A stretch of DNA of 64,000 nucleotides, from assembly GCF_041080675.1 (NCBI RefSeq), contig NZ_CP163520.1, forward strand, positions 6,725,501 through 6,789,500, in the 5' to 3' direction. Both the position numbers and the translations under genes were made by a program. The DNA comes from Streptomyces sp. cg36 (GTDB taxonomy: Bacteria; Actinomycetota; Actinomycetes; Streptomycetales; Streptomycetaceae). Shown here piece after piece: positions 1 through 64,000 of this stretch. The stretch's first letter is position 1; each line of letters starts with the position of its first letter. The notes under the pieces were generated by a model that did no database searches, had not been told where the DNA came from, and was given only the letters and a program-made list of their open reading frames with translations.

Positions 1-116
1 CGGCCGGTGTGTCGGCCGCCGACAAGTACTGGCCGCCGGTCCGCCGGATCGACGGTGCCTTCGGCGACCGCAACCTGGTCTGCTCCTGCCCGCCGCTGGA
101 CGAGTACGACAACTGA
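1..116 (+). CDS. gcvP: Glycine dehydrogenase (decarboxylating), C-terminal end
   Basis: Only the last 37 or so codons are in the window; the stop is TGA at 114-116. The translated tail contains DKYWPP followed by [18 protein letters not shown], which is the highly conserved C-terminus of the PLP-dependent P-protein of the glycine cleavage system. That enzyme decarboxylates glycine and passes the aminomethyl group to lipoylated GcvH. The cut at base 1 is the window edge, not a truncated gene. A strong terminator hairpin follows 30 nt after the stop. The identification is confident because this tail is almost invariant in the family. Confidence 0.93.
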
Positions 117-145
117 CGGGGCGCCGTCCGAGGGCGGTACGCGTC

Positions 146-180
146 GGGGCCGGTCCGGGGTTCTTCCCCGGGCCGGCCCC
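146..180 (+). terminator. Intrinsic terminator after gcvP
   Basis: A 15-nt arm, GGGGCCGGTCCGGGG, and its near-perfect complement enclose the loop TTCTT, with one G-T wobble. The hairpin begins 30 nt after the gcvP stop. As usual in Streptomyces there is no long U tract. Confidence 0.8.
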
Positions 181-236
181 TTGTCGTGCGGTGCGCGTCG
201 CCGCGCGGTGCGTGTCGTGTCGCAGCGGATGGCGCG

Positions 237-443
237 CTACGCGGCCTTCGCCACCTGTCCCGCGGTCAGCGCCCGGTGCGGGGCGATGATCCGCCCGTCC
301 GGCAGCAGCTCACCGGTGTCCTCGAAGATCAGGACGCCGTTGCACAACAGGCTCCAGCCCTGCTCCGGGTGGTGCGCCACGAGCTGCGCGGCCTCCCGGT
401 CGGCGGAGTCGGCTGTAGGGCAGGCTGGCTGGTGCTGGCACAT
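237..443 (-). CDS. DUF5999-like small conserved protein
   Basis: A 68-residue protein beginning MCQHQPACPTADSAD and ending with HRALTAGQVAKAA. The Cys-rich start followed by HHPEQGWSLLCNGV and FEDTGELLPDGR matches, from memory, a small streptomycete family of unknown function labelled DUF5999. The start at 443 is preferred over an upstream ATG because conservation begins at MCQHQ, and a weak GAAAG sequence lies about 10 nt upstream. It is convergent with gcvP, and the hairpin at 146-180 could stop transcription from both sides. The N-terminal Cys/His cluster could bind metal, but that is only a guess. Confidence 0.75.
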   Translation of the reverse strand: MCQHQPACPTADSADREAAQLVAHHPEQGWSLLCNGVLIFEDTGELLPDGRIIAPHRALTAGQVAKAA

Positions 444-668
444 GGATGCGTTCTTTCGCTGCGTCGTAGTGGTGAGTGTCCTGCGGCTCGATGCGGTGTT
501 CATGGCCGCCCCCCGTTGGTAAGTCGGTCGGTCCGCTCCCAGTGTTGCCCCACGGGCGTCAATCCGCAGGGATTTCGCGGCACCGCTTCCTACTGCTTAT
601 TGACGCATCACTCGTGCGGCCGGTTCAACTCAACTGGCCTGTCCCTTCGGGTGGTTCGGCGTGGCCTA

Positions 669-684
669 TACGGGCTAGCCCGTA
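669..684. promoter_or_regulatory. Perfect 16-bp palindrome TACGGGCTAGCCCGTA
   Basis: The 16 bases read identically on both strands, with no spacer. It lies 225 bp upstream of the DUF5999-like gene and just past the terminator of the 197-residue gene. The size and symmetry suit a dimeric regulator site, but no matching regulator can be named. Confidence 0.35.
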
Positions 685-713
685 CGGAGGACGTGCGCGG
701 GCGCACAGCGCGG

Positions 714-744
714 CGCCCCGGGCCAGGGGGGTGGCTCCGGGGCG
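714..744 (-). terminator. Hairpin downstream of the 197-residue gene
   Basis: CGCCCCGGGCCA and TGGCTCCGGGGCG can pair across a G-rich loop, with one bulged base in each arm. It lies 45 nt past the stop of the minus-strand gene ending at 790, so it is probably its terminator. Confidence 0.55.
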
Positions 745-789
745 TCGGCGCGCTGCTGGTGGTGGCGTGTCGGCGGGCTTCCTGGCAGG

Positions 790-1383
790 TCAGACCGGCT
801 GGCTCAGCAGGGGCGCGGCGGGGGTGAGCCGCAGGGTCATCACCGGCAGCAGCTCGGAGACCCGGTGCGGCCGGTGGGCGCAGATGCCGGGCGGGGCGGG
901 CGCCAGCGGCACCAGCAGGTCGGCCGGGTCCAGTTCGCAGGCGGTGGCGGTGGCGGCCGAGGTGTCGTGGCGCAGCCACAGGGTGAGCATGTACAGCTCG
1001 GGCACGGAGAGCAGCCTCGGCTCGTACTCCTGGGTCAGGGCCTCGGCCTGGCGCAGCGCGTGCTGGGTGGAGGCGATGTAGGGGCCTTCGAAGAAGTGGG
1101 AGAAGGCCCAGCCGTCCGGGGTGAGCATGGTGTCCGCCGCCGCGACCGCGCTCGCGCCGTCGCTGATGAGGAAGCGCCAGCCGGAGAGCCGGCAGCGTGG
1201 GGCGCGCGCGCTCGGGGTGATGCGGTCCAGTACGTGGACGGGGAGCGGGAGTTCGGGGTTGAGCGGGCCCTGGGCTGTGCGCAGGGCCGGTGTGCGCGCC
1301 GCGCGGACGGCGGTGGGGGAACCGAGTGCCGCGAGGACGCTGCGCAGGGCGGGCGCGGGGGCCGGAGGGACATGCAGCGGCAT
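790..1383 (-). CDS. Conserved hypothetical protein, 197 aa
   Basis: I do not recognise a family. The protein starts MPLHVPPAPAPALRSVLAAL and is soluble, with no signal peptide or membrane segment. The N-terminal third is rich in Pro and Ala. The middle part, around FEGPYIASTQHALRQAEALT and then PRLLSVPELYMLTLWLRHD, looks like a folded alpha/beta domain. A GAGAGGCG sequence upstream of the ATG supports the start. It stands alone, divergent from the glutamate-cysteine ligase gene across a 499-bp gap. GC skew by codon position supports coding, but the function is unknown. Confidence 0.7.
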   Translation of the reverse strand: MPLHVPPAPAPALRSVLAALGSPTAVRAARTPALRTAQGPLNPELPLPVHVLDRITPSARAPRCRLSGWRFLISDGASAVAAADTMLTPDGWAFSHFFEGPYIASTQHALRQAEALTQEYEPRLLSVPELYMLTLWLRHDTSAATATACELDPADLLVPLAPAPPGICAHRPHRVSELLPVMTLRLTPAAPLLSQPV

Positions 1384-1882
1384 GGTGGGTCGCCTCTCAC
1401 TTCGGAGACACGGTGGTGCGGGGGCAGTGCGGACGGCGCTGTCTGCTCTGTACGGGGCTGTACGAGGTCAGAGGGGGGCCGGGGGACCGTGGCCGGGGCG
1501 CCAACTCTCCGCCTCGTTCGCAAAGTTTATACGACACGTGTTCAGGGCGTGTTTCGTCTAGCTGTCGCCAGTATTTCCGGCAAGGGCGGATCGCGTCTTA
1601 GTGATGCGGCATTCATCCCGATTCACGGAGTGCGGCACATCGCTGGCCTGGAAAGGTGCGGCAGCGGCGGTCGGCCGAAACGCGTCGGCGTTTTTCACGA
1701 TTTCCGAAGCCGGGGTAACCGCATGTTGCTGTATGCCGAATGCATGTGCCGGAGGCCGGTTCGGACCAGCTTACTACCGGACGGCCTTCCATGGTGCGTT
1801 ACAGATCAGTCAGCCTGGGCATTATCGACCGTGACGCACGCGGCCGGCCGGGCCGGCTGCCCATTCGAGGAGGGACGCTTCG
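1384..1882. other. Long divergent intergenic region with an AT-richer core
   Basis: This 499-bp gap between divergent genes contains no supported coding region. Positions about 1515-1850 are clearly less GC-rich than the surroundings, with runs such as CAAAGTTTATACGACACG near 1525 and TTACAGATCAGTCAG near 1799. AAACGC-GTCG-GCGTTT at 1678-1693 forms a short perfect hairpin followed by Ts. It likely carries both promoters and perhaps a small RNA or a decayed gene. Confidence 0.4.
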
Positions 1883-3403
1883 ATGGGTGAGAAGGTCGTG
1901 GCGGGCGAGTTCGACCTGTCCGATCGGCACGCGTACCGCCAGAAGCTCCAGCAGTGTCTGGAGGGGCTGGGGCGGCTCTTCATCGAACGGAGGTTCGACC
2001 GCCCGCGGAATCTCATGGGCCTGGAGATCGAATTGAATCTCACGGGTCCCGACGGGATGCCAAGGATGATGAACGCCGAGGTTCTGGAGAGGATAGCGAG
2101 CAAGGACTTCCAGACGGAACTCGGGATGTTCAACCTCGAAGTGAATATCGCCCCGCACCGCCTCGGCGGCCGGGTTTTCGATCAACTCTCCGAGGAACTG
2201 CGCACCGGTCTCGGGTATGCCGAGCGCAAAGCGGGCGAGGTCGGCGCCGGGATAGTGATGATCGGAATTCTTCCGACGATCACCCAGCAGGACCTGGTCT
2301 CGGCGAACCTTTCCCATGTCGACCGCTATATGCTGCTCAACGATCAGATCGTGGCAGCCCGCGGCGAGGATTTCACCCTCGACATCGAAGGTGTGGAACG
2401 CCTCGTCTGCACCTCCGGCTCCATCACCCCCGAGGCCGCCTGCACCTCTGTGCAACTGCACCTCCAGGTCACCCCCGCCCGGTTCGCCGCGGTGTGGAAC
2501 GCGGCGCAGGCCATCGCCGCCGTACAGATCGCGGTGGGCGCCAACGCGCCGTTCCTGTTCGGCCGGGAGCTGTGGCGCGAGTCGCGGCCACCGCTGTTCG
2601 AGCAGGCCACCGACACCCGCCCGCCCGAGCTGCGGGCCCAGGGGGTGCGCCCGCGGACCTGGTTCGGCGAGCGCTGGGTGAGCTCCGCGTACGAGCTCTT
2701 CGAGGAGAACGTGCGCTACTTCCCGCCGCTGCTGCCCATCTGCGAGGAGGAGGAACCGCTGCGGGTGCTGGACGCGGGCGGGGTGCCCGCGCTGGCGGAA
2801 CTCACCCTGCACAACGGCACGATCTACCGCTGGAACCGGCCCGTCTACGGCATCGCCGACGGCGTGCCGCACCTGCGGGTGGAGAACCGGGTGCTGCCCG
2901 CCGGGCCCACCATCACCGACGTCATCGCCAACGCCGCCTTCTACTACGGCCTGGTGCGGGCGCTCGCCGAGGACAGCAGGCCGGTGTGGACCCGGCTGCC
3001 GTTCGCGGTCGCCGCCGCCAACTTCGAGACCGCCTGCCGCCAGGGCATCGACGCCGAACTGCTGTGGCCGGTGCCGCGCAGGGGCGGCGGCGTCGCGCGC
3101 GTACCGGCCGTCAAGCTCGTACGGGACGAACTGCTGCCGCTCGCCCACGCCGGGCTGGACGCCTGGGGGGTGGAGCCCGCCGACCGGGACCGCTACCTCG
3201 GTGTCATCGAGGAGCGCTGCCGACGGCGCGTCAACGGCGCCTCCTGGCAGGTCGACACCTACCACCGCGCCCTCGACGCGGGCCTCGATCGGGAGGCGGC
3301 GCTGGCGGCCACCACCCGCCGCTACAGCGAGCTGATGCACGGCGGCGAGCCGGTGCACACCTGGCCCACGGGGTTCGCCGGCCGGTGCGGGGGGCCGGGA
3401 TGA
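1883..3403 (+). CDS. Glutamate-cysteine ligase family protein (GCS2 type)
   Basis: A 506-residue protein of the GCS2 family (carboxylate-amine ligases that join glutamate to cysteine or another amine using ATP). The family signature region is visible as LMGLEIELNL near residue 44, ELGMFNLEVNIAP near residue 79 and ASWQVDTY near the C-terminus. A strong GAGGAGGGA ribosome site at 1866-1874 sits just before the ATG. Actinomycetes make mycothiol rather than glutathione, so the true amine substrate is open. Proteins of this type are annotated as glutamate-cysteine ligase in Streptomyces. The gene is monocistronic, and its end almost meets the convergent VWA gene. Confidence 0.85.
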   Translation: MGEKVVAGEFDLSDRHAYRQKLQQCLEGLGRLFIERRFDRPRNLMGLEIELNLTGPDGMPRMMNAEVLERIASKDFQTELGMFNLEVNIAPHRLGGRVFDQLSEELRTGLGYAERKAGEVGAGIVMIGILPTITQQDLVSANLSHVDRYMLLNDQIVAARGEDFTLDIEGVERLVCTSGSITPEAACTSVQLHLQVTPARFAAVWNAAQAIAAVQIAVGANAPFLFGRELWRESRPPLFEQATDTRPPELRAQGVRPRTWFGERWVSSAYELFEENVRYFPPLLPICEEEEPLRVLDAGGVPALAELTLHNGTIYRWNRPVYGIADGVPHLRVENRVLPAGPTITDVIANAAFYYGLVRALAEDSRPVWTRLPFAVAAANFETACRQGIDAELLWPVPRRGGGVARVPAVKLVRDELLPLAHAGLDAWGVEPADRDRYLGVIEERCRRRVNGASWQVDTYHRALDAGLDREAALAATTRRYSELMHGGEPVHTWPTGFAGRCGGPG

Positions 3404-3415
3404 GCGGACGGTCGG

Positions 3416-5200
3416 TCAGCCCGTCGCGGTCGCCCGGCCCGCCGTCAGGATGGCCTTGAGCATCACCGCCTGGATCTCGGCCGGGTCGCTGACCTGGTAG
3501 CCCGCGCCGCCGGTGGCCAGCGCGATCTCCTTGACGGCGGCCTCGTCGGCGTCCGGCCCGACCGCTATCGCGATCATCGGCAGCGGTCTGGCCGGGTCGG
3601 CCAGCGCGCGCAGCCGGGTGAGGAGTTCGCCGCGCGAGACGCTGCCCGGGTCCTCGTTGGCGCCGTCCGTCAGCACCACCAGGGCGTTGAACCTGCCCGG
3701 CCGGTATCCCGCGGTGGCCTTCTCGTACGCGGCGAGCACCGTGTCGTACAGCCCGGTCGCCCCGGCCGGCACCGGGCGCAGCGCGCCGAAGGCGGCGGTG
3801 AGGCGGTCGCGCTGGGTGCGACCGCCCGCCACCGGGTCGCCGAGCCGGGCGGTCGGCACCAGCTCGCGGTAGTCGCGCGCGCCGTCGAGCCGGGTGGCGA
3901 ACTCCCACAGCCCGATCTCGTCGTCCGGGGTGAACTGGGCGAGCGCGCGCAGCAGCGACTCCTTGGTGACGTCCATCCGCGAGCGGCCACCGCTGCCCGG
4001 AACCGGCGCGGCCATCGACCCGGAGGCGCCCACGACCGTGGTGAGCCGGGCGCTCTGCACGGTCACCGTCCACATCCCCAGGGCGTCCTCGATCTCCTTG
4101 GCCGACGGGGCCGGGGCGCTGGAGGTGGCGTAGGGCTGCGGTGATCCGCCGCCCGCCGTGCGCACCAGCTCCTCGGCGACCGGCTCGCCCGGCGCCCGGA
4201 AGCCGCCCCGGGCCAGCGCCCGCCGCGACTCCGGCTCGCCGAGCAGGGTCAGGAACCGCAGCGCGGCCCGGCTGCGGTCGGTGCTGAGCCGGTTCTGCCG
4301 CACGATCGTGTACGGGTAGTCCAGCTGCGGCGCCCCGTCCTCGGGATAGAAGAGGTCGAGCCCGAGCGCCGGGCCGCGCCCCGCGTTGTAGGCGAAGGCC
4401 GCCTGTTCGGACAGGACGACGGCCTGGTTGCGGTGCGGATCGGTGTGGGTGGGGCCCGAACCGTCCCGGGTGAGCGTCCCGGTCACCTGGGCGTCGCCGG
4501 CGGAGGTGCGCCGGGCGAGCAGCCGGGTGAGGGCCGCGGCGCGGGTGGCGCCGTCGGAGCCCTGCTCGGCCGTGGAGCGGGCGACGCTGCTCAGCGCGAG
4601 GAGCGCCGTGGCCGAGCGCGCCGGGTCGGCGGCGCCGAGCCGCGGGCCGTCCGGGCGGGTGACGGCCGTGGTGAGCTGCGCCCAGGTGTACGTACGGGCG
4701 GGCCAGCCCAGCGTTTTCGCCGCCGGTGCCACCAGGGCGAGCGCGACCGGCGAGAGGGCGACGTGCCCCGCCGTCGCGACGGGCACGCCGTCGCCGCCCT
4801 CCTTGGCGCGGTCCACCCAGAGCGCCGAGTCCGGTATCCAGACCGCGAAGCCGGGGTCCTGGCCCGCCGCGAGCGCGTCGGCGACGCGGTACGACTCGCG
4901 GGCGGTGACCCGGACGTCGATGCAGGAGCCGTCGGAGGTCACCTTGTCCCGGCGGGCGCGCTCGGCGACGGACCGGACGGCGGGAGCGAGATCGGGGGAG
5001 GCGACGAGATCCAGCCGCACCGCCGAGTCCTGGCACGAGTCGCCGAAGGAGAGCAGCCCGCCGCTCGCCGCGACGGCCGCGCCGCCCGCCACCGCGAGTA
5101 CGAGGAGGGTGGCGACCACGACGGTACGGCGGCGGGCGGCGGCCGGACGGGACCTGGTTCCCCGGGCGGTGCCGTCGTCGGGCAAGCTGTGACGTCCCAT
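3416..5200 (-). CDS. Exported substrate-binding / VWA domain protein
   Basis: A 594-residue protein. A basic N-terminus (PAAARRRT) precedes one hydrophobic segment at about residues 24-46, so it is exported and probably membrane-anchored. Residues about 50-340 resemble an extracellular solute-binding domain (LDLVASPDLAPAV, then the DYPYTIVRQN region). Residues about 370-590 form a von Willebrand A domain (ALVVLTDGANEDP, ATGLYDTVLAAY). The MIDAS start reads VVGASGSM, so the Asp of the usual DxSxS is replaced by Gly. The start at 5200 has AAGGAGGG upstream. The fusion is a known actinobacterial architecture of unknown ligand, acting outside the membrane. Confidence 0.85.
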   Translation of the reverse strand: MGRHSLPDDGTARGTRSRPAAARRRTVVVATLLVLAVAGGAAVAASGGLLSFGDSCQDSAVRLDLVASPDLAPAVRSVAERARRDKVTSDGSCIDVRVTARESYRVADALAAGQDPGFAVWIPDSALWVDRAKEGGDGVPVATAGHVALSPVALALVAPAAKTLGWPARTYTWAQLTTAVTRPDGPRLGAADPARSATALLALSSVARSTAEQGSDGATRAAALTRLLARRTSAGDAQVTGTLTRDGSGPTHTDPHRNQAVVLSEQAAFAYNAGRGPALGLDLFYPEDGAPQLDYPYTIVRQNRLSTDRSRAALRFLTLLGEPESRRALARGGFRAPGEPVAEELVRTAGGGSPQPYATSSAPAPSAKEIEDALGMWTVTVQSARLTTVVGASGSMAAPVPGSGGRSRMDVTKESLLRALAQFTPDDEIGLWEFATRLDGARDYRELVPTARLGDPVAGGRTQRDRLTAAFGALRPVPAGATGLYDTVLAAYEKATAGYRPGRFNALVVLTDGANEDPGSVSRGELLTRLRALADPARPLPMIAIAVGPDADEAAVKEIALATGGAGYQVSDPAEIQAVMLKAILTAGRATATG

Positions 5201-5363
5201 GGCGGTGGTGCCCTCCTTGAATCCCGAACAAGGAAAAAGGGGGACCGCGCCAAGGAAATGGCGCCTGCCCCCCGGCCTGTCGCGCACGATCTTCGTACTT
5301 TCTTTCGAGACCCTAGCGGGGCGGTCGGGGGCGCGGGACGGGTTCGGTCAACTGGAGGCAGGT

Positions 5364-6167
5364 GTGCAGGTGGAGGCGGGGCGTGTGGCTGATTCTCTTT
5401 CCGCGGAGGGGGGTTCGCCGCGGATTCTGCGGTCCGAGACGGTGCTCGTGCTGGCCCTCTCGCTCGGGGCGAGCGGAGTGTCGGCGCTGATCAGCTTTGT
5501 CGGATCGGTGACGAAGCCGGGCGGCCTCAAGGACCAGGCGGCGAAACTCAACACCTCGTACGCGCCCGGTCGCCCCTGGCTGGATCTGGCCTGGCAGCTC
5601 TTCGGCATCGCGACCGCGCTGGTGCCGGTGGCGCTCGTCGCGCACCTGCTGCTGCGGGAGGGGACCGGCGGGCTGCGGGTGCTCGGCTTCGACCGCCGCA
5701 GACCGGGGACCGACCTCGGCCGGGGGGCGCTGATCGCCGCCGGGATCGGCAGCGCGGGGCTCGGGTTCTACCTCGTGGCGCGGGCGGTCGGCGGCAATCT
5801 GACGGTCGTGCCCGAGTCGCTGCCGGACGTGTGGTGGAAGTACCCGGTGCTCGTCCTGTCGGCCGTGCAGAACGCCGTGCTGGAGGAGGTGATCGTCGTC
5901 GGGTACCTGCTGCGCCGGCTGGGCCAGTTGGGCTGGGGCCCGCTCGCCGCGCTCGCGGCGAGCTCGGTGCTGCGCGGCTCCTACCACCTCTACCAGGGCA
6001 TCGGCGGCTTCCTCGGCAACATGGTGATGGGCGTGGTGTTCGTCCTGCTCTACCGCCGCTGGCAGCGCGTCGGCCCGCTGGTCGTGGCCCATTCCCTGCT
6101 CGACATCGGGGCGTTCGTGGGGTATGCGCTGCTCGCGGGGAAGGTCGGCTGGCTGCCCACGGTGTGA
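5364..6167 (+). CDS. CPBP family intramembrane glutamic endopeptidase
   Basis: A 267-residue membrane protein with about seven hydrophobic segments. It has the CPBP (Abi/CAAX-like) motifs: EE-V-VVGYLLRRL near residue 175, SSVLRGSYHLYQG near residue 203 and VAHSLLDI near residue 245. These carry the Glu-Glu pair and His residues of the intramembrane protease site. The GTG at 5364 is chosen because GGAGG at 5354-5358 lies 5 nt upstream. Family members process prenylated or peptide substrates or confer self-immunity to bacteriocins. No peptide gene lies next to this copy, so its substrate is unknown. Confidence 0.85.
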   Translation: MQVEAGRVADSLSAEGGSPRILRSETVLVLALSLGASGVSALISFVGSVTKPGGLKDQAAKLNTSYAPGRPWLDLAWQLFGIATALVPVALVAHLLLREGTGGLRVLGFDRRRPGTDLGRGALIAAGIGSAGLGFYLVARAVGGNLTVVPESLPDVWWKYPVLVLSAVQNAVLEEVIVVGYLLRRLGQLGWGPLAALAASSVLRGSYHLYQGIGGFLGNMVMGVVFVLLYRRWQRVGPLVVAHSLLDIGAFVGYALLAGKVGWLPTV

Positions 6168-6180
6168 GGCCCGCCCCCCG

Positions 6181-7002
6181 TCAGGGCGCGGCCAGCAGCT
6201 CTCCGTCGAGGACCGTGACCGCCGTGCCGGTCAGCAGGGTGCGCTCGCCCCGCAGCGAGACGCGGACCAGCCCGGTGCGGGCGGACGCCTGGAGGCCCGT
6301 CAGTTCGGTGCGGCCCAGGCGCGCGGCCCAGAACGGCGCCAGCGCCGTGTGGGCGCTGCCCGTCACCGGGTCCTCGTCGATGCCGACGCCCGGGAAGAAG
6401 CCGCGCGAGACGAAGTCGTAGCCCCGCGCCGGGTCCTGTGCCGGGGCGGTGGCGATGATGCCGCGCTTCGAGTGCGCGACCAGCGCCTTGAAGTCGGGCG
6501 TCAGAGCGCGCACGGTCGGCTCGTCGGCCAGCTCCACCACCAGGTCGCCGATGTGCTCGGAGGTGTCGTGGGCCGAGAGGACCCGCGCCCCCAGTGCCCG
6601 CGCCACGCCGTCCGGGACGTCCACCGGGGTCAGCGGCGAGGTCGGGAAGTCGAGGGTGAGGGAGCCGTCGTCGTGGGCGGTCGCGGTGAGGATCCCGCAC
6701 CGCGCGGCGAAGCGGACGGTGCCGGTGGCGGCGCCCGTGGTGCGCAGCACATGGGCGGTGGCCAAAGTGGCGTGTCCGCACATGTCGACCTCGGTCGTCG
6801 GGGTGAACCAGCGCAGCGCCCAGTCCGCCCCGGCGCCGGGCGGCAGGGGGTGCGCGAACGCGGTCTCGGAGAGGTTCACCTCCCGCGCGACGTCGCCCAG
6901 CCAGGTGTCGTCCGGGAAGGAGGGGGAGTCGAGGAGCAGCACCCCGGCCGGGTTCCCGGCGAAGGGTCGGTCGGTGAAGGCGTCGACGATTCGGATCCGC
7001 AT
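6181..7002 (-). CDS. PhzF family phenazine-biosynthesis-like protein
   Basis: A 273-residue protein beginning MRIRIVDAFTDRPFAGNPAG, the canonical PhzF opening. The catalytic Glu appears as E46 in NLSETAF. Later PhzF motifs include DMCGHATLATAHVL and DEDPVTGSAHTAL. PhzF-fold proteins are dimeric isomerases related to diaminopimelate epimerase. Without phenazine genes nearby this is one of the many housekeeping paralogues of unknown substrate. The ATG at 7002 is the first residue of conservation. The gene is convergent with the CPBP protease gene. Confidence 0.9.
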   Translation of the reverse strand: MRIRIVDAFTDRPFAGNPAGVLLLDSPSFPDDTWLGDVAREVNLSETAFAHPLPPGAGADWALRWFTPTTEVDMCGHATLATAHVLRTTGAATGTVRFAARCGILTATAHDDGSLTLDFPTSPLTPVDVPDGVARALGARVLSAHDTSEHIGDLVVELADEPTVRALTPDFKALVAHSKRGIIATAPAQDPARGYDFVSRGFFPGVGIDEDPVTGSAHTALAPFWAARLGRTELTGLQASARTGLVRVSLRGERTLLTGTAVTVLDGELLAAP

Positions 7003-7181
7003 GCCCTGGACGGTACGGGGGCCACGGGCTCGCGTACCAAGGCCAATCCGCGATGGTTGGCCCCTTCTGGGCGCGCGCCCGGCCGCGCGAACGCCCCCCG
7101 CGAGTGCCTCCGCCGCACCGAGCCGCCGCCCCCCCACTGCCGACACGCCCCCTCGGAAGGGCATTGCCATCCGAACAGTTC

Positions 7182-7191
7182 CGATATATCG
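7182..7191. promoter_or_regulatory. CGATATATCG palindrome before padR
   Basis: A perfect 10-bp palindrome flanked by TTC and TCGAA, in an otherwise GC-rich region, 41 bp upstream of the PadR gene start. Its AT-rich core and position suggest an autoregulatory operator overlapping the promoter. Confidence 0.45.
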
Positions 7192-7231
7192 TCGAAGCAT
7201 CGCGACAGATCAACGATGGAAGGAAAGAGCG

Positions 7232-7828
7232 ATGCGTTCACATGGACATGGGTACGGACAGCACGGACCCGGCCATCGCGGCCGGGGTGACTCGGAAGGG
7301 CGTCGGGCCGCCTTCGGGCCGTTCGGGCCCGGCTTCGGCGGGGGGCCGTTCGGGCCCGGCCGCGGCGGCCGGGGCGGTCCCCGGGGACGGGCCCGGCGCG
7401 GGGACGTCCGCGCGTCGATCCTGGCTCTCCTCAAGGACCGGCCGATGCACGGCTACGAGATGATCCAGGAGATCGGCGAGCGCAGCGGCGGGGCCTGGAA
7501 GCCCAGCCCCGGCTCGGTCTACCCGACCCTCCAGATGATGGAGGACGAGGGGCTGATCACCAGTGAGAGCGAGGGCGGCAAGAAGCTGTTCACGCTCGCC
7601 GACTCCGGGCGCGCGGAGGCCGAATCGGGGTCCGAGGCCCCGTGGGAAGAGGCCGGGCGCGGGGTCGACTGGGAGGGCATGAACGAGATCCGCCAGGCCG
7701 GGTTCGGGCTGATGGAGGCGTTCGGCCAGGTCTGGAAGACCGGCACCCCCGAGCAGCGCCAGAAGGCGCTCGGCGTCATCACCGACGCCCGCAAGAAGCT
7801 GTATCTGATCCTGGCCGACGAGGCGTGA
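7232..7828 (+). CDS. PadR family transcriptional regulator
   Basis: A 198-residue protein. Residues 1-55 are a Gly/Arg/Phe-rich low-complexity tail (HGHGYGQHGPGHRGRG and GPFGPGFGGG). Residues about 57-130 form the PadR winged helix: ASILALLKDRPMHGYEMI, then PSPGSVYPTLQMMEDEGLI. The remainder is helical, ending KKLYLILADEA, and forms the dimerisation arm. PadR proteins are usually repressors, often self-regulating. The start is supported by AAGGAAAG upstream, and the palindrome at 7182-7191 is a candidate site. The disordered His/Gly-rich N-terminus might bind nucleic acid or metal (inference). Confidence 0.9.
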   Translation: MRSHGHGYGQHGPGHRGRGDSEGRRAAFGPFGPGFGGGPFGPGRGGRGGPRGRARRGDVRASILALLKDRPMHGYEMIQEIGERSGGAWKPSPGSVYPTLQMMEDEGLITSESEGGKKLFTLADSGRAEAESGSEAPWEEAGRGVDWEGMNEIRQAGFGLMEAFGQVWKTGTPEQRQKALGVITDARKKLYLILADEA

Positions 7829-7857
7829 CCGCGTGAGGTCCGCCGCGGCCGGTGGGC

Positions 7858-7892
7858 GAGGGCCCCGCGACCGGACCGGTCGCGGGGCCCTC
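7858..7892. terminator. Bidirectional terminator between padR and SRPBCC gene
   Basis: GAGGGCCCCGCGACCGG and its exact complement form a 17-bp perfect stem around a single central A, so a few central pairs would open as the loop. It lies 30 nt past the padR stop and 23 nt past the stop of the convergent gene, so it can serve both. Confidence 0.85.
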
Positions 7893-7914
7893 GTGCGTCC
7901 GGCGCCCCGGGTGC

Positions 7915-8343
7915 TCAGACCACCAGGGCGCCGAGCCTGCGCAGCGACTCGTCGAGCGCGGCCGTCGCCGAGTCCTTGAGCTTGCCCGCCATCAGCGAGA
8001 CGGCGGCGCCGGTGAACTCGCCCTCGATCCGGACGAGCGTGGCGTTCCCCTCCGGGGTGAGGAGGTAGCGGTTGCCGACGAGCACGCCCATCGGGCCCTT
8101 GCCCCTGATCCCCAGCAGCCGCCCGGCCTCGAACTCCTCGACGGTCCAGGTGACTTCGGCGGGGAAGCCCATGAGCTTCATGTTCTCGGTGTAGGTGGCC
8201 CCGGCTTCGAGCTTCGCCGGGCCGCCCCGGGGGAATCCGGTGTGGGTGGCGTTCCACTCGCCGTACGAGGTGAAGTCCGTCAGCCGGGCCCAGACCTTCT
8301 CCACCGGCGCCTCCAGCCGCGCCTGTGCGCTGACCTCGGCCAT
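7915..8343 (-). CDS. SRPBCC family protein (polyketide cyclase/CoxG-like)
   Basis: A 142-residue START/Bet v1-like protein. MAEVSAQARLEAPVEKVWARL is the typical first strand and helix, followed by GYGEWN-like text, FPAEVTWTVEEFEAGRLL and the C-terminal helix KLKDSATAALDESLRRL. Such proteins bind hydrophobic ligands in an internal cavity. AAGGGGTGG precedes the ATG. It is convergent with padR and shares its terminator. No enzyme-coding partner is adjacent, so the ligand is unknown. Confidence 0.85.
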   Translation of the reverse strand: MAEVSAQARLEAPVEKVWARLTDFTSYGEWNATHTGFPRGGPAKLEAGATYTENMKLMGFPAEVTWTVEEFEAGRLLGIRGKGPMGVLVGNRYLLTPEGNATLVRIEGEFTGAAVSLMAGKLKDSATAALDESLRRLGALVV

Positions 8344-8474
8344 GCGACCACCCCTTCGCGTCGGGAACGTGTCGCGGAACGTAGCCGGGGTGCGGTGAAC
8401 TTTCAATACTGATGAACCGTCAGATCTCGGCCGGTCCGGCCCGCCGGTTCCGTGGCCCGCCGCCGTCCGCCGCC

Positions 8475-8672
8475 TCAGCTCGCCGCCCGGCTCACCGGTA
8501 ACGCCCAGATCTGCGCCGAGTCGAAGAGGTCGGAGGCGCGCGGGTGCGCGGACTCGTCGTGGCAGTGGAAGGCGGCCCAGAACAGATCGCCGCGCAGGGC
8601 GTCGCCGGGTGCGTAGACGCGGTACACGTACTGCCGTCCGTCGACGGCGAGCAGGGCGACCATCCAGCACAT
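8475..8672 (-). CDS. Small conserved hypothetical protein, 65 aa
   Basis: A short protein starting MCWMVALLAVDGRQYVYRVY and ending SAQIWALPVSRAAS. GGAAGGGGG lies just upstream of the ATG, a convincing ribosome site. It looks like one compact alpha/beta unit with several aromatic residues and a Cys-His pair in the middle (FHCHDES). I recall no characterised homologue. It lies divergent from the Clp_N gene. Confidence 0.6.
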   Translation of the reverse strand: MCWMVALLAVDGRQYVYRVYAPGDALRGDLFWAAFHCHDESAHPRASDLFDSAQIWALPVSRAAS

Positions 8673-8905
8673 CGGGGCCCCCTTCCGCGGCAGCCGGGGC
8701 CGCTGTGTCGTACGGGAGGGGACGTGTGCGACGGCCTCGCGGTTGCCTACGAGGCGCGCGCCCGCCCTGCGCGCCCCTGAAAGGTAAAAACCGGAATCTC
8801 ATCCATAAGGAGGAGAACCCGGTCATCCGTACCCACCCAACGTCGGACGCGCAATGCTTCCCTGCGGGGATGCCCGACGGCGGTTCCGCCTGATGGGGTG
8901 AGAGG

Positions 8906-9406
8906 GTGCACCTCCCGATCCCAGCCGTCCCCGCCCCGGCCCCCGCCGCGCCCGACCTCGAAGCCAGGCTCACCGACGAGATGGCCTCGGTGGTGGCGGG
9001 CGCCCGCAGACGGGCGCTGCGCGACGGCGACCGGCAGATCGACACGGCCCATCTGCTCCACTCGCTGCTGGAGGCGGACCCGTCGGCGCGGGACGCCTTC
9101 GACGGCGGCCCGCAGCTGGCCCGGGTGCTCGGCTACCTGGTGCAGCGCTCCATCGGATACGGGCTGCGCTGGCAGGGCTCGGTGGAGGACTCGGGGGCGA
9201 TCCCGGCGCTCACCCAGCCCGGCTGGTCGCCCGCCGCCGTCACCGCGATGGAGACCGCGCTGTCCCGGGCGGCGGCCCGGCGCGACGCGCGGGTGCACGG
9301 CACCGACCTCCTCGCCGGGCTGCTGGCCGACCCCGAATGCCGCGCCGTGGAGGTCCTGGAGCACGCCGGGGCGGACGCGCGGGAGGTCGCGGCACGGCTC
9401 GCCTGA
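8906..9406 (+). CDS. Clp N-terminal (repeat) domain protein
   Basis: A 166-residue protein. Residues about 20-160 carry the double Clp_N repeat: RRALRDGDRQIDTAHLLHSLL in the first copy, and RDARVHGTDLLAGLLADP followed by LEHAGADAREVAARL in the second. There is no ATPase module. The repeat binds substrates or adaptors in ClpA/ClpC, and stand-alone copies may modulate Clp proteases. The GTG at 8906 is the only start in this frame after the TGA at 8891-8893. Its ribosome site is poor, and an AAGGAGGAG sequence with codons in the same frame lies upstream (see findings), so the true N-terminus is uncertain. Confidence 0.75.
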   Translation: MHLPIPAVPAPAPAAPDLEARLTDEMASVVAGARRRALRDGDRQIDTAHLLHSLLEADPSARDAFDGGPQLARVLGYLVQRSIGYGLRWQGSVEDSGAIPALTQPGWSPAAVTAMETALSRAAARRDARVHGTDLLAGLLADPECRAVEVLEHAGADAREVAARLA

Positions 9407-9470
9407 GCCCCGCCGTCTCGACAGGTGTCACAGGGGTGACGGTGCTGACTTCGCCTGTCATGATGTGCCG

Positions 9471-10472
9471 ATGCAGGCGACTCAGGGGAGAAACGCCGGC
9501 CTGGGCTTCGCCCTGGGCTCGGCGTTCGCGTTCGGTGGATCGGGCGTCGCGGCCAAGCCGCTGATCGAGGCGGGGCTCGACCCGCTGCACGTGGTGTGGC
9601 TGCGGGTGACCGGCGCCGCGCTCGTCATGCTGCCCGTGGCCTGGCGCCACCGCGGCCTGCTGCTGCGCCGCCCCGCGCTGCTCACGGGGTTCGGGCTGCT
9701 CGCCGTCGCGGGCGTCCAGGCGTGCTACTTCGCCGCGATATCCCGCATCCCCGTCGGCGTCGCCCTGCTCGTGGAGTACCTGGCGCCCGCCCTCGTCCTC
9801 GGCTGGGTCCGGTTCGTCCAGCGCAGGCCGGTGAGCCGGGCCGCCGCCGTCGGCGTGGTGCTCGCGGTCGGCGGGCTGGCCTCCGTCGTGGAGATCTGGT
9901 CCGGGCTGAGCTTCGACGTCCTCGGACTGCTGCTCGCGCTCGGCGCGGCCTGCTGCCAGGTCGGCTACTTCGTCCTGTCCGACCAGGGCGGCGACACCGA
10001 TGACGCCCCCGACCCGCTGGGCGTCATCGCGTACGGCCTGCTCATCGGCTCCCTGCTGCTCACCCTGGTCGCCCGCCCCTGGGGCATGGACTGGTCGGTG
10101 CTCGGCTCCGGCGTCGACATGAACGGCTCCCGGGTGCCCGCCGCGCTGCTGCTCGGCTGGATCGTGCTGATCGCCACCGTGATCGCGTACGTCACCGGGG
10201 TGATCTCGGTGCGCCGCCTCTCGCCGCAGGTCGCCGGGGTGGTCGCCTGTCTGGAGGCCGTCATCGCGACCGTGCTGGCCTGGGTGCTGCTGGGCGAGCA
10301 CCTGGCCGCGCCGCAGATCGCGGGCGGCGCGGTGGTCCTGGTCGGCGCCTTCATCGCGCAGTCCGCCGCCCCCAGGGAAGCGAGCGGGCCGGTGGCCGGC
10401 GGGGACGCGCATCCGCTGCCCGCGCCCGGCGCCCCCGAAGACCGTTTGTCCGCCAGCGGGACCGCGCTCTAA
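9471..10472 (+). CDS. EamA (DMT) family transporter
   Basis: A 333-residue membrane protein with about ten hydrophobic helices in two EamA repeats. Repeat 1 runs from GLGFALGSAFAFGGSGVAAK to about residue 145. Repeat 2 ends at VACLEAVIATVLAWVLLGEHL near residue 275. A hydrophilic tail of about 35 residues follows. EamA proteins export amino acids or other small metabolites across the plasma membrane. It is the first of two adjacent EamA genes separated by 231 bp. No nearby enzyme hints at the substrate. Confidence 0.9.
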   Translation: MQATQGRNAGLGFALGSAFAFGGSGVAAKPLIEAGLDPLHVVWLRVTGAALVMLPVAWRHRGLLLRRPALLTGFGLLAVAGVQACYFAAISRIPVGVALLVEYLAPALVLGWVRFVQRRPVSRAAAVGVVLAVGGLASVVEIWSGLSFDVLGLLLALGAACCQVGYFVLSDQGGDTDDAPDPLGVIAYGLLIGSLLLTLVARPWGMDWSVLGSGVDMNGSRVPAALLLGWIVLIATVIAYVTGVISVRRLSPQVAGVVACLEAVIATVLAWVLLGEHLAAPQIAGGAVVLVGAFIAQSAAPREASGPVAGGDAHPLPAPGAPEDRLSASGTAL

Positions 10473-10482
10473 GGTGACGCCC

Positions 10483-10518
10483 ATGCATTCGACCGTACTG
10501 CCGCCTCCCGCCGCGTAA
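10483..10518 (+). CDS. Possible 11-aa leader peptide (MHSTVLPPPAA)
   Basis: AAGGTGAC at 10471-10478 followed by ATG at 10483 and TAA at 10516 gives a complete mini-gene beginning just past the stop of the preceding EamA gene. The peptide ends with three prolines and two alanines. Immediately after the stop, GCCGCG and CGCGGGCGGC can form a small hairpin. It precedes an EamA exporter by 185 nt, a layout resembling an attenuator leader. TAA stops are unusual in this genome. Nothing beyond position and ribosome site supports it. Confidence 0.35.
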   Translation: MHSTVLPPPAA

Positions 10519-10703
10519 CGCGGGCGGCGCATCCCAGAGCCTGTCGGTGACCCCGTCGTTCGCCCGGAGAGCGGGCGCGGCGGCGGTGCGCGGCCAGGCT
10601 CGCCCAGACGAGGACCGGGCTCGGGCAGTCCCCGAGCGGCTCGTCGCTGCCCGCGTACTCCAGGCATGCGACCCCTTCCCGTCTTCCTCTCCGGAGTACG
10701 TAC

Positions 10704-11660
10704 GTGTCGAACCCCTCCTCCGCCCTGCCCGTCGGGCGCGGACTCCTCTACCTCGTCTTCGCCGGTGTCGCCTGGGGCACCGCGGGCGGCGCCGCCGCGC
10801 TGGTCTTCGGCGCCAGTGACCTCGGCCCGCTCGCCCTCTCCTTCTGGCGCTGCGTCGGCGGTCTCGCGCTGCTGCTCGCCGCCCGCGCGCTGCGGCGGCG
10901 CCGGGAGCCGCTCGCCCCGGCCGGACCCCGGCGCCGCGCGCTGCTGCGGATCCTCGGGAACGGCGTCGGCCTGGCCGTCTTCCAGAGCGCCTACTTCGCG
11001 GCCGTCGCCTCGACCGGGCTCGCCGTGGCGACCGTCGTCTGCCTCGGTGCCGGGCCCGTACTGATCGCGCTCGGGGCGCGGCTCGCCCTCGGCGAGCGGA
11101 TCGGCGGCGCCGGGCTGACCGCCGCCGCCGGGGCGCTCGCCGGACTGGCGGTGCTGGTCCTCGGCAACGGCGGCGGCGCGGTGCGGCCCGCCGGGGTGCT
11201 GCTCGCCCTGCTCTCGGCCGCCGGTTACGCGGGGATCACCCTGCTCACCCGGTGGCTCGGCCGCGACGGGGCACCCGCCGACCCGTCCGCCACGACCGCC
11301 CGGGCGTTCGCGGTCGCCTCGGTCCTGCTGCTCCCGCTCGCGGGCGCGGAGGGGCTGGTGCCGCACACGGCCGAGCCGGTACGGGTGGCCGCGCTGCTGC
11401 TGTACGTGGCCGCGGTGCCCACCGCGCTCGCCTACGCGCTCTACTTCGCGGGCGCGGCCGTCGTCCGCTCCGCCACCGTCTCCGTGATCATGCTCCTGGA
11501 GCCGGTGAGCGCGGCGCTGCTGGCGGTCGCGGTCCTCGGGGAGCACCTGAGCGCCGCCACCGTCGGGGGCACCGCGCTGCTGCTGGTCGCGGTGGTGGGG
11601 CTGGCGGGCGCCGAGGCCCGGCTGGCGGCGCGGGCCCGGCGGCCGGTGGCCGGGGTCTGA
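10704..11660 (+). CDS. EamA (DMT) family transporter
   Basis: A 318-residue protein with ten predicted membrane helices. Repeat 1 starts [20 protein letters not shown], and repeat 2 ends in [18 protein letters not shown], the EamA signature. GTG at 10704 has CCGGAG a few bases upstream. It is probably an exporter of a small metabolite. It lies downstream of another EamA gene and of the possible leader peptide at 10483. It is convergent with the PPOX-family gene, leaving only 3 nt between stops. Confidence 0.88.
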
Positions 11661-11663
11661 CCG

Positions 11664-12326
11664 TCACAGCGCGGCCAGGTACTCCGGCAGTGCCACCGAC
11701 GGGTCGAGGTCGGCGGCCGGGAGCGGCTCGCCGTAGCCGCGCGCCAGCGGGAGCACGCCCGTCCAGTGGGGGAGCGCGCTGTCCTCGGGCTCGTCCTTGG
11801 GGCCGCCGGTGCGGATCTTCGCCGAGACCTCGTCGAGGTCGAGGCGGACGACGGCGGTCGCGGCGAGCTCCTTGGCGTTGGCCGGGCGGGAGTCGGCGGA
11901 CCGGCCCGGCACCACCTGGTCGACGATCGCGTCCAGCGCGGTCCGCCGCTCCTCGGGGTCGGTGACCTCGTACGCGGTGCCCAGGACCACGACCGAGCGG
12001 TAGTTGACCGAGTGGTGGAAGGCGGAGCGGGCCAGGACCAGCCCGTCGACGTGGGTGACGGTCAGACAGACCGGGAGCCCCGCGGCGGTCCCGCCCGCCG
12101 TCCGCAGCGGGCGCGAGCCGGTCGAGCCGTGCACGTACAGCCGCCGGCCGACCCGTCCGTACAGCGTGGGCAGGACGACGGGCGCGCCGTCGCGCACGAA
12201 GCCGAGGTGGCAGAGGTATCCGTCGTCGAGTATCGCGTGCACCGTCTCGTGGTCGTAGGCGGCCCGCTCGCGCGAGCGGGTGGGCACGGTGCGCGCGGTG
12301 GGCTCGTAGGCGGCGGTGTCCGGCAT
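11664..12326 (-). CDS. Pyridoxamine 5'-phosphate oxidase family (FMN-binding) protein
   Basis: A 220-residue split-barrel flavin-binding protein. ILDDGYLCHLGFVRDGAPVV is the first strand pair, VLPTLYGRVGRRLYVHGS continues, and RSVVVLGTAYEVTDPEER gives the rest of the barrel. The start at 12326 is chosen over the ATG at 12338 because GGAGAG lies 6 nt upstream. It is divergent from a MocR-type regulator, which itself carries a PLP aminotransferase fold. This pairing is common, and the regulator probably controls this gene. The actual reaction is unknown; a vitamin B6-linked role is inference from context. Confidence 0.85.
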   Translation of the reverse strand: MPDTAAYEPTARTVPTRSRERAAYDHETVHAILDDGYLCHLGFVRDGAPVVLPTLYGRVGRRLYVHGSTGSRPLRTAGGTAAGLPVCLTVTHVDGLVLARSAFHHSVNYRSVVVLGTAYEVTDPEERRTALDAIVDQVVPGRSADSRPANAKELAATAVVRLDLDEVSAKIRTGGPKDEPEDSALPHWTGVLPLARGYGEPLPAADLDPSVALPEYLAAL

Positions 12327-12354
12327 TGCGCTCTCCATTGCACTAGTGCATAAT
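12326..12354 (+). promoter_or_regulatory. mocR promoter with 12-bp palindrome TGCACTAGTGCA
   Basis: TTGCGC at 12326-12331 and CATAAT at 12349-12354 are spaced by 17 bp, a good vegetative promoter. The -10 lies 7 nt before the GTG at 12362, so the mocR mRNA should be leaderless. The perfect palindrome TGCACTAGTGCA at 12339-12350 sits between -35 and -10 and also overlaps the start region of the divergent gene, so one bound protein could affect both directions. Confidence 0.65.
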
Positions 12355-12361
12355 CTGCTTT

Positions 12362-13693
12362 GTGCTAGGAGAATATCGGATCGCGGGCCGCCGTGCCGCG
12401 GAGATTGCCGCCGACGTGGAGCGCGCGGTGGGCGCGGGAGAGCTGGAGCCGGGTCAACTGCTGCCGCCGATGCGGGAGTTGGCGGCCGACCTCGGGGTCA
12501 ATCCCAATACGGTCGCCGCCGCCTACCGGCTGCTGCGCGACCGGGGCGTCATCGAGACCGCCGGGCGGCGCGGCAGCCGGGTGCGCCCGCGCCCCGCCAG
12601 CACCGCGCGCGACGCCCAGCGCATCGAGGTGCCCACCGGCGTGCGCAACGTGGCGGACGGCAACCCGGACCCCGCCCTGCTGCCGCCGCTGGGCGGGGCG
12701 CTGGCCGCCGCCGCCCGCGACCACGCCGAACGGCCCACGCTGTACGGGCGGGAGCCGGTGGACCCGGAGCTCGCCCGGCTGGCCCGCGCGGCCTTCGACG
12801 CCGACGGGGTGCCCGAGGGGCCGGTCGGGGTCTTCTCCGGCTCGCTCGACGCCATCGAGCGGGTGCTCGCCGCGCATCTGCGGCCCGGCGACGCGGTCGC
12901 CATCGAGGACCCGGGCTGGGGCGCGCTGCTCGATCTGGTCCCGGCGCTCGGACTGCGCCCGGTGCCGGTCGCGCTGGACGACGAGGGGCCGCTGCCCGAA
13001 GCCGTGGACGCCGCTCTCGCGGCGGGCGCCCGGGCGCTGGTCGTCACCTGCCGGGCGCAGAACCCGACCGGCGCGGCCGTCGGCCCGGCCCGTGCCCGCG
13101 CGCTGCGTGGAGTCCTCGCCGCGCACCCCGGGGTGCTGCTCATCGAGGACGACCACGGGCACGGGATGGTGGACGTGCCGCTCAGCCCGCTGTCGCCGGT
13201 CACCGGGCACTGGGCCTTCGTCCGGTCGGTGGCCAAGGCGTACGGGCCGGACCTGCGGCTCGCCCTGGTCACCGGTGACGCGGTCACCCTGGACCGGGTG
13301 CGCGGCCGGCAGCGGCTCGGCCCCGGCTGGGTCAGCCGGATCCTCCAGCGGACCGTCGTCCACCTGTGGACCTCGCAGGCGCTCGACGCCTCCCGGGTGG
13401 CCCGCTCGTACGGGGAGCGCCGGGACACCCTGGTGCGGGCGCTGCGGCGGCGGGGCGTCGAGGCGCACGGGCGCAGCGGGTTCAGCGTGTGGGTGCCGGT
13501 GCCCGACGAGACGGCGGCGGTGGCGCGGCTGCTGCACGCCGGGTGGGCGGTGGCGCCGGGCGCGCGCTTCCGGATGGCGTCGCCGCCGGGCATCCGGCTG
13601 ACCGTCTCCACGCTCGCCCCGGACGACATCGGCCCCGCCGCCGACGCGGTGGCGGCGGCCACCGGGTCGGCGCCGGGGCGCAGATACGACTAG
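12362..13693 (+). CDS. MocR-type regulator (GntR HTH + aminotransferase I/II)
   Basis: A 443-residue protein. Residues about 1-75 are a GntR winged helix (PGQLLPPMRELAADLGVNPN, then TVAAAYRLLRDRGVIE). Residues about 95-435 form a fold-type I aminotransferase domain, with PLP lysine K292 in FVRSVAKAYGP. MocR proteins such as PdxR and GabR sense PLP or amine adducts. The divergent gene encodes a PNPOx-fold protein, which fits B6-related control (inference). GTG at 12362 lacks a ribosome site and lies 7 nt after a -10 hexamer, indicating a leaderless transcript. Confidence 0.9.
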   Translation: MLGEYRIAGRRAAEIAADVERAVGAGELEPGQLLPPMRELAADLGVNPNTVAAAYRLLRDRGVIETAGRRGSRVRPRPASTARDAQRIEVPTGVRNVADGNPDPALLPPLGGALAAAARDHAERPTLYGREPVDPELARLARAAFDADGVPEGPVGVFSGSLDAIERVLAAHLRPGDAVAIEDPGWGALLDLVPALGLRPVPVALDDEGPLPEAVDAALAAGARALVVTCRAQNPTGAAVGPARARALRGVLAAHPGVLLIEDDHGHGMVDVPLSPLSPVTGHWAFVRSVAKAYGPDLRLALVTGDAVTLDRVRGRQRLGPGWVSRILQRTVVHLWTSQALDASRVARSYGERRDTLVRALRRRGVEAHGRSGFSVWVPVPDETAAVARLLHAGWAVAPGARFRMASPPGIRLTVSTLAPDDIGPAADAVAAATGSAPGRRYD

Positions 13694-13708
13694 GGCGACG
13701 ACCAGCGC

Positions 13709-14728
13709 CTACGGCTGGGGCCGGGCGGCCTGCTCGGGGGCGGGTTCCCGGGCGGCGGCCGAGGGGTCCTCGGGGCCGGTCCGGGGCGTGGGGCGGCTCT
13801 GCGTCAGGGCCGCGCCCGCGAGGACGATCACCGCGCCGACCGGGGTGTTCCAGCTCAGGCCCTCGCCGAGCAGACCAACCCCGGCGGCGGTGGCGATGAC
13901 CGGGATGAAGTAGGTGACCATCTGGGCGGTGGTCGGGCCGACCTCGTTGACCAGGCCGTACTGGACCAGCACCGCGAGGCCGGTGCCGAAGGCGCCGAGC
14001 GCCGCGACGGCCAGCAGCGGCACGGCCGGGAACGAGGTCGGGAAACCCGCGAACAGCGGGGTGACCAGCGCGAGTTGCAGGGTCGCCAGACCGAGCTGGG
14101 AGCCGATCAGCGACAGGTTGGAGTGGCCCGAGCCCGCCAGCGTCCGGCGGACGTAGATCCAGCCGACCGGGTAGCAGAGCGAGGCCAGCAGGGCCAGGGC
14201 CGTGCCCGTCAGGTCCAGGCCGTCGAAGCCCTGCCAGGCGCCCAGGACCGTGAGCACCCCGAGGAAGCCGAGGCCCAGGCCCGCCACCCGGCGCCGGGTG
14301 GGCCGGTCCTCGGAGAGCGCCACCAGCGACAGGGCCATGCCCCACAGCGGTGAGGTCGCGTTGCAGATCCCGGCCAGGGTGGAGGGGATCGTCAGCTCCG
14401 AGTAGGCGAAGAGGGAGAACGGCAGCGCGTTCAGGAGCAGCGCCGCGACCGTCAGGTGCAGCCAGGTGCGCCGGCCGCGCGGCAGCCGCTCCCGCTTGAC
14501 GGCCATGGCCGCGGCGAGCACCGCCGTACCGAAGAACAGCCGCCCGAAGGTGACCTGGAAGGGGGCGTAGCCGTCGGTGCCGACCTTGATCAGCAGGAAG
14601 CTGAAGCCCCATATCAGCGAGAGCGCCGCGAACCGCAGGCGCCAGTCCAGCGCCGGACGGCGGTGCGCCGGTGCGGTGGTGGGGGAGGCGGGGGGCGACT
14701 GGGGCCGGGAGGAGGCGACGGTGCTCAT
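13709..14728 (-). CDS. EamA (DMT) family transporter
   Basis: A 339-residue protein with ten membrane helices. The first helix is LRFAALSLIWGFSFLLIKVG, and the second EamA repeat ends with VGLLGEGLSWNTPVGAVIVL. The hydrophilic N-terminal 30 residues are Pro/Ser-rich, and the tail is Pro-rich. The ATG at 14728 fits the family length. It is divergent from a LysR regulator gene starting at 14803, a standard arrangement in which the regulator controls the exporter. The substrate is not known. Confidence 0.9.
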   Translation of the reverse strand: MSTVASSRPQSPPASPTTAPAHRRPALDWRLRFAALSLIWGFSFLLIKVGTDGYAPFQVTFGRLFFGTAVLAAAMAVKRERLPRGRRTWLHLTVAALLLNALPFSLFAYSELTIPSTLAGICNATSPLWGMALSLVALSEDRPTRRRVAGLGLGFLGVLTVLGAWQGFDGLDLTGTALALLASLCYPVGWIYVRRTLAGSGHSNLSLIGSQLGLATLQLALVTPLFAGFPTSFPAVPLLAVAALGAFGTGLAVLVQYGLVNEVGPTTAQMVTYFIPVIATAAGVGLLGEGLSWNTPVGAVIVLAGAALTQSRPTPRTGPEDPSAAAREPAPEQAARPQP

Positions 14729-14802
14729 GACCGTCAGCTTGGGGTGTTCAACCTCGTAGCACAAGCGAGAAAACGTGGACCGGTTCGGTTAGCATCGCTT
14801 AT

Positions 14803-15708
14803 ATGTTGAATCTGGAGCGCCTGCGGACCCTCGACGCGGTGGCCCGCCACGGCTCGGTCGGCGGCGCCGCCGACAATCTGCACGTGACGACCTCGGCCGT
14901 CTCCCAGCAACTGGCCAAGCTGGAGCGGGAGGCGGGCCAGCCGCTGCTCGCCAAGAGCGGGCGGGGCGTGCGGCTCACCGACGCCGGGCGGCTGCTCGCC
15001 GAGCACGCCGCGCGGATCCTCTCCCAGGTCCAGGTCGCCCAGGCCGATCTGGAGGCCCAGCGCGGCCGGGTGGTGGGCGAGCTGCGGATCGCGGGCTTCG
15101 CCACCGCCGCGCGCGGCCTCTTCCCGGCCGCGCTCACCGCGCTGCGCGCCGACCACCCCCAGCTGTCGGTGCGCTCCGACGAGCTGGAGGCGGACGAGTC
15201 GGTGCGCGGCGTGCAGCTCGGCGACCTCGATCTGGCGGTGGTGCTCGACTGGTACAACAGGCCGCTGCCGCTGCCCGACGGGCTGGCCAAGCGCTCGCTG
15301 CTGGACGACCTCGCGGATGTGGCGATGCCGGCCGGGCACCCCCTCGCGGGCGAGGAGGCGGTGGAGCTGGAGCAGTTCGCCGAGGACGAGTGGATCACCT
15401 GGCCGGAGGGCGAGTTCTGCCACGACTGGCTGATGTTCACGCTGCGCGGCAAGGGCGTCGAGCCGAGGATCGGCCATGTGGCGCGCGAGCACACCACCCA
15501 ACTGGCCCTGGTGGAGGCCGGGTTGGGGGTGAGCGTGGCGCCGCGCCTGGGGCGCGGTCCGGTGCCGGACGGGGTGCGGGTGGTGCCCGTGAGGGGCGCG
15601 ATGCACCGCCATGTGTACGCGGTGTGGCGCGCGGACGCGGACGGTCGCCCCTCGGTCCGGGCGGCGGTCGAGGCGCTGGCGCGGGCGGGCGCGCGGCTCA
15701 CCCACTGA
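14803..15708 (+). CDS. LysR family transcriptional regulator
   Basis: A 301-residue regulator. The HTH covers residues 1-60 (LNLERLRTLDAVARHGSVGG, then HVTTSAVSQQLAKLEREAGQ). The effector-binding domain spans about residues 90-295. TAGCAT at 14790-14795 lies 7 nt before the ATG with no ribosome site, so the message is probably leaderless. It is divergent from the EamA exporter gene and likely regulates it. It is followed at once by a 20-nt tandem repeat array. Confidence 0.92.
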   Translation: MLNLERLRTLDAVARHGSVGGAADNLHVTTSAVSQQLAKLEREAGQPLLAKSGRGVRLTDAGRLLAEHAARILSQVQVAQADLEAQRGRVVGELRIAGFATAARGLFPAALTALRADHPQLSVRSDELEADESVRGVQLGDLDLAVVLDWYNRPLPLPDGLAKRSLLDDLADVAMPAGHPLAGEEAVELEQFAEDEWITWPEGEFCHDWLMFTLRGKGVEPRIGHVAREHTTQLALVEAGLGVSVAPRLGRGPVPDGVRVVPVRGAMHRHVYAVWRADADGRPSVRAAVEALARAGARLTH

Positions 15709-15889
15709 GGTGCGGGCGCCGGGCTCAGGCGCGGGCCCCGGGCCCGAGGCACGGGCGCCGCGCCAGAAAGTGCGGGGGAGCCGGGCCCGAGGCAGGGACG
15801 CCGGGCCTGAAGTGCGGGCCCCGGGCCCGAGGCGCGGGCGCCGCGCCTGAATGCGGGGCGCCGGGCCCGAAAGCGCGGCCACCGGGCCG
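15709..15889. repeat. Nine imperfect copies of a ~20-nt GC-rich unit
   Basis: Between the LysR stop and the convergent PPOX stop the sequence resolves into about nine units of 19-23 nt with consensus close to GGCGCGGGCGCCGGGCCCGA. The period is not a multiple of three, and all three frames on the plus strand lack a good start, so it is not coding. Each unit is self-complementary around GGCGCC or GGGCCC, so RNA from either strand would fold strongly. It may serve as a composite bidirectional terminator. Confidence 0.75.
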
Positions 15890-15891
15890 TT

Positions 15892-16368
15892 TTACCGCTC
15901 GAACGCCCCGCCCAGTTTCCGGAAGTCCCACGACACGATCGCGTCCGGGGTCAGCCGGAGCCAGGCGTGCCCGCCGTCGTGGACCATCTCGGGCAGGCCG
16001 AAGTTCTTGGCGGCGAACTCGGCCTCCACGCCGTCCAGTTCGGCGCAGGGCTCGCCGGTGCGGGGCGCCTCGCCGACCGGTACCGCCGTGCCCCGCAGCT
16101 CGACCCCGCGCAGCTCCCCGTACGACTCGCCCGCGTCCACCACCACCGCGATCCGGGGGTCCTTGGCCAGCTGCGACCAGCGCAGGCTGCGGGTGACCGA
16201 GTAGAGCCACAGCGAGCTTCCGTCCCACACGTACCAGAGGGCGCCGACGTGCGGGCGGCCGTCGGAGGCGACCGTGGCGACCCGGCAGGTGCGCTGTTCG
16301 GCGAGGAACGCGTCGCGCTCGCCGTCCGTCATCATGATCCGGCGGCCCCGGCGCTGGGTGGTGGCCAT
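15892..16368 (-). CDS. Pyridoxamine 5'-phosphate oxidase family protein (F420/FMN split barrel)
   Basis: A 158-residue split-barrel protein. DAFLAEQRTCRVATVASDGR, followed by PHVGALWYVWDG, forms the first part of the barrel, and LAKDPRIAVVVDAGESYGEL the second. The C-terminus has VSWDFRKLGGAF, a motif common in actinobacterial F420-dependent PPOX-class enzymes. AAGGAG precedes the ATG. It probably acts on a small organic substrate with a deazaflavin or flavin. It is divergent from the isochorismatase-fold gene. Confidence 0.88.
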   Translation of the reverse strand: MATTQRRGRRIMMTDGERDAFLAEQRTCRVATVASDGRPHVGALWYVWDGSSLWLYSVTRSLRWSQLAKDPRIAVVVDAGESYGELRGVELRGTAVPVGEAPRTGEPCAELDGVEAEFAAKNFGLPEMVHDGGHAWLRLTPDAIVSWDFRKLGGAFER

Positions 16369-16478
16369 CTGCGGCTCCTTCGCGTCGACAGCGGTGCGCC
16401 TGCCAGCTTTCTGACTAGGTGTCAGAAATCATGGCGTGCCCTTCCCTCGTCGCGCAATGGCCGTTAGCCTCCCGCGCC

Positions 16479-17168
16479 ATGGCGGTGAACGAACGGCTGG
16501 CCCGACAGCTGCACCCGGACTCCACCGTGCTGCTGACCGTCGAGTGCCAGCGGGGCGTGGTCGGACCCGACAGCGCCCTGCCCGAACTCGCCGAGGCGGC
16601 CCGCTCGTCCGGAGCCCTGCACAACGTGGCGCGGCTGGTCGCCGCCGCCCACGAGACGGGCGTCCAAGTGGTGCACGCGGTGGCCGAACGGCGACCGGAC
16701 GGGCGCGGCGCCTCCCGCAACGCCCGGCTCTTCCGCGCCGCCGAACGCCTCCCCGTACAGCAGTACGCGGGCACCACGGCGGTGCGGATCGCCGACGGGA
16801 TCGAGGTCGCCGACGAGGACCTGGTGGTGCGCAGGCTGCACGGGCTCTCGCCGCTCGCCGGGACCGGCGTGGACGCGCTGCTGCGCAACCTCGGCTGCGC
16901 GACCCTCGTCGTCACCGGCGTCTCGGCCAACGTGGCCGTCCCCAACGCGGTCTTCGACGCGGTCAACCTCGGCTACACCGCCGTCGTCCCGGCGGACGCG
17001 ATCGCGGGCGTGCCGGTCGCGTACGTGCCCGCGATGGTCCGCAACACCCTGGCCCTGGTCGCCACGGTCACCACGACCGACGACGTCGTGGCCTGTCTGA
17101 GGGGGCCGCGCCCGGCCGCCCGTACGGCGGCCGGTTCCCCCGGGGCGCGGCCCGCCGGTCCGGCCTGA
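16479..17168 (+). CDS. Isochorismatase-fold protein lacking the catalytic triad
   Basis: A 229-residue protein of the cysteine-hydrolase/isochorismatase fold (STVLLTVECQRGVVG, then LVVTGVSANVAVPNAVFDAV). The family uses Asp, Lys and Cys. Here the Asp position is E22, the Lys region reads VVRRLHG (Arg at 118-119) and the Cys position is A153. It is therefore probably inactive as a hydrolase, or it uses different chemistry. TAGCCT at 16465-16470 lies 8 nt before the ATG at 16479 with no ribosome site, so a leaderless start there is preferred over the ATG at 16419. The Ala/Pro-rich tail is disordered. Confidence 0.8.
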   Translation: MAVNERLARQLHPDSTVLLTVECQRGVVGPDSALPELAEAARSSGALHNVARLVAAAHETGVQVVHAVAERRPDGRGASRNARLFRAAERLPVQQYAGTTAVRIADGIEVADEDLVVRRLHGLSPLAGTGVDALLRNLGCATLVVTGVSANVAVPNAVFDAVNLGYTAVVPADAIAGVPVAYVPAMVRNTLALVATVTTTDDVVACLRGPRPAARTAAGSPGARPAGPA

Positions 17169-17182
17169 GCCCGTGGCCGGGC

Positions 17183-17668
17183 TCAGGCCAGCCTGATCGT
17201 GCCCCCCTCCACCGCGATCTTCTTGGCGGGGAGCGGGCGCGGCGCCGGACCGGCCTTGACGCCGCCGGTCGCCGGGTCGTACTTGCTGCCGTGGCAGGGG
17301 CAGTTGATCGTGCCGCCGGCCACGTCCTTGACCGTGCAGCCCTGGTGGGTGCAGACGGCGGAGAACGCCTTGAAGGTGCCCGCCGTCGGCTGGGTCACCA
17401 CCACGCCCTGGTCGGCGAAGACCTTGCCGCCGCCCTGCGGGATGTCGGCGGTCTTCGCCAGCACCGCGCCCCCGGCGGCAGCCGCGCCGCCCCCGGCCGT
17501 GCCGCCCGTCCCTCCCGTACCCCCGTCACCGGAGGAGGCGGGTGCCTTGCCGGAGTCGTCCGAGCCGCCGCACGCGGTGAGTGCGGCGGCGAGCCCGGCC
17601 CCGCCCACCGCCGCGACGACGGTACGGCGGGCCGGGCCCTGATCGGACGGAAGCGTCTGGGTGCTCAT
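17183..17668 (-). CDS. Rieske [2Fe-2S] lipoprotein
   Basis: A 161-residue exported protein. ARR at residues 13-15 before a hydrophobic stretch suggests a Tat signal, and LTAC with C33 forms a lipobox. A Gly/Ala-rich linker covers residues 48-68. The Rieske domain has C106-T-H108 and C123-x2-H126 as cluster ligands, with C111 and C125 as the likely disulfide. It is therefore a membrane-anchored one-electron carrier on the outside of the cell, of the type annotated as Rieske 2Fe-2S protein in Streptomyces. Its partner enzyme is not apparent here. AAGGGAAAG supports the start. Confidence 0.92.
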   Translation of the reverse strand: MSTQTLPSDQGPARRTVVAAVGGAGLAAALTACGGSDDSGKAPASSGDGGTGGTGGTAGGGAAAAGGAVLAKTADIPQGGGKVFADQGVVVTQPTAGTFKAFSAVCTHQGCTVKDVAGGTINCPCHGSKYDPATGGVKAGPAPRPLPAKKIAVEGGTIRLA

Positions 17669-17736
17669 CCTGGCTTTCCCTTCACCTTGCTGCTCGGGGG
17701 TTGCGTGAAGGGATACGCACCCTCGCGCCCGGTCGT

Positions 17737-19923
17737 TCAGACGCCGAGGGATTTCTTCAGGAAGTCGACTTCGAGCCGCAGCAGGGTGTCGGCCACGCCC
17801 TCCTCGGTGACCAGATGGGTGGAGTCCGGCAGCGGCAGCACGCTGTGCGGGCGGCCGGCCGCGAGCAGCGCCCGGGAGAACCGCAGCAGATGCGCGGGCA
17901 CCACGTTGTCGTCCAGCATCCCCTGCACCAGCAGCAGCGGCCGGGTCAGCCGGTGGGCGTGCGCGACCAGCGAGCAGCGCGCGTAGTTCTCCGGCTGGAC
18001 GCCGGGGTGGCCGAGGTAGCGCTCCTTCCAGTGCGTGTCGTACAGCGCGAGGTCGGTCGGCGCCGCGCCCGCCACCGCCGCGTGGAAGACGTCCGGCCGG
18101 TGCAGCACGGCCGCCGCCGCCAGATAGCCGCCGAACGACCAGCCCCGGATGCCGACCCGCTCCGGGTCCAGGTCGTCCGGGTAGCGGGCGAGCGCCGCCC
18201 GTACGGCGTCCACCTGGTCGTCGAGCACGGGCGTCAGCTGGTCGCCGTGGACGGTCCTGCGCCATGCCGCGCCGCGCCCGGGGGTGCCGCGCCCGTCGAT
18301 GGACAGCACCGCGAACCCCTGCTCGGCGAACCACTGGTTCACCGCGTGGAACCAGACGCTGGACCGGACCACCGTCTGCACGCCCGGGCCCGCGTACGAG
18401 TGGACGAGCACGGGCAGCCGGGCCGCGCCCTCGCGGTGCCCGGACGGCAGGTACAGGGCGGTGCGCAGCTCGCGCTCGCCCAGCGCCAGGAACACCGGCA
18501 CCGGGGAGACCAGCGGCTGCTCGGTCAGCACCGCGACGCGCCCGCCGGGCCGTCCCCCGCGCAAGACGGTGACGGTGTGCCCGTGCGGGGTGCGGCTGTC
18601 CACGACGAGGGTGTCGCCGCCCACGGCGGCGGTGTGCACACCGGGCTCGTCGGTGACCCGGCGGCATCCGGCACCCGGGGTGCGGGCCCAGACGTGGGTC
18701 TCGGTCGGCTCGTCGCTCGCCGTGAAGTAGACCGTGTCACCGGCCCGGCCGAGCACCGCCCGTACGTCCAGCTCCGCCGGTACGTCGGCGCCGAGCGCGG
18801 CGCCGGAGCGGGCGAGCGCGGTGGCGCCGGGCAGGAACTCCATCCAGGTGCCGGCATGCTGACGGTCCGTCACCGTCGTCCCGCCGCTCACCGGGTCGAT
18901 GTCCAGGCGGTGGGCGGTGCGCTGGTCGCGGGTCTGGACCGTGGCGTACGGCCCCGCCGCGTCCCAGCCGCCCTCCACCACGTACTCGAAGGCCGGGTCG
19001 GTCCACGCGCCCGCCGGGTGGGTCGCCGGGTCCGCCGCGGCGGGCAGCCGGACCCGGGTCCGGCCGCCGTCCAGGCGCAGGAGGTGCAGGGACAGCTCCG
19101 CGTTGGGGGTGCCCGCGGCCGGGTACCGCAGGGTGCGCGGCGCCCGCTCGGGGCGGGACGCGTCGGCCAGGTGCCAGTGCCCCACGGGCGAGGTGTCCGC
19201 CCGCACGGCCAGCAGCGCCGAGCCGTCCGGCGCCCACCAGGAGCTGCGCTCGCGGCCGATCGACTCGGCCGAGACGTGGTCGGCCAGACCGTAGGTGACC
19301 TCCGGCCCCTCCGGCACCGCGAGCGGGCGGTCACCGGTGCCGTCGGCGCGCACGACGTGCAGCGCGCCGTCCGTCACGTACGAGACCAGCGTCCCGTCGG
19401 GGGAGAGCCGGGGGTCGACGGCCGGGCCCGCCGTGGGCAGCGGGCGCGGGGCGCCGCCGTCGGTGCCGACCAGCCAGAGCTCCCCGGCGAGGGCGAACAC
19501 CGCCGTGCGCACGGCCGCGTCCGTGGCGTAGCCGACGACGCCCCGCCCGGTCTCGCGGGCCCGTTCGCGGCGGATCCGCTCGGCCTCCGGTACCTCCTGG
19601 CCGTCGTCGCCGAGCGCGCGGGGATCGACCAGCACCCGCTCGCCGCCGTCCTCGAACAGCCACAGCGAGCTCGTGGTGGAGCGTCCCCCGGCGGTGCGGA
19701 GGAACAGGATCCGCTCGCCGTCGGGGGAGACGGTGAACTGCCGGGGCGCACCCAGCGTGAAGCGCGCGGTGCGGGCGAACTGGAGGGGGAAGTCCTCGGC
19801 GGGGAGCGCGCCGGTGAGCGGCCCCTCGGCGCTCGTTCCTTCGGTGGCCCGTGTGTCCGTGGTCCGTCCTGCGGCGTGCTGTGCTTCGGTGCTCGGTCCT
19901 TCGGTGGCGCGGTCGTACGGCAT
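17737..19923 (-). CDS. S9 family prolyl oligopeptidase / DPP-IV-like peptidase
   Basis: A 728-residue serine peptidase. After a low-complexity N-terminus with repeated ATEG/STEA segments comes a beta-propeller region (residues about 60-450) with pairs such as DGERILFLRT and DGSALLAVRAD. The C-terminal alpha/beta hydrolase domain carries S596 in GWSFGGY, the acid in GMLDDNVVP and His in PDSTHLV. It removes dipeptides or short peptides, probably in the cytoplasm because no signal peptide is visible. The start at 19923 has GAAGGGA upstream. The gene is divergent from the HipA-like kinase. Confidence 0.93.
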   Translation of the reverse strand: MPYDRATEGPSTEAQHAAGRTTDTRATEGTSAEGPLTGALPAEDFPLQFARTARFTLGAPRQFTVSPDGERILFLRTAGGRSTTSSLWLFEDGGERVLVDPRALGDDGQEVPEAERIRRERARETGRGVVGYATDAAVRTAVFALAGELWLVGTDGGAPRPLPTAGPAVDPRLSPDGTLVSYVTDGALHVVRADGTGDRPLAVPEGPEVTYGLADHVSAESIGRERSSWWAPDGSALLAVRADTSPVGHWHLADASRPERAPRTLRYPAAGTPNAELSLHLLRLDGGRTRVRLPAAADPATHPAGAWTDPAFEYVVEGGWDAAGPYATVQTRDQRTAHRLDIDPVSGGTTVTDRQHAGTWMEFLPGATALARSGAALGADVPAELDVRAVLGRAGDTVYFTASDEPTETHVWARTPGAGCRRVTDEPGVHTAAVGGDTLVVDSRTPHGHTVTVLRGGRPGGRVAVLTEQPLVSPVPVFLALGERELRTALYLPSGHREGAARLPVLVHSYAGPGVQTVVRSSVWFHAVNQWFAEQGFAVLSIDGRGTPGRGAAWRRTVHGDQLTPVLDDQVDAVRAALARYPDDLDPERVGIRGWSFGGYLAAAAVLHRPDVFHAAVAGAAPTDLALYDTHWKERYLGHPGVQPENYARCSLVAHAHRLTRPLLLVQGMLDDNVVPAHLLRFSRALLAAGRPHSVLPLPDSTHLVTEEGVADTLLRLEVDFLKKSLGV

Positions 19924-19986
19924 GCGGAAACGTCCCTTCGTGAATAAGTGATCGAACGGTCGCACCCGTCCACGTAGCCTGGACCG

Positions 19987-20838
19987 ATGCTCAATGAAGT
20001 CACAGCGACCCGCTATGTGACGCCGCTGCGTGAGGGCGGCTCACTCCCCGGGATCGTCGAGGCCGACGACCTCGGCACGTACGTCATGAAGTTCACCGGC
20101 GCAGGACAGGGCCGCAAGACCCTCGTCGCGGAGGTGATCTGCGGTGAACTCGCGAGGCGCCTGGGTCTGCGCGTCCCCGAACTGGTCACCATTCAGCTCG
20201 ACCCGGTGATCGGGCTCTCGGAGCCGGACCAGGAGGTGCAGGAGCTGCTGAAGGCGAGCGGCGGGCTGAACCTGGGAATGGACTACTTGCCGGGCTCGCT
20301 CGGATTCGACCCGCTCGCCTACGAGGTGAGCCCCGCCGAGGCGGGCAAGGTCGTCTGGTTCGACGCGCTGATCAACAACGTCGACCGTTCGTGGCGGAAC
20401 CCTAACATGCTGGTCTGGCACGGCGATCTGTGGCTCATCGACCACGGCGCCACCATGATCTGGCACCACAACTGGCCGGGCGCGGCGGCCTCCGCGGCCA
20501 AGCCGTACGACGCCTCGGACCACGCGCTCGCGCCGTACGGCCCCGATGTGGCCTCGGCCGCCGCCGAGTTGGCGCCGCTGGTCACCGAGGAGCTGCTGAC
20601 CGAGGTGACCGCGCTGGTGCCGGACGAGTGGCTGGTGGACGAGCCCGGCTTCGGCTCGACGGACGAGCTGCGCCGCGCGTACGTGGCGCCGCTGCTGGCC
20701 CGCGCCGCCGGGATCCACGAGCGGATCACGGTCGGCGCGCGCACCGAGGACCGGCCCTCGCAGGCGCCGGGCTGGCTCGCCGAGCGCCTCGCACCCCGTC
20801 CGCACGCCACCCAGAACAGCGAGAACCCCGGCCAGTGA
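19987..20838 (+). CDS. HipA-like protein kinase
   Basis: A 283-residue HipA-fold kinase. K35 in TYVMKFTG is the likely ATP-binding lysine. NNVDRSWRNPN at residues 130-140 is the catalytic loop with D133, and IDHG with D152 replaces DFG for metal binding. There is no HipB-like HTH partner, and the usual N-terminal HipA domain is absent. Instead a DUF3037 protein is translationally coupled through a GTGA overlap. TAGCCT at 19975-19980 lies 6 nt before the ATG, so the mRNA is leaderless. It is likely a Ser/Thr kinase of unknown target. Confidence 0.88.
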   Translation: MLNEVTATRYVTPLREGGSLPGIVEADDLGTYVMKFTGAGQGRKTLVAEVICGELARRLGLRVPELVTIQLDPVIGLSEPDQEVQELLKASGGLNLGMDYLPGSLGFDPLAYEVSPAEAGKVVWFDALINNVDRSWRNPNMLVWHGDLWLIDHGATMIWHHNWPGAAASAAKPYDASDHALAPYGPDVASAAAELAPLVTEELLTEVTALVPDEWLVDEPGFGSTDELRRAYVAPLLARAAGIHERITVGARTEDRPSQAPGWLAERLAPRPHATQNSENPGQ

Positions 20839-21218
20839 ACGACCGCAACGTCTTCGAGTACGCGCTGCTGCGCGTGGTGCCGCGCGTGGAGCGCGGCGAG
20901 TTCTTCAACGCCGGGGTGGTGCTCTACTGCCGCGCCGAGTCCTTCGTGGTGGCCCGGACCCATCTGGACGAGACCAAGCTGGCGGCGCTCGACCCGCGCG
21001 CGGACGTGGTCGGGGTCCGGGCGGCGCTGCGGGCCGTCGAGGGCGTCTGCTCGGGCGGCCCGGCGGCGGGCCAGGCGGCCGGGGACGACGCCGGGCGGCG
21101 CTTCCGCTGGCTGATCGCGCCGCGCTCGACGGTCGTCCAGCCGGGGCCGGTGCACACCGGGCTCACCCGGGACCCGGCCGCCGAGGCCGAGCGGCTGCTC
21201 GACGTGCTGGTGCGCTGA
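20835..21218 (+). CDS. DUF3037 domain protein
   Basis: A 127-residue protein starting NDRNVFEYALLRVVPRVERG and EFFNAGVVLYC, the DUF3037 signature. The GTG at 20835 overlaps the kinase stop by 4 bp (GTGA), so the two are made together. It is soluble and without known activity. The constant pairing with a HipA-like kinase in actinomycetes suggests it is the substrate, regulator or antitoxin-like partner of the kinase (inference). Confidence 0.88.
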   Translation: MNDRNVFEYALLRVVPRVERGEFFNAGVVLYCRAESFVVARTHLDETKLAALDPRADVVGVRAALRAVEGVCSGGPAAGQAAGDDAGRRFRWLIAPRSTVVQPGPVHTGLTRDPAAEAERLLDVLVR

Positions 21219-21344
21219 GGGCCCATGCGCGCGCCCGCGCCGGCCGCCCGCGGGGCGGGCCGCGCGGGTGTGAGGTTCGCCGGGGGATCCGTGGCCCGTT
21301 GACACCGGGTGCCAGGGCTTCTAGCGTCTCGACTGCTGAAGCTA

Positions 21345-21360
21345 CTAAGCGGTTGCTCAG
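21345..21360. promoter_or_regulatory. Imperfect dyad CTAAGCGGTTGCTCAG, likely TetR-type operator
   Basis: CTNAGC-N4-GCTNAG half-sites lie 40 bp before fabG. The form resembles operators of TetR-type regulators of acyl-CoA metabolism in actinomycetes, fitting control of the following SDR pair. The regulator is not encoded in this window. Confidence 0.45.
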
Positions 21361-21399
21361 GGACGAGGAGCCGCGGATCCCCAGGGCGAGGAGAACAGC

Positions 21400-22161
21400 A
21401 TGTCCACCACCGAGCAGCGCGTCGCCATCGTGACCGGGGCGGCGCGCGGCATTGGCGCCGCCACCGCCGTCCGGCTCGCGGCCGAGGGCCGCGCGGTCGC
21501 CGTACTCGACCTCGACGAGGCGGCCTGCAAGGACACCGTCGAGAAGATCACCTCGGCGGGCGGCCGGGCGATCGCCGTCGGCTGCGACGTCTCCGACAGC
21601 GCCCAGGTGGAGGCCGCCGTGGCGCGGGTCGCCGCCGAGCTCGGCGCGCCGACGATCCTCGTCAACAACGCGGGCGTGCTCCGCGACAACCTGCTCTTCA
21701 AGATGTCCGAGTCCGACTGGGACACGGTGATGAACGTGCACCTCAAGGGCGCGTTCCTGATGGCCAAGGCCGTTCAGAAGCACATGGTCGACGCGGGCTG
21801 GGGCCGGATCGTCTCGCTCTCCTCGTCCTCCGCGCTCGGCAACCGGGGCCAGGCCAACTACGCCGCCGTCAAGGCCGGTCTCCAGGGCTTCACCAAGACC
21901 CTCGCCAAGGAGCTGGGCAAGTTCGGCATCACGGCCAACGCCGTCGCCCCCGGCTTCATCGTCACCGAGATGACCGCGCAGACCGCCGAGCGCATCGGCA
22001 TGGGCTTCGAGGACTTCCAGGCCGCGGCGGCCACCCAGATCCCGGTGCAGCGGGTCGGTAAGCCGGAGGACATCGCCAACGCCATCGCCTTCTTCAGCGG
22101 CGACGACGCGGGCTTCGTCTCCGGCCAGGTGCTGTACGTGGCCGGCGGACCCCTCAACTGA
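21400..22161 (+). CDS. fabG: 3-oxoacyl-ACP reductase FabG-type SDR
   Basis: A 253-residue short-chain dehydrogenase. TGAARGIGAA at residues 12-21 is the NADP-binding glycine motif, and NNAG is at 89-92. The active-site Ser lies in the SSSS stretch at 141-144, with Y154 and K158 (YAAVK). The close match to FabG in length and in NAVAPGFIVTEMT suggests reduction of 3-oxoacyl thioesters. GAGGAG precedes the ATG. It forms an operon with the next SDR 17 nt downstream, and the dyad at 21345 probably regulates both. Confidence 0.88.
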   Translation: MSTTEQRVAIVTGAARGIGAATAVRLAAEGRAVAVLDLDEAACKDTVEKITSAGGRAIAVGCDVSDSAQVEAAVARVAAELGAPTILVNNAGVLRDNLLFKMSESDWDTVMNVHLKGAFLMAKAVQKHMVDAGWGRIVSLSSSSALGNRGQANYAAVKAGLQGFTKTLAKELGKFGITANAVAPGFIVTEMTAQTAERIGMGFEDFQAAAATQIPVQRVGKPEDIANAIAFFSGDDAGFVSGQVLYVAGGPLN

Positions 22162-22178
22162 AGCCCGGAGGAATCGAC

Positions 22179-22946
22179 ATGACGGACCATCAGCTCCCGG
22201 AGCCCTCCGGCAGGGTCGCCCTCGTCACCGGCGCGAGCCGGGGCATCGGCTACGGCGTCGCCGAGGCGCTGGTCGCCCGCGGCGACCGCGTCTGCATCAC
22301 CGGCCGGGGCGAGGACGCCCTCAAGGAGGCCGTCGACCGGCTCGGCCCCGACCGGGCGATCGCGGTCGCCGGCAAGGCCCACGACGAGGCCCACCAGGCG
22401 ATCGCGGTGGAGCGCGCCATGGAGGCGTTCGGCCGGGTCGACTACCTGGTCAACAACGCCGGGACCAACCCGGTCTACTCACCGATGGCCGAGCTCGACC
22501 TGAACGTGGCGCGCAAGGTGTACGAGACCAATGTGATCTCCGCGCTCGGCTTCGCCCAGCAGACCTGGAAGGCGTGGCAGAAGGAGAACGGCGGCGCGAT
22601 CGTGAACATCGCCTCCGTCGCCGGTCTCGCCCCGTCGCCCTTCATCGGCGCGTACGGCATGAGCAAGGCGGCCATGGTCAATCTGACCCTCCAGCTGGCG
22701 CACGAGTTCGCGCCCGGGGTGCGGGTCAACGCCATCGCCCCGGCGGTGGTCAAGACCAAGTTCGCCCAGGCGCTCTACGAGGGCCGCGAGGAGGAGGCCG
22801 CGGCGGCCTACCCCCTCAAGCGGCTCGGGGTGCCCTCCGACATCGGGGGAGCGGTCGCCTTCCTCACCTCCGAGCAGTCGGCGTGGGTGACCGGGCAGAC
22901 CCTGGTGGTCGACGGCGGACTGTTCCTCGGCGCGGGCGTGCACTGA
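22179..22946 (+). CDS. SDR family oxidoreductase
   Basis: A 255-residue short-chain dehydrogenase. TGASRGIGYG is the cofactor motif and YLVNNAGTNP follows. The catalytic Y-x3-K is in GAYGMSKAAMVN. The C-terminus ends VTGQTLVVDGGLFLGAG. It begins 17 nt after fabG with GGAGGA upstream, so they are co-transcribed. The two probably act on related acyl or hydroxyacyl substrates, though the specific substrate is unknown. Confidence 0.88.
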   Translation: MTDHQLPEPSGRVALVTGASRGIGYGVAEALVARGDRVCITGRGEDALKEAVDRLGPDRAIAVAGKAHDEAHQAIAVERAMEAFGRVDYLVNNAGTNPVYSPMAELDLNVARKVYETNVISALGFAQQTWKAWQKENGGAIVNIASVAGLAPSPFIGAYGMSKAAMVNLTLQLAHEFAPGVRVNAIAPAVVKTKFAQALYEGREEEAAAAYPLKRLGVPSDIGGAVAFLTSEQSAWVTGQTLVVDGGLFLGAGVH

Positions 22947-23122
22947 CGCGTCCGCGCGCGCCCGGCCACCCGCTCGTGCGCGCCCGTCCGGCCGCCCGCC
23001 CGGGTGCGGCGCCGCACGCGCGCGCACGTACGCGTGCCCATCGCGTAGGGTGATCTTGGTACCGGTGAGTAGCGGCCCGGTTTGCCCCTCAATAACCCCA
23101 AGTGCCCCGTCTGGTCACCCAG

Positions 23123-23150
23123 TTGACCCGGCGGGGCGCTGCGGTATGGT
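23123..23150 (+). promoter_or_regulatory. Promoter TTGACC-16-TATGGT
   Basis: TTGACC at 23123-23128 and TATGGT at 23145-23150 are 16 bp apart. This is a good match to a housekeeping sigma promoter, about 34 nt upstream of the start codon of the binding-protein gene. Confidence 0.65.
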
Positions 23151-23183
23151 CTGCCGACTCATGGCGGAACGAGGAGCGTGCAC

Positions 23184-24776
23184 GTGTTCAACCGGACCAT
23201 ATGCCTGCGCACCACCGCGGCCCTTGCGTCCATATCGACGTTGTCCCTGCTGAGTGGCTGCGGACTGATTTCCGGCGGTGGTTCCGACTCCGATCAGCCG
23301 ATCAGGGTCGGCACCGTGAGCGAGCCGAGCACCCTCGATCCGGCCGCCTCCTGGGACGGTTCCTGGGAGCTCTTCCGCAACGTCTTCCAGACGCTCCTGT
23401 CCTTCCCCACCGGCAGCAGCACGCCCCAGCCGGACGCCGCCGAGTCGTGCCGCTTCACCGAGCCCGACAGCCGTACGTACCGGTGCACGCTCCGCGACGG
23501 ACTGCGGTTCTCCAACGGCGACAAGCTCGACGCCGCGGCGGTCAAGTACTCCATCGACCGCATCGTCAAGATCAATGTGAAGGCCGGCCCCAAGGGCCTG
23601 CTCACCAGCCTCGCCCGGGTCACCGCCGACGACGAGCGGACCGTCACCTTCCATCTGAACAGACCCGACGCGACCTTCCCCTTCGTGCTCGGCGCGCCCG
23701 CCATGTCCCTCGTCGACCCCAAGGAGTACCCGGCGGGCAAGCTGCGCGACGACGGCGGGCTCACCGGCTCCGGCCCGTACACGCTGGAGTCCTTCCACGC
23801 GGGCGACCGGGCCGAGCTGAAGAAGAACACCAACTACGCCGGTTTCGCCCAGCTCAAGAACGACTCCGTCTCCATCCGCTACTACAAGGACTCCTCCCGC
23901 ATGGTGGAGTCGCTCAAGAAGAAGCAGATCGACGTCATCTACCGGGGACTGACCGCCGACGAGGTGGTGGACGTCCAGAACGAGAAGGCGGCCGGCAAGC
24001 CGCTCCAGCTCGTCGAGACCGTCGGCACCGAGATCCGCTTCCTGGTCTTCAACCCCAAGGACCCGATGGCCGCCAACCCGGCCGTGCGCCGGGCCGTCGC
24101 CCAGCTCGTCGACCGCGACGCGCTGGTCGCCAAGGTCTACAAGGGCACGGCCGAGCCGCTGTACTCGATGGTCCCCAAGGGCGTCGCCGGGCACACGGTG
24201 AGCTTCTTCGACGCCTTCGGCGCACCCAGCGTCCCCAAGGCCAGATCGATCCTGCGCAAGGCCGGGATCACCGACCCGGTCCCGCTCACCCTCTGGTACA
24301 CCACCGACCGGTACGGCTCCTCGACCGCGCTGGAGTTCGCCGAGATCAAGCGGCAGCTGGAGGCGTCCGGGCTGTTCCAGGTCACCCTGCAGAGCCGCCC
24401 GTGGAAGACGTACACGGAGGGCATGCAGGCCGGTGAGTACCCGGTCTTCGGGCGCGGCTGGTTCCCCGACTTCCCCGACCCGGACAACTTCATCGCGCCC
24501 TTCGTGGGCAAGGAGAACGCGGTCGGCACCCCGTACGAGCCGCAGGAGATCGTCAACCAGCTGATCCCGCAGACCCGCGAGGTGTCCGACCGGGGCGCGG
24601 TCAGCAAGAAGTTCGAGCGGGCCCAGGACGTGCTCTCCGACGACGTCCGGCTGCTGCCGCTGTGGCAGGGCAAGCTCTATGTCGCGGCCAGCGAGGAGAT
24701 CGCCGGCGGCGAGCGCGCCATCGACCCCCAGACGGTCATGTGCATGTGGGAGCTGCACCGCAAGACCAGCTGGTAG
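23184..24776 (+). CDS. ABC transporter substrate-binding lipoprotein (peptide type, SBP_bac_5)
   Basis: A 530-residue lipoprotein with signal segment TTAALASISTLSLLSGC and lipidated C26. The body is a family 5 peptide/nickel-binding protein: IRVGTVSEPSTLDPA near the start, GLTGSGPYTLESF in the middle and GRGWFPDFPDPDNF later. The GTG at 23184 is preferred to the one at 23178 because GAGGAG at 23171-23176 is then 7 nt away instead of 1. No permease or ATPase genes are adjacent, so it is an orphan binding protein that works with a transporter elsewhere. Confidence 0.9.
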   Translation: MFNRTICLRTTAALASISTLSLLSGCGLISGGGSDSDQPIRVGTVSEPSTLDPAASWDGSWELFRNVFQTLLSFPTGSSTPQPDAAESCRFTEPDSRTYRCTLRDGLRFSNGDKLDAAAVKYSIDRIVKINVKAGPKGLLTSLARVTADDERTVTFHLNRPDATFPFVLGAPAMSLVDPKEYPAGKLRDDGGLTGSGPYTLESFHAGDRAELKKNTNYAGFAQLKNDSVSIRYYKDSSRMVESLKKKQIDVIYRGLTADEVVDVQNEKAAGKPLQLVETVGTEIRFLVFNPKDPMAANPAVRRAVAQLVDRDALVAKVYKGTAEPLYSMVPKGVAGHTVSFFDAFGAPSVPKARSILRKAGITDPVPLTLWYTTDRYGSSTALEFAEIKRQLEASGLFQVTLQSRPWKTYTEGMQAGEYPVFGRGWFPDFPDPDNFIAPFVGKENAVGTPYEPQEIVNQLIPQTREVSDRGAVSKKFERAQDVLSDDVRLLPLWQGKLYVAASEEIAGGERAIDPQTVMCMWELHRKTSW

Positions 24777-24816
24777 CGGGCCCGCGCGGGGTCCCCGGGG
24801 GCGGGCGCGGGGCGCG

Positions 24817-24839
24817 TTGTCAGTGGGGGCGGGTAGGTT
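24817..24839 (+). promoter_or_regulatory. DNA-damage (PafBC/RecA-independent type) promoter of ung
   Basis: TTGTCAGTG, eight bases, then TAGGTT: an exact match to the actinobacterial RecA-independent damage promoter TTGTCRGTG-N8-TANNNT, which is activated by PafBC in mycobacteria. It lies 56 nt upstream of the uracil-DNA glycosylase start, so induction of ung by DNA damage is expected. Confidence 0.8.
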
Positions 24840-24894
24840 CGGGAATCCGCACCGAAGAGTGCGGGGAACCGTACGTCCCACGGAGGTTGTTGAC

Positions 24895-25578
24895 GTGACC
24901 GACATCGCCATGCTGCCCGAGTCCTGGCGCGGCGTCCTCGGCGAGGAGCTCCAGAAGCCCTACTTCAAGGAACTCGCCGAGTTCGTCGAGGAGGAGCGGG
25001 CGCAGGGTCCCGTCTACCCGCCGCGCGAGGAGGTCTTCGCCGCGCTGGAGGCGACCGCGTTCGACCGGGTCAAGGTCCTCGTCCTCGGCCAGGACCCGTA
25101 CCACGGCGAGGGCCAGGGGCACGGGCTGTGCTTCTCGGTGCGGCCGGGCGTGAAGACCCCGCCCTCGCTGCGCAACATCTACAAGGAGATGAAGGAGGAG
25201 CTCGGCCACCCGGTGCCGGACAACGGCTACCTCCAGCCGTGGGCCGAGCAGGGCGTCCTGCTGCTCAACGCGGTGCTGACGGTCCGCGCGGGCGAGGCCA
25301 ACTCGCACAAGGGCAAGGGCTGGGAGAAGTTCACCGACGCGGTCATCCGCGCGGTGGCCGACCGCCCCGACCCGGCGGTCTTCGTGCTCTGGGGGAACTA
25401 CGCGCAGAAGAAGCTCCCCCTGATCGACGAGGAGCGGCACATCGTGGTCAAGGGCGCGCACCCCTCGCCGCTGTCGGCCAAGAAGTTCTTCGGCTCGCGG
25501 CCCTTCACCCAGATCAACGAGGCGGTCGCGGCGCAGGGCCACGACCCGATCGACTGGCGCATCCCGGACCTGGGCTGA
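24895..25578 (+). CDS. ung: Uracil-DNA glycosylase
   Basis: A 227-residue family 1 UDG. The catalytic motif LGQDPYHGEG carries D67 and H70, and GAHPSPLS carries H189. TPPSLRNIYKEM and NAVLTVRAGEANSH are also typical. It removes uracil from DNA, starting base-excision repair. GTG at 24895 has GGAGG 8 nt upstream. The upstream promoter is the damage-responsive type. A 12-bp terminator hairpin follows the gene. Confidence 0.97.
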   Translation: MTDIAMLPESWRGVLGEELQKPYFKELAEFVEEERAQGPVYPPREEVFAALEATAFDRVKVLVLGQDPYHGEGQGHGLCFSVRPGVKTPPSLRNIYKEMKEELGHPVPDNGYLQPWAEQGVLLLNAVLTVRAGEANSHKGKGWEKFTDAVIRAVADRPDPAVFVLWGNYAQKKLPLIDEERHIVVKGAHPSPLSAKKFFGSRPFTQINEAVAAQGHDPIDWRIPDLG

Positions 25579-25587
25579 GCGCCGCCC

Positions 25588-25617
25588 GCGGCGGCCGGGT
25601 CCCTCCCCGGCCGCCGC
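25588..25617 (+). terminator. Terminator after ung
   Basis: GCGGCGGCCGGG and its exact complement flank a 6-nt loop, beginning 9 nt after the ung stop. It may also end the convergent gene that stops at 25638. Confidence 0.75.
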
Positions 25618-25637
25618 GGCGCCGCGGCCGGGCCCGC

Positions 25638-26099
25638 TCAGGCGCCTTCCAGCTGCCGCTCCAGCCGCAGCAGCGCGGTCCGGATCCCGTTGCCGTACGC
25701 GTCGTCGTCGAGGGCGTCCAGCGCGGTGTGGGCGCGCTCCAGATGGATCCGGGCGGCGTCCGGGCGGTGCAGCTTGAGGTAGTCCGCCGCCAGGTTGAGA
25801 TGGAGCGAGGGGTAGAAGGCCCGGACCGCGAGCGACGTCTGCCGCCGCTCCCGGCCCAGCGCGTCGGCGGCGGACAACGCCCGCAGGTCCCAGGCGAGTT
25901 CGTCGCCCGCGTCGTCCTGCGCGTCGGCCATGTAGTGCGCCAGCGTGCAGCGGTGCAGGGGTTCGCCGTGCTCGCCGATCTCCGCCCAGATGACGCCGAA
26001 CCGGTTGCGCGCCTCCTCGCGGTCGCCGCCGTGCAGGAGCATCAGCGCCTGCCCGATCCGGGTCATGACGACGTCCTCCGACGCCTCCTGCTGCTCCAT
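25638..26099 (-). CDS. TPR-like helical protein, 153 aa
   Basis: A soluble all-helical protein (IGQALMLLHGGDREEARNRF; LAHYMADAQDDAGDELAWDL; LNLAADYLKLHRPDAARIHL) whose helix pairs look like two to three tetratricopeptide repeats. GGAGGAC lies 7 nt before the ATG at 26099. It is a conserved actinobacterial type of unknown role, and it is convergent with ung. Confidence 0.75.
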   Translation of the reverse strand: MEQQEASEDVVMTRIGQALMLLHGGDREEARNRFGVIWAEIGEHGEPLHRCTLAHYMADAQDDAGDELAWDLRALSAADALGRERRQTSLAVRAFYPSLHLNLAADYLKLHRPDAARIHLERAHTALDALDDDAYGNGIRTALLRLERQLEGA

Positions 26100-26227
26100 C
26101 ACTGCGTCCTCCGCGGGACTGTCGTACGCATCCGGTCGCCCCGACGCTAACCGGCCGCACCGACAATCGGGCTCAGGCTCGGGGGCGGGCCCCGGGCCTG
26201 TCGGCCGGACGGGTCGGCGGGCCCGCG

Positions 26228-26671
26228 CTACCTGCCGTAGCTCTCCTCGCAGATGCGCGCCTCGGGGCTGCCCGGGCGCCAGCCGCCCAGCGATCTCCCC
26301 AGGTCGCAGACGTCGTCCCCGATCAGCGGCGAGGGCACCGGCACCGGCACCGGGACGGGCGCAGGCCGGGCCGGGCGGGGCGCCGGGCGCGGGCGGGGCG
26401 CGGCGGCCCTGGGGCGCGGACGCGGCGGCGCGACGGGAGCGGGAGCCGCCGCCCGGGGCGCCGGATCCGGCGGGAGCACGGCGTCCAGGGCCTCGCGGAC
26501 CGGCGCCTGGACGATCTGCGGCCGTACGTCGAGGGCCGGCCGCTCCCCGGCGCGCTCGGGCGGTGGCGGGGGCGGCCCGTGGGCGGGCCCCCGCTCGACG
26601 GTGACACACCCGGACGCGGCCAGGACGGCCACCCCGGCCAGGAGCCCCACTGCGGTTCGTGTTCGCTGCAC
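26228..26671 (-). CDS. Pro/Arg-rich lipoprotein, 147 aa
   Basis: Signal segment AVGLLAGVAVLAASGC with a lipobox at the Cys predicts a lipid-anchored surface protein. The middle (residues about 30-110) is extreme low complexity, with Pro-rich and alternating PRPRP/PVPVP blocks. The short C-terminal unit DDVCDLGRSLGGW ending ICEESYGR keeps two Cys residues that could form a disulfide. That C-terminal unit is common in small streptomycete secreted proteins. The Pro blocks may span the cell wall. Confidence 0.7.
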   Translation of the reverse strand: MQRTRTAVGLLAGVAVLAASGCVTVERGPAHGPPPPPPERAGERPALDVRPQIVQAPVREALDAVLPPDPAPRAAAPAPVAPPRPRPRAAAPRPRPAPRPARPAPVPVPVPVPSPLIGDDVCDLGRSLGGWRPGSPEARICEESYGR

Positions 26672-26709
26672 CCGCTCAACTCTGCTGCCCGCAGGGCCCG
26701 TTGTGTCCC

Positions 26710-26733
26710 GTGCGGGCCGGGATTGGCCCGCAC
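26710..26733 (-). terminator. Hairpin GTGCGGGCC/GGCCCGCAC
   Basis: A perfect 9-bp stem with a 6-nt loop, 46 nt past the stop of the minus-strand DinB gene and 39 nt before the lipoprotein start. It probably separates the two transcription units. Confidence 0.65.
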
Positions 26734-26778
26734 GAGTGACGGCGGCCGGGTGACGGGCGCGGGCCCGGGTGACGCGGG

Positions 26779-27300
26779 TCAGTCGCCGGTGGAGCCGTCG
26801 ACGGCCTGGCGCAGGAGGTCGGCGTGGCCGTTGTGGCGCGCGTACTCCTCGATCATGTGGGTGTAGATCCAGCGCAGGCTGAAGTGGCTGCCGTTGCGGC
26901 TGGTGCCCTTGCTCATCTCGTCGAGGCCGTGCCCGGCCGCGTGGGCGCGCGAGTTCGCCACCTCACCGCGCCAGGTGGCGAGCGCCTCGGCCTGGGTGGC
27001 CTCCGGGCCGGGGTGGAAGTCGCCGTCCGGGTCCTCGTCCGTGAAGTAGTACGGCCCGTCGGAGTTGCCGCCGAAGACATTGGCGAACCAGTGCTGCTCG
27101 ACCTCCGACATGTGCCGCATCAGGCCCATCAGGCAGAGGGTGGAGGGCGGCACCGAGGCCGTCCTCAGCTGTTCGTCGGTGAGGCCGGAACACTTCGCGG
27201 CCAGTGTCTCGCGGTGGTACTCCAGCCAGCCGGAGAGCATCGTCGCCTCATCGGCGTCGAGGGCGGGCTCCTGGCGTTCGGGCATGTCGGTCGTCGTCAT
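26779..27300 (-). CDS. DinB family protein
   Basis: A 173-residue four-helix protein of the DinB/YfiT fold, DUF664-like subgroup (MLSGWLEYHRETLAAKCSGL; GLMRHMSEVEQHWFANVFGG; THMIEEYARHNGHADLLRQ). Three His positions, in the RHMSEVEQHW helix and the ARHNGH motif, are the usual metal site. Many relatives are thiol-dependent transferases (mycothiol in actinomycetes), but activity is not proven here. The start at 27300 has GTGAGG 9 nt upstream. It is divergent from the Gfo/Idh/MocA gene. Confidence 0.88.
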   Translation of the reverse strand: MTTTDMPERQEPALDADEATMLSGWLEYHRETLAAKCSGLTDEQLRTASVPPSTLCLMGLMRHMSEVEQHWFANVFGGNSDGPYYFTDEDPDGDFHPGPEATQAEALATWRGEVANSRAHAAGHGLDEMSKGTSRNGSHFSLRWIYTHMIEEYARHNGHADLLRQAVDGSTGD

Positions 27301-27422
27301 GGCGGCCATCCTCACGGATCGCGGGCCCGGCCGCCAGGGGATATCGCGCGCGGCCCCCTCTCCCGGCACACGTATGCTGACCAGGCAAGGAAGCGGGAAG
27401 CCGGACGGCGACAGGAGACTTC

Positions 27423-28328
27423 GTGAAGGTCGGCTGCATCGGACTCGGGGACATCGCGCAGAAGGCGTATCTGCCGGTCCTGACCAACCTGCCGGGGACG
27501 GAACTGCATCTGCAGACCCGCACCCCCGCGACCCTCGCGCGCGTCGGCGACGCCCACCACGTTCCGGCCGGGCGCCGGCACACCGAACTCGACGCGCTGC
27601 TCGCCCAGGGCCTCGACGCGGCCTTCGTGCACGCGCCCACCGCAGTGCACCCCACGATCGTGGCCCGGCTGCTCGAAGCGGGCGTGCCGACCTATGTGGA
27701 CAAGCCGCTGGCGTACGAACTCGCCGACTCCACCCGCCTGGTGGAGCTCGCCGAGGAGCGCGGGGTGAGCCTGGCCGTCGGCTTCAACCGGCGGCTCGCA
27801 CCCGCGTACGCGCAGTGCGCCGAGCACCCGCGCGAGCTGATCCTGATGCAGAAGAACCGCGTCGGCCTGCCCGAGGACGCGCGCACCCTCGTCCTGGACG
27901 ACTTCATCCACGTCGTCGACACCCTGCGCTTCCTGGCCCCCGGACCCGTCGAGCAGACCGTGGTGCGGGCCCGCGTCCGCGAAGGGCTGATGGAGCACGT
28001 CGTCCTCCACCTCTCCGGCGACGGCTTCAGCGCCATCGGCACCATGAACCGGATGAACGGCTCCACCGAGGAGATCCTGGAGGTCTCCGGCCAGGACACC
28101 AAGCGGCAGGTCCTCAACCTCGCCGACGTCGTCGACCACAAGGGCCAGCCCACCCTGCGGCGGCGCGGCGACTGGGTGCCGGTGGCGCGCCAGCGCGGCA
28201 TCGAGCAGGCGGTGTTCGCCTTCCTCGACGCCGTGCGGGCGCAGAAGGTGCTCAGCGCACGGGACGCCCTTGCGACGCACGAGCTGTGCGAGCGAGTGGT
28301 ACGGGAGGCTCTGGCGCAGGCTTCCTGA
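27423..28328 (+). CDS. Gfo/Idh/MocA family oxidoreductase
   Basis: A 301-residue NAD(P)-dependent oxidoreductase. KVGCIGLGDIAQKAYLPVL is the N-terminal Rossmann motif, YVDKPLAYE gives the catalytic lysine signature, and DDFIHVVDTLRF matches the second domain. It probably oxidises or reduces a sugar or cyclitol, substrate unknown. GTG at 27423 follows AGGAG. TATGCT about 45 nt upstream may be the -10. The 3' end overlaps the convergent lnt gene by 77 bp. Confidence 0.9.
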   Translation: MKVGCIGLGDIAQKAYLPVLTNLPGTELHLQTRTPATLARVGDAHHVPAGRRHTELDALLAQGLDAAFVHAPTAVHPTIVARLLEAGVPTYVDKPLAYELADSTRLVELAEERGVSLAVGFNRRLAPAYAQCAEHPRELILMQKNRVGLPEDARTLVLDDFIHVVDTLRFLAPGPVEQTVVRARVREGLMEHVVLHLSGDGFSAIGTMNRMNGSTEEILEVSGQDTKRQVLNLADVVDHKGQPTLRRRGDWVPVARQRGIEQAVFAFLDAVRAQKVLSARDALATHELCERVVREALAQAS

Positions 28329-29853
28329 GCGAGCGCCGCCCCTCCAGGGCGAAGTAGAGGGCCAGCACCGCGAGCGCCGTGTACACCGCCCAGTCGCCGA
28401 AGCGGACGTAGAGGGTGGTGCCGTCGGCCAGCGGGACGTCGTAGACGGCGGCGGCACTGGCGCCGGTGCCGAGCCGGTGGCCGATCGGCTCGCCGTCCGG
28501 CCCGTACACCGCGCTGATCCCGGTGAGCGTGGCGTGCACCGCCGGGCGGCCCGTCTCGGCGGCGCGCAGCGCGGCCAGCGACGCGTGCTGCGCGGGCGCC
28601 CAGCTGTGCTGGAACGACGACGTCGAGGACTGGGCGACCAGCAGCCGGGCGCCCTCGCGCACCAGATGCCGGCTCATGTCGGGGAACGCCGACTCGAAGC
28701 AGATCACCGGCCCGAAGCGCAGCCCGTCCGGAAGCGTCATCACCACCGGGGTGGTGCCCCGGCGCCGGTCCTCGCCCGCCGCCTTGCCCACCGAGGTGGC
28801 CCAGCCGAGCAGCGAGCGGGCCGGGATGTACTCGCCGAACGGCACCAGCCGCATCTTGTCGTACCGGTCGCCGGTCGGACCGTCCGGGCCGACCAGGACC
28901 GAACTCTTGAAGATCCCGGGCCGGTCGGCGCGGCGGGCGTCCACGTTCACCAGGACGTCCGCGCCCACCGCCCGGGACAGCGCGGCGATCCGCGCCGCCA
29001 GGTCCGGCCGGGCCGTCAGGTCCGAGCCGACGCTGCTCTCGCCCCACACCACCAGGTCCACGCCCCGCCCGGCCAGCGACCTGGTCAGGGCCTCGCTGCG
29101 GGCGAAGCGCGCCTCACCGCTCTCGTACACCCCGGGCTGCACGACGGCGACCCGCACCCGGCCGGTCCGCTCGGGGTGCGGCGCCCACACCCACACCGAC
29201 CCGGCGGCGACCGCCCCGGCCAGCGCGGTGGCCACCACCGGGGTCCGGGCCGGCGGGGCCACCAGCACGATCACCACGGCCACGTTGACCGCCACCACGA
29301 ACAGGCTGACCAGCCACACCCCGCCGACCGAGGCGAGCCGCAGCGCGGGCGTCACCTGCCACTGGCTGGAGCCGAGCAGCCCCCAGGGGCCGCCGAGGCC
29401 CTGCCAGGAGCGGACCAGCTCGATCATCAGCCACCCGGCGGGCAGCACCACGAGCGCGACCGGGGCGCGCAGCGCGGCGGGTCCCCGGTCGGCCCCCGCC
29501 AGCACCGAACGCACCAGCGCGCCCCACGGCGCCCACAGCAGCCCGAGCAGACCGGCCAGCACCACGATGAAGACGTTCAGGCTCGGCATCAGCCAGTGGT
29601 GCACCGCGATCATGAACCCGGTGCCGCCGAGCCAGCCGTCGAGCGCCGCCCGCCGTCCGCTCGGGGCCGACCGGATCAGCAGCAGCCAGGGCACCAGCGC
29701 CACGTACGCGAACCACCACAGGCCCGGCGCGGGGAACGCCAGGGCCGGGAGCGCTCCCGCGAGCAGCGCCGCGCCGCCCCGCCACCAGCGCGAGACCAGC
29801 AGCTTGTGGCGCACCCCCGCGAGACGGTGCCGCAACCCGACCGGAACCCGCAT
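28252..29853 (-). CDS. lnt: Apolipoprotein N-acyltransferase
   Basis: A 533-residue membrane enzyme. About six N-terminal membrane helices are followed by a nitrilase-like domain with the catalytic triad E272 (VVWGESS), K333 (YDKMRLVPFGE) and C385 (PVICFES). A last helix lies near residue 500. It transfers an acyl chain to the N-terminal Cys of lipoproteins. The start at 29853 has GAGGAGG upstream; an ATG at 29898 is an alternative. It follows the NTF2-fold gene in the same direction. Its last 77 bp lie inside the convergent oxidoreductase gene. Confidence 0.93.
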   Translation of the reverse strand: MRVPVGLRHRLAGVRHKLLVSRWWRGGAALLAGALPALAFPAPGLWWFAYVALVPWLLLIRSAPSGRRAALDGWLGGTGFMIAVHHWLMPSLNVFIVVLAGLLGLLWAPWGALVRSVLAGADRGPAALRAPVALVVLPAGWLMIELVRSWQGLGGPWGLLGSSQWQVTPALRLASVGGVWLVSLFVVAVNVAVVIVLVAPPARTPVVATALAGAVAAGSVWVWAPHPERTGRVRVAVVQPGVYESGEARFARSEALTRSLAGRGVDLVVWGESSVGSDLTARPDLAARIAALSRAVGADVLVNVDARRADRPGIFKSSVLVGPDGPTGDRYDKMRLVPFGEYIPARSLLGWATSVGKAAGEDRRRGTTPVVMTLPDGLRFGPVICFESAFPDMSRHLVREGARLLVAQSSTSSFQHSWAPAQHASLAALRAAETGRPAVHATLTGISAVYGPDGEPIGHRLGTGASAAAVYDVPLADGTTLYVRFGDWAVYTALAVLALYFALEGRRSLRKPAPEPPVPLARTARASQGRPVR

Positions 29854-29930
29854 ACCGCGCCTCCTCGCCCCGCCTTCCAGCAGGTCTTCGGTCCCCATGT
29901 CCGTCCCAGTGTGCGCCTCGGGACGCCGCT

Positions 29931-30413
29931 TCAGGTGGCAAGCGCCCCCGACAAGTGCCGCCACTTCTCCTGGACGGTCACCCCGTCGAGCCGCCAGCCC
30001 TCCTCCGTGCGCCGCGCCGAGAAGAGGTACCGGCCGCCGGAGACGAAGTTGGGCTCGACGGGTCCGCCGTCGCCGTTGCCGCCCGCGCCGAACCGCATCG
30101 GGTTGAGGTAGTCGGCCCGCACCCGCGCCCGGTCGCCCGGATAGCCGCCCAGGTCCTGGAGGGTGAGCAGCCGGTTGACGATCAGGTGCTGGCGGACCGG
30201 GAAGAGCCGCATGGTCTCCGCGAGCCAGGCCGCGACCTCGGCCGCCGGTCCCTCCACACCGCCCGCCGCCCGGTAGTCGGCGCGCCCGTCGGGGGTGAAC
30301 AGCTGCCCGTACGCGGACCAGTCGGCGTCGTCGACGGCTGCCGCGTAGCCGGTGACGAGCTCGTCGATGGCGAGCCGGTCCATCACAGTGGCGAGTTCCA
30401 CACGCTGGGTCAT
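29931..30413 (-). CDS. SnoaL/NTF2-fold nuclear transport factor 2 family protein
   Basis: A 160-residue protein. TVMDRLAIDELVTGYAAAVD is the first helix of the SnoaL_4 type, then DWSAYGQLFTPDGRADY, and FSARRTEEGWRLDGVTVQEKW is the last sheet. The fold holds small hydrophobic ligands or acts as a dehydratase or isomerase. GAGGCG before the ATG at 30413 supports the start. It is upstream of lnt by 77 nt, possibly in one transcript, but the functions seem unrelated. Confidence 0.85.
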   Translation of the reverse strand: MTQRVELATVMDRLAIDELVTGYAAAVDDADWSAYGQLFTPDGRADYRAAGGVEGPAAEVAAWLAETMRLFPVRQHLIVNRLLTLQDLGGYPGDRARVRADYLNPMRFGAGGNGDGGPVEPNFVSGGRYLFSARRTEEGWRLDGVTVQEKWRHLSGALAT

Positions 30414-30521
30414 CGCCTCAGTCTCGGGCAGCGGACGCGAGCGGAAAAGGGCTCCGACGGACGGCAACCTGGACGGCCGCGCCCTTGTGGGCGCCCGGCG
30501 GCCGTGCTACCCGTGGGCGCC

Positions 30522-31325
30522 ATGACACCAGGCAACCCACCGGTACGCAGTGAGCGCCACGGCCCCGTCACCACCGTGATCCTCTCCCGCCCGCACGCGC
30601 GCAACGCCGTCGACGGACCCACCGCGCGCGCCCTGGCCGACGCCTTCCGGGAGTTCGAGGCGGACGGGCGGGCGGCCGTCGCCGTGCTCTGGGGCGAGGG
30701 CGGCACCTTCTGCGCGGGCGCCGATCTGAAGGCGATCGGCACGGAACGCGGCAACGAGGTGGACGAGACGGGCGACGGCCCGATGGGGCCGACCCGGATG
30801 CGGCTGTCCAAGCCGGTCGTCGCGGCCGTCTGCGGCCACGCCGTGGCGGGCGGCCTGGAACTGGCGCTCTGGTGCGATCTGCGCGTCGCGGAGGAGGACG
30901 CGGTGTTCGGCGTCTTCTGCCGCCGCTGGGGAGTTCCGCTGATCGACGGCGGTACGGTACGGCTGCCCCGGCTGATCGGCGCGGGCCGGGCGATGGACCT
31001 GGTCCTGACCGGCCGCCCGGTGGACGCCGCCGAGGCGTTGGCGATCGGCCTGGCGGACCGGGTGGTGCCGAGCGGCACGGCCCGCGCGGCGGCCGAGCGG
31101 CTGGCCGCCGAGATCGCCGCGTTCCCGCAGCTGTGTCTGCGCGAGGACCGGCTGTCCCTGCTCGAACAGGAGGGCCTGGACGAGCCGGCGGCGCTGCGCA
31201 ACGAACTCGCCCACGGCGTCCGCTCGCTGGCCCGGGCCGCCGAGGGCGCGGCCCGCTTCACGGCGGGCCAGGGACGGCACGGTTCCTTCGCGGACCCCGG
31301 CCAGGGGGGCGTCAGCCGCTCATGA
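30522..31325 (+). CDS. Enoyl-CoA hydratase/isomerase (crotonase) family protein
   Basis: A 267-residue crotonase. ILSRPHARNAVDG is the N-terminal signature, GTFCAGADLKAIG the first oxyanion loop and AVCGHAVAGGLELALWCDLR the second. It acts on an acyl-CoA, most likely hydration or isomerisation. The exact reaction cannot be read because the first catalytic Glu region (CRRWGVPLIDGGTVRL) varies within the family. The start at 30522 gives the usual length. The 3' end overlaps the convergent uppP by 14 bp. Confidence 0.88.
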   Translation: MTPGNPPVRSERHGPVTTVILSRPHARNAVDGPTARALADAFREFEADGRAAVAVLWGEGGTFCAGADLKAIGTERGNEVDETGDGPMGPTRMRLSKPVVAAVCGHAVAGGLELALWCDLRVAEEDAVFGVFCRRWGVPLIDGGTVRLPRLIGAGRAMDLVLTGRPVDAAEALAIGLADRVVPSGTARAAAERLAAEIAAFPQLCLREDRLSLLEQEGLDEPAALRNELAHGVRSLARAAEGAARFTAGQGRHGSFADPGQGGVSRS

Positions 31326-32190
31326 CCTCGCCCGCGTGCGGGCTGAGGGTTCCGGCGGCGACCAGGGCGAAAAGGATCAGGCCGAGCAGGATGCGGTAGA
31401 CGACGAACGGCATGAAGCTCTTGGTGGAGATGAACTTCATGAACCAGGCGATCACCACATAGCCGACGCCGAAGGCGACGACCGTGGCGAAGAGCGTCTC
31501 GGCCATCGGGGCCTGGCCCTCGCCGCCCGCGTCCTTCAGCTCGAAGACGCCGGAGGCGAGGACGGCCGGGACGGCCAGCAGGAAGGAGTAGCGGGCGGCC
31601 GACTCGCGGGTGTAGCCCATCAGCAGACCGCCGCTGATCGTGGCGCCGGAGCGGGAGACGCCCGGGATCAGCGCCATGGCCTGGCACAGGCCGTACACCA
31701 GACCGTCCTTGACGCTGAGATCGGCCAGGCCCTTGCGCTGCTGGACCGCCCGGTGGCGCCCGCCGGACTCGTCGCGGGCCGCCAGCCGGTCCGCGACGCC
31801 GAGCACGACGCCCATCACGACCAGGGTGGTGGCGATGACCCGCAGATCGCGGAAGGAGGTGTCGATCTGGTCCTTGAGGACGATGCCGAGGACACCGATC
31901 GGGATGGAGCCGACGATCACCAGCCAGCCCATCCGGGCGTCCGGGTCGGCGCGCATCGAGCGGTCGGTCAGCGAACGGAACCAGGCGCCGACGATCCGGG
32001 CGATGTCCTTGCGGAAGTAGATGAGGACGGCCGTCTCGGTGCCGATCTGGGTGATCGCGGTGAACGCCGGCCCCGGGTCCTGCCAGTCCGCGAACGCGGC
32101 TGTCAGCCGCAGATGGGCGCTGGAGGAGATCGGCAGGAACTCCGTCAGCCCCTGGACGAGCCCGAGTATGAACGATTCGAACCAAGACAT
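31312..32190 (-). CDS. uppP: Undecaprenyl-diphosphatase
   Basis: A 292-residue membrane phosphatase (BacA/UppP type) that recycles the lipid carrier of peptidoglycan synthesis. Both conserved motifs are present: LVQGLTEFLPISSSAH with the E-rich site near residue 15, and LIPGVSRSGAT near residue 165. Eight or so hydrophobic helices follow the usual plan. The ATG at 32190 matches the family N-terminus, although no clear ribosome site is visible; an in-frame GTG lies at 32232. High copy confers bacitracin tolerance in other bacteria. Confidence 0.95.
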   Translation of the reverse strand: MSWFESFILGLVQGLTEFLPISSSAHLRLTAAFADWQDPGPAFTAITQIGTETAVLIYFRKDIARIVGAWFRSLTDRSMRADPDARMGWLVIVGSIPIGVLGIVLKDQIDTSFRDLRVIATTLVVMGVVLGVADRLAARDESGGRHRAVQQRKGLADLSVKDGLVYGLCQAMALIPGVSRSGATISGGLLMGYTRESAARYSFLLAVPAVLASGVFELKDAGGEGQAPMAETLFATVVAFGVGYVVIAWFMKFISTKSFMPFVVYRILLGLILFALVAAGTLSPHAGEVMSG

Positions 32191-32309
32191 GGGGAGAGGG
32201 CCATCCCGGGAGCTGAAGACGGTTGCGGGCACGACGAACGGACCGCCGGTGCGATGGTCTGATCACGGTCGGTCGGGGGGCAGCGTACAGGCCGTAGATG
32301 AAGCGGGAG

Positions 32310-33071
32310 TTATGCGGTCCTGTCGGGCGGGCCCGCGGGTTCCGGCGCCGCCCCGTCGGTGCGCGCGCGGGCGGCGAGCCGGTGGCGCTTGCGCCAGGCG
32401 ACCACCGCGGCGCCCAGCCCTGTCACCGCGATGAAGCCCATCGACACCAGGAACACCGGCGAGGTGGGGGAGGCGGCACGGCTGCCCGCGACCACGTACG
32501 CGGCCGTGTTCGGGACCGAGCCGAGCCCGGTCGCGACCAGGAACGGCAGCCAGCCCATCCGGGAGACCGCCGCGCAGTAGTTGGCCGCCGCGAACGGCAC
32601 CCCGGGGAAGAGCCGGATCGCCAGCATCGACCGGAACCCGTGCCGGCTGAGCTGGCCGTCGGCCGCCCGCAGCCAGCGGCCGCGCAGCAGTGGCCGCAGC
32701 GCGTCCTGGCCGAGCACCCGGCCCAGGCCGAAGGAGATCCCGGCGCCCAGCACCGTCCCGGCGAGGGCCGAGGCGAGCCCGGCCTGCGAGCCGAAGACCG
32801 CGCCCGCCGCAAGGTTCAGCAGGGGCCGCGGCACGAACGCCGCGGTGCACAGCCCGTACGCCACCCCGAACAGCACCACCGCCGCGCCGCCGCCGACCTG
32901 TGGCGGCCAGCCGTCGGCCAGCAGGCGCTGGGGTTCGAGGAGCAGTACGGTCGTGGCCGCCGCGGCCAGCACCAGGACCAGCAGCGTCAGCCGCGACCAG
33001 GGCGAGAGCAGGGCCCTGGTGCAGCGCACGGCGAGCCCGGCGGACGGGCGGGCGACGGGGTCGTCGAGCAT
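32310..33071 (-). CDS. TVP38/TMEM64 family membrane protein
   Basis: A 253-residue SNARE-associated/DedA-superfamily protein. It has about six hydrophobic helices, with the conserved core GTVLGAGISFGLGRVLGQDA followed by RLFPGVPFAAANYCAAVSRM. Family members are thought to be lipid flippases or ion-coupled transporters. TACTCT at 33078-33083 lies 6 nt before the ATG with no ribosome site, indicating a leaderless transcript. It is divergent from tuf3 across a 441-bp gap. Confidence 0.88.
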   Translation of the reverse strand: MLDDPVARPSAGLAVRCTRALLSPWSRLTLLVLVLAAAATTVLLLEPQRLLADGWPPQVGGGAAVVLFGVAYGLCTAAFVPRPLLNLAAGAVFGSQAGLASALAGTVLGAGISFGLGRVLGQDALRPLLRGRWLRAADGQLSRHGFRSMLAIRLFPGVPFAAANYCAAVSRMGWLPFLVATGLGSVPNTAAYVVAGSRAASPTSPVFLVSMGFIAVTGLGAAVVAWRKRHRLAARARTDGAAPEPAGPPDRTA

Positions 33072-33266
33072 CCGGGGAGAGTAACCGACCCGGGCATGTG
33101 ATCGCCGTAACGGCCGTCGCACCTCGGCCGTACGACCGGCGAACGCCCGGTGCGGGCGTCCGGCGACGGCCCGGTGCGGGCGACCGGCGGCCCGGCGCCC
33201 GCGGCCAACTCCCGCCCGCCGGAAAACCATTCGACGCCACCGCTCCCCGGGGGCATGATCGGCCCC

Positions 33267-33401
33267 ATGTTCCGGCACGCCTTCCCCGCAGCGCCGTCCG
33301 CAGTCGCGGACGCGCCGAAGGCTGCCGCCGCCGCATTCAAGGATGCCGCACTCGCGGCGATCGCCATCGTCGCGGCGCCCCTCGGCGGCGCGCGAAGCTG
33401 A
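33267..33401 (+). CDS. Possible 44-aa Ala-rich peptide upstream of tuf3
   Basis: ATG at 33267 to TGA at 33399-33401 encodes a peptide starting MFRHAFPAAPSAVADAPK and ending VAAPLGGARS, with an amphipathic Ala/Lys/Asp helix in the middle. An ATG 12 nt upstream, at 33255, is also possible. The ribosome site is weak (GGGGGC). GC at third positions suits coding, but this genome gives that by chance often. It could be a leader peptide for tuf3 or nothing. Confidence 0.3.
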   Translation: MFRHAFPAAPSAVADAPKAAAAAFKDAALAAIAIVAAPLGGARS

Positions 33402-33470
33402 CCCTTCCCGGAGAGACCGGCGGACCCCGCAGGGGGAGGGTCGGTCCGGCCCAGGGGTCCCGTCGCAGTC

Positions 33471-33487
33471 ACGAGCCACCGGCTCGT
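33471..33487 (+). promoter_or_regulatory. 5'-UTR hairpin before tuf3
   Basis: ACGAGCC and GGCTCGT form a perfect 7-bp stem with loop ACC. It ends about 13 nt before the AGAGGAA ribosome site of tuf3, a position suited to translational control. Confidence 0.4.
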
Positions 33488-33512
33488 CCAGGGACACAAG
33501 AGGAACCCGGCC

Positions 33513-34682
33513 ATGCCCAAGACGGCATACGTACGCACCAAGCCCCACCTCAACATCGGCACCATGGGCCATGTCGACCACGGCAAGACCACACTGACCG
33601 CCGCCATCACCAAGGTCCTCGCCGACCGCGGCACCTCCGCCTACGTTCCGTTCGACCGGATCGACCGGGCGCCGGAGGAGGCCGCGCGGGGCATCACCAT
33701 CAACATCACCCACGTCGAGTACGAGACCGACACCCGCCACTACGCCCATGTCGACATGCCCGGCCACGCCGACTACGTCAAGAACATGGTCACCGGCGCG
33801 GCCCAGCTGGACGGCGCGATCCTCGTCGTGTCCGCGCTCGACGGGATCATGCCGCAGACCGCCGAGCACGTGCTGCTCGCCCGCCAGGTGGGCGTCGACC
33901 ACATCGTGGTCGCGCTCAACAAGGCCGACGCGGGCGACGAGGAGCTCACCGACCTGGTCGAGCTGGAGGTCCGCGACCTGCTCTCGGCGCACGGTTACGG
34001 CGGCGACTCGGTCCCGGTCGTCCGGGTCTCCGGGCTCCGGGCGCTGGAGGGCGACCCGCGCTGGACGGCGGCGATCGAGGCGCTGCTCGACGCGGTCGAC
34101 ACCTATGTGCCGATGCCGGTGCGCTACACCGACGCGCCGTTCCTGCTGCCCGTGGAGAACGTGCTGACCATCACCGGCCGCGGCACGGTCGTCACCGGCG
34201 CCGTGGAGCGCGGCACGGTCCGCGTCGGCGACCGGGTCGTGGTGCCCGGCGCGGACGTGGAGACGGTCGTCACCGGTCTGGAGACCTTCGGCAAGCCGAT
34301 GGAGTCCGCCGAGGCCGGGGACAACGTGGCGCTGCTGCTGCGGGGCGTGCCCCGGGACGCGGTGCGGCGCGGCCATGTGGTCGCGGCGCCCGGCAGCGTC
34401 GCGCCGAGCCGCCGGTTCACCGCCCGGGTGTACGTCCTGTCGGCGCGCGAGGGCGGCCGGACCACCCCGGTCGCCACCGGCTACCGGCCGCAGTTCTACC
34501 TCCGCACCGCGGACGTGGTCGGCGACGTCGACCTCGGCGGGGCGGCGGTGGCCCGTCCGGGCGAGACGGTCACCATGACCGTGGAGCTCGGCCGCGACCT
34601 GCCGCTGGAGGTCGGCCTCGGCTTCGCCATCCGCGAGGGCGGGCGCACGGTCGGCGCGGGCACGGTCACCGGACTGCTCTGA
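33513..34682 (+). CDS. tuf3: Elongation factor Tu, divergent tuf3-type paralogue
   Basis: A 389-residue EF-Tu. P-loop GHVDHGKT is at 19-26 and the switch I segment contains RGITIN. Switch II reads DMPGHADY at 81-88, where the standard protein has DCPGHADY. The guanine site is NKAD at 136-139 instead of NKCD, and SGLRALEG at 173 replaces SALKALEG. These changes and the shorter length fit the third, divergent tuf gene of streptomycetes, which in S. coelicolor is under positive stringent control. It should bring aminoacyl-tRNA to the ribosome under starvation, perhaps with altered antibiotic sensitivity. It stands alone, away from the str operon. Confidence 0.92.
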
Positions 34683-34693
34683 CCCACCGCTCC

Positions 34694-34736
34694 CGCGGCC
34701 CGTCCGCGCCGGCACCCCCGGCGCGGACGGGCCGCG
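34694..34736 (+). terminator. Strong terminator after tuf3
   Basis: A 19-bp perfect GC stem (core CGGCCCGTCCGCGCCGG) closes the 5-nt loop CACCC. It starts 12 nt after the tuf3 stop and ends 22 nt before the patatin gene. Confidence 0.88.
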
Positions 34737-34758
34737 GCCGTTCCGTCACACTGCGGGC

Positions 34759-35598
34759 ATGGGAGACACGGCACTGGTGCTGGGGGCGGGCGGGATCACC
34801 GGCGTGGGCTGGGAGATCGGCATGCTGTACGGCCTGGCGGAGGCGGGCGTCGACGTGACCGGCGCCGAACTGGTCGTCGGCAGCTCGGCCGGTTCGGTGG
34901 TCGGCGCGCAGATCACCTCGGGCGCCATCGGCCTGCCCGAGCTGTACGAGCGTCAGCTGGCCCGCGCCGACGGCGAGATCCCGGCCCGGCTCGGCCCGGC
35001 GACGGTGCTGCGGTTCGCCCGCGCGGCGCTGACCTCCCGTACGCCCGAGGAGTACGGCCGCAAGCTCGGCCGGGTGGCGGCGGCCGCCGGGACGGCGGAG
35101 GGGGCGGCCCGGCGCGAGGTGATCGCCGGACGGCTCGTGTCGCACGAGTGGCCCGCGCGGCGGCTGCGGATCACGGCGGTCGCGGCGGACAGCGGCGAAC
35201 TGCGGATCTTCGACCGGGACGGCGGCGTCGGTCTGGTGGACGCCGTCGCCGCCAGCTGCGCGGTGCCGGGGGTGTGGCCCGCCGTCACCGCCGAGGGCGT
35301 CCAGTGGATCGACGGGGGAGTGCACTCCCCGGCCAACGCCCAGCTGGCCGCCGGGTACGACCGGGTGCTGGTCCTCGCCCCGCTGTCGTTCGGCGGCGGG
35401 CCCCTCGACTCGCCCCGCACCCAGGTGGCCAAGCTGACCGCGGCCGGGGCGCGCGTCGAACTGATCACACCCGACCCGGCCGCCCGGCGCGCCTTCGGCC
35501 GCAACTCCCTGGAGCCCGCCCGCAGGGCCCCGGCGGCCCGGGCGGGCCGTGCCCAGGCGGCGGCCCACGCGGCGGCGGTCAAGGAGCTCTGGGCGTAG
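34759..35598 (+). CDS. Patatin-like phospholipase
   Basis: A 279-residue patatin-domain protein. GAGGITGVGW is the oxyanion glycine loop, GSSAGS holds the nucleophile Ser (residue about 44), and IDGGV provides the Asp of the dyad near residue 193. It is a predicted lipid acyl hydrolase, soluble, with an Arg/Ala-rich C-terminal tail (RRAPAARAGRAQAAAHAAAV). It starts 22 nt after the tuf3 terminator, so it needs its own promoter, which is not obvious. Confidence 0.9.
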   Translation: MGDTALVLGAGGITGVGWEIGMLYGLAEAGVDVTGAELVVGSSAGSVVGAQITSGAIGLPELYERQLARADGEIPARLGPATVLRFARAALTSRTPEEYGRKLGRVAAAAGTAEGAARREVIAGRLVSHEWPARRLRITAVAADSGELRIFDRDGGVGLVDAVAASCAVPGVWPAVTAEGVQWIDGGVHSPANAQLAAGYDRVLVLAPLSFGGGPLDSPRTQVAKLTAAGARVELITPDPAARRAFGRNSLEPARRAPAARAGRAQAAAHAAAVKELWA

Positions 35599-35728
35599 GG
35601 CCCCTCGCCGCGGGCCGGTCCGGGCGGCGGCGGGTACCTGACGAACGGCCCGGGCGGCGCGCGTCCGGCCCGACGGCCGCCCTCGGTCAAACCCGCTCCC
35701 CGCACCCCGCGTCGCGCACAATGGGACG

Positions 35729-36574
35729 GTGAACGAGCCGATACCGGTCAGCCGGACAGTGGACGGGGGCACCGCCAAGCTGATGCCCGACGTGGACCGC
35801 GAGCGGGCCTGGCTGCTCACGGTCGACGGGGCGCCCCAGTCGTACGTGGACCTGGACGACCCGACGTACCTGGAGTTCGAGTACGTCCGCAGGCTCGCCC
35901 ACGTCGTGGACTGCGCGGGCGAGCCCGGCGCCCCGCTCGACGTGCTGCACCTCGGCGGCGGCGCGCTCACCCTGCCGCGCTACACGGCGGCGACCCGGCC
36001 CGGCTCGCGCCAGGACGTGGTGGACGCCGACGCGGCGCTGCTCGCCCTGGTCGCCGAGCACCTGCCGCTGCCCGCGCGGAGCGGGATCCGGGTGCACGCG
36101 GCGGACGCCCGGGCCTGGGCCGAGGACGCCCCGGCCGATTCGGCGGACCTGCTCGTCGCCGATGTCTTCGGCGGCTCCCGGGTGCCCGCGCACTTCACCT
36201 CGGTCGACTACGCGCGCGTGGCCGAACGGGTGCTGCGGCCCGGCGGGCTCTACACCGCCAATCTGGCCGACGGCGCGCCCTTCGACTTCCTGCGCGCGCA
36301 ACTGGCCAACTTCCGCGCGGTGTTCCCGCAGGTCGCGCTGATCGCCGAGCCGTCGGTGCTGCGCGGGCGGCGGTTCGGCAACGCGGTGCTGCTCGCCTCG
36401 CACGCCCCGCTGCCGGTCGCCGAGCTGGCCCGGCTGACGGCGGGCGACGCCTTCCCGGCCCGGGTCGAGCACGGGGACGCGCTGCGCCGCTTCACCGCGG
36501 GCGCGGAGCCCGTCCCGGACGCCGCCGCCCGGCCGTCACCCGAGCCCCCCGACGGGGCGTTCGGCATCGGCTGA
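35729..36574 (+). CDS. Spermidine synthase-like methyltransferase-fold protein
   Basis: A 281-residue protein of the polyamine-synthase fold. It shows the substrate-binding N-terminal beta unit (QSYVDLDDPTYLEFEYV), the cofactor motif LDVLHLGGGALTLPRY and the acidic residues VDADAA and DLLVADVFGG. There are no transmembrane segments. Stand-alone actinobacterial members are annotated as fused-MFS/spermidine synthase relatives, and their product is unproven. CACAAT at 35717-35722 lies 6 nt before the GTG with no ribosome site, so it is probably leaderless. It overlaps the convergent MFS gene by 39 bp. Confidence 0.82.
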   Translation: MNEPIPVSRTVDGGTAKLMPDVDRERAWLLTVDGAPQSYVDLDDPTYLEFEYVRRLAHVVDCAGEPGAPLDVLHLGGGALTLPRYTAATRPGSRQDVVDADAALLALVAEHLPLPARSGIRVHAADARAWAEDAPADSADLLVADVFGGSRVPAHFTSVDYARVAERVLRPGGLYTANLADGAPFDFLRAQLANFRAVFPQVALIAEPSVLRGRRFGNAVLLASHAPLPVAELARLTAGDAFPARVEHGDALRRFTAGAEPVPDAAARPSPEPPDGAFGIG

Positions 36575-37897
36575 CGGGGCGTCGGGGGCGATCCCGCCCG
36601 GGGTGCCCGGCGCGAGGGCGGCCGGGCCGGTGGTGGCCGGGGTGCCGAGCGCCCCGTTGACCTCGGCGGTGCGGCGGGTGAGGTCGCGCACGTCCGGCAC
36701 CAGGAGCACCGCCGCCGTCAGGACCACGATCACCACCGCGCAGCCCCACAGCGCCGGGGTGCGCCCGAAGGAGGACTCGGCCGGGCCCGCGAGGGCGGTG
36801 GCGAGTGGCACCATGGCGAGCGAGCCCAGCCAGTCGTAGGCGGAGACCCGGGAGAGCTTCTCCTCGGGTATCTCCTGGTGCATCGCGGTCATCCAGGAGA
36901 CGCCGAACACCTCGATGGACACACCGGTCAGGAACATCACCGCGACCAGCACCCCGATCGGCGTCGGCACCGCGAGCGCGGCGGAGGGCAGGGCGAGCGG
37001 GAAGACGCAGAGGGTGCCGACGAACAGCAGCCGGCGCGGCTTCCAGCGCATCATCACCAGCGCGCCGCCGACGGTGCCCGCGCCGAACGCGGCGAGCGCC
37101 AGGCCCCACGGCCCCGGCCCGCCGAGGTGGTCCCGGGCGACCAGCGGCCCGTACACCGCGTCGGCGGCCACCACCACGGCGTTGACCACGGAGAACTGCG
37201 CCACGATCGCCCACAGCCAGGGGCGGCCGATGAACTCCCGCCAGCCGTCGCGCAGATCGGCCAGGATGCCGCCGCCGGGCTCCCGGGCGGGGACGTGGGC
37301 GACGTCGATGAAGGCCCGCAGCGCGCCCGCGCCCGCGAAGGCGACGGCGTCCACGGCGAGCACCCAGCCGGGCCCCACGGCCGCGATCAGCGCGCCGCCC
37401 AGCGCGGCACCGCCGATCCCGGCGCCCTGCATCGCCATCCGGTACAGCGCGAAGGCGCGGCCCGCCTGTTCGCCCTCCACGCTGGAGAGCAGCATGCCCT
37501 CGGAGGCGGGGCTGAAGAACGCCTGCCCCACGCCGCCGAGCGCGCTGAGCGCGATCATCTGCCACAGGTGCGGGGTGCCGGCCAGGACCAGCAGGGCGAA
37601 GGCGCCCTGGGAGAGGAAGTTGAGGCCGTTGGCGGCGACCATCACCCGGTGCCGGGGTATGCGGTCCGCGAGCGCGCCGCCGACGAGCAGGAACAGGACG
37701 AGCGGCACGGTGCGGGCCGCCGCGACCAGGCCCACGTCGCCGCCGTCGCCGCCCGCCTGGAGCACCGCGAACGCCGAGGCGATCAGGGCTCCTTGGCTGC
37801 CGAGGTTGGTCACGATCGCGGCGGCGGTCAGCAGGGTGTAGTTGCGGCCCGCCCAGTCGGGGCGGCGGAAACGGGAGACGGCGGCGGCAGATGTCAC
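36536..37897 (-). CDS. MFS transporter (enterobactin-exporter-like)
   Basis: A 453-residue major facilitator with 10-12 helices. The typical loop 2-3 motif reads GGALADRIPRHRVM, and ALGGVGQAFFSPASEGML continues the MFS_3 type. It likely exports drugs or siderophore-like molecules. The GTG at 37897 is chosen because GATAGT lies 6 nt upstream as a leaderless -10; an ATG at 37933 is an alternative. The C-terminal about 45 residues are Pro/Ala-rich, and their coding sequence overlaps the convergent gene. Confidence 0.88.
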   Translation of the reverse strand: MTSAAAVSRFRRPDWAGRNYTLLTAAAIVTNLGSQGALIASAFAVLQAGGDGGDVGLVAAARTVPLVLFLLVGGALADRIPRHRVMVAANGLNFLSQGAFALLVLAGTPHLWQMIALSALGGVGQAFFSPASEGMLLSSVEGEQAGRAFALYRMAMQGAGIGGAALGGALIAAVGPGWVLAVDAVAFAGAGALRAFIDVAHVPAREPGGGILADLRDGWREFIGRPWLWAIVAQFSVVNAVVVAADAVYGPLVARDHLGGPGPWGLALAAFGAGTVGGALVMMRWKPRRLLFVGTLCVFPLALPSAALAVPTPIGVLVAVMFLTGVSIEVFGVSWMTAMHQEIPEEKLSRVSAYDWLGSLAMVPLATALAGPAESSFGRTPALWGCAVVIVVLTAAVLLVPDVRDLTRRTAEVNGALGTPATTGPAALAPGTPGGIAPDAPSADAERPVGGLG

Positions 37898-37989
37898 CTG
37901 TGGACTATCGCCGCCGCCGTCCCGATGTGCCAAACCGGCGGGTGTCCGTGCGCGGTGCCGGGGGTGTCACCGCGTACGGACTCCGGGTG

Positions 37990-39057
37990 TCAGCCGGTGG
38001 GCTGTCCGGCGAGCCGGACGGTGCTGAGGATCTTCTGGATGGTCTCCTCGCTGACCGCGCCGTTGACGCCGGTCGCCGAGTAGAGGCTCCAGGCCACGAA
38101 GTCGCCCTTGGCGTTCTTGAAGCCGAAGGTGATCGCCTGGCCGTCGGTGGAGCACTTGCTGGTCTTCTTCACCCCGGTCGCCGAGGCGCGGGCGACGCTG
38201 CCGGTGATGCCCGACTTGGTGGTGTACGGGACCGGCTTGACGGTCTTGATGATCTTCTTGTCCGGCTGGGTGTACGCGCCGTACACCCACCACGGCACCT
38301 GGTTCCCGGCGACCTCGTCGGTGTTCTTCGCGCCGTCGGCGCCCTTGGTGCCGGTGCCCGCGAGCTCGGTGTCCTCGGTGTTGCCGTCGTGGTTGGAGTC
38401 GGTCGTGCACCACTTGGGCTTGTAGTACGCCGGGGCCGACTGCATGATCAGCGGCTTGCCGGTCGGGTCGTTGTGGTCCTCGAAGCCGCCCGCCCAGGTG
38501 GGGCCCTTGAACTCCCAGTCCGAGGGGACGTCGAAGGCGGTGCCCCACTTGGGGTTGGTGATGACCTTCCAGCCCTCGATGGTCGGCTTCTGCTCCTCGG
38601 TGGAGCCGCCGCGCGGGTTGGCGGGCGCGCTGGGAGCGGTGGACTGCTGCGGGGCCACGGGGCTGCCGGACGCCTTGCCGTCCGCCTTGGTGTCCTTGGA
38701 GTCCTTGCCGTCGTCCTTCATCACCACGACGCCCGTGACGACCGCGGCCACGACGACCGCGGTGGCGGCGACGATGGCGATCAGGGTCGTCTTCTTCTTG
38801 CCGCCGTCGTTCTGCGGCGGCACGGGCGGTCCGGGCGGGGCGGCCACCGGGTACTGCGGCACCGTGGGCTGCTGGTACGGGTTGGGCTGCTGCGGGTAGC
38901 CGTATCCCGGCTGCTGGTAGCCGCCGGGCGCGGGCTGGCCCGGCTGCGTCGGCTGAGCGTACGGATTCGGCTGCTGATATCCCGGCTGCTGGTACGGGTT
39001 CTGCCCCGGGTCCTGCGGATTCTGCTCGCCCCCGGGCGGCTGCTGTCCTTGCCACAT
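37990..39057 (-). CDS. Membrane-anchored protein with Pro/Gln/Tyr-rich N-terminus
   Basis: A 355-residue protein. Residues 1-85 are low complexity, with repeated NPYQQP, GYQQP and PQQPNPY units, and are cytoplasmic. KKKTTLIAIVAATAVVVAAV at about 87-106 is the single membrane helix. A Lys/Asp/Ser linker runs to about 150. The extracellular domain starts at PTIEGWKVITNP, contains WKV and W-rich strands plus two Cys (KWCTTD, SKCSTD), and ends ILSTVRLAGQP. The domain resembles streptomycete surface proteins of unknown function (possibly DUF8017-like). The message is leaderless from a good promoter. Confidence 0.8.
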   Translation of the reverse strand: MWQGQQPPGGEQNPQDPGQNPYQQPGYQQPNPYAQPTQPGQPAPGGYQQPGYGYPQQPNPYQQPTVPQYPVAAPPGPPVPPQNDGGKKKTTLIAIVAATAVVVAAVVTGVVVMKDDGKDSKDTKADGKASGSPVAPQQSTAPSAPANPRGGSTEEQKPTIEGWKVITNPKWGTAFDVPSDWEFKGPTWAGGFEDHNDPTGKPLIMQSAPAYYKPKWCTTDSNHDGNTEDTELAGTGTKGADGAKNTDEVAGNQVPWWVYGAYTQPDKKIIKTVKPVPYTTKSGITGSVARASATGVKKTSKCSTDGQAITFGFKNAKGDFVAWSLYSATGVNGAVSEETIQKILSTVRLAGQPTG

Positions 39058-39065
39058 GGCGAGTA

Positions 39066-39094
39066 ACCATAGAGGGGACGGGTGACTCCTCCAA
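39066..39094 (-). promoter_or_regulatory. Leaderless promoter TTGGAG-17-TATGGT (minus strand)
   Basis: On the minus strand TTGGAG (39089-39094) and TATGGT (39066-39071) are 17 bp apart, and the -10 ends 8 nt before the ATG at 39057. This is the clearest sigma-70-type leaderless promoter in the window. Confidence 0.7.
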
Positions 39095-39152
39095 CGTCCG
39101 CCCCTGTGAGGGGATGGTCAAGGTCTACTACTCACGGGTAACATCCGGGGCC

Positions 39153-39605
39153 ATGAGCGCTGATCAGATGTCCGTGGGCGAGATGCTCGCCGCGACCGTT
39201 CCGATGGCCAGGACCCTCAAGCTGGAGTTCCTGGAGACCACCCCCGAGAAGGCCGTGGTCCGGCTGCCCGACCAGGCCGAGTACCACAACCACGTGGGCG
39301 GACCGCACGCGGGCGCCATGTTCACGCTGGCCGAGTCCGCCAGCGGCGCGATCGTGATCGCCGCCTTCGGCGACCAGATGGGCCGTGCCGTGCCGCTCGC
39401 CGTCAAGGCGGAGATCGGCTACAAGAAGCTGGCCATGGGCGTGGTCACCGCCACCGCGACGCTGGGCCGCCCGATCGCCGACGTGGTGGCCGAACTGGAC
39501 GCGGGCGAGCGCCCGGAGTTCCCGGTGAGCATCGCCATCACCCGCGAGGACGGCGCCGTCACCGGTGAGATGACCGTGGTCTGGACGCTGCGTCCGAACA
39601 GCTGA
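39153..39605 (+). CDS. Hotdog-fold thioesterase-like protein (DUF4442)
   Basis: A 150-residue hotdog protein. Its long helix is preceded by EYHNHVGGPHAGAMFTLAESAS, where the standard hotdog motif N-H-x-G-x-x-H-x-G is visible. The rest is the sheet PLAVKAEIGYKKLAMG and VTATATLG. It likely hydrolyses or binds acyl-CoA. TAACAT at 39139-39144 is 8 nt before the ATG at 39153 with no ribosome site, so the ATG at 39114 is rejected. It is divergent from the Pro/Gln-rich membrane protein, 95 bp away. Confidence 0.85.
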   Translation: MSADQMSVGEMLAATVPMARTLKLEFLETTPEKAVVRLPDQAEYHNHVGGPHAGAMFTLAESASGAIVIAAFGDQMGRAVPLAVKAEIGYKKLAMGVVTATATLGRPIADVVAELDAGERPEFPVSIAITREDGAVTGEMTVVWTLRPNS

Positions 39606-39704
39606 CACCCGAGGTCCGGGGTCGCGAGCAGGTAGGCTTCCCGGCGTGCGCCAAGGGGGGTGCACGCCGGGCGCAGGCCCGTCGCGATCGGGAGGATTCG
39701 GGCG

Positions 39705-40355
39705 TTGCACATCCAGGAGTGGCTGGAGAACATCCCCGCCGTCAGTGTCTACCTCCTGGTGGGGCTGGTCATCGGCCTGGAGAGCCTCGGCATTCCGCTG
39801 CCGGGCGAGATCGTCCTCGTCAGCTCCGCCCTGCTGGCGTCCCAGCAGGGCCACATCAACCCGGTGATCCTGGGCGCCGCCGCCGTGGTCGGCGCGGTCG
39901 TCGGCGACTCCATCGGGTACGCCATCGGCCGCAAGGGCGGCAGACCGCTGCTCGCCTGGCTGGGCGCCAAGTTCCCGCGGCACTTCAGCGAGGGCCATGT
40001 CGCCATGGCCGAGAAGTCCTTCCAGAAGTGGGGCATGTGGGCGGTCTTCGTCGGCCGCTTCATCGCGCTGCTGCGCATCTTCGCCGGACCGCTGGCGGGC
40101 GTGCTGCACATGCCGTACTGGAAGTTCCTCATCGCCAACGTGCTCGGCGGCATCGTCTGGGCGGGCGGCACCACGGCCGCGATCTACTACATCGGCACGG
40201 TCGCCGAGTCGTACCTCAAGAACTTCTCCTACGTCGGCCTCGGCCTCGCCGCGGTCTTCGGCGTCGTCTCCATGCTGGTGGTCAAGAACCGCGCCAAGAA
40301 GGCGTCGGCCGAGGTCGAGACGGCCGCGGCGGAGAACGTCCCGGCCGCCGACTGA
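39705..40355 (+). CDS. DedA family membrane protein
   Basis: A 216-residue DedA protein starting with TTG at 39705; GGAGG at 39691-39695 lies 9 nt upstream. LHIQEWLENIPAVSVYLLVG is the first membrane-associated segment. The DedA motifs GIPLPGEIVLVSSALLA, GDSIGYAIGRKGG and FVGRFIALLRIFAGPLAG follow. DedA proteins act in lipid-carrier flipping and membrane homeostasis. The window has a second member of the superfamily, at 32310. Confidence 0.9.
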   Translation: MHIQEWLENIPAVSVYLLVGLVIGLESLGIPLPGEIVLVSSALLASQQGHINPVILGAAAVVGAVVGDSIGYAIGRKGGRPLLAWLGAKFPRHFSEGHVAMAEKSFQKWGMWAVFVGRFIALLRIFAGPLAGVLHMPYWKFLIANVLGGIVWAGGTTAAIYYIGTVAESYLKNFSYVGLGLAAVFGVVSMLVVKNRAKKASAEVETAAAENVPAAD

Positions 40356-40374
40356 CCCGCGCGTCCGCCGCCGC

Positions 40375-40815
40375 TCACGGCCGCAGCAGGAACGTGAGCG
40401 CGCGGCCGAACACCAGCCGGCCCGCCCGCGCGGTGAGCCGGTCCAGCGCGCGCGGCAGCCCCCGCACCCGCAGGTCCTCGCGCCACACCAGCAGCGCCCC
40501 GGCCCCCTCGGGCCCGGGGCGCACCTCGATCTCGGCCCAGCCGGTCACCAGCCGCCCGCGCTTCTCCAGCCGGCAGTGGCCGGGGCGTCCGGGCGCGGGC
40601 GGGCGCCAGGCCACGACCTCCATCGGATCCTCGAACGCCAGCCGCCCGAGCCCGGTGCGCGCCACGAACACCGTGCCGGGGCCGGTGGGCGCCGGGGTGG
40701 TCACGGTGATCCGGGTCAGCGGAACGCTCCCCGAGTGCCGCGGCCAGTCGGTGACCCGCCGCCAGACCTCGTCGGGCCCCGACGCGATGTGCCGCTCGAT
40801 CCGGAAGAGTGCCAT
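40375..40815 (-). CDS. SRPBCC family protein
   Basis: A 146-residue START-like protein: ALFRIERHIASGPDEVWRRV is the first strand and helix, and WAEIEVRPGPEGAGALLVWR the middle sheet. The last helix, ALDRLTARAGRLVFGRAL, is typical. TACGAT at 40822-40827 is 6 nt before the ATG with no ribosome site, so it is leaderless. It is a conserved streptomycete ligand-binding protein of unknown ligand, convergent with dedA. Confidence 0.85.
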   Translation of the reverse strand: MALFRIERHIASGPDEVWRRVTDWPRHSGSVPLTRITVTTPAPTGPGTVFVARTGLGRLAFEDPMEVVAWRPPAPGRPGHCRLEKRGRLVTGWAEIEVRPGPEGAGALLVWREDLRVRGLPRALDRLTARAGRLVFGRALTFLLRP

Positions 40816-40910
40816 CCGGCGATCGTACGGGCGCCCCGCGCGCACCGGCCCCCGCCGCGTCGCCTACCGTGCCCCTGGGTGCGACGGATTTCCGTACGAA
40901 GGAGTGGCGC

Positions 40911-41441
40911 ATGGCAGAGCAGGCGTTGGTGACGGGTGTGGGCGGCAAGGAGCCGCGGATCGACCCCACGGCGTTCACCGCACCCACCTCCGTGGTGATC
41001 GGCGAGGTGACGCTGGGCGCCGGGGCGAGCGTCTGGTACCACGCGGTGCTGCGGGCCGACTGCGGCCCGATCGTGCTCGGCGCCGACAGCAACGTCCAGG
41101 ACAACTGCACGGTCCACGTGGACCCCGGCTTCCCCGTCACGGTCGGCGAGCGCGTCACGGTCGGCCACAACGCGGTGCTGCACGGCTGCACCGTGGAGGA
41201 CGACGTCCTGATCGGCATGGGCGCGACCGTGCTCAACGGGGCGGTGATCGGGGCCGGTTCGCTGATCGCCGCGCAGGCCCTGGTGCCGCAGGGGATGGTC
41301 GTGCCGCCCGGCTCGCTGGTCGCGGGCGTGCCCGCCAAGGTGCGCCGGGAGCTGACCGCGGAGGAGCGCGAGGGCATCAAGGTCAACGCGCTGATGTACC
41401 TGGGGCTGGCCGAGGACCACCGCGCGGCGCACCGGGGCTGA
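40911..41441 (+). CDS. Gamma-class carbonic anhydrase-like protein
   Basis: A 176-residue left-handed beta-helix protein. The three metal-ligand His are H69 (TVHVDP), H86 (VGHNAVL) and H91 (LHGC), spaced as in gamma carbonic anhydrases such as YrdA/PaaY. It is a trimer by analogy. AAGGAG at 40899-40904 precedes the ATG, and TACCGT near 40865 may be the -10. Hydration of CO2 is possible, but many members are inactive on CO2. Confidence 0.9.
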   Translation: MAEQALVTGVGGKEPRIDPTAFTAPTSVVIGEVTLGAGASVWYHAVLRADCGPIVLGADSNVQDNCTVHVDPGFPVTVGERVTVGHNAVLHGCTVEDDVLIGMGATVLNGAVIGAGSLIAAQALVPQGMVVPPGSLVAGVPAKVRRELTAEEREGIKVNALMYLGLAEDHRAAHRG

Positions 41442-41500
41442 GCGGAAGATCACAGGGCCGCGCGCTGACCGGCGCACTCGCCGGTGAGTACCGTGTGCGG

Positions 41501-42244
41501 GTGCCGAAGAACAGAAACACGTTCTCCTCGCTGACCGCCTGGCGGCGCGGGATCGCCGCGGCGGCGGTCCAGCGCGGCTGGGAGTGGGTCAAGGAGACGG
41601 GGGCGGTCACCGCCGCGCATCCCGGACGGCTGCGGTTCCGCCGCATCGGCTCCGGCACCCGGCTGGCCTTCCCGCAGGGCACGGTCTTCGGCGAGCCCTG
41701 GATCGAACTGGGCGAGCACTGCATCATCGCCGAGCAGGTCACGCTGACGGCCGGGCTGATGCCGGGCCTCGACCTCGGCTCCGAGCCGATACTGACGCTG
41801 GGCGACGGCGTGGTGCTGGGCCGCGGCAGCCACGTCATCGCCGACACCACGGTGACCATCGGCTCCAACACGTACTGCGGCCCGTACGTCTACATCACCT
41901 CGACCAACCACAGCTACGACGACCCGCACCAGCCGGTCGGCACCCAGTGGCCGCGGATGGAGCCGGTGGAGATCGGTCCGGGCTGCTGGCTCGGCACCGG
42001 CGCGGTCGTGCTGCCCGGCGCCCGGCTCGGCCGCAACGTGGTGGTCGCGGCGGGCGCGGTCGTCCGGGGCGAGGTGCCCGACCACGCCGTGGTCGCGGGG
42101 GCGCCCGCGCGGGTGGTGCGCACCTGGGACCGGGAGAACGGCTGGCAGCCGCCGCTGCGCACCCCGGCGCCGGTGCCGATCCCGGAGGGCGTCACTCCGG
42201 AACAGCTGCTCGCGGTCGCGGAGTTGGCCCCGGACGAGGTGTAG
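41501..42244 (+). CDS. Acyltransferase of the left-handed beta-helix (hexapeptide) family
   Basis: A 247-residue protein with hexapeptide repeats from about residue 50 to 200 (GEHCIIAEQVTL, GDGVVLGRGSHVIA, GPYVYITSTNHSYDD). The N-H-S-Y-D-D segment resembles the catalytic His region of LbH acetyltransferases. VAAGAVVRGEVPDHAVVAG is the typical end. It probably transfers an acetyl group to a sugar or amino acid. TACCGT at 41489-41494 lies 6 nt before the GTG, indicating a leaderless start. It lies next to another beta-helix protein gene. Confidence 0.87.
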   Translation: MPKNRNTFSSLTAWRRGIAAAAVQRGWEWVKETGAVTAAHPGRLRFRRIGSGTRLAFPQGTVFGEPWIELGEHCIIAEQVTLTAGLMPGLDLGSEPILTLGDGVVLGRGSHVIADTTVTIGSNTYCGPYVYITSTNHSYDDPHQPVGTQWPRMEPVEIGPGCWLGTGAVVLPGARLGRNVVVAAGAVVRGEVPDHAVVAGAPARVVRTWDRENGWQPPLRTPAPVPIPEGVTPEQLLAVAELAPDEV

Positions 42245-42260
42245 GGCCGCGGCGGCCGGG

Positions 42261-43124
42261 TCAGCCCGTCGCCAGCAGCAGCGTGCCGACCAGGGCGATG
42301 CCCGCGCCCGCCGCCTGCACCCCGCGCAGCCGTTCCTTCAGGACGCCCCGGGCCGCCAGCGCGGTCACCACCGGGTAGAGCGAGGCGAGCACCGCCGCCA
42401 CGGTGACCGGGCCCCGCTGGGCGGCGATCGCGTAGGTGCCGTTGGCCGCCACGTCGGCCAGGCCCACGAAGGCGAGCGCGGGCAGGGCGGCCACCACGAC
42501 ACCGCGTCCGCCCTGCGGCAGCGCGTCCGCGCCGCGCCGGACCGAGACGTACAGCGCGGTCCCGCCGACGGCGACATTGGTGACGCGCTGCACGAAGAGC
42601 GCCAGGAACAGACCGGTGACCGTGGTCGACGCCTCAGCGATCAGCGCCATCACCGCGCCGAACCCGAACGCGGCCAGCAGGGTCAGCGCGATCGCCTGCC
42701 GCTGGACCGGCGCGCCCCGGAACTCCGGGCCGCCCGCCATCAGGATCCCCGCCACCGCGACGGCGATCCCGGCGAACTGCAGGACGCCGGGCCGCTCGCC
42801 GAGGACCAGGCCGACGCCGACCGGCACGGCCACGCCGAGCGAGCCGAGCGGGGAGACCACACCCATCGGGCCGAGGGCGAGCGCCTTGTAGAAGCTGAGC
42901 ATCGCGACCGGACCGACGGCGCCCGCGGCGACCGCGAACCAGAGCTGCGGGCCGGCCTCGCTCCATCCGCCGGTGGCCAGCACGACCGCGCCGAGGACGA
43001 GGACCGCGAGGGTCTGCGAGACGACGACCACGGTCAGCGCGGGCGTACGCCGGGTGAGCAGCCCGCCGCCGAAGTCGGCCAGCCCCCACAGGAGGCTGGT
43101 GGCCAGGGCGAACAGTGCTGTCAT
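42261..43124 (-). CDS. EamA (DMT) family transporter
   Basis: A 287-residue protein with ten membrane helices. It starts TALFALATSLLWGLADFGGG, the second repeat begins around AIALTLLAAFGFGAVMALIA, and it ends GAGIALVGTLLLATG. It is a probable exporter. The start at 43124 has GAGG 7 nt upstream. It is divergent from an XRE/cupin regulator, and paired sites in the shared promoter suggest that regulator controls it. Confidence 0.9.
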   Translation of the reverse strand: MTALFALATSLLWGLADFGGGLLTRRTPALTVVVVSQTLAVLVLGAVVLATGGWSEAGPQLWFAVAAGAVGPVAMLSFYKALALGPMGVVSPLGSLGVAVPVGVGLVLGERPGVLQFAGIAVAVAGILMAGGPEFRGAPVQRQAIALTLLAAFGFGAVMALIAEASTTVTGLFLALFVQRVTNVAVGGTALYVSVRRGADALPQGGRGVVVAALPALAFVGLADVAANGTYAIAAQRGPVTVAAVLASLYPVVTALAARGVLKERLRGVQAAGAGIALVGTLLLATG

Positions 43125-43136
43125 GGTGGTGCCTCG

Positions 43137-43188
43137 CAGTACAGTGCGGTGAACGGTTCCGTGCACCGGACCGTAGTGCAATATACTG
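43137..43188. promoter_or_regulatory. Divergent promoter pair with inverted 11-bp sites
   Basis: CAGTACAGTGC at 43137-43147 and GCAATATACTG at 43178-43188 are inverted copies matching at 9 of 11 positions. Each covers a -10 element: TGTACT for the minus-strand EamA gene (43138-43143) and TATACT for the plus-strand regulator (43182-43187). This is what dual repression by the XRE/cupin protein would need. Confidence 0.55.
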
Positions 43189-43247
43189 AACTTGTCATCA
43201 AAAATATTGACCTACTCTTCTTGCCCGCACCCCGATCAGGACGGAAC

Positions 43248-43820
43248 GTGTCGGACCTCGATCTGCTGACCCAGTCCCTGGCCCGCAACGTCAAGCGCTG
43301 GCGCACCGAGCGCGGCTTCACCCTGGACGCGCTCGCGGCCCGCGCGGGCGTCAGCCGCGGCATGCTCATCCAGATCGAGCAGGCCCGGACCAACCCCAGC
43401 GTCGGGACCGTGGTGAAGATCGGCGACGCCCTCGGCGTCAGCATCACCACGCTGCTCGACTACGAGAGCGGGCCCAGCGTCCGCGTCGTTCCGCCCGACC
43501 AGGCCGTCCGGCTCTGGTCCAGCGAGAGCGGCAGCTACAGCACCCTGCTCGCGGGCCGGGAGGCGCCCGGGCCGCTGGAGCTGTGGCACTGGCACCTGAT
43601 GCCCGGCGACGGCAGCTCCTCCGACCCGCACCCCGCCGGCACCGTCGAGCTCATCCACGTCACCGAGGGCACCCTCACCCTGGTCGTGGACGGCGCCGAA
43701 CATCCCGTCCCGGCGGGCCACTCCGCCTCCTTCGAGGCCGGCGCCGCCCATACCTACCGCAACGACGGCACCGAGCCGGTGGAGATGACGATGGCGATCT
43801 CGGTCCCCTTCGAGCGCTGA
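43248..43820 (+). CDS. XRE-family regulator with cupin sensor domain
   Basis: A 190-residue regulator. Residues about 8-65 are the helix-turn-helix (LARNVKRWRTERGFTLDALA, RAGVSRGMLIQIEQARTNPS). Residues about 95-188 form a cupin ligand domain (PHPAGTVELIHVTEGTLTLV, PAGHSASFEAGAAHTYRN). This PuuR/SutR-like plan senses small molecules and usually represses a divergent transporter, here the EamA gene. GTG at 43248 follows GGACGG. Its 5' UTR should be about 55 nt. Confidence 0.9.
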   Translation: MSDLDLLTQSLARNVKRWRTERGFTLDALAARAGVSRGMLIQIEQARTNPSVGTVVKIGDALGVSITTLLDYESGPSVRVVPPDQAVRLWSSESGSYSTLLAGREAPGPLELWHWHLMPGDGSSSDPHPAGTVELIHVTEGTLTLVVDGAEHPVPAGHSASFEAGAAHTYRNDGTEPVEMTMAISVPFER

Positions 43821-44015
43821 ACCACCGGGCCGCGCGGGACACGCGGGGGCGGCGGTACCCGTGGGGCGGCGCCCCCGGTGGCGTGAACCGGCCATCCCCG
43901 CGCGGGAGTCGGACTCACCCGCCGGGACTTGTGCGATATTGCCGGGAGCGGGGAATGCATGTGCGCAGAGGGTATGTGTCCTCACGCAACGGCACGCCCG
44001 TCCGAGGGGGTCTTC

Positions 44016-44204
44016 ATGGAACATCTCGTCACGGCAGCCGAACGGCCCTGTCCGGCGCCCGACCGCCAGGGCCGAGAACGGCCACCACTGCACGCCCAGG
44101 CCGTCAGGGCCCGCGGCGGTGAACTCCCCGCCGGGGTCCGGAGGCTGATGGCCGCCGAGAGCGCCTCGACGGTGCCGGTCGCCGCGTTCCAGTCGTCGCT
44201 CTAG
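44016..44204 (+). CDS. fxsA: FxSxx-COOH cyclophane-type precursor peptide FxsA
   Basis: A 62-residue peptide beginning MEHLVTAAERPCP and ending with the defining C-terminus F58-Q-S60-S-L62. A radical SAM/SPASM maturase (FxsB) gene starts 16 nt downstream, so this is the substrate. In characterised three-residue cyclophane enzymes the ring joins the aromatic residue to the third residue, here F58 and S60. The region around PAGVRRLMAAESASTVPVA is the likely recognition helix. GAGGGGG lies 5 nt before the ATG at 44016. Earlier in-frame ATGs (43959 and others) would add a Cys-rich stretch and are less likely. Confidence 0.9.
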   Translation: MEHLVTAAERPCPAPDRQGRERPPLHAQAVRARGGELPAGVRRLMAAESASTVPVAAFQSSL

Positions 44205-44219
44205 CGGCCGGGTCGCGCC

Positions 44220-46670
44220 GTGGAGCAGCCGCCACCGGCGTTGTCCCAGGTCGTGCTGAAGATGCACAGCCGCTGCGACCTGGCGTGCGACCACTGCTAC
44301 GTCTACGAGCACGCCGACTCCAGCTGGCGCGGCCGGCCCAGAGCGGTGTCGCAGGAGATCCTGGCCGCGACCGCGGCCAGGATCGCCGAGCACGCGCGGG
44401 CCCACCGGCTGCCCCGCGTCCGCGTCGTCCTGCACGGCGGCGAACCGCTGCTCGCCGGGCCCGCCCTGCTGCGCCGCGCGGGCGAGGAGCTGTACCGCGC
44501 GCTGCGCGGAGTCTGCGCCCTGGACCTGCGCATCCACACCAACGGGGTGCTGCTCGACGAGGAGTTCTGCGAGCTCTTCCGGGAGCTCGGCATCCGCGTC
44601 GGCGTCTCGCTCGACGGCGACCGGGCCTCCAACGACCGCCACCGCCGCTACGCCGACGGCCGCAGCAGCCATGCCCGGGTCCTCGCCGCCGTGGCCCTGC
44701 TCACCCGCCCCCGCTACCGGGAGCTGTTCGCCGGGCTGCTCTGCACCATCGACATCGACAACGACCCGGTCGCCGTCCACGACGCGCTGGCCGCCCTGCG
44801 CCCGCCGCGCGTGGACTTCCTGCTGCCGCACGCCACCTGGGACACCCCGCCGCCGCGCCCGCCCGGCTCGCCCACCCCGTACGCGGACTGGCTCGACACG
44901 GTCTACCGGCGCTGGGAGGCCGGGGGCCGCGCCTTCCCCGTACGCCTCTTCGAGTCCGTGCACCGCACCCTGCGCGGTGCGAGCAGCGTCACCGAGTCCC
45001 TGGGGCTCGCCCCCGCCGACCTGGTGGTCGTCGAGACCGACGGCACCTTCGAGCAGGCCGACAGCCTCAAGACGGCGTACGACGGCGCCCCCGCCACCGG
45101 GCTCAACGTCTTCGACCACGGTCTCGACGACGTGCTCGGCCACCCCGGGGTGCTGGCCCGCCAGAAGGGGATCGAGGCGCTCTGCGCGCGCTGCACCGCC
45201 TGTCCGGTGGTACAGCACTGCGGCGGCGGCCTCTACGCCCACCGCTACAGGACCGGATCCGGCTTCGACAACCCGTCCGTCTACTGTCCCGACCTGATGG
45301 CGCTGATCATGAACATCCGTGGCCACGAATCACTCCGCGCACCGGCGGCGGCCCCCGGGGCCGGCCCCGACGCACTCGACGGCGGCTCCGGACAGCCACT
45401 GGAACCGGCCGACTTCGAAGAGCTGGCAGCCGGATTCGGCGGCGCCGCCGCGGTCGACCGCCTCGCGCTCGCCCAGCTCGACCTCAACCGGGAACTGCTC
45501 GCCGCGGTCGGCGGCCGGGTGGACCCGGGGGACCCGCGCGCCGGCGCCGCCTGGGAGCTGCTCCTCGACCTGGACGCCGCCGCGCCGCACGCCCTGGAGA
45601 CCGCCCTCACCCATCCCTACTTCCGGCCGTGGGCGCTCGGCGTGCTCGGCGGCCGGGGCCCCGACACCCTCGCCGGGGGGCTCGCGGAGCTGGCCGCCGC
45701 GGCGGCCCTGCGCGCCCGGCGCGCCGACACCGTGGTCGTCCCGCTGCGCCGGGGCACCCTGCGGCTGCCGGGGATCGGCCGGGCGCTGCTGCCGGGGGGC
45801 GCCGAGGAGGCCGAAATGACCGCCGAGTCCTACGGGTTCACGGTCCGCTGCGGCGGACAGCGGCTGCGGATGGGCTGGAGCGAGGGGCTCGACGGCCGCA
45901 CCCCGCACTGGGAGCCCGTCCGCCTCTTCGAGGCCGACGGGTGGACCGTGGCCCTGGAGGACACCGACCCGCTGCGCGACCGCTACCAGTGGCCGGTCGA
46001 GGACCGGCTGCCCGCCACCGGCGCCCGCGCCTGGGCGACCGGCCTCGCCGCCGCCTGGTCCCTGATCCGTCGTCAACTCCCGCGCTACGCCCCGGGGATG
46101 GCCGCCGGGCTGCGCGCCATCACCCCGCTGACCCCGCGCCCCGGCAGCGACACCAGCGCCACCTGCCGGGACGCCTTCGGCGCCGTCGGCGCGGCCCGCC
46201 CCGCCGACCCCGCCCCGCTCGCGCTCCTGCTCGTCCACGAGTTCCAGCACGTGAAGCTGGGCGCGGTGCTCGACTGCTGCGATCTGTACGACCCGGAGGA
46301 CACCGGGCGGTACTACGCCCCCTGGCGCGAGGACCCCAGGCCCCTGGGCGGGCTGTTCCAGGGCACCTACGCCCATCTCGCGGTGACCGACTTCTGGCGG
46401 GTGCGGCGCACCCTGGCCGACGGACCCGCCGAACGCGGCCGGGCCGAGGCGGAGTTCGCCCGCCGGCGTCAGCAGACCACGGACGCCGTCGACACGCTGG
46501 CCCGCTGCGGTTCGCTCTCCGCGCTCGGCAAACGGTTCGTCGCCGGGATGGGGGAGAGCGCCGCGGCCTGGCGGGACGAGCGGGTGGCCCCCGAGGCGCT
46601 CGCCGGAGCCCGCAGTTCCGTACGGAGCCACCGCGACGCCTGGCGCGCCCGCAACGCGCCGCGCGCATGA
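44220..46670 (+). CDS. fxsB: Radical SAM/SPASM peptide maturase FxsB with HExxH-bearing extension
   Basis: An 816-residue fusion. The radical SAM domain begins VVLKMHSRCDLACDHCYVYE, with cluster ligands C19, C23 and C26. The SPASM domain near 320-356 has C322, C325, C328, C334 and C356. The C-terminal half (about 380-816) is the extension typical of FxsB and resembles the HExxH modification domain. It carries H673-E-F-Q-H677. This subfamily is often labelled as an inactivated extension form, yet the motif is intact here. It should form the cyclophane in FxsA. The GTG at 44220 has a poor ribosome site, so coupling to fxsA is likely. Confidence 0.93.
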   Translation: MEQPPPALSQVVLKMHSRCDLACDHCYVYEHADSSWRGRPRAVSQEILAATAARIAEHARAHRLPRVRVVLHGGEPLLAGPALLRRAGEELYRALRGVCALDLRIHTNGVLLDEEFCELFRELGIRVGVSLDGDRASNDRHRRYADGRSSHARVLAAVALLTRPRYRELFAGLLCTIDIDNDPVAVHDALAALRPPRVDFLLPHATWDTPPPRPPGSPTPYADWLDTVYRRWEAGGRAFPVRLFESVHRTLRGASSVTESLGLAPADLVVVETDGTFEQADSLKTAYDGAPATGLNVFDHGLDDVLGHPGVLARQKGIEALCARCTACPVVQHCGGGLYAHRYRTGSGFDNPSVYCPDLMALIMNIRGHESLRAPAAAPGAGPDALDGGSGQPLEPADFEELAAGFGGAAAVDRLALAQLDLNRELLAAVGGRVDPGDPRAGAAWELLLDLDAAAPHALETALTHPYFRPWALGVLGGRGPDTLAGGLAELAAAAALRARRADTVVVPLRRGTLRLPGIGRALLPGGAEEAEMTAESYGFTVRCGGQRLRMGWSEGLDGRTPHWEPVRLFEADGWTVALEDTDPLRDRYQWPVEDRLPATGARAWATGLAAAWSLIRRQLPRYAPGMAAGLRAITPLTPRPGSDTSATCRDAFGAVGAARPADPAPLALLLVHEFQHVKLGAVLDCCDLYDPEDTGRYYAPWREDPRPLGGLFQGTYAHLAVTDFWRVRRTLADGPAERGRAEAEFARRRQQTTDAVDTLARCGSLSALGKRFVAGMGESAAAWRDERVAPEALAGARSSVRSHRDAWRARNAPRA

Positions 46671-46762
46671 CCGGCGCCGCCGATTCGGCGCGCACGGGCG
46701 TTCCGCCGACGGATCGCTCGTTCCTACACTGAGGACCCACCCACTCGGACCGGGAGGGAGCG

Positions 46763-48124
46763 GTGCACGGAGCCGCGCGGCGCGGGGGGCACGAGCCGAG
46801 GCCGTACTTCTTCCTGAGTTACGCCCACACGCCGAGGAACGACCCGCGGGACCGCGACCCCGACCTGTGGGTGCAGCGGTTCTTCCACGACCTGTCCGCG
46901 CACGTGATGCAGCTGACCGCGCTCCCGGCCGGGGTGCCCGCCGGCTTCATGGACCAGCACGTGCGCCCCGGCGAGGACTGGCAGGAGCAGATCACCGAGG
47001 CGCTGGCGTACTGCCGGGTCTTCGTGCCGCTGTACTCGCCGCGCTACTTCCTGAGCGAGCAGTGCGGGCGCGAGTGGTTCGCGTTCGCCGGGCGCGAGAC
47101 CCTGCACCAGTCGCGCAGCGAGCAGCGCGGCAGCCCGGCGATCGTGCCCGCGCTCTGGATCCCCGTCCTGCCCCACCAACTGCCCGAAGCCGCCCGCAGG
47201 CTGCGCTTCGACCACGCCGACTTCGGCGGCGACTACGCCGACGAGGGCTTCTACGGGATGATCAAACTCCGCTATCTCCAGGACCACTACGAGCACGCCG
47301 TCTACCAGCTCGCCAAACGGATCGTCGGCGTCGCCGAGCGGACCAGGGTGGCCGACGGGGACCCCCACCAGGACTACGCCACCCTCACCTCCGCGTTCGG
47401 CCCCGCCGCCGGGCCCGGCCGCAAGCTGGAGGTCACCGTCCTGGCCTGCTCCCGCGACGGCCTGCCGCGCGGACGCGGCCCCGACTGCTACGGCCCCCGG
47501 CCCAGCGACTGGAACCCCTACCACCCGCTCTCCGCCCGCCCCCTCGCCCGCCACACCGCCGAGCTCGTCGTCAACCTCAACTACACCGTGGACCTGCGCG
47601 AGTTCGACGACAGCGCGGAGCGGCTGCTGCGCCCCGGCCCGCCCGACGCGCCCGGCCTGCTGCTCCTGGACCGCTGGGCACTGGCCTCCGCGCGCCACCG
47701 CGACCTGGTGCGCACCCTGTGCGCCGAGCCCCGGCCGTGGATCAGCGTGATGGTCCCGTGGAACCGCCAGGACCCCGAATCCCCGCCGCACGAGGCGGAG
47801 TTGCGGCACGTGGCCGACGAAGTGCTGGGGGCGCGGCTGCGGGAGAGCCCGGGACACCTGACGCAGGGGGGCGGACTGCCTACTCTGGAAGCCTTCAGCC
47901 AGGAGCTCCCGAGGGCGGTACGGTCGGCGGTGCGGCACTACGAGCGGGCCGCCGCCCCGGCCGGTCCCGCCGGACCCGGCAGCCCACTGCCCCGCGTACT
48001 GCCGGGCGGGGTGGGGCTCGGCCGCTCCGGGCGGGACCGCACATGGGACGAGCGGGACCAGCGCACCGCCGGGAACACCAGGGCCGAGCGGATGGAGGAC
48101 CCTCCAGATGGCCGAGCACCGTGA
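46763..48124 (+). CDS. fxsC: TIR-like protein FxsC
   Basis: A 453-residue protein of the Fxs system. Residues about 13-200 form a TIR domain: PYFFLSYAHTP is the first strand, and YFLSEQCGREW at 96-106 contains the SxxCxxE-type motif with E104, the position of the catalytic Glu in NAD-cleaving TIR proteins. A second domain (about 210-400) is the FxsC-specific C-terminal part. The Pro/Gly/Arg-rich tail overlaps the next gene by 17 bp. GGGAGGGAG at 46752-46760 precedes the GTG. NADase activity is inferred from the motif only. Confidence 0.9.
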   Translation: MHGAARRGGHEPRPYFFLSYAHTPRNDPRDRDPDLWVQRFFHDLSAHVMQLTALPAGVPAGFMDQHVRPGEDWQEQITEALAYCRVFVPLYSPRYFLSEQCGREWFAFAGRETLHQSRSEQRGSPAIVPALWIPVLPHQLPEAARRLRFDHADFGGDYADEGFYGMIKLRYLQDHYEHAVYQLAKRIVGVAERTRVADGDPHQDYATLTSAFGPAAGPGRKLEVTVLACSRDGLPRGRGPDCYGPRPSDWNPYHPLSARPLARHTAELVVNLNYTVDLREFDDSAERLLRPGPPDAPGLLLLDRWALASARHRDLVRTLCAEPRPWISVMVPWNRQDPESPPHEAELRHVADEVLGARLRESPGHLTQGGGLPTLEAFSQELPRAVRSAVRHYERAAAPAGPAGPGSPLPRVLPGGVGLGRSGRDRTWDERDQRTAGNTRAERMEDPPDGRAP

Positions 48125-51100
48125 CGGGACCGTGATCACGTTCTACTCGTACAAGGGCGGGACCGGACGCACGATGGCGCTCGCCAACTGCGCCTGGATC
48201 CTGGCGGCCAACGGCCACCGGGTGCTCGCCGTGGACTGGGACCTCGAAGCGCCCGGCCTGCACCGCTTCTTCCACCCCTTCCTCGACCTGCGCGACATGG
48301 AGGCCACCCCCGGGCTGATCAACCTGATCACCGAGTACCAGGTGGAGGCCGAGCGGACCGGCGAGCACACGCCCGACTGGCACCGCGACTACGCCCGGGT
48401 GCGCCGCCACGCGGTCTCCCTGAACTGGGAGTTCCCGGCGGGCGGCAGCCTGGACTTCCTCTCCGCGGGCCGCCGCAACCGCGACTACTCCTCGGTCGTC
48501 GGCCGGATGGACTGGGACCACTTCTACGAGCACTCCGGCGGCGGCCAGTTCTTCGACGCGATGAAGGACGACATGCGCCGCCACTACGACTACACCCTCA
48601 TCGACAGCCGCACCGGACTGAGCGACATCGCCGACATCTGCACCGTCCAGATGCCCGAGGTCCTCGTCGTCTGCTTCACCCTCAGCGACCAGAGCATCGA
48701 CGGCGCCTCCGCCGTCGTCCGGGACATCGACGAGCGCTACCGCCACCGCGGCATCCGCATCCTGCCGGTGGCGACCCGCATCGACCTCGGCGAGAAGGGC
48801 AAGGCCGACGCCGGACGGGCCCTGGCCCGGGAGTGCTTCGAGGGCTTCCCGACCGGTCTGACCGGCGAGGACGCCGACGCCTACTGGGGCTCGATCGAGA
48901 TCCCCTACCAGCCGTTCTACGCGTACGAGGAGGTGCTGGCCACCTTCGGGGACCCGCCCGGCGTCAGCAGCTCCCTGCTCACCGCCTTCGAACGGCTCAC
49001 CGCGGTGCTCACCGAGGGACGGGTCACCGTGCTGCCGCCGATCGACGAGGCGCTGCGCGCCACCCATGTCGCAGCCTTCACCCGCCGCCGCCCCAAGTCC
49101 CCGGCGAACATCGTGCTGCACCACGTCTCCGAGGACCGGATGTGGGTCGACTGGCTGTCCTTCGTGCTCGGCGCGGCGGGCTTCCGCACCCTCCCGGTCG
49201 ACGTGCGCGCCCCCGAACCGGGCGCGTTGGAGCGGGAGTTCGGCCAGGACGCCGCCCACCGGGTGCTGCACGTCGCCTCCCCGCCCTACCTCAAGTCGCG
49301 CGGCGGGCGTGGCCTGTGGGACACCGGCCCCGACCGCGCGGGACGCCGCCCACCGCTGCCGGTGCGGGTCGCGGACGTCCGGCTCACCCCGCCGCCCGGC
49401 GCCCGCCGCCCCGTCGACCTGGTACGGGTCGACGAGGCCGAGGCGACCGCCGCCCTGCTCGCCGCCCTGGACCGGGCGGAGGCCGTCGCCGCGCCGCCGG
49501 TCGGCGCCGACCGGCCCCGCTTCCCGGGACGGGTGCCCCGCATCTGGAACGTACGGCCGCGCAACACCTGGTTCACCGGCCGCACCCCGCTGCTCGACCG
49601 GGTCCGCGACCAGCTGCGCGGCGACAGCCGCTCCGGTGAGCGCGCGCCCCAGGTGCTGTACGGACTGGGCGGGGTGGGCAAGACGCAGGTCGCGCTGGAG
49701 TACGCCCACCGCTTCCGGGCCGACTACGACGCGGTGTGGTGGATCGAGGCCGAGCGGCCCGACCGGGTGGTGGCGTCGCTGGCCCAGCTCGCCGTGGAGA
49801 TGGACCTGCGGGCGGGCGACGTGGTGGCCGAGGCGGCGCAGGCCGCGCTGGCCGAACTGTTCCGCGGCGAACGCTATCCGCGCTGGCTGCTGATCTTCGA
49901 CAACGTGGAGGACCTGGACGGGGCCCTGCGCCGGCTGCCCCAGCAGATCGGGCCGCTGCCGCCCGGAGTGTACGGACACCTCCTCGCCACCTGCCGCGGC
50001 AAGCCCGCCACGGCCGAACTGGAGACCACCCAGGTCGACGTCTTCACCCGGTCGGAGAGCGTGGAGCACCTGACCTGGCGGGTGGCGGGGCTGCCGCCCG
50101 CGGACGCGGCCCGGGTCGCCGACGCGGTCGGCGACCTTCCGCTGGCCGTCGAGGTCGCCGCCGCCTGGCTCGCCGAGACCGCCACCCCCGTCGACGCCTA
50201 CCTGGACCAGCTCAGGGAGCAGAGCACCCAGGTCCTCTCGCTCGGCACCCCGGAGGGCTACGGCCAGCGGGTCGGCGCCACCTGGAACATCTCCATCAGC
50301 AGGCTGCGCCAGGAGTCCCGCGCGGCCGTACGGCTGCTGGAGCTGTGCTCCTTCTTCTCCGCCGAACCCGTCTCCATGCGGCTGATCGGCAGCGACGCGA
50401 TGCTGGAGGCGCTGCTGCCGTACGACGCGGGCCTGAGCGAGCGGTACATGCTGGGGCGGGTCGTCCAGACGCTCAACCGGTTCGCCCTGGCCAAGGTCGA
50501 CCCGGCCGACAGCAGCATCCAGGTGCACCGGCTCGTCCAGGCCGCCGTGCGCGCCGGACTCACCGCCGAGCAGCAGGTGGAGGCCCGGCACGTGGTGCAC
50601 CGCATCCTGGCGCAGGCCCGGCCCGCCGAGGGCGGCGACCGGGAGGACCCGGTGAGCGACCCCAGGAGCTGGCCCGCCTTCGAGCTCATCTGGCCCCATC
50701 TGGCCGCCTCCGGCATCGCCGACAGCGGCGACGAGAAGGCGCGCGAGCTGATGGTCGACCGCATCCGCTATCTGCACAAGCGCGGCGACCTGGAGAACGC
50801 CCGGGCACTGGGTGCCCAGCTGGACCACGCCTGGACCAAACAGCTCGGCGAGGACGCGTCGCACACCCTGAACGTCCGCTTCGAACTCGCCAACACCCTG
50901 CGGGCCCAGGGCAAGTACCAGGAGGCGCTGGAGCTGGACGAGGACACCCTCGCCCGCCAGCAGCGCCTGCTCCACGCCGACCATGCCGGCGACGACCACC
51001 CCAGCGTCCTGATCGTCACCGGCAGTCTCGCCGCCGACCTGCGGGCCGTCGGCAGGTTCACCGAGGCGCTGGAGCGCGACCTGTGGGTCTACCAGGGCAT

Positions 51101-52073
51101 GCGCCGGCTCTTCGGCGACAACCACCGGCGCACCCTGATCGCCGCGCACAACCTGGCCATCGACTACCGGCTGACCGGCGACAGCGAGGCCGCCCGCCGC
51201 CTGGACGAGGGGACCGTGGACCGGCGCTCGGTGCTGCTCGGCTCCGAGCACCCCTTCACCCTGGTCACCAAGGCCCAACTGGCGGGCGATCTGCGCGAGA
51301 TCGGCGAGTACGGGACGTCCGTGCAGGTCCTGCGCGAGGTCGTGGACGAACTGCGGCGGGTCCTGGACCCGCACTCGCCCGAGGTGCTGCGGAGCGCCAA
51401 GAGCCTGGCGGTCTCGCTGCGCAAGGCCGGACACCCGCACGAGGCGATGCGGCTGAGCACCGAGACCTTCGAGCGCATCCGGGACCGCTACGGGGCGAAG
51501 TCGCCCGACACCCTGGCCTGCGGCCTCAATCTGGCCGCCGACTTCGCGGCGGTGGACGACCCGGCCCGCGCCCTGGAGCTGGCCACCGAGATACTGCGGG
51601 GCTACCGCGCCAACCTCGGCGACCGCCACCCCTACACCTTGGCCTGCCGCGCCAATGTGGTCGTCTACCGGCGGGCCACCGGGGCGGCCCGGGACGCGGT
51701 GGCCGACGCCGAGGAGGTCCGCGCCCAGCTCCAGGACGTCCTCGGTCCGCAGCACCCCTTCACGCTCTCGGCGGCGGTCAACCTGGCCAATGTGTACGGG
51801 GACCTGGGCCGGGCCGATCTGGCCGAGCGCTGGGAGCAGACCGCGCTGGAGGGCCTGCTCAACCGGCTCGGCGACTGGCACCCGGACGTGCTGGTGTGCC
51901 GGTCCAACCTGGCGATCACCCTGCGGGAGGCGGGCCGGGGCGAGGAGGCGGCCGGGATCCGCGCGGCGGTCCTGGAACCGGCGGCCGAACGGCTCGGCGT
52001 GGACCACCCCATCGCCGAGGCGGCCCGCTCCTGGCGGCGCACGGACCGGGACATCGAGATCCATCCGGTGTGA
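48108..52073 (+). CDS. FxSxx-COOH system ATPase/NB-ARC/TPR protein (FxsT-like)
   Basis: A 1321-residue multidomain protein. Residues 1-320 form a MinD/SIMIBI ATPase with deviant Walker A KGGTGRT at 16-22 and VDWDLEAPGLHR. Residues about 333-470 look TIR-like (ANIVLHHVSEDRMWVDWLSF). Residues about 490-800 are NB-ARC, with GLGGVGKT at 519-526 and Walker B WLLIFDNVED. From about 840 to the end are tetratricopeptide repeats. This matches the Fxs-associated tetratricopeptide protein. The layout parallels STAND/NLR signalling proteins: the TPRs would sense and the NTPase would oligomerise. It is co-translated with fxsC. Confidence 0.92.
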   Translation: MAEHRDGTVITFYSYKGGTGRTMALANCAWILAANGHRVLAVDWDLEAPGLHRFFHPFLDLRDMEATPGLINLITEYQVEAERTGEHTPDWHRDYARVRRHAVSLNWEFPAGGSLDFLSAGRRNRDYSSVVGRMDWDHFYEHSGGGQFFDAMKDDMRRHYDYTLIDSRTGLSDIADICTVQMPEVLVVCFTLSDQSIDGASAVVRDIDERYRHRGIRILPVATRIDLGEKGKADAGRALARECFEGFPTGLTGEDADAYWGSIEIPYQPFYAYEEVLATFGDPPGVSSSLLTAFERLTAVLTEGRVTVLPPIDEALRATHVAAFTRRRPKSPANIVLHHVSEDRMWVDWLSFVLGAAGFRTLPVDVRAPEPGALEREFGQDAAHRVLHVASPPYLKSRGGRGLWDTGPDRAGRRPPLPVRVADVRLTPPPGARRPVDLVRVDEAEATAALLAALDRAEAVAAPPVGADRPRFPGRVPRIWNVRPRNTWFTGRTPLLDRVRDQLRGDSRSGERAPQVLYGLGGVGKTQVALEYAHRFRADYDAVWWIEAERPDRVVASLAQLAVEMDLRAGDVVAEAAQAALAELFRGERYPRWLLIFDNVEDLDGALRRLPQQIGPLPPGVYGHLLATCRGKPATAELETTQVDVFTRSESVEHLTWRVAGLPPADAARVADAVGDLPLAVEVAAAWLAETATPVDAYLDQLREQSTQVLSLGTPEGYGQRVGATWNISISRLRQESRAAVRLLELCSFFSAEPVSMRLIGSDAMLEALLPYDAGLSERYMLGRVVQTLNRFALAKVDPADSSIQVHRLVQAAVRAGLTAEQQVEARHVVHRILAQARPAEGGDREDPVSDPRSWPAFELIWPHLAASGIADSGDEKARELMVDRIRYLHKRGDLENARALGAQLDHAWTKQLGEDASHTLNVRFELANTLRAQGKYQEALELDEDTLARQQRLLHADHAGDDHPSVLIVTGSLAADLRAVGRFTEALERDLWVYQGMRRLFGDNHRRTLIAAHNLAIDYRLTGDSEAARRLDEGTVDRRSVLLGSEHPFTLVTKAQLAGDLREIGEYGTSVQVLREVVDELRRVLDPHSPEVLRSAKSLAVSLRKAGHPHEAMRLSTETFERIRDRYGAKSPDTLACGLNLAADFAAVDDPARALELATEILRGYRANLGDRHPYTLACRANVVVYRRATGAARDAVADAEEVRAQLQDVLGPQHPFTLSAAVNLANVYGDLGRADLAERWEQTALEGLLNRLGDWHPDVLVCRSNLAITLREAGRGEEAAGIRAAVLEPAAERLGVDHPIAEAARSWRRTDRDIEIHPV

Positions 52074-52084
52074 CCACGGGCGCC

Positions 52085-52109
52085 GGGCGGCGGGCGGGCG
52101 CCGCCGCCC
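52085..52109 (+). terminator. Hairpin after the Fxs operon
   Basis: GGGCGGCG and CGCCGCCC pair around a 9-nt loop 12 nt past the stop. It sits between converging operons and may serve both. Confidence 0.5.
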
Positions 52110-52129
52110 CGCCCGGAGCGGCTGAGCGG

Positions 52130-52993
52130 CTACTGCGTCGCCCAGCTGAGCGCCCGGGTGAACACCTCCAGGGCTCCGAAATGCGCCGCGTCGGGGGGTA
52201 CTTCGAGGTGCGATCCCGGTATCCGCTCGGCCAGCCAGTGGGTGTGCTGGACGGGCGCGAAGACGTCCTGCGCGCCGTGCCACAGCAGCACCGGACGCCG
52301 GATGTCCGCCGGGCTGAACTCCCACGGCGAGCCCAGCGCCAGGATGTCGTCCACCCATCCGTCGGCCGAATCGCGCAGCCCGTCCGCGAAGTTGCGCACC
52401 AGCAGCGCCCGGATGGCCGCGTCGGTGAGCACCGAGCGGTCCGGGTCCGGCACCATGCCGTGCATCGCGGTGACGGTGGCCGTCGGATCGGCCCGGATCT
52501 CCCGCGCCCGCTCCTCGAACACCGCCGTCACGGCCCCCGGCCCGCCCGCCGCGATCGTGTACGCCCGCACATTGTCCTCGGTCATGCCCGCGAACCAGTC
52601 GAGCCCGGCCGCGTCGCGCGGCGCCAGCGGGACGAGCGCGACCGCCCGTGCCGTACGCTCCGGCAGCAGCGCGGCGCAGGACAGCGCGTGCGGAGCGCCG
52701 CCCGAGCGGCCCACCACGGCGAACGTGTCGATGCCCAGCGCGTCCGCGATCGCCGCCACGTCCTGCGCCGCGTGCGCCACCCGCCGCCCCGGACGCCGCT
52801 CCGAGTCGCCGTACCCCGGCCGGTCGAAGGTGATCAGCCGGATCCTCATCCGGTACAGCACGGTGCTGCGGGGCGCCGGGCCACGGCGGCTTCCGGGCGT
52901 ACCGTGCAGCAGGAACACGGGTCTGCCCAGCGGGTGCCCCCGGCTCTCCACGGCGAGCCGGCGGCCGTCCGGGGTGCGGATCACCTTGTGCAA
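52130..52993 (-). CDS. Alpha/beta hydrolase
   Basis: A 287-residue hydrolase. HGTPGSRRG is the oxyanion loop, GRSGGAPHAL the nucleophile elbow with Ser near residue 96, GAQDVFAPV the acid and PPDAAHFGAL the catalytic His. TTG at 52993 is the start, with GGGAGG 6 nt upstream. It ends 57 nt from the convergent Fxs operon. The CoA-binding gene lies 92 nt upstream. The substrate is unknown. Confidence 0.88.
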   Translation of the reverse strand: MHKVIRTPDGRRLAVESRGHPLGRPVFLLHGTPGSRRGPAPRSTVLYRMRIRLITFDRPGYGDSERRPGRRVAHAAQDVAAIADALGIDTFAVVGRSGGAPHALSCAALLPERTARAVALVPLAPRDAAGLDWFAGMTEDNVRAYTIAAGGPGAVTAVFEERAREIRADPTATVTAMHGMVPDPDRSVLTDAAIRALLVRNFADGLRDSADGWVDDILALGSPWEFSPADIRRPVLLWHGAQDVFAPVQHTHWLAERIPGSHLEVPPDAAHFGALEVFTRALSWATQ

Positions 52994-53085
52994 GAGGCGC
53001 CTCCCGTACGTCCGTCCGCGGCCGTGACGGGGTCAGTATGGGCGCGCGCCGGACATCCGGTACAGACCCGTGAACGGCCCGGGGG

Positions 53086-53493
53086 TCAGCCGAGCCGGGG
53101 GATCTCGATCGCCGGGCAGCGGTCCATCACCATGTCGAGCCCCGCCGCCCGCGTCCGCTCGAACGCCGCGTCGTCGATCACCCCGAGCTGGAACCAGACC
53201 GCCTTGGCGCCCGCCGCGACGGCCTGGTCGGCCACGTCCCCGGCCAGGTCGCTGTTGACGAACACATCGACCACGTCGACCTTGAACGGGATCGCGTCCA
53301 GCGACGCGTACCCCTGCTCCCCGTGGACCGTCTCCGCCTTGGGGTGCACGGGCACGATCCGCTTCCCGAACCGCTGGAGCACCCGTGCCACTCCGTACGC
53401 CGCGCGCCGCTCGTTGGACGACAGACCCACGACGGCCCAGGTGTCCCCGGTCTCCGTCAGGATCCTGCGGACCGTCTCCTGCTCGCTGTTCAC
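53086..53493 (-). CDS. CoA-binding protein (YccU type)
   Basis: A 135-residue Rossmann-fold CoA-binding protein: DTWAVVGLSSNERRAAYGVA, then RVLQRFGKRIVPVHPKAETV, and the end AGLDMVMDRCPAIEIPRL, which is the family signature. The function is not known beyond ligand binding. GGGAG lies 7 nt before the GTG at 53493. It begins 28 nt after the long operon upstream and may be its last co-transcribed member. Confidence 0.9.
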   Translation of the reverse strand: MNSEQETVRRILTETGDTWAVVGLSSNERRAAYGVARVLQRFGKRIVPVHPKAETVHGEQGYASLDAIPFKVDVVDVFVNSDLAGDVADQAVAAGAKAVWFQLGVIDDAAFERTRAAGLDMVMDRCPAIEIPRLG

Positions 53494-53521
53494 TCCGTGC
53501 CTCCCACGGACCACCGGTCCG

Positions 53522-55216
53522 TCAGTCGATCTCCTTTCCCTGCGAACGAGCGGGCCCCTGCGGGAATTCCCGTTCGTCGGGCACGGTGGCCACGGCCAGT
53601 ACGTTGCCCTCGCTGATGTATCCGTCGGGGCCGTCGAGCGGGTGGTCCGGCCCGTCCGGGTCCGCGTAGCGCCGCCACTCCTGGCTCAGGCCCAGCTCCA
53701 GGGCCTGGGCGGCGAGCTGGGCGCAGGTCGGCGCGTAGAACGACCGCGCCCGCTCGGACAGCGGCGCGAAGTGCTCGATGAGCACCGTGCGCTGACGCAC
53801 CTCGGTCAGCCCCGCCGCCTTGAGATGGCGGTACAGATCGCGGGTGCGCAGCAACTGCGCGGCATAGCCGGGCGTCCGCCCGGCCGCCCGGAAGAAGTCC
53901 GCGAACAGATACGGGTCGGTGGGGCGGGCCGTGATCAGATGCGCGTCCAGGTCCTTCACCGCGACCGTGCCGCCCGGCCTGACGACCCGCCGCAGCTCCC
54001 GCAGCGCGCGGGCCAACTCGTCGTCGTCGAGGTACTGGACGGTGTTGGCGCACCACACCGCGTCGAACGTGTCGTCCGGGTAGGGCAGTTCGAGCAGATC
54101 GGCCCGGCGCACCTCCACCGGGCAGCCGGGCGCCCAGCGGGCCAGCCGTCCGGTTGCCAGCGCCGCGTTCTCCTCGGCCAGGTCCACCGCTGTGACCCGC
54201 CCGCCCGGGCCGACCAGCTCGGCCAGCCACGGCAGGAAGTCCCCGCCGCCGCATCCGGCGTCCAGGACGTGCGCGCCCGGCCCGATGCCGGCCTGGCCCA
54301 GCAGTTCCAGATAGGCGTCCCGGCAGGCGTCGAAGTGGGCGTCGACGATGGTGTGGTGGGTGAAGCCGAGCCCGGTGGAGGTGGTGAAGCCCCAGGCCCG
54401 GTGGTCGTCGGTGAGCATCAGCGCGCCCCCCGTCCGCTCGGGTCCGGCCGCGAGCTCGGCCAGCAGGGCGTCCAGTTCGGCCTGGGTCGCCTTCGGTGTC
54501 TCCAGCGGCGGCAGATGTCCCGTGCGCGGCAGGACGGCCACCCGGCCCCGGGGCAGGGCCCCGGCCATGGTGCGGGCGTCGGCCACCGACACCAGCTCGT
54601 CCTCCTCGCCCACGACCACCACCGCCGGTATGTCGGCGTCCCGCAGCACGTCCAGGGCGTCCCCGCGCGCCCCGATCGCCCGCTGGGCCCATATCAGGGA
54701 GGCGGGCGCGGCCCCGGCGACGACGGCGCGCACCCCGGCCAGGACCTCCGGGCGCTCGGCCCGGGTGGTGGCGCCCACCAGCCGGGCCGCCGTCGCGTCG
54801 ATGACCGCCGGGCCCTTCACCGGGTCCGCCATGACGGCGACGAAACCCTCCCGGGCCGCCCGCGCGGCCTCGTCGTCGGCCTCCGCCCGGGTCGAGATCA
54901 GGGCCAGCGCCAGGGCGCGGCCCGGGTGGCGGCGCAGGAACTCCATCGCCACATAGCCGCCCATCGACACCCCGGCCAGCACCGCGCGCCCGATGCCGCG
55001 CCGGTCCAGCTCGCGTGCCACGTCGTCCGCCACGACGTCCAGCGACGGCGGTGCGTCGCCGAGCGGGGCGGCCCCGAAGCCCCGCTGGTCGGGGACGACG
55101 ACCTGGTGCCCGCGCCGCTCCAGCTCGGCCCGCTGCGCCCGCCACATCGAGGAGTCGAGGGAGAGGGCGTGCAGCAGGACCACGGGCGGCCGGTCGGCCG
55201 TGCCGGCTCCGGTCAT
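53522..55216 (-). CDS. Alpha/beta hydrolase - SAM methyltransferase fusion
   Basis: A 564-residue fusion. Residues 1-265 form an alpha/beta hydrolase with nucleophile Ser in GVSMGGY, acid in GEEDELV and His in RTGHLPP. Residues about 280-560 are a class I methyltransferase with motif I VLDAGCGGGDFLPWL, acidic VDLAEE and the later FDAVWCANTVQYL. The start overlaps the stop of the preceding gene by ATGA (55213-55216). It is the last of eight coupled genes in a likely biosynthetic operon, so a tailoring step (ester handling and methylation) is plausible. Confidence 0.85.
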   Translation of the reverse strand: MTGAGTADRPPVVLLHALSLDSSMWRAQRAELERRGHQVVVPDQRGFGAAPLGDAPPSLDVVADDVARELDRRGIGRAVLAGVSMGGYVAMEFLRRHPGRALALALISTRAEADDEAARAAREGFVAVMADPVKGPAVIDATAARLVGATTRAERPEVLAGVRAVVAGAAPASLIWAQRAIGARGDALDVLRDADIPAVVVVGEEDELVSVADARTMAGALPRGRVAVLPRTGHLPPLETPKATQAELDALLAELAAGPERTGGALMLTDDHRAWGFTTSTGLGFTHHTIVDAHFDACRDAYLELLGQAGIGPGAHVLDAGCGGGDFLPWLAELVGPGGRVTAVDLAEENAALATGRLARWAPGCPVEVRRADLLELPYPDDTFDAVWCANTVQYLDDDELARALRELRRVVRPGGTVAVKDLDAHLITARPTDPYLFADFFRAAGRTPGYAAQLLRTRDLYRHLKAAGLTEVRQRTVLIEHFAPLSERARSFYAPTCAQLAAQALELGLSQEWRRYADPDGPDHPLDGPDGYISEGNVLAVATVPDEREFPQGPARSQGKEID

Positions 55217-55848
55217 CGCGCACCGCTCCCGTTCTCGGCGTCCGCCACGAACCGGGCTATGTGCGCGGCCGGTTCGGGCTCGCGCAGCCAGGCCAGCGCC
55301 ACCGGGGCGGGCGGCAGGTCGGAGATCGGGATCACGCGGATGTTCGGCGGCGTGATCGTCTCCAGGGACTGGAACGAGAGATGGACCGCGTCCGTGCCGG
55401 AGAGCGTGCCCATCAGCCCCTTCACCGTGCCCAGTTCGTAGGCCCGGCGGATGCGGCGGCCCCTGGGGGTGCGGGGCGGGACGACCTCGTCCCACACGGA
55501 CTCGGGGAACGCGCCGGGACGGCGGAAGCCCTCGTACGCGGCGAGCTCCTCCACCGAGACGGAGTCGTGCGTGGCGAGCGGGTGGTGGGCGCCGACGAGC
55601 GCCGCGCGCGGGTCGTACGCCACCGGGCGGCTCACGGCCAGATCCGGCTCCCGCACCTCGTACTTGACGATCACCAGGTCCAGCTCCTTGGCGCGCAGCC
55701 CCCGGAACGGATCGGCCACGTCGTAACCGATCATGGCGACGTCGGACTCCGCGCGGCCCGCCGAGCGCACCACGGCGGCGGCGAGGTCGGGCGAGCCGTG
55801 GATGCCCAGCCGCACGGCGGGCGCGGAGGCGGTGGACGGGTCACTCAT
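55213..55848 (-). CDS. LysR-type effector-binding domain without HTH
   Basis: A 211-residue protein covering only the periplasmic-binding-like effector domain of LysR regulators: VRLGIHGSPDLAAAVVRSAG, then LRAKELDLVIVKYEV, and HHPLATHDSVSVEELAAYEG. The N-terminal DNA-binding domain is absent, not cut by a frameshift, since the upstream gene overlaps its start by 8 bp. It may be a binding or enzymatic protein derived from LysR. Coupled on both sides inside the operon. Confidence 0.8.
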   Translation of the reverse strand: MSDPSTASAPAVRLGIHGSPDLAAAVVRSAGRAESDVAMIGYDVADPFRGLRAKELDLVIVKYEVREPDLAVSRPVAYDPRAALVGAHHPLATHDSVSVEELAAYEGFRRPGAFPESVWDEVVPPRTPRGRRIRRAYELGTVKGLMGTLSGTDAVHLSFQSLETITPPNIRVIPISDLPPAPVALAWLREPEPAAHIARFVADAENGSGAR

Positions 55849-56593
55849 GGGGTGTCTCCTCGGTCAGTGCGGCATAGGCGCGCAGTTGATGGGGGTGGGC
55901 CCGGTCGACGTCGACGCGGAGCGCCGCGAACGGGATGTCCGCCCCGGCCAGGCTGGGGACGGACCGCAGGGTCAGCCGGTCTCCGGGGGCGACGAGACCG
56001 TCCAGAACCGCCTCGACCACCAGGTGGTTGAGGTGGACGAGCCCCAGGGGCAGGGGCACGCCGGACACCGCCACGTACACGTCGCGGTGGACCGGGGCCC
56101 GGGTGGGCCCGTCGTGCCGCGCGGGAACGGACGGCACGGTGACCGTCCCCGGCGGGCGGACCGGGAACGGGGCCGTGGACGTGAACAGTTTGAGCAGCCG
56201 GCGCAGCCCCGCCGTGCTCCCGGCCGGTGCGGGGGCGCACCAGCCGACCGACCCGTCCTCGGCCAGGTGGTCGAATGAGTAACGGCCCAGCAGGTTCCGC
56301 GGGTTCCCGGCCAGGTACACCGTTCGGGTGAATGAGCGGCGCCAGGCCGCGGCGGTCCCGGGCGGCAGGCCGAGGGCGAGGACGGCCGCCTCCCGCACCC
56401 AGGCCACGGGGTCCAGGTGGTGCACGACCGCCACCGCCTGCGCCGCGTCGGCGCCCGGCTCCGCGGCGACCGCCTCGCGCACCGCGAGCAGCGCGGCGAG
56501 GTCCGGTTCGCCCGCGGGGCGAACCAGTTCGGGCCGGGCCTCGCGCAGCCGGCGGACCGCCTCGGCGTGCAGCCGCCGCTGGGTCAGGGGCAC
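55841..56593 (-). CDS. Unknown protein, 250 aa (DUF6182-like)
   Basis: Starts VPLTQRRLHAEAVRRLREAR. Segments FTRTVYLAGNPRNLLGRYSF, DHLAEDGSVGWCAP and LRRLLKLFTSTAPF resemble, from memory, the DUF6182 family found in actinobacterial biosynthetic clusters, but I am not sure. GGAGG 7 nt before the GTG at 56593 sets the start, which overlaps the preceding gene by 10 bp. No motif gives a reaction. It is probably soluble alpha/beta and may have a carrier or partner role. Confidence 0.7.
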   Translation of the reverse strand: MPLTQRRLHAEAVRRLREARPELVRPAGEPDLAALLAVREAVAAEPGADAAQAVAVVHHLDPVAWVREAAVLALGLPPGTAAAWRRSFTRTVYLAGNPRNLLGRYSFDHLAEDGSVGWCAPAPAGSTAGLRRLLKLFTSTAPFPVRPPGTVTVPSVPARHDGPTRAPVHRDVYVAVSGVPLPLGLVHLNHLVVEAVLDGLVAPGDRLTLRSVPSLAGADIPFAALRVDVDRAHPHQLRAYAALTEETPHE

Positions 56594-57759
56594 AGGAACA
56601 CCTCCGCGAGCAGATCCCGCGCCGGCGCGGCGCGGTGCCGGGCGAGCAGACCCGTGGTGAGCCGGTAGGGGTCCACGTACACGTGGTCGCGCCGGTGGAC
56701 CGCGAGCCGCTCGGCGAGCGCCGGACCGGCCTCGGGCGGCGCCCCGGCCAGCAGGCGTTCGGCGCGCCGCAGACACTGGTGCAGCAGCTCGGGCCGGTGG
56801 GACTGCCCCTGCCCGGGACCGAGCGTGGCGATGAAGTAGAGCCGCATGCCGAGCCGTACCGCCGCCGGGTCGTGGTCGGCGTGGGCCGCGTCCAGCAGCG
56901 CGCCCGCGTCCAGGCCCCGCCACCCGCCCTCGCGCGCGGAGCGGATCTTGCCGTCGACGGGGACGCGCCCGACCGGGACCCGGTGCACCGAGGGGCCGAG
57001 CGGGGCGAGCACGCGGGCGAGGAGCTGGTAGTCGGGGTCGAGCTCGCGGTCGTAGAGGAAGACGACTTCGTCGAAGTCCGGTGCCAGGGGCAGGAGTTCG
57101 CGCAGGGCGCAGGCCAGGTAGTTGGGGCGGCCGTCGGCCGTGACGATCTGGCGCAGCGGCAGCCCGTGGCGGGTGAGGTCCAGGTAGACCGGTCCGCCGA
57201 GCTCGCGGTGGTCCAGACACAGCCCACGCGCGCGCAGCCGTTCCAGTGCCTCCTCCAGGCCGAGCCCCGGCGGCTGGTGGGCGAGCAGCCCGGGGTCGTG
57301 CAGCCCCAGCCGCCGGTAGTGCCCGCGCCACAGCCCGAGGACGCGGGTGGCCGCCGGATGCACCCAGCCGTGCCGCTCCACGGCTTCGGCGTACGGCCGC
57401 AGCGCCTCGGCCGGGGCCCGCTCGGGTGCCGCCCGGTGGCGTACGTACAGCGCCCCGATGTCGTCCTCGGACAGCTGCGAGTAGTCCGCGTCGCCGTGCG
57501 TGCGGTCCAGGAACTCCCAGAAGGCGAGGGTCTGTTCGGTGAGGTGGTACGTGGTGTGGCTGAAGCGGTAGTCGACGTCGGCGAGACAGCCGGTGGCCCG
57601 GTACATCACGTCCGTCCAGAACAGCCCCTTGAGGTGGCTCGGGGTGAGCGGTTTCGACGGGGTGATGGTGATCGGGGCCAGCAGCACCCGGCGGCGTGCT
57701 CCGGCGGCCGACGGGGCCGGTGCGGCGGCGGAGGCCGCCAGGGCGGGGTAGGTCGTCAC
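56584..57759 (-). CDS. Unknown protein, 391 aa, in GH3 operon
   Basis: After a short Ala/Pro-rich start comes RRVLLAPITITPSKPLTPSH and LKGLFWTDVMYRATGCLADV, then NYLACALRELLPLAPDFDEV and VFLYDRELDPDYQLLARVL, where the D-rich segment could be a metal or nucleotide site. I do not recognise the family. GTG at 57759 with GGGGAGC upstream overlaps the monooxygenase stop by 4 bp. The conserved-looking segments are spread over the whole length, so it is a full enzyme-sized protein rather than a fragment. Confidence 0.7.
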   Translation of the reverse strand: MTTYPALAASAAAPAPSAAGARRRVLLAPITITPSKPLTPSHLKGLFWTDVMYRATGCLADVDYRFSHTTYHLTEQTLAFWEFLDRTHGDADYSQLSEDDIGALYVRHRAAPERAPAEALRPYAEAVERHGWVHPAATRVLGLWRGHYRRLGLHDPGLLAHQPPGLGLEEALERLRARGLCLDHRELGGPVYLDLTRHGLPLRQIVTADGRPNYLACALRELLPLAPDFDEVVFLYDRELDPDYQLLARVLAPLGPSVHRVPVGRVPVDGKIRSAREGGWRGLDAGALLDAAHADHDPAAVRLGMRLYFIATLGPGQGQSHRPELLHQCLRRAERLLAGAPPEAGPALAERLAVHRRDHVYVDPYRLTTGLLARHRAAPARDLLAEVFLCP

Positions 57760-59171
57760 GGGCGCTCCCCTTCCGCCGCCGCCACGGCACGCACGAGTTC
57801 GTCGCGCGGCGGCGGCGCGGCGCCGGTGGCGACGGCGCCCTGCGGGGCCTGGGCGACCCGGTGCCGGAACTTCTCGTCCCCGAACACCTCGTCCGGCGTG
57901 GCCAGCCCCATGAGGACCCGGGTGAGGCCGCGCCACACCGTGCCGTCGTGCGCGGCGGTGGCACGCACGGCCTGGCCGGGGGCGGCGGGCGACAGCGGGC
58001 GCCGGTACACCATGGCGTTCCACCGGGCGATCCGCTCGCGGTCGGCGTCCGCCGCGTGCTCGTACCAGGGGCGCAGAAGCGTTTCGGCGAAGTCGGCCGC
58101 CGCGTCGCGCCACTGCTCGGCGGGCCGGGCGGCCAGCACGTCGGCCAGCCCGAACGCCTGGGCCAGCGCCAGGGACATCCCGCGGCCGAAGAGCGGATCG
58201 GTGACGCAGGCCGCGTCCCCCACCGGGAACAGGCCCGCCACCGGGGGGCGCAGGGCCGTGGCGCGCAGCGAGTTGGCCGGGCTGGTGATGACGTGGACGG
58301 CGGAGTGCGGCGCGCTCACGGACTCGTCCAGCCACTCGGTGAGGCCCGGAGTGGCACGGGCCGCCGCCGTGAAGGCGTCCGGGTCGCGCAGCCCGGCGAG
58401 CGCGGGATCGCCCGGCAGCGTGCCCAGGGCGATCGAGAAGGTGCCGGCGTCGGCCGGGTGCAGCACGCCCGCGTAGTGGTCCCAGATGTCCCCGGCCGCA
58501 TGGCCGCGGTTGAGCGGGCCGGGCAGCGAGCCGCTCCGCAGCCGGTAGAACCGGCTGAAGCCGCGCAGCCCCGACGGGCTCGTCTCGTCGGCCTCGACCG
58601 GGATCCCGGCCTCGGTCAGCCAGCCCCGGGCCGCCGCGCGGCGGCCGGTGGCGTCCACGACCACATCGGCGGCCAGATGGGCGCCGTCGGTCGTCACGAC
58701 GCCGCGCACGGCCCGCCCGTCCGGGCCGAGCCGCAGCCCGCGCACCGTGGTGCCGTGCCGGATGTCCACCTGGGGCAGGGCCGCGACCGCGCGGTACAGC
58801 ACCATTTCGAGCGTGGTGCGGCGGCAGCCGAGCGCCACCAGGTCGTCATCACCCACCTCGCGCGCGCGGTCGGTCGCACCCTGCGGCAACGCGCGCGTGA
58901 GGTCGAACAGCGGGGCGCCGGAGGCGACCAGCCGCTCCAGGACCTCGGGCGCGCGCTTGCGCAGGGTGCGCACGCCGAGCGAGGTCAGGGTGTGCGAGTG
59001 CTGGGCCTGCGGCACGGTCGGCCGCTGCCAGCGGTTGTGGAGGTCGCACATCGCGCCGCGGGGCGGCGGCGCGGAGCGCTCCAGGACCACCACCTGCCGT
59101 CCGGTCCCGGCGAGGGCGAGCGCGGCGGCCAGACCCGCGACGCTGCCTCCCACGACCAGCGCTGCGGGCAT
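57756..59171 (-). CDS. FAD-dependent monooxygenase
   Basis: A 471-residue flavoprotein of the aromatic-hydroxylase/halogenase superfamily. LVVGGSVAGLAAALALAG near residue 5 binds FAD. FPVGDAACVTDPLFGRGMSL near residue 310 is the GD motif, and VVVDATGRRAAAR is typical. There is no obvious tryptophan-halogenase WxWxIP motif. It most likely hydroxylates or oxidises the pathway intermediate. It starts 1 nt after the methyltransferase stop. Confidence 0.88.
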   Translation of the reverse strand: MPAALVVGGSVAGLAAALALAGTGRQVVVLERSAPPPRGAMCDLHNRWQRPTVPQAQHSHTLTSLGVRTLRKRAPEVLERLVASGAPLFDLTRALPQGATDRAREVGDDDLVALGCRRTTLEMVLYRAVAALPQVDIRHGTTVRGLRLGPDGRAVRGVVTTDGAHLAADVVVDATGRRAAARGWLTEAGIPVEADETSPSGLRGFSRFYRLRSGSLPGPLNRGHAAGDIWDHYAGVLHPADAGTFSIALGTLPGDPALAGLRDPDAFTAAARATPGLTEWLDESVSAPHSAVHVITSPANSLRATALRPPVAGLFPVGDAACVTDPLFGRGMSLALAQAFGLADVLAARPAEQWRDAAADFAETLLRPWYEHAADADRERIARWNAMVYRRPLSPAAPGQAVRATAAHDGTVWRGLTRVLMGLATPDEVFGDEKFRHRVAQAPQGAVATGAAPPPRDELVRAVAAAEGERP

Positions 59172-59172
59172 C

Positions 59173-60030
59173 TCAGCGCCGCCGACCGTGGATGAAGAAC
59201 ACCCGGCGGACGTTCGCCACGTGGCGCGGCGGCACGGGGTCGGGCCAGCGGCCGAAGTCGGCGCCCGGCTCCCCGGGCTGGACGGCCTCGACGGAGAAGC
59301 CCAGCGCGTCGAAGAGCGCCTCGGGCTCGTCGGTCCCGAAGAGCCACGGGCAGCCCCAGCCCGCGAAGACGTCCAGCAGCCCCCGCATCTCGGGGAGTGT
59401 CAGGGCGGCGCTGTTGACGAGGTCGGCGGCGATGCGGCTGCCGGGCGCGGAGATCGCGGCGACGCGTTCCAGGATGCGGTGGGTGTCCTGCTCGGGGATG
59501 TAGTAGAGCAGCCCCTCCAGCAGCCAGGTGGAGGGCAGTGAGGGGTCGTACCCGGCCGCGATGAGGTCGTTCTCCCAGTCGGGGGAGGTGAGGTCGACGG
59601 CGACCGTGCGGTGGTCGGTACGGGGCTCGACGCCCCCCAGCCGCTCCGCCTTGTGGGCGAGCACGGCCGGGCGGTCGACCTCGTAGTAGCGCAGCCCCTC
59701 GGGCCAGTCGAGCCGGTACGCGCGCGAGTCCATGCCGGCCGGTGCCAGCACGATCTGGTGCATCCCGGGCTCGCGCGCGGCCTCCTGGAGGTAGTCGTCG
59801 AAGTACCGGGTGCGGATGGCGTTGTAGTCCGGGGTGCTGGGGAGCGTACGGGCCGAGTCCGCGGGGAACGTCGCCGACCGGATCTCCGCCAGCAGGTCGG
59901 GGCCGATGTCGCCGCAGAGCGCGTCCGCGTGGGGATCCTGGTAGATGCGGTCGGGCCGACGCGTCTCGGCCGCCCGCAGGGCGGCGGTGAGCAGAGCGGT
60001 GCGTTCGACTGCGTCGAGCGGTGCGGTCAC
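59173..60030 (-). CDS. SAM-dependent methyltransferase, LCM/TIGR00027 type
   Basis: A 285-residue methyltransferase of the leucine carboxyl methyltransferase-like family. RTALLTAALRAAETRRPDRI begins it, VLAPAGMDSRAYRLDWPEG is the family SAM motif, and TWLLEGLLYYIPEQDTHRIL continues. Members methylate carboxyl or hydroxyl groups of metabolites. GTG at 60030 has AAGGAG about 11 nt upstream. It lies 102 nt downstream of the GH3 gene. Confidence 0.88.
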   Translation of the reverse strand: MTAPLDAVERTALLTAALRAAETRRPDRIYQDPHADALCGDIGPDLLAEIRSATFPADSARTLPSTPDYNAIRTRYFDDYLQEAAREPGMHQIVLAPAGMDSRAYRLDWPEGLRYYEVDRPAVLAHKAERLGGVEPRTDHRTVAVDLTSPDWENDLIAAGYDPSLPSTWLLEGLLYYIPEQDTHRILERVAAISAPGSRIAADLVNSAALTLPEMRGLLDVFAGWGCPWLFGTDEPEALFDALGFSVEAVQPGEPGADFGRWPDPVPPRHVANVRRVFFIHGRRR

Positions 60031-60132
60031 GGCGTTCGTGTCTCCTTCGGTCGGATGTGTACGGGTGGGGACGGGGGCGCCCGCGGCCGGGTAGGGATGG
60101 TCGCGGCGCGGGCTGCCCCGGGGGCGCGCCGG

Positions 60133-61833
60133 TCAGGCGTCGGCCCCTTCGGTCAGCTGCTGCCACTGACGGGCGTCCTGGCGGAAGAGGCGGTCCTTCA
60201 CCTGGGTGGGGCGGACCCCGGTGGCGACGGTCGTCTGCCAGTCGCGCAGGAAGGCGTCGGGGTGCAGATGGCGCAGGGCGGGAGAGCCGAGGCGTCGCTC
60301 CACGCGCGCGTGGAGGTAGCCGGGCGACTCCTCGCCCAGGGCCCGGTCGAGGTCGGCCAGGAACCGGCGGTCCTCGTCGTAGCTCCAGGGGGTGGGGGAG
60401 GCGAGGGCGAACTCGTACGCGGGGGTGCCCGTCGCGTCCGGGCGCACCCGGCAGGCCACGTTGCGCAGTTCGAGACCGCTCGCGGCCAGCGCGGCCGTGA
60501 GGGCGCGGACGGTCTGGGCGTCGCGCAGCCGCTCCCCGACGGCGTCGCTGAGCGAGCCGCGCCCCGCGTACTGGAGGCGGGGCACTCCGTCGCGGTGGTC
60601 CAGTACGCGGGCCACGTCGCCCCCGGCGTAGCGGTAGAGGCCGCCGATGTGGCTGAAGACCACGTGGTAGTCGCGCCCCGGTTCGAGCTCGTCGGGCCGC
60701 AGGGTAGCGCTGTGCGCGGTGAGTTCCGCGTCGGCGTCGACGAACTCGTAGAGGGCCGCGGTGGCCACCAGGCTGCCCGCCGTCGGGTGGCGGTCCAGCG
60801 GGACGGCCAGGGGGCCTTCGGAGGCCGCCACGGGGGCGGGCAGCAGGGTGACGCCCGCCCCGAACTCCTCGCGCAGCCGGGGCAGGTAGAGCGAGGCGAG
60901 ACCGGTGGTCCAGCAGAACAGGGCGCGCATGCGGGGCCAGACGTGGGCCGGACGCACGGTGCCGTGGCGGCGGGCCAGCTCGGCGAGCTCCACCGCGCGC
61001 CGCGGGTTGGGCGCGGTGTGCGGATGGCCCGCCAGGGTGCCGTCGCGGACGTCCTGGACGATCCGGGGCCACCACTGGTTCAGCTGGTACGGCAGGGCGG
61101 CGACCATGGCGGGGTTGATGCCGATGACGCAGCGCACGTCGCTCTCGACGGCCATCCGCAGCCGCAGGTACATCTTCTCCAGGTGGTCGCCCGGGTCGAC
61201 CGGGACGGGCAGCACGGCCCAGGGCGCGCCGGTGCCGGGCTCGGCCGAGAGCGGTTCGCCGAAGGTGGTCCCGAGGTCGGCCTGGCTGGCGCCGACGTGC
61301 GGGTGGCCGGAGGCGGTGACCGGGGGAGCGGCGATCGGGTCGTGCTTGAGGTTGAGCACCGCGTCCGGACTCGCCAGCACGTCGGGGAAGTGCTCGATCA
61401 GCGGCGCCCAGGCGGCGAAGTAGAAGGGGAAGAACGTGGTCCGCATGAACCCCGGCGTGACCGGGATCTTCTTGTGGGCGCCGGTGGTCCCGCTGCTGGT
61501 GAAGAAGACCTCGGGCCGGTCGGCGCTCAGCACGTTCGCCTCCCCGGCCGCCGCCCGCTCGATCCACGGCGCGAGCGCGCCGTAGTCCCGGATCGGCACC
61601 GCCGCGCGGAACTCCTCCAGGGTCCTGATCCGGCCGAACCCGTGCTCGCGCCCGAAGGCGGTGCCGGCGTTGAACGACAGCAGCGCCTCCAGGACCCGCC
61701 GCTGCGCACCCGCCGCGTCCGCGCAGGCGTCCCGCAGCACCGCGCGCTCGTGGAAGACGCGCTCGCGGTAGCGGGCGAGCCGCTCCGGGTCGGCCCAGGA
61801 GCCGACGCCCTCGCGCTGCTCAGACGTAGTCAT
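60133..61833 (-). CDS. GH3-type acyl-acid amido synthetase
   Basis: A 566-residue GH3 family protein (the plant auxin-responsive GH3 fold, ANL superfamily). The ATP loop FFTSSGTTGAHKKIPVT is at 111-126, and GLYRYAGGDVARV is the later adenylate motif. It should adenylate a carboxylic acid and link it to an amine. It replaces the NRPS or PKS that one would expect in a pathway, making it the probable core bond-forming enzyme of the operon. Its start overlaps the upstream kinase-like gene by 14 bp. Confidence 0.88.
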   Translation of the reverse strand: MTTSEQREGVGSWADPERLARYRERVFHERAVLRDACADAAGAQRRVLEALLSFNAGTAFGREHGFGRIRTLEEFRAAVPIRDYGALAPWIERAAAGEANVLSADRPEVFFTSSGTTGAHKKIPVTPGFMRTTFFPFYFAAWAPLIEHFPDVLASPDAVLNLKHDPIAAPPVTASGHPHVGASQADLGTTFGEPLSAEPGTGAPWAVLPVPVDPGDHLEKMYLRLRMAVESDVRCVIGINPAMVAALPYQLNQWWPRIVQDVRDGTLAGHPHTAPNPRRAVELAELARRHGTVRPAHVWPRMRALFCWTTGLASLYLPRLREEFGAGVTLLPAPVAASEGPLAVPLDRHPTAGSLVATAALYEFVDADAELTAHSATLRPDELEPGRDYHVVFSHIGGLYRYAGGDVARVLDHRDGVPRLQYAGRGSLSDAVGERLRDAQTVRALTAALAASGLELRNVACRVRPDATGTPAYEFALASPTPWSYDEDRRFLADLDRALGEESPGYLHARVERRLGSPALRHLHPDAFLRDWQTTVATGVRPTQVKDRLFRQDARQWQQLTEGADA

Positions 61834-62470
61834 GACGCACCACCTCCCGTACGGCCTCGGCGGTGCGCTCGGGGGAGTCCTGCTGCTCGACGACGGTCAC
61901 CGGGAGGTGGCGGACCTCGTCCCGCATCAGCTTCTCCAGGTCGCTCTGGTAGCGCTCGAAGGAGGCGCGGTCGGGCTGTTCGCCGTAGTGCTCCAGACGG
62001 TTCAGCCGGGTCCCGTGGCGGCTGCGGCGCCACGCCTCGTGCGGCGAGACCTTCAGGTAGACGACGTGGCGCGGCTGGGGGAACGAGCGCCACCAGTCGT
62101 ACATGGGGTTGTCGCGCACTCCGGCCAGCCGGCACTTCGCGAGGATCTTGTAGTAGTACGAGTCGACCAGTACGGGCCGCTCCCCGGCGGTGTCCGCGGC
62201 GGTCAGGAGCTGGTCGCGCAGGTGGACCACGGCCGTCTGGAACATGCTGGCCATGAAGTCCGGCGAGTAGGCCCCGTCCGGCAGGGCCACGTCCTTGACC
62301 ACGTCGCGCCGCAGCCTGCCGATCAGCGAGTGCCGGGCGGCCAGGAAGCGGTCGTCGACCGAGACGACCGGCAGTGGCTCCGGATCGTTCGCGAGCCGGG
62401 TGATCGCCGATGACTTTCCCGCGTAATCGCCCCCGAGAAGGACAGAAAATAATGGAACAATCGATGACAT
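61820..62470 (-). CDS. P-loop kinase-like protein (thymidylate-kinase fold)
   Basis: A 216-residue NTP-binding protein. GGDYAGKSS at 13-21 is the Walker A loop and resembles dNK/dTMP kinases. DSYYYKILAKCRLAGVRDNP, then PRHVVYLKVSPHEAWRR, gives the later base and lid regions. It probably phosphorylates a small substrate in the operon's pathway. The ATG at 62470 has AAGGAG 11 nt upstream. It is the first gene of the minus-strand operon, divergent from yigZ. Confidence 0.82.
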   Translation of the reverse strand: MSSIVPLFSVLLGGDYAGKSSAITRLANDPEPLPVVSVDDRFLAARHSLIGRLRRDVVKDVALPDGAYSPDFMASMFQTAVVHLRDQLLTAADTAGERPVLVDSYYYKILAKCRLAGVRDNPMYDWWRSFPQPRHVVYLKVSPHEAWRRSRHGTRLNRLEHYGEQPDRASFERYQSDLEKLMRDEVRHLPVTVVEQQDSPERTAEAVREVVRHDYV

Positions 62471-62641
62471 ATCGGGGCAGCTCCTTATGGATCGGCGCAC
62501 TCTCTGCTGTGGCACGACTCCTCAGAGGGAGCGTGCATGCGGCGGCTATAGGGAGAGTTGAGGATCAAGGGGGAGTACGTGCGGAGGTCCACCCTCCGTC
62601 CATCGGACAGGCATACCCGGACCACCGCATAGGGTGGTCGT

Positions 62642-63268
62642 ATGCAGGAGCAGTACCGGACGATCGCCCGCGAGGGCGTGCACGAGACCGAGATCAACCG
62701 ATCCCGGTTCCTCTGCGCGCTCGCCCCCGCCGCCACCGAACAGGAGGCACAGGACTTCATCGCGCGCGTGCGCAAGGAGCACCCGACGGCGACCCACAAC
62801 TGCTTCGCGTACGTGATCGGCGCCGACGCCGCCGTGCAGAAGGCCAGCGACGACGGCGAGCCCGGCGGCACCGCGGGCGTCCCGATGCTCCAGATGCTCA
62901 CCCGCCGCGAGGTGCGCTACGCCGTCGCCGTCGTCACCCGCTACTACGGCGGGGTCAAGCTCGGCGCGGGCGGTCTGATCCGCGCCTACGGAGGCGTGGT
63001 CGGCGAAGCCCTCGACGCCCTCGGCACCGTGGTGCGCCGCCGCTACCGGCTGGCCACCGTCACCGTCGACCACCAGCGCGCCGGCAAGCTGGAGAACGAC
63101 CTGCGGGCCACCGGCCGCGCCGTGCGCGAGGTGCGCTACGCCGAAGCCGTCACGATCGAGATCGGCGTCCCCGAGGCGGACGTCGCCGCGCTGCGCGCCT
63201 GGCTCGCGGACGTCACCGCGGGCACCGCGACGCTGGAGCTCGGCGGAGAGGCGTACGGCACCGCGTGA
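62642..63268 (+). CDS. YigZ/IMPACT family protein
   Basis: A 208-residue protein: SRFLCALAPAATEQEAQDFI, then HNCFAYVIG and GEPGGTAGVPMLQML, the YigZ signature, and VVTRYYGGVKLGAGGLIRAYG. The C-terminal DUF1949 domain follows. It is likely a ribosome- or translation-linked protein by analogy with IMPACT. TAGGGT at 62630-62635 lies 6 nt before the ATG with no ribosome site, so it is leaderless. Confidence 0.92.
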   Translation: MQEQYRTIAREGVHETEINRSRFLCALAPAATEQEAQDFIARVRKEHPTATHNCFAYVIGADAAVQKASDDGEPGGTAGVPMLQMLTRREVRYAVAVVTRYYGGVKLGAGGLIRAYGGVVGEALDALGTVVRRRYRLATVTVDHQRAGKLENDLRATGRAVREVRYAEAVTIEIGVPEADVAALRAWLADVTAGTATLELGGEAYGTA

Positions 63269-63338
63269 GCCCTGTGAACCGTACCGGTGAGGCAGTTGCC
63301 GCCCGGGATGTCCGACCCCACCGATACCCTCGGGGATC

Positions 63339-64000
63339 ATGAGGCTCCTGCACACGTCGGACTGGCACCTGGGACGGTCGTTCCACCGGGTGAGCCTGCT
63401 CGACGCCCAGGCCGCGTTCCTCGACCACCTGGTGGCGACGGTGCGCGAGCGCGACGTGGACGCGGTCCTGGTGGCCGGTGACGTCTACGACCGGGCCGTG
63501 CCGCCGCTCGCGGCCGTGGAGCTCTTCGACCGCGCCATCCACCGCCTCGCCGAGGCGGACGTGCCGACCGTGATGATCTCCGGGAACCACGACTCGGCCC
63601 GACGGCTCGGCGTCGGCGCCGGCCTCATCGAGCGCGCGGGCATCCACCTGCGCACCGACCCGGCGGGCTGCGCCACGCCCGTGCTGCTCTCCGACGCCCA
63701 CGGAGAGGTGGCCTTCTACGGACTTCCCTACCTCGAACCGGCCCTGGTCCGCGACGAGTTCAAGACCGCCAAGGCCGGACACGAGCAGGTGCTGGGCGCT
63801 GCCATGGACCGCGTCCGGGCGGACCTCGCCGCACGCGCGCCGGGCACCCGCTCCGTCGTCCTCGCCCACGCCTTCGTGGCGGGCGGCGAGCCCAGCGACA
63901 GCGAGCGCGACATCACCATCGGCGGAGTGGCCGCCGTGCCCGCCGGAGTCTTCGACGGCGTCGACTACGTGGCGCTGGGCCATCTGCACGGCAGCCAGGC
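63339..64000 (+). CDS. sbcD: Exonuclease SbcD, N-terminal part
   Basis: The first 220 residues of the Mre11-like nuclease. Metallophosphatase motifs: SDWHLGRSF (D8, H10), AGDVYDRAVP (D48), ISGNHDSARR and LGHLHGSQ at the edge. It works with the ATPase SbcC in processing DNA hairpins and breaks; sbcC should follow outside the window. TACCCT at 63325-63330 is 8 nt before the ATG, a leaderless start. The gene is cut only by the window end. Confidence 0.95.
   Translation, partial: MRLLHTSDWHLGRSFHRVSLLDAQAAFLDHLVATVRERDVDAVLVAGDVYDRAVPPLAAVELFDRAIHRLAEADVPTVMISGNHDSARRLGVGAGLIERAGIHLRTDPAGCATPVLLSDAHGEVAFYGLPYLEPALVRDEFKTAKAGHEQVLGAAMDRVRADLAARAPGTRSVVLAHAFVAGGEPSDSERDITIGGVAAVPAGVFDGVDYVALGHLHGSQ

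Follow-up and report, generated by a model that had tools for sequence, protein, structure and literature searches.

A putative five-gene Fxs cassette in Streptomyces pairs an FxSxx-COOH peptide with TIR and NLR-like proteins and an alpha/beta-hydrolase

The 64,000-nucleotide stretch of Streptomyces sp. cg36 DNA analysed here (the window) holds what family matches identify as a canonical standalone FxSxx-COOH (Fxs) locus, and genome comparisons indicate that it belongs to a five-gene cassette that sits between core genes as a single accessory block and takes in an adjoining alpha/beta-hydrolase gene (Table 1). An earlier note on this DNA had described four genes as the complete system. All four reading frames proved real and present, in the order fxsA-fxsB-fxsC-fxsD, and the assignment to the FxSxx-COOH family was right, with FxsB, FxsC and FxsD above their NCBIfam cut-offs and FxsA supported by position; four genes were too few, however, as the cassette extends to 52984.

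The Fxs core is not new. In 2020 Kaur et al. (PMC7159879) had already reported standalone loci and proposed a role in conflict: the FxSxx peptide-processing systems they describe include standalone ones that have an AP-ATPase plus an inactive MinD/ParA domain, and they predict that the FxSxx peptide is a toxin or signal in conflict systems. The earlier statement that no role is established still holds for the open-access literature searched, although it passed over this proposal. By title and abstract, that literature offered no other work on such loci, and none of the mentions of SLATT, SLOG, hydrolase or acetyltransferase listed from PMC7159879 (12 of 13) ties these to standalone FxSxx loci.

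Table 1. Features of the Fxs cassette (positions within the window)
Feature	Coordinates	Strand	Description
fxsA	44016..44204	+	62-aa precursor, C terminus F58-Q59-S60-S61-L62
FQSSL tail of FxsA	44187-44201	+	
fxsB (FxsBH)	44220..46670	+	816 aa, GTG start (alternative start 44253 preferred by our own gene caller); radical SAM/SPASM + aKG-HExxH
HEFQH of FxsB	about 46236-46250	+	residues 673-677
fxsC	46763..48124	+	453 aa; TIR with SEQCGREW glutamate, C-terminal alpha/beta domain
TIR glutamate of FxsC	about 47072-47074	+	E104
fxsD	48108..52073	+	1321 aa; 17-base overlap with fxsC; KGGVGR P-loop (KGGTGRT), degenerate TIR, NB-ARC-type ATPase (YGLGGVGKT), kinesin-light-chain-like TPRs
Degenerate TIR of FxsD	about 49113-49451	+	residues 336-448
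alpha/beta-hydrolase gene	52130..52984	-	284 aa, GRSGG nucleophile, tail-to-tail with fxsD

Composition and genomic context of the cassette

The precursor ends in AFQSSL, an FxSxx tail, and its gene stops 15 bp before fxsB. Its score against TIGR04268, 19.6 bits, lies below the cut-off of 28, and we assign it to the family nonetheless because an FxSxx tail precedes fxsB across loci. Where fxsB lies upstream of fxsC, a reading frame ending in F-x-[ST]-x-x was found no more than 250 bases from fxsB in 136 of 153 loci (window included, duplicates unmerged), and 123 of the 134 unique fused loci have such a tail near fxsB. Of the remaining 17 of the 153, ten have no tail and seven have looser or more distant ones, those of L144 and L163 looking like chance matches. 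Across loci, FxsA tails are strongly conserved. The loci come from two overlapping collections, and counts over 153, 140 and 160 loci are unmerged; the 80 named loci are the best 80 of 377 relatives, retrieved with a query built from the window's nearer relatives, so that HExxH-intact loci (those whose FxsB retains this motif) are enriched among them.

The fifth gene, whose product matches PF00561 at 70.8 bits, adjoins 126 of 140 complete loci before merging and 116 of 122 after duplicates are merged, lying downstream on the opposite strand in 110 cases and upstream on the same strand in 16. Its catalytic triad is intact in 124 of 124 hydrolases, and homologues are present in 62 of 70 genomes with FxsC and, at 240 bits or more, in 9 of 129 without. 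As judged by these neighbourhoods, the hydrolase belongs to the Fxs cassette. That it is a mere conserved neighbour of the insertion site and no Fxs component is very improbable: much of the HExxH-lost class does conserve its whole neighbourhood (one upstream cluster spans 77 loci), so that linkage could be inherited, and the nine FxsC-free genomes with a homologue fit this too, but the hydrolase accompanies Fxs in varied contexts (117 loci fall into 24 downstream clusters) and occurs on either side of the operon, and in all 29 other genomes inspected, the 1.5 kb that follow the counterpart of the window's left core gene do not contain it; the empty copies of the site that were inspected lack it.

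Co-occurrence had been proposed earlier as a check on the system. The hydrolase is closely linked to complete loci. In at least five loci the stretch retrieved contains fxsC-fxsD and lacks fxsB, which shows that the two genes can occur where no peptide gene adjoins them. The remark that no exporter or protease adjoins the genes held in part. No transporter occurs among the neighbour families common to more than 23 of 131 loci (by Pfam and NCBIfam, with smaller families partly scanned), and the EamA gene next door in the window is likewise present beside copies of the site that lack Fxs; the alpha/beta-hydrolase gene had been overlooked. Action of the peptide inside the cell stays plausible, because the widely shared neighbour families include no transporter and FxsC has the behaviour of an effector module. 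FxsC is patchily distributed, in 70 of 199 congeners, and window-type relatives share chromosomal flanking genes. There was no Rfam match in 43600-53600 and no tRNA in the window.

Maturase, TIR protein and NLR-like ATPase

FxsB scores 565.6 bits against TIGR04269 (cut-off 370), and a second domain, missed earlier, scores 194.1 bits against the aKG-HExxH model TIGR04267 (cut-off 40). Its radical SAM (rSAM) part matches PDB entry 9gm3 (ChlB) at 242.7 bits and its HExxH part the FxsB-like entry 22nu at 279.3 bits. By sequence, FxsB is bifunctional, an rSAM maturase with an intact aKG-HExxH domain. A GTYAH histidine downstream of HExxH, which we take to be the third metal ligand, aligned in 38 of 38 intact FxsB proteins. 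Kaur et al. (PMC7159879) took the HExxH (zincin) domain for a peptidase; later work, as cited in PMC12636437, shows one rSAM-fused HExxH enzyme to be a beta-hydroxylase, and section 16 of PMC11002830 places FxsB by family among cyclophane-type maturases.

Once loci with the same rSAM sequence had been collapsed, which reduced 143 to 134, HExxH was intact in 38 unique loci and lost in 96; in an earlier locus set, 10 of 67 fused FxsB proteins were intact, window included. Where a precursor was found, the middle residue of F-x-S is Gln in 30 of 35 HExxH-intact versus 8 of 94 HExxH-lost loci. A tree built from the rSAM part shows five changes in HExxH, and over five independent pairs HExxH and Gln differed, on average, the same way in 0.0, in opposite ways in 0.6 and showed no difference in 4.4 (the L182 tail, AAFQSFSSK, was read by pattern as S in the count and recoded as Q for the tree). 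The association is one of clades, so we do not put forward Gln59, which it had suggested, as the hydroxylation site.

FxsC scores 230.7 bits against NF040588 (cut-off 130), 176.6 against TIGR04276 (cut-off 55) and 40.8 against Pfam TIR_2, and carries an S..C..E[WL] motif. The glutamate of this motif, presumably catalytic as in TIR NADases, is Glu in 95 of 98 loci and Gln in three. L068, L101, L146 and L154 each carry a second, short FxsC-like gene in tandem; in these four loci the motif of full-length FxsC is altered, and the short TIR reads WC..EW in three of them and WCGMEF in the fourth. On a Streptomyces plasmid, FxsC makes up the C-terminal portion of a TPR protein whose gene neighbours encode VMAP-M2 and AAA proteins, and no fxsB was found there. 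The predicted structure is confident for the C-terminal domain and poor for the TIR half (pLDDT blocks of about 33-55); a fold search with this model returned nothing at E<=0.001, and a profile search found no FxsC-like chain in the PDB.

FxsD scores 990.7 bits against NF040586 (cut-off 300), with its KGGVGR ATPase at 149.4 bits against NF047398 (cut-off 90); its Pfam matches are TIR_2 and TPR_12, and the TPRs match KLC structures. In its TIR, a glutamate precedes the conserved Trp in 0 of 136 sequences with that Trp, and the glutamate is kept by four of seven FxsD-like TIRs whose loci have no FxsC match. The NB-ARC P-loop GK[TS] is retained in at least 136 of 154 FxsD proteins. The predicted architecture is NLR-like—pseudo-ATPase, pseudo-TIR, NB-ARC and TPR. 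KGGVGR is the best conserved domain (mean identity 0.75) and the last TPR stretch the most variable over all loci (0.51); in the HExxH-intact class the pseudo-TIR lies lower than the last TPR stretch (0.48 versus 0.53).

A sister class and the function of the system

A sister class of Fxs loci, also present in the window's genome (at 6.23 Mb), is flanked by genes for a SLOG-fold protein and a SLATT membrane effector. Within the genus sample, close SLOG/SLATT homologues occur only in FxsC-bearing genomes (55 of 70 versus 0 of 129 without FxsC). The pair adjoins none of 37 HExxH-intact (window-class) loci and is present in six of the seven genomes of the genus sample in which an HExxH-intact locus was typed, flanking a sister-class locus in four of the six, the window's genome included, where the only SLOG match at E<=1e-25 is that in the 6.23 Mb locus. 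In two genomes the 18 kb retrieved around SLOG-SLATT contain no fxs gene, and each of these genomes has FxsC elsewhere. The SLOG model best matches YpsA (2nx2, E 5e-8) and weakly the ThsA SLOG domain with 3'cADPR (7uxs, E 2e-3, TM 0.48, rank 23); a profile search found no SLOG-like chain in the PDB. Relatives carry an AAC(3)-fold acetyltransferase gene, as sister-class loci often do; the notion that HExxH-intact loci never do was rejected, with five of 38 having it between fxsB and fxsC and five more nearby.

We tentatively read the five-gene cassette as an intracellular, NLR-like immune-type switch with a TIR effector and the modified peptide as internal ligand, a reading we hold to be quite possible though short of probable. 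By family chemistry, FxsB would link Phe58 to Ser60 of FxsA, as MscB, a member of this family, forms a bond between Phe C4 and Ser Cbeta; the HExxH domain would hydroxylate a residue near the crosslink. FxsD may hold the TIR effector FxsC via its own catalytically dead TIR, while its TPRs would recognise the modified C terminus of FxsA, an internal ligand in the role of guard or activator; upon a trigger such as infection, FxsD would assemble FxsC into an active complex that consumes NAD or makes cyclic ADP-ribose. The SLOG protein of the sister class might sense the product and the SLATT membrane protein execute. Trimming or inactivation of the peptide, or of a conjugate of it, is the probable task of the hydrolase.

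This switch is suggested by the TIR glutamate kept in FxsC and lost in FxsD, by the tandem short TIRs that mostly keep the motif where full-length FxsC is altered, by the fusion of FxsC in a VMAP-type plasmid locus, by the confinement of sister-class SLOG/SLATT homologues to FxsC-bearing genomes of the sample, and by the patchy distribution together with the retained NB-ARC P-loop. Counted against it are the lack of FxsC from the phage collection and its presence in five plasmid records, fxsC-fxsD pairs without fxsB, a window class without adjacent SLOG-SLATT, Gln for Glu in 3 of 98 loci and the poor model of the TIR half. The variability of FxsD domains, which appears to give no clear sensor signature, also tells against it, as does PADLOC, whose pVip and PDC-M28B models are the only ones matched by FxsB and FxsD and which has no model matching FxsA, FxsC, the hydrolase or the SLOG and SLATT proteins.

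Endogenous developmental or stress signalling, in which the STAND/TPR protein and the TIR relay an internal cue reported by the modified peptide, is unlikely as an alternative to defence; the cues envisaged are nutrient, envelope stress and differentiation. The conservation of the KGGVGR domain and of FxsA tails, unlike a fast arms race, and the common chromosomal flanking genes of window-type relatives would suit it, but patchiness within one genus, presence on plasmids and the sister class's association with SLOG and SLATT, which have been proposed as conflict-system domains, speak against it. We think it improbable that the locus is a ribosomal natural-product cluster exporting its peptide as an antibiotic or signal, with FxsC/FxsD and the hydrolase in regulation or self-protection: FxsB is by family a true cyclophane-type maturase (PMC11002830), and the hydrolase and the relatives' acetyltransferase could be tailoring or immunity enzymes, but no transporter is widely shared, the EamA gene also stands at Fxs-free copies of the site, and FxsC-FxsD pairs occur without fxsB nearby.

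If the immune-type switch is real, it would be a bacterial immune receptor with a cross-linked ribosomal peptide as internal ligand. With partners named (the hydrolase and, in the sister class, SLOG, SLATT and AAC(3)), the 'function unknown' of Fxs becomes a testable chain.

Comparison with known systems

Like Thoeris (TIR + SLOG), Fxs has a catalytic-type TIR, and sister-class loci add a nearby SLOG protein; unlike Thoeris, this TIR comes with a peptide and maturase, an NLR-like ATPase and a SLATT membrane partner, and the window copy has no adjoining SLOG gene to place TIR and SLOG effector in one locus. A peptide-gated Thoeris-like system is a doubtful possibility: the cross-linked peptide would govern an NLR-like ATPase that turns on FxsC, the nucleotide made by FxsC would bind a YpsA/ThsA-fold SLOG protein that opens a SLATT membrane pore, the hydrolase would reset the peptide signal, and window-type loci would use a SLOG-SLATT pair encoded at another place in the genome. 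VMAP ternary systems with FxSxx modules share an FxsD-like AP-ATPase-TPR and FxsB/H genes, whereas no vWA, MoxR or VMAP gene was found among the neighbours scanned with Pfam, part of the window's genes; the VMAP-type plasmid locus with fused FxsC has no vWA match listed. ChlBH and related rSAM-aKG-HExxH fusions (Morishita et al. 2024, as cited in PMC12636437) likewise join a cyclophane rSAM to a beta-hydroxylase, but the ChlBH target residues (Asp, His) are absent from the FQSSL tail. The systems of Kaur et al. 2020 (PMC7159879), whose section 24 names no alpha/beta-hydrolase, SLOG-SLATT pair or AAC(3) gene, share with the window's locus the FxSxx precursor, rSAM-SPASM enzyme, zincin-like HExxH domain, AP-ATPase with TPRs, inactive MinD/ParA domain and actinobacterial hosts.

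Extent and distribution of the Fxs locus

The four consecutive genes described in the earlier note are read as fxsA-fxsB-fxsC-fxsD, all in one direction, with 15 bases between fxsA and fxsB, 92 between fxsB and fxsC, and a 17-base overlap of fxsC and fxsD. Their assignment to the Fxs family held for three products—FxsB, FxsC, and FxsD score above the curated NCBIfam cut-offs—while FxsA falls below its own (19.6 bits versus 28), and we accept its identity on the basis of its tail and position. The 9.0 Mb host genome contains three FxsB matches over cut-off: one in the window, one in L036 (a second standalone Fxs locus near 6.23 Mb), and a third, at 2.70 Mb, with fxsB and fxsD but no FxsC matched in the 20 kb fetched. 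The closest named FxsC relatives are from Streptomyces (S. melanogenes, 86% identity). FxsC extends beyond that genus, with named loci in Actinacidiphila, Streptacidiphilus, and Peterkaempfera, but it exceeds its cut-off in only 3 of 296 genomes of an even phylum sample, all of the window's genus and including its own genome. Five loci (L130, L134, L138, L140, and L148) carry an fxsC-fxsD pair with no fxsB within the fetched stretch; for these, the peptide is either dispensable or made elsewhere.

Coordinates of features in the window and in two comparison loci
Feature	Location	Coordinates	Strand	Details
HTH-cupin regulator	window	43248		left neighbour of fxsA
fxsA, fxsB, fxsC, fxsD	window	44016-52073	+	
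alpha/beta-hydrolase	window	52130-52984	-	directly after fxsD, convergent; 284 aa; PF00561
CoA-binding protein	window	53086		right neighbour of cassette
Enzyme cluster	window	53522-62302	-	hydrolase-methyltransferase protein, LysR-type substrate domain, FAD enzyme, LCM-type methyltransferase, GH3 ligase
YigZ-like	window	62642		
SbcD-like	window	63339		
SLOG-fold and SLATT genes	L036	4703-6094		own genome, ~6.226-6.228 Mb
AAC(3)-fold acetyltransferase	L036	8821-9579		
FxsC-TPR fusion	L290 (NZ_CP108204.1 plasmid)	5626-10200		VMAP-type locus

A four-gene extent proved too narrow, as a hydrolase gene convergent with fxsD accompanies the cassette: with matches above 200 bits counted on either side, 126 of the 140 complete loci have it, the window among them, in 110 cases downstream in opposite orientation and in 16 upstream in the same orientation; once duplicates are merged and only fused loci are kept, the figure is 116/122. 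In 118 of 160 other Fxs loci (161 minus the window, which is absent from the searched database), fxsD faces a convergent homologue of 45-86% identity at most 1.5 kb away. Of the 14 complete loci without the hydrolase, five are S. scabiei-type, eight are divergent, and one is L118, in whose genome a hydrolase lies ~2 kb past the fetched stretch. Across 199 genomes of the genus, homologues of at least 240 bits were found in 62/70 FxsC-positive versus 9/129 FxsC-negative genomes, and at 315 bits or more in 57/70 versus 0/129. All 124 distinct sequences retain the Ser-Asp-His triad. Contexts vary: the downstream sides of 117 loci fall into 24 clusters, and the upstream sides of 140 loci into 17; one upstream cluster, however, holds 77 loci, and the class of loci whose FxsB has lost its HExxH motif therefore provides, alone, no independent evidence on the linkage. 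Among the nine FxsC-less hydrolase cases, eight have no Fxs genes in the fetched stretch; in the ninth (L251, genome G200) the hydrolase directly adjoins an fxsB-type gene, and 18 kb of sequence gave no match to fxsC or fxsD, indicating that hydrolase and maturase can stay paired without the TIR/ATPase pair.

The HTH-cupin regulator is a core gene, present in 88 of 101 genomes; 30 of these matches were returned as loci, and setting aside the window's own left 29. Neither the hydrolase nor fxsB was found in the 1.5 kb past the regulator in any of the 29, and the CoA-binding gene lay within that distance in 10, with none in reach in the remaining 19. At one such site (L279) the order is regulator, CoA-binding, YigZ-like, SbcD-like, matching the corresponding genes around the cassette in the window. 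Given these cassette-free sites, fxsABCD and the hydrolase appear to move together, entering and leaving as one block. The small enzyme cluster between the CoA-binding and YigZ-like genes of the window is perhaps biosynthetic, and each of its genes was matched in at most 4 fetched loci.

FxsB states and the sister class

The earlier note took FxsB for a radical SAM/SPASM maturase; the rSAM part does match ChlB (9gm3, 242.7 bits), but a second domain had been overlooked. The aKG-HExxH peptide beta-hydroxylase family matches residues 609-777 (194.1 bits, cut-off 40), PDB 22nu, a solved HExxH-domain chain, matches residues 388-792 (279.3 bits), and the HEFQH motif of the window FxsB is intact. 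The chain in 22nu and 22ob, titled only 'Radical SAM core domain-containing protein', also keeps HEFQH; the open-access library searched yielded no publication about it. Among 134 unique fused rSAM-HExxH loci (143 before identical rSAM parts were merged, window counted), HExxH is kept in 38, all with an aligned downstream His, and lost in 96. L036, the sister locus in this genome, is of the lost kind. In the earlier set, retrieved before a query biased towards the window was used, 10/67 are intact. The inactivated form is already covered by NCBIfam model NF040587. IPR026335 is the FxsB family. Because MscB, entered under that accession, links Phe C4 with Ser Cbeta (PMC11002830), an F58-S60 cyclophane would, by analogy, be the expected FxsB product.

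The sister Fxs class is flanked by two further genes: genes for a 159-aa and a 301-aa protein adjoin fxs in 83 and 81 of 131 unique loci, respectively, and in 0/37 HExxH-intact loci. The larger protein is SLATT_3 plus SLATT_1 (138.6 and 121.8 bits). The smaller has no Pfam hit; its predicted structure (pLDDT 94.6) has the SLOG-fold proteins YpsA (2nx2, E 5e-8), DprA, ShosA, and LOG as best PDB matches; the ThsA SLOG domain with 3'cADPR matched more weakly (E 2e-3). In the genus sample, SLATT matches above 200 bits occur in 55 genomes, all FxsC-positive, and in 0/129 FxsC-negative genomes, one of which (G258) gives 116 bits; the same 55 also carry SLOG homologues scoring 145 bits or more, and weaker paralogues (up to 116 bits) are common elsewhere. 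Of 57 SLATT matches, 51 lie within 12 kb of FxsC; three further ones, in FxsC-positive genomes, are on contigs without an FxsC match, so no distance is assignable. In two genomes the 18 kb fetched with a SLOG-SLATT pair contain no fxs gene, and FxsC lies elsewhere, which hints at use in trans (n = 2).

Between fxsB and fxsC, 56/134 unique fused loci—51/96 HExxH-lost and 5/38 HExxH-intact—carry a gene for an AAC(3)-fold acetyltransferase, which scores 156 bits with NF033082, short of its 270-bit cut-off. The sole PF02522 match of the window's genome is in the sister locus. The enzyme possibly acylates the peptide instead of modifying a drug.

FxsD and the TIR domains

All 154 FxsD have an N-terminal P-loop in which Arg replaces Lys, reading KGGTGRT or a close variant. 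Despite this replacement, its domain is the most conserved of FxsD (mean identity 0.75; 130 loci, sampled pairs). Over all loci, identity is lowest in the last TPR stretch (0.51), although in the HExxH-intact class the pseudo-TIR falls below it (0.48 versus 0.53). At least 136/154 retain GK[TS] in the NB-ARC P-loop, counting the most frequent forms listed. The FxsD TPRs resemble those of kinesin light chain, which bind peptides, and may bind the FxsA tail.

The FxsC motif S-E-Q-C-G-R-E-W has Glu in 95/98 loci and Gln in three. In four loci (L068, L101, L146, and L154) the full-length FxsC has an altered motif and is directly preceded by an additional short gene for an FxsC-like TIR; the short TIRs read WC..EW in three and WCGMEF in the fourth. 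Three of these loci are the Gln cases, and L068 reads ALGERE, scored as E. Since all four adjoin one another in the tree, the tandem arrangement may reflect one single event. In the FxsD TIR-like domain, Glu precedes the conserved Trp in 0/136 sequences with that Trp (154 examined), versus 4/7 FxsD-like TIRs with the Trp at loci without an FxsC match. The residue pattern fits a division of labour, with FxsD a dead TIR for docking and FxsC a live one.

As a side observation, FxsC on a Streptomyces plasmid (L290) forms the C-terminal portion of a TPR protein whose neighbours are a VMAP-M2 protein and an AAA ATPase that weakly matches PADLOC model mad8 (E 6e-4); no vWA hit was listed there, and 15.5 kb of the near-twin locus L115 gave no match to fxsB. 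We read the fusion as effector swapping; according to PMC7159879, proteins of ternary systems of this type can carry fused effectors.

A possible switch and known systems

The best-supported reading is that Fxs may be an intracellular switch, in which the modified FxsA tail would be the internal ligand, FxsD the receptor-ATPase, FxsC the TIR effector, and the hydrolase a modifier or reset. Ties of the hydrolase, SLOG, SLATT, or AAC(3) to standalone Fxs were found neither in 12 of the 13 places where PMC7159879 mentions such terms nor in the open-access library searched, and in that sense these links are new. The earlier note knew of no established role for Fxs; standalone FxSxx systems and a proposed conflict role were already known from Kaur et al. 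2020 (PMC7159879).
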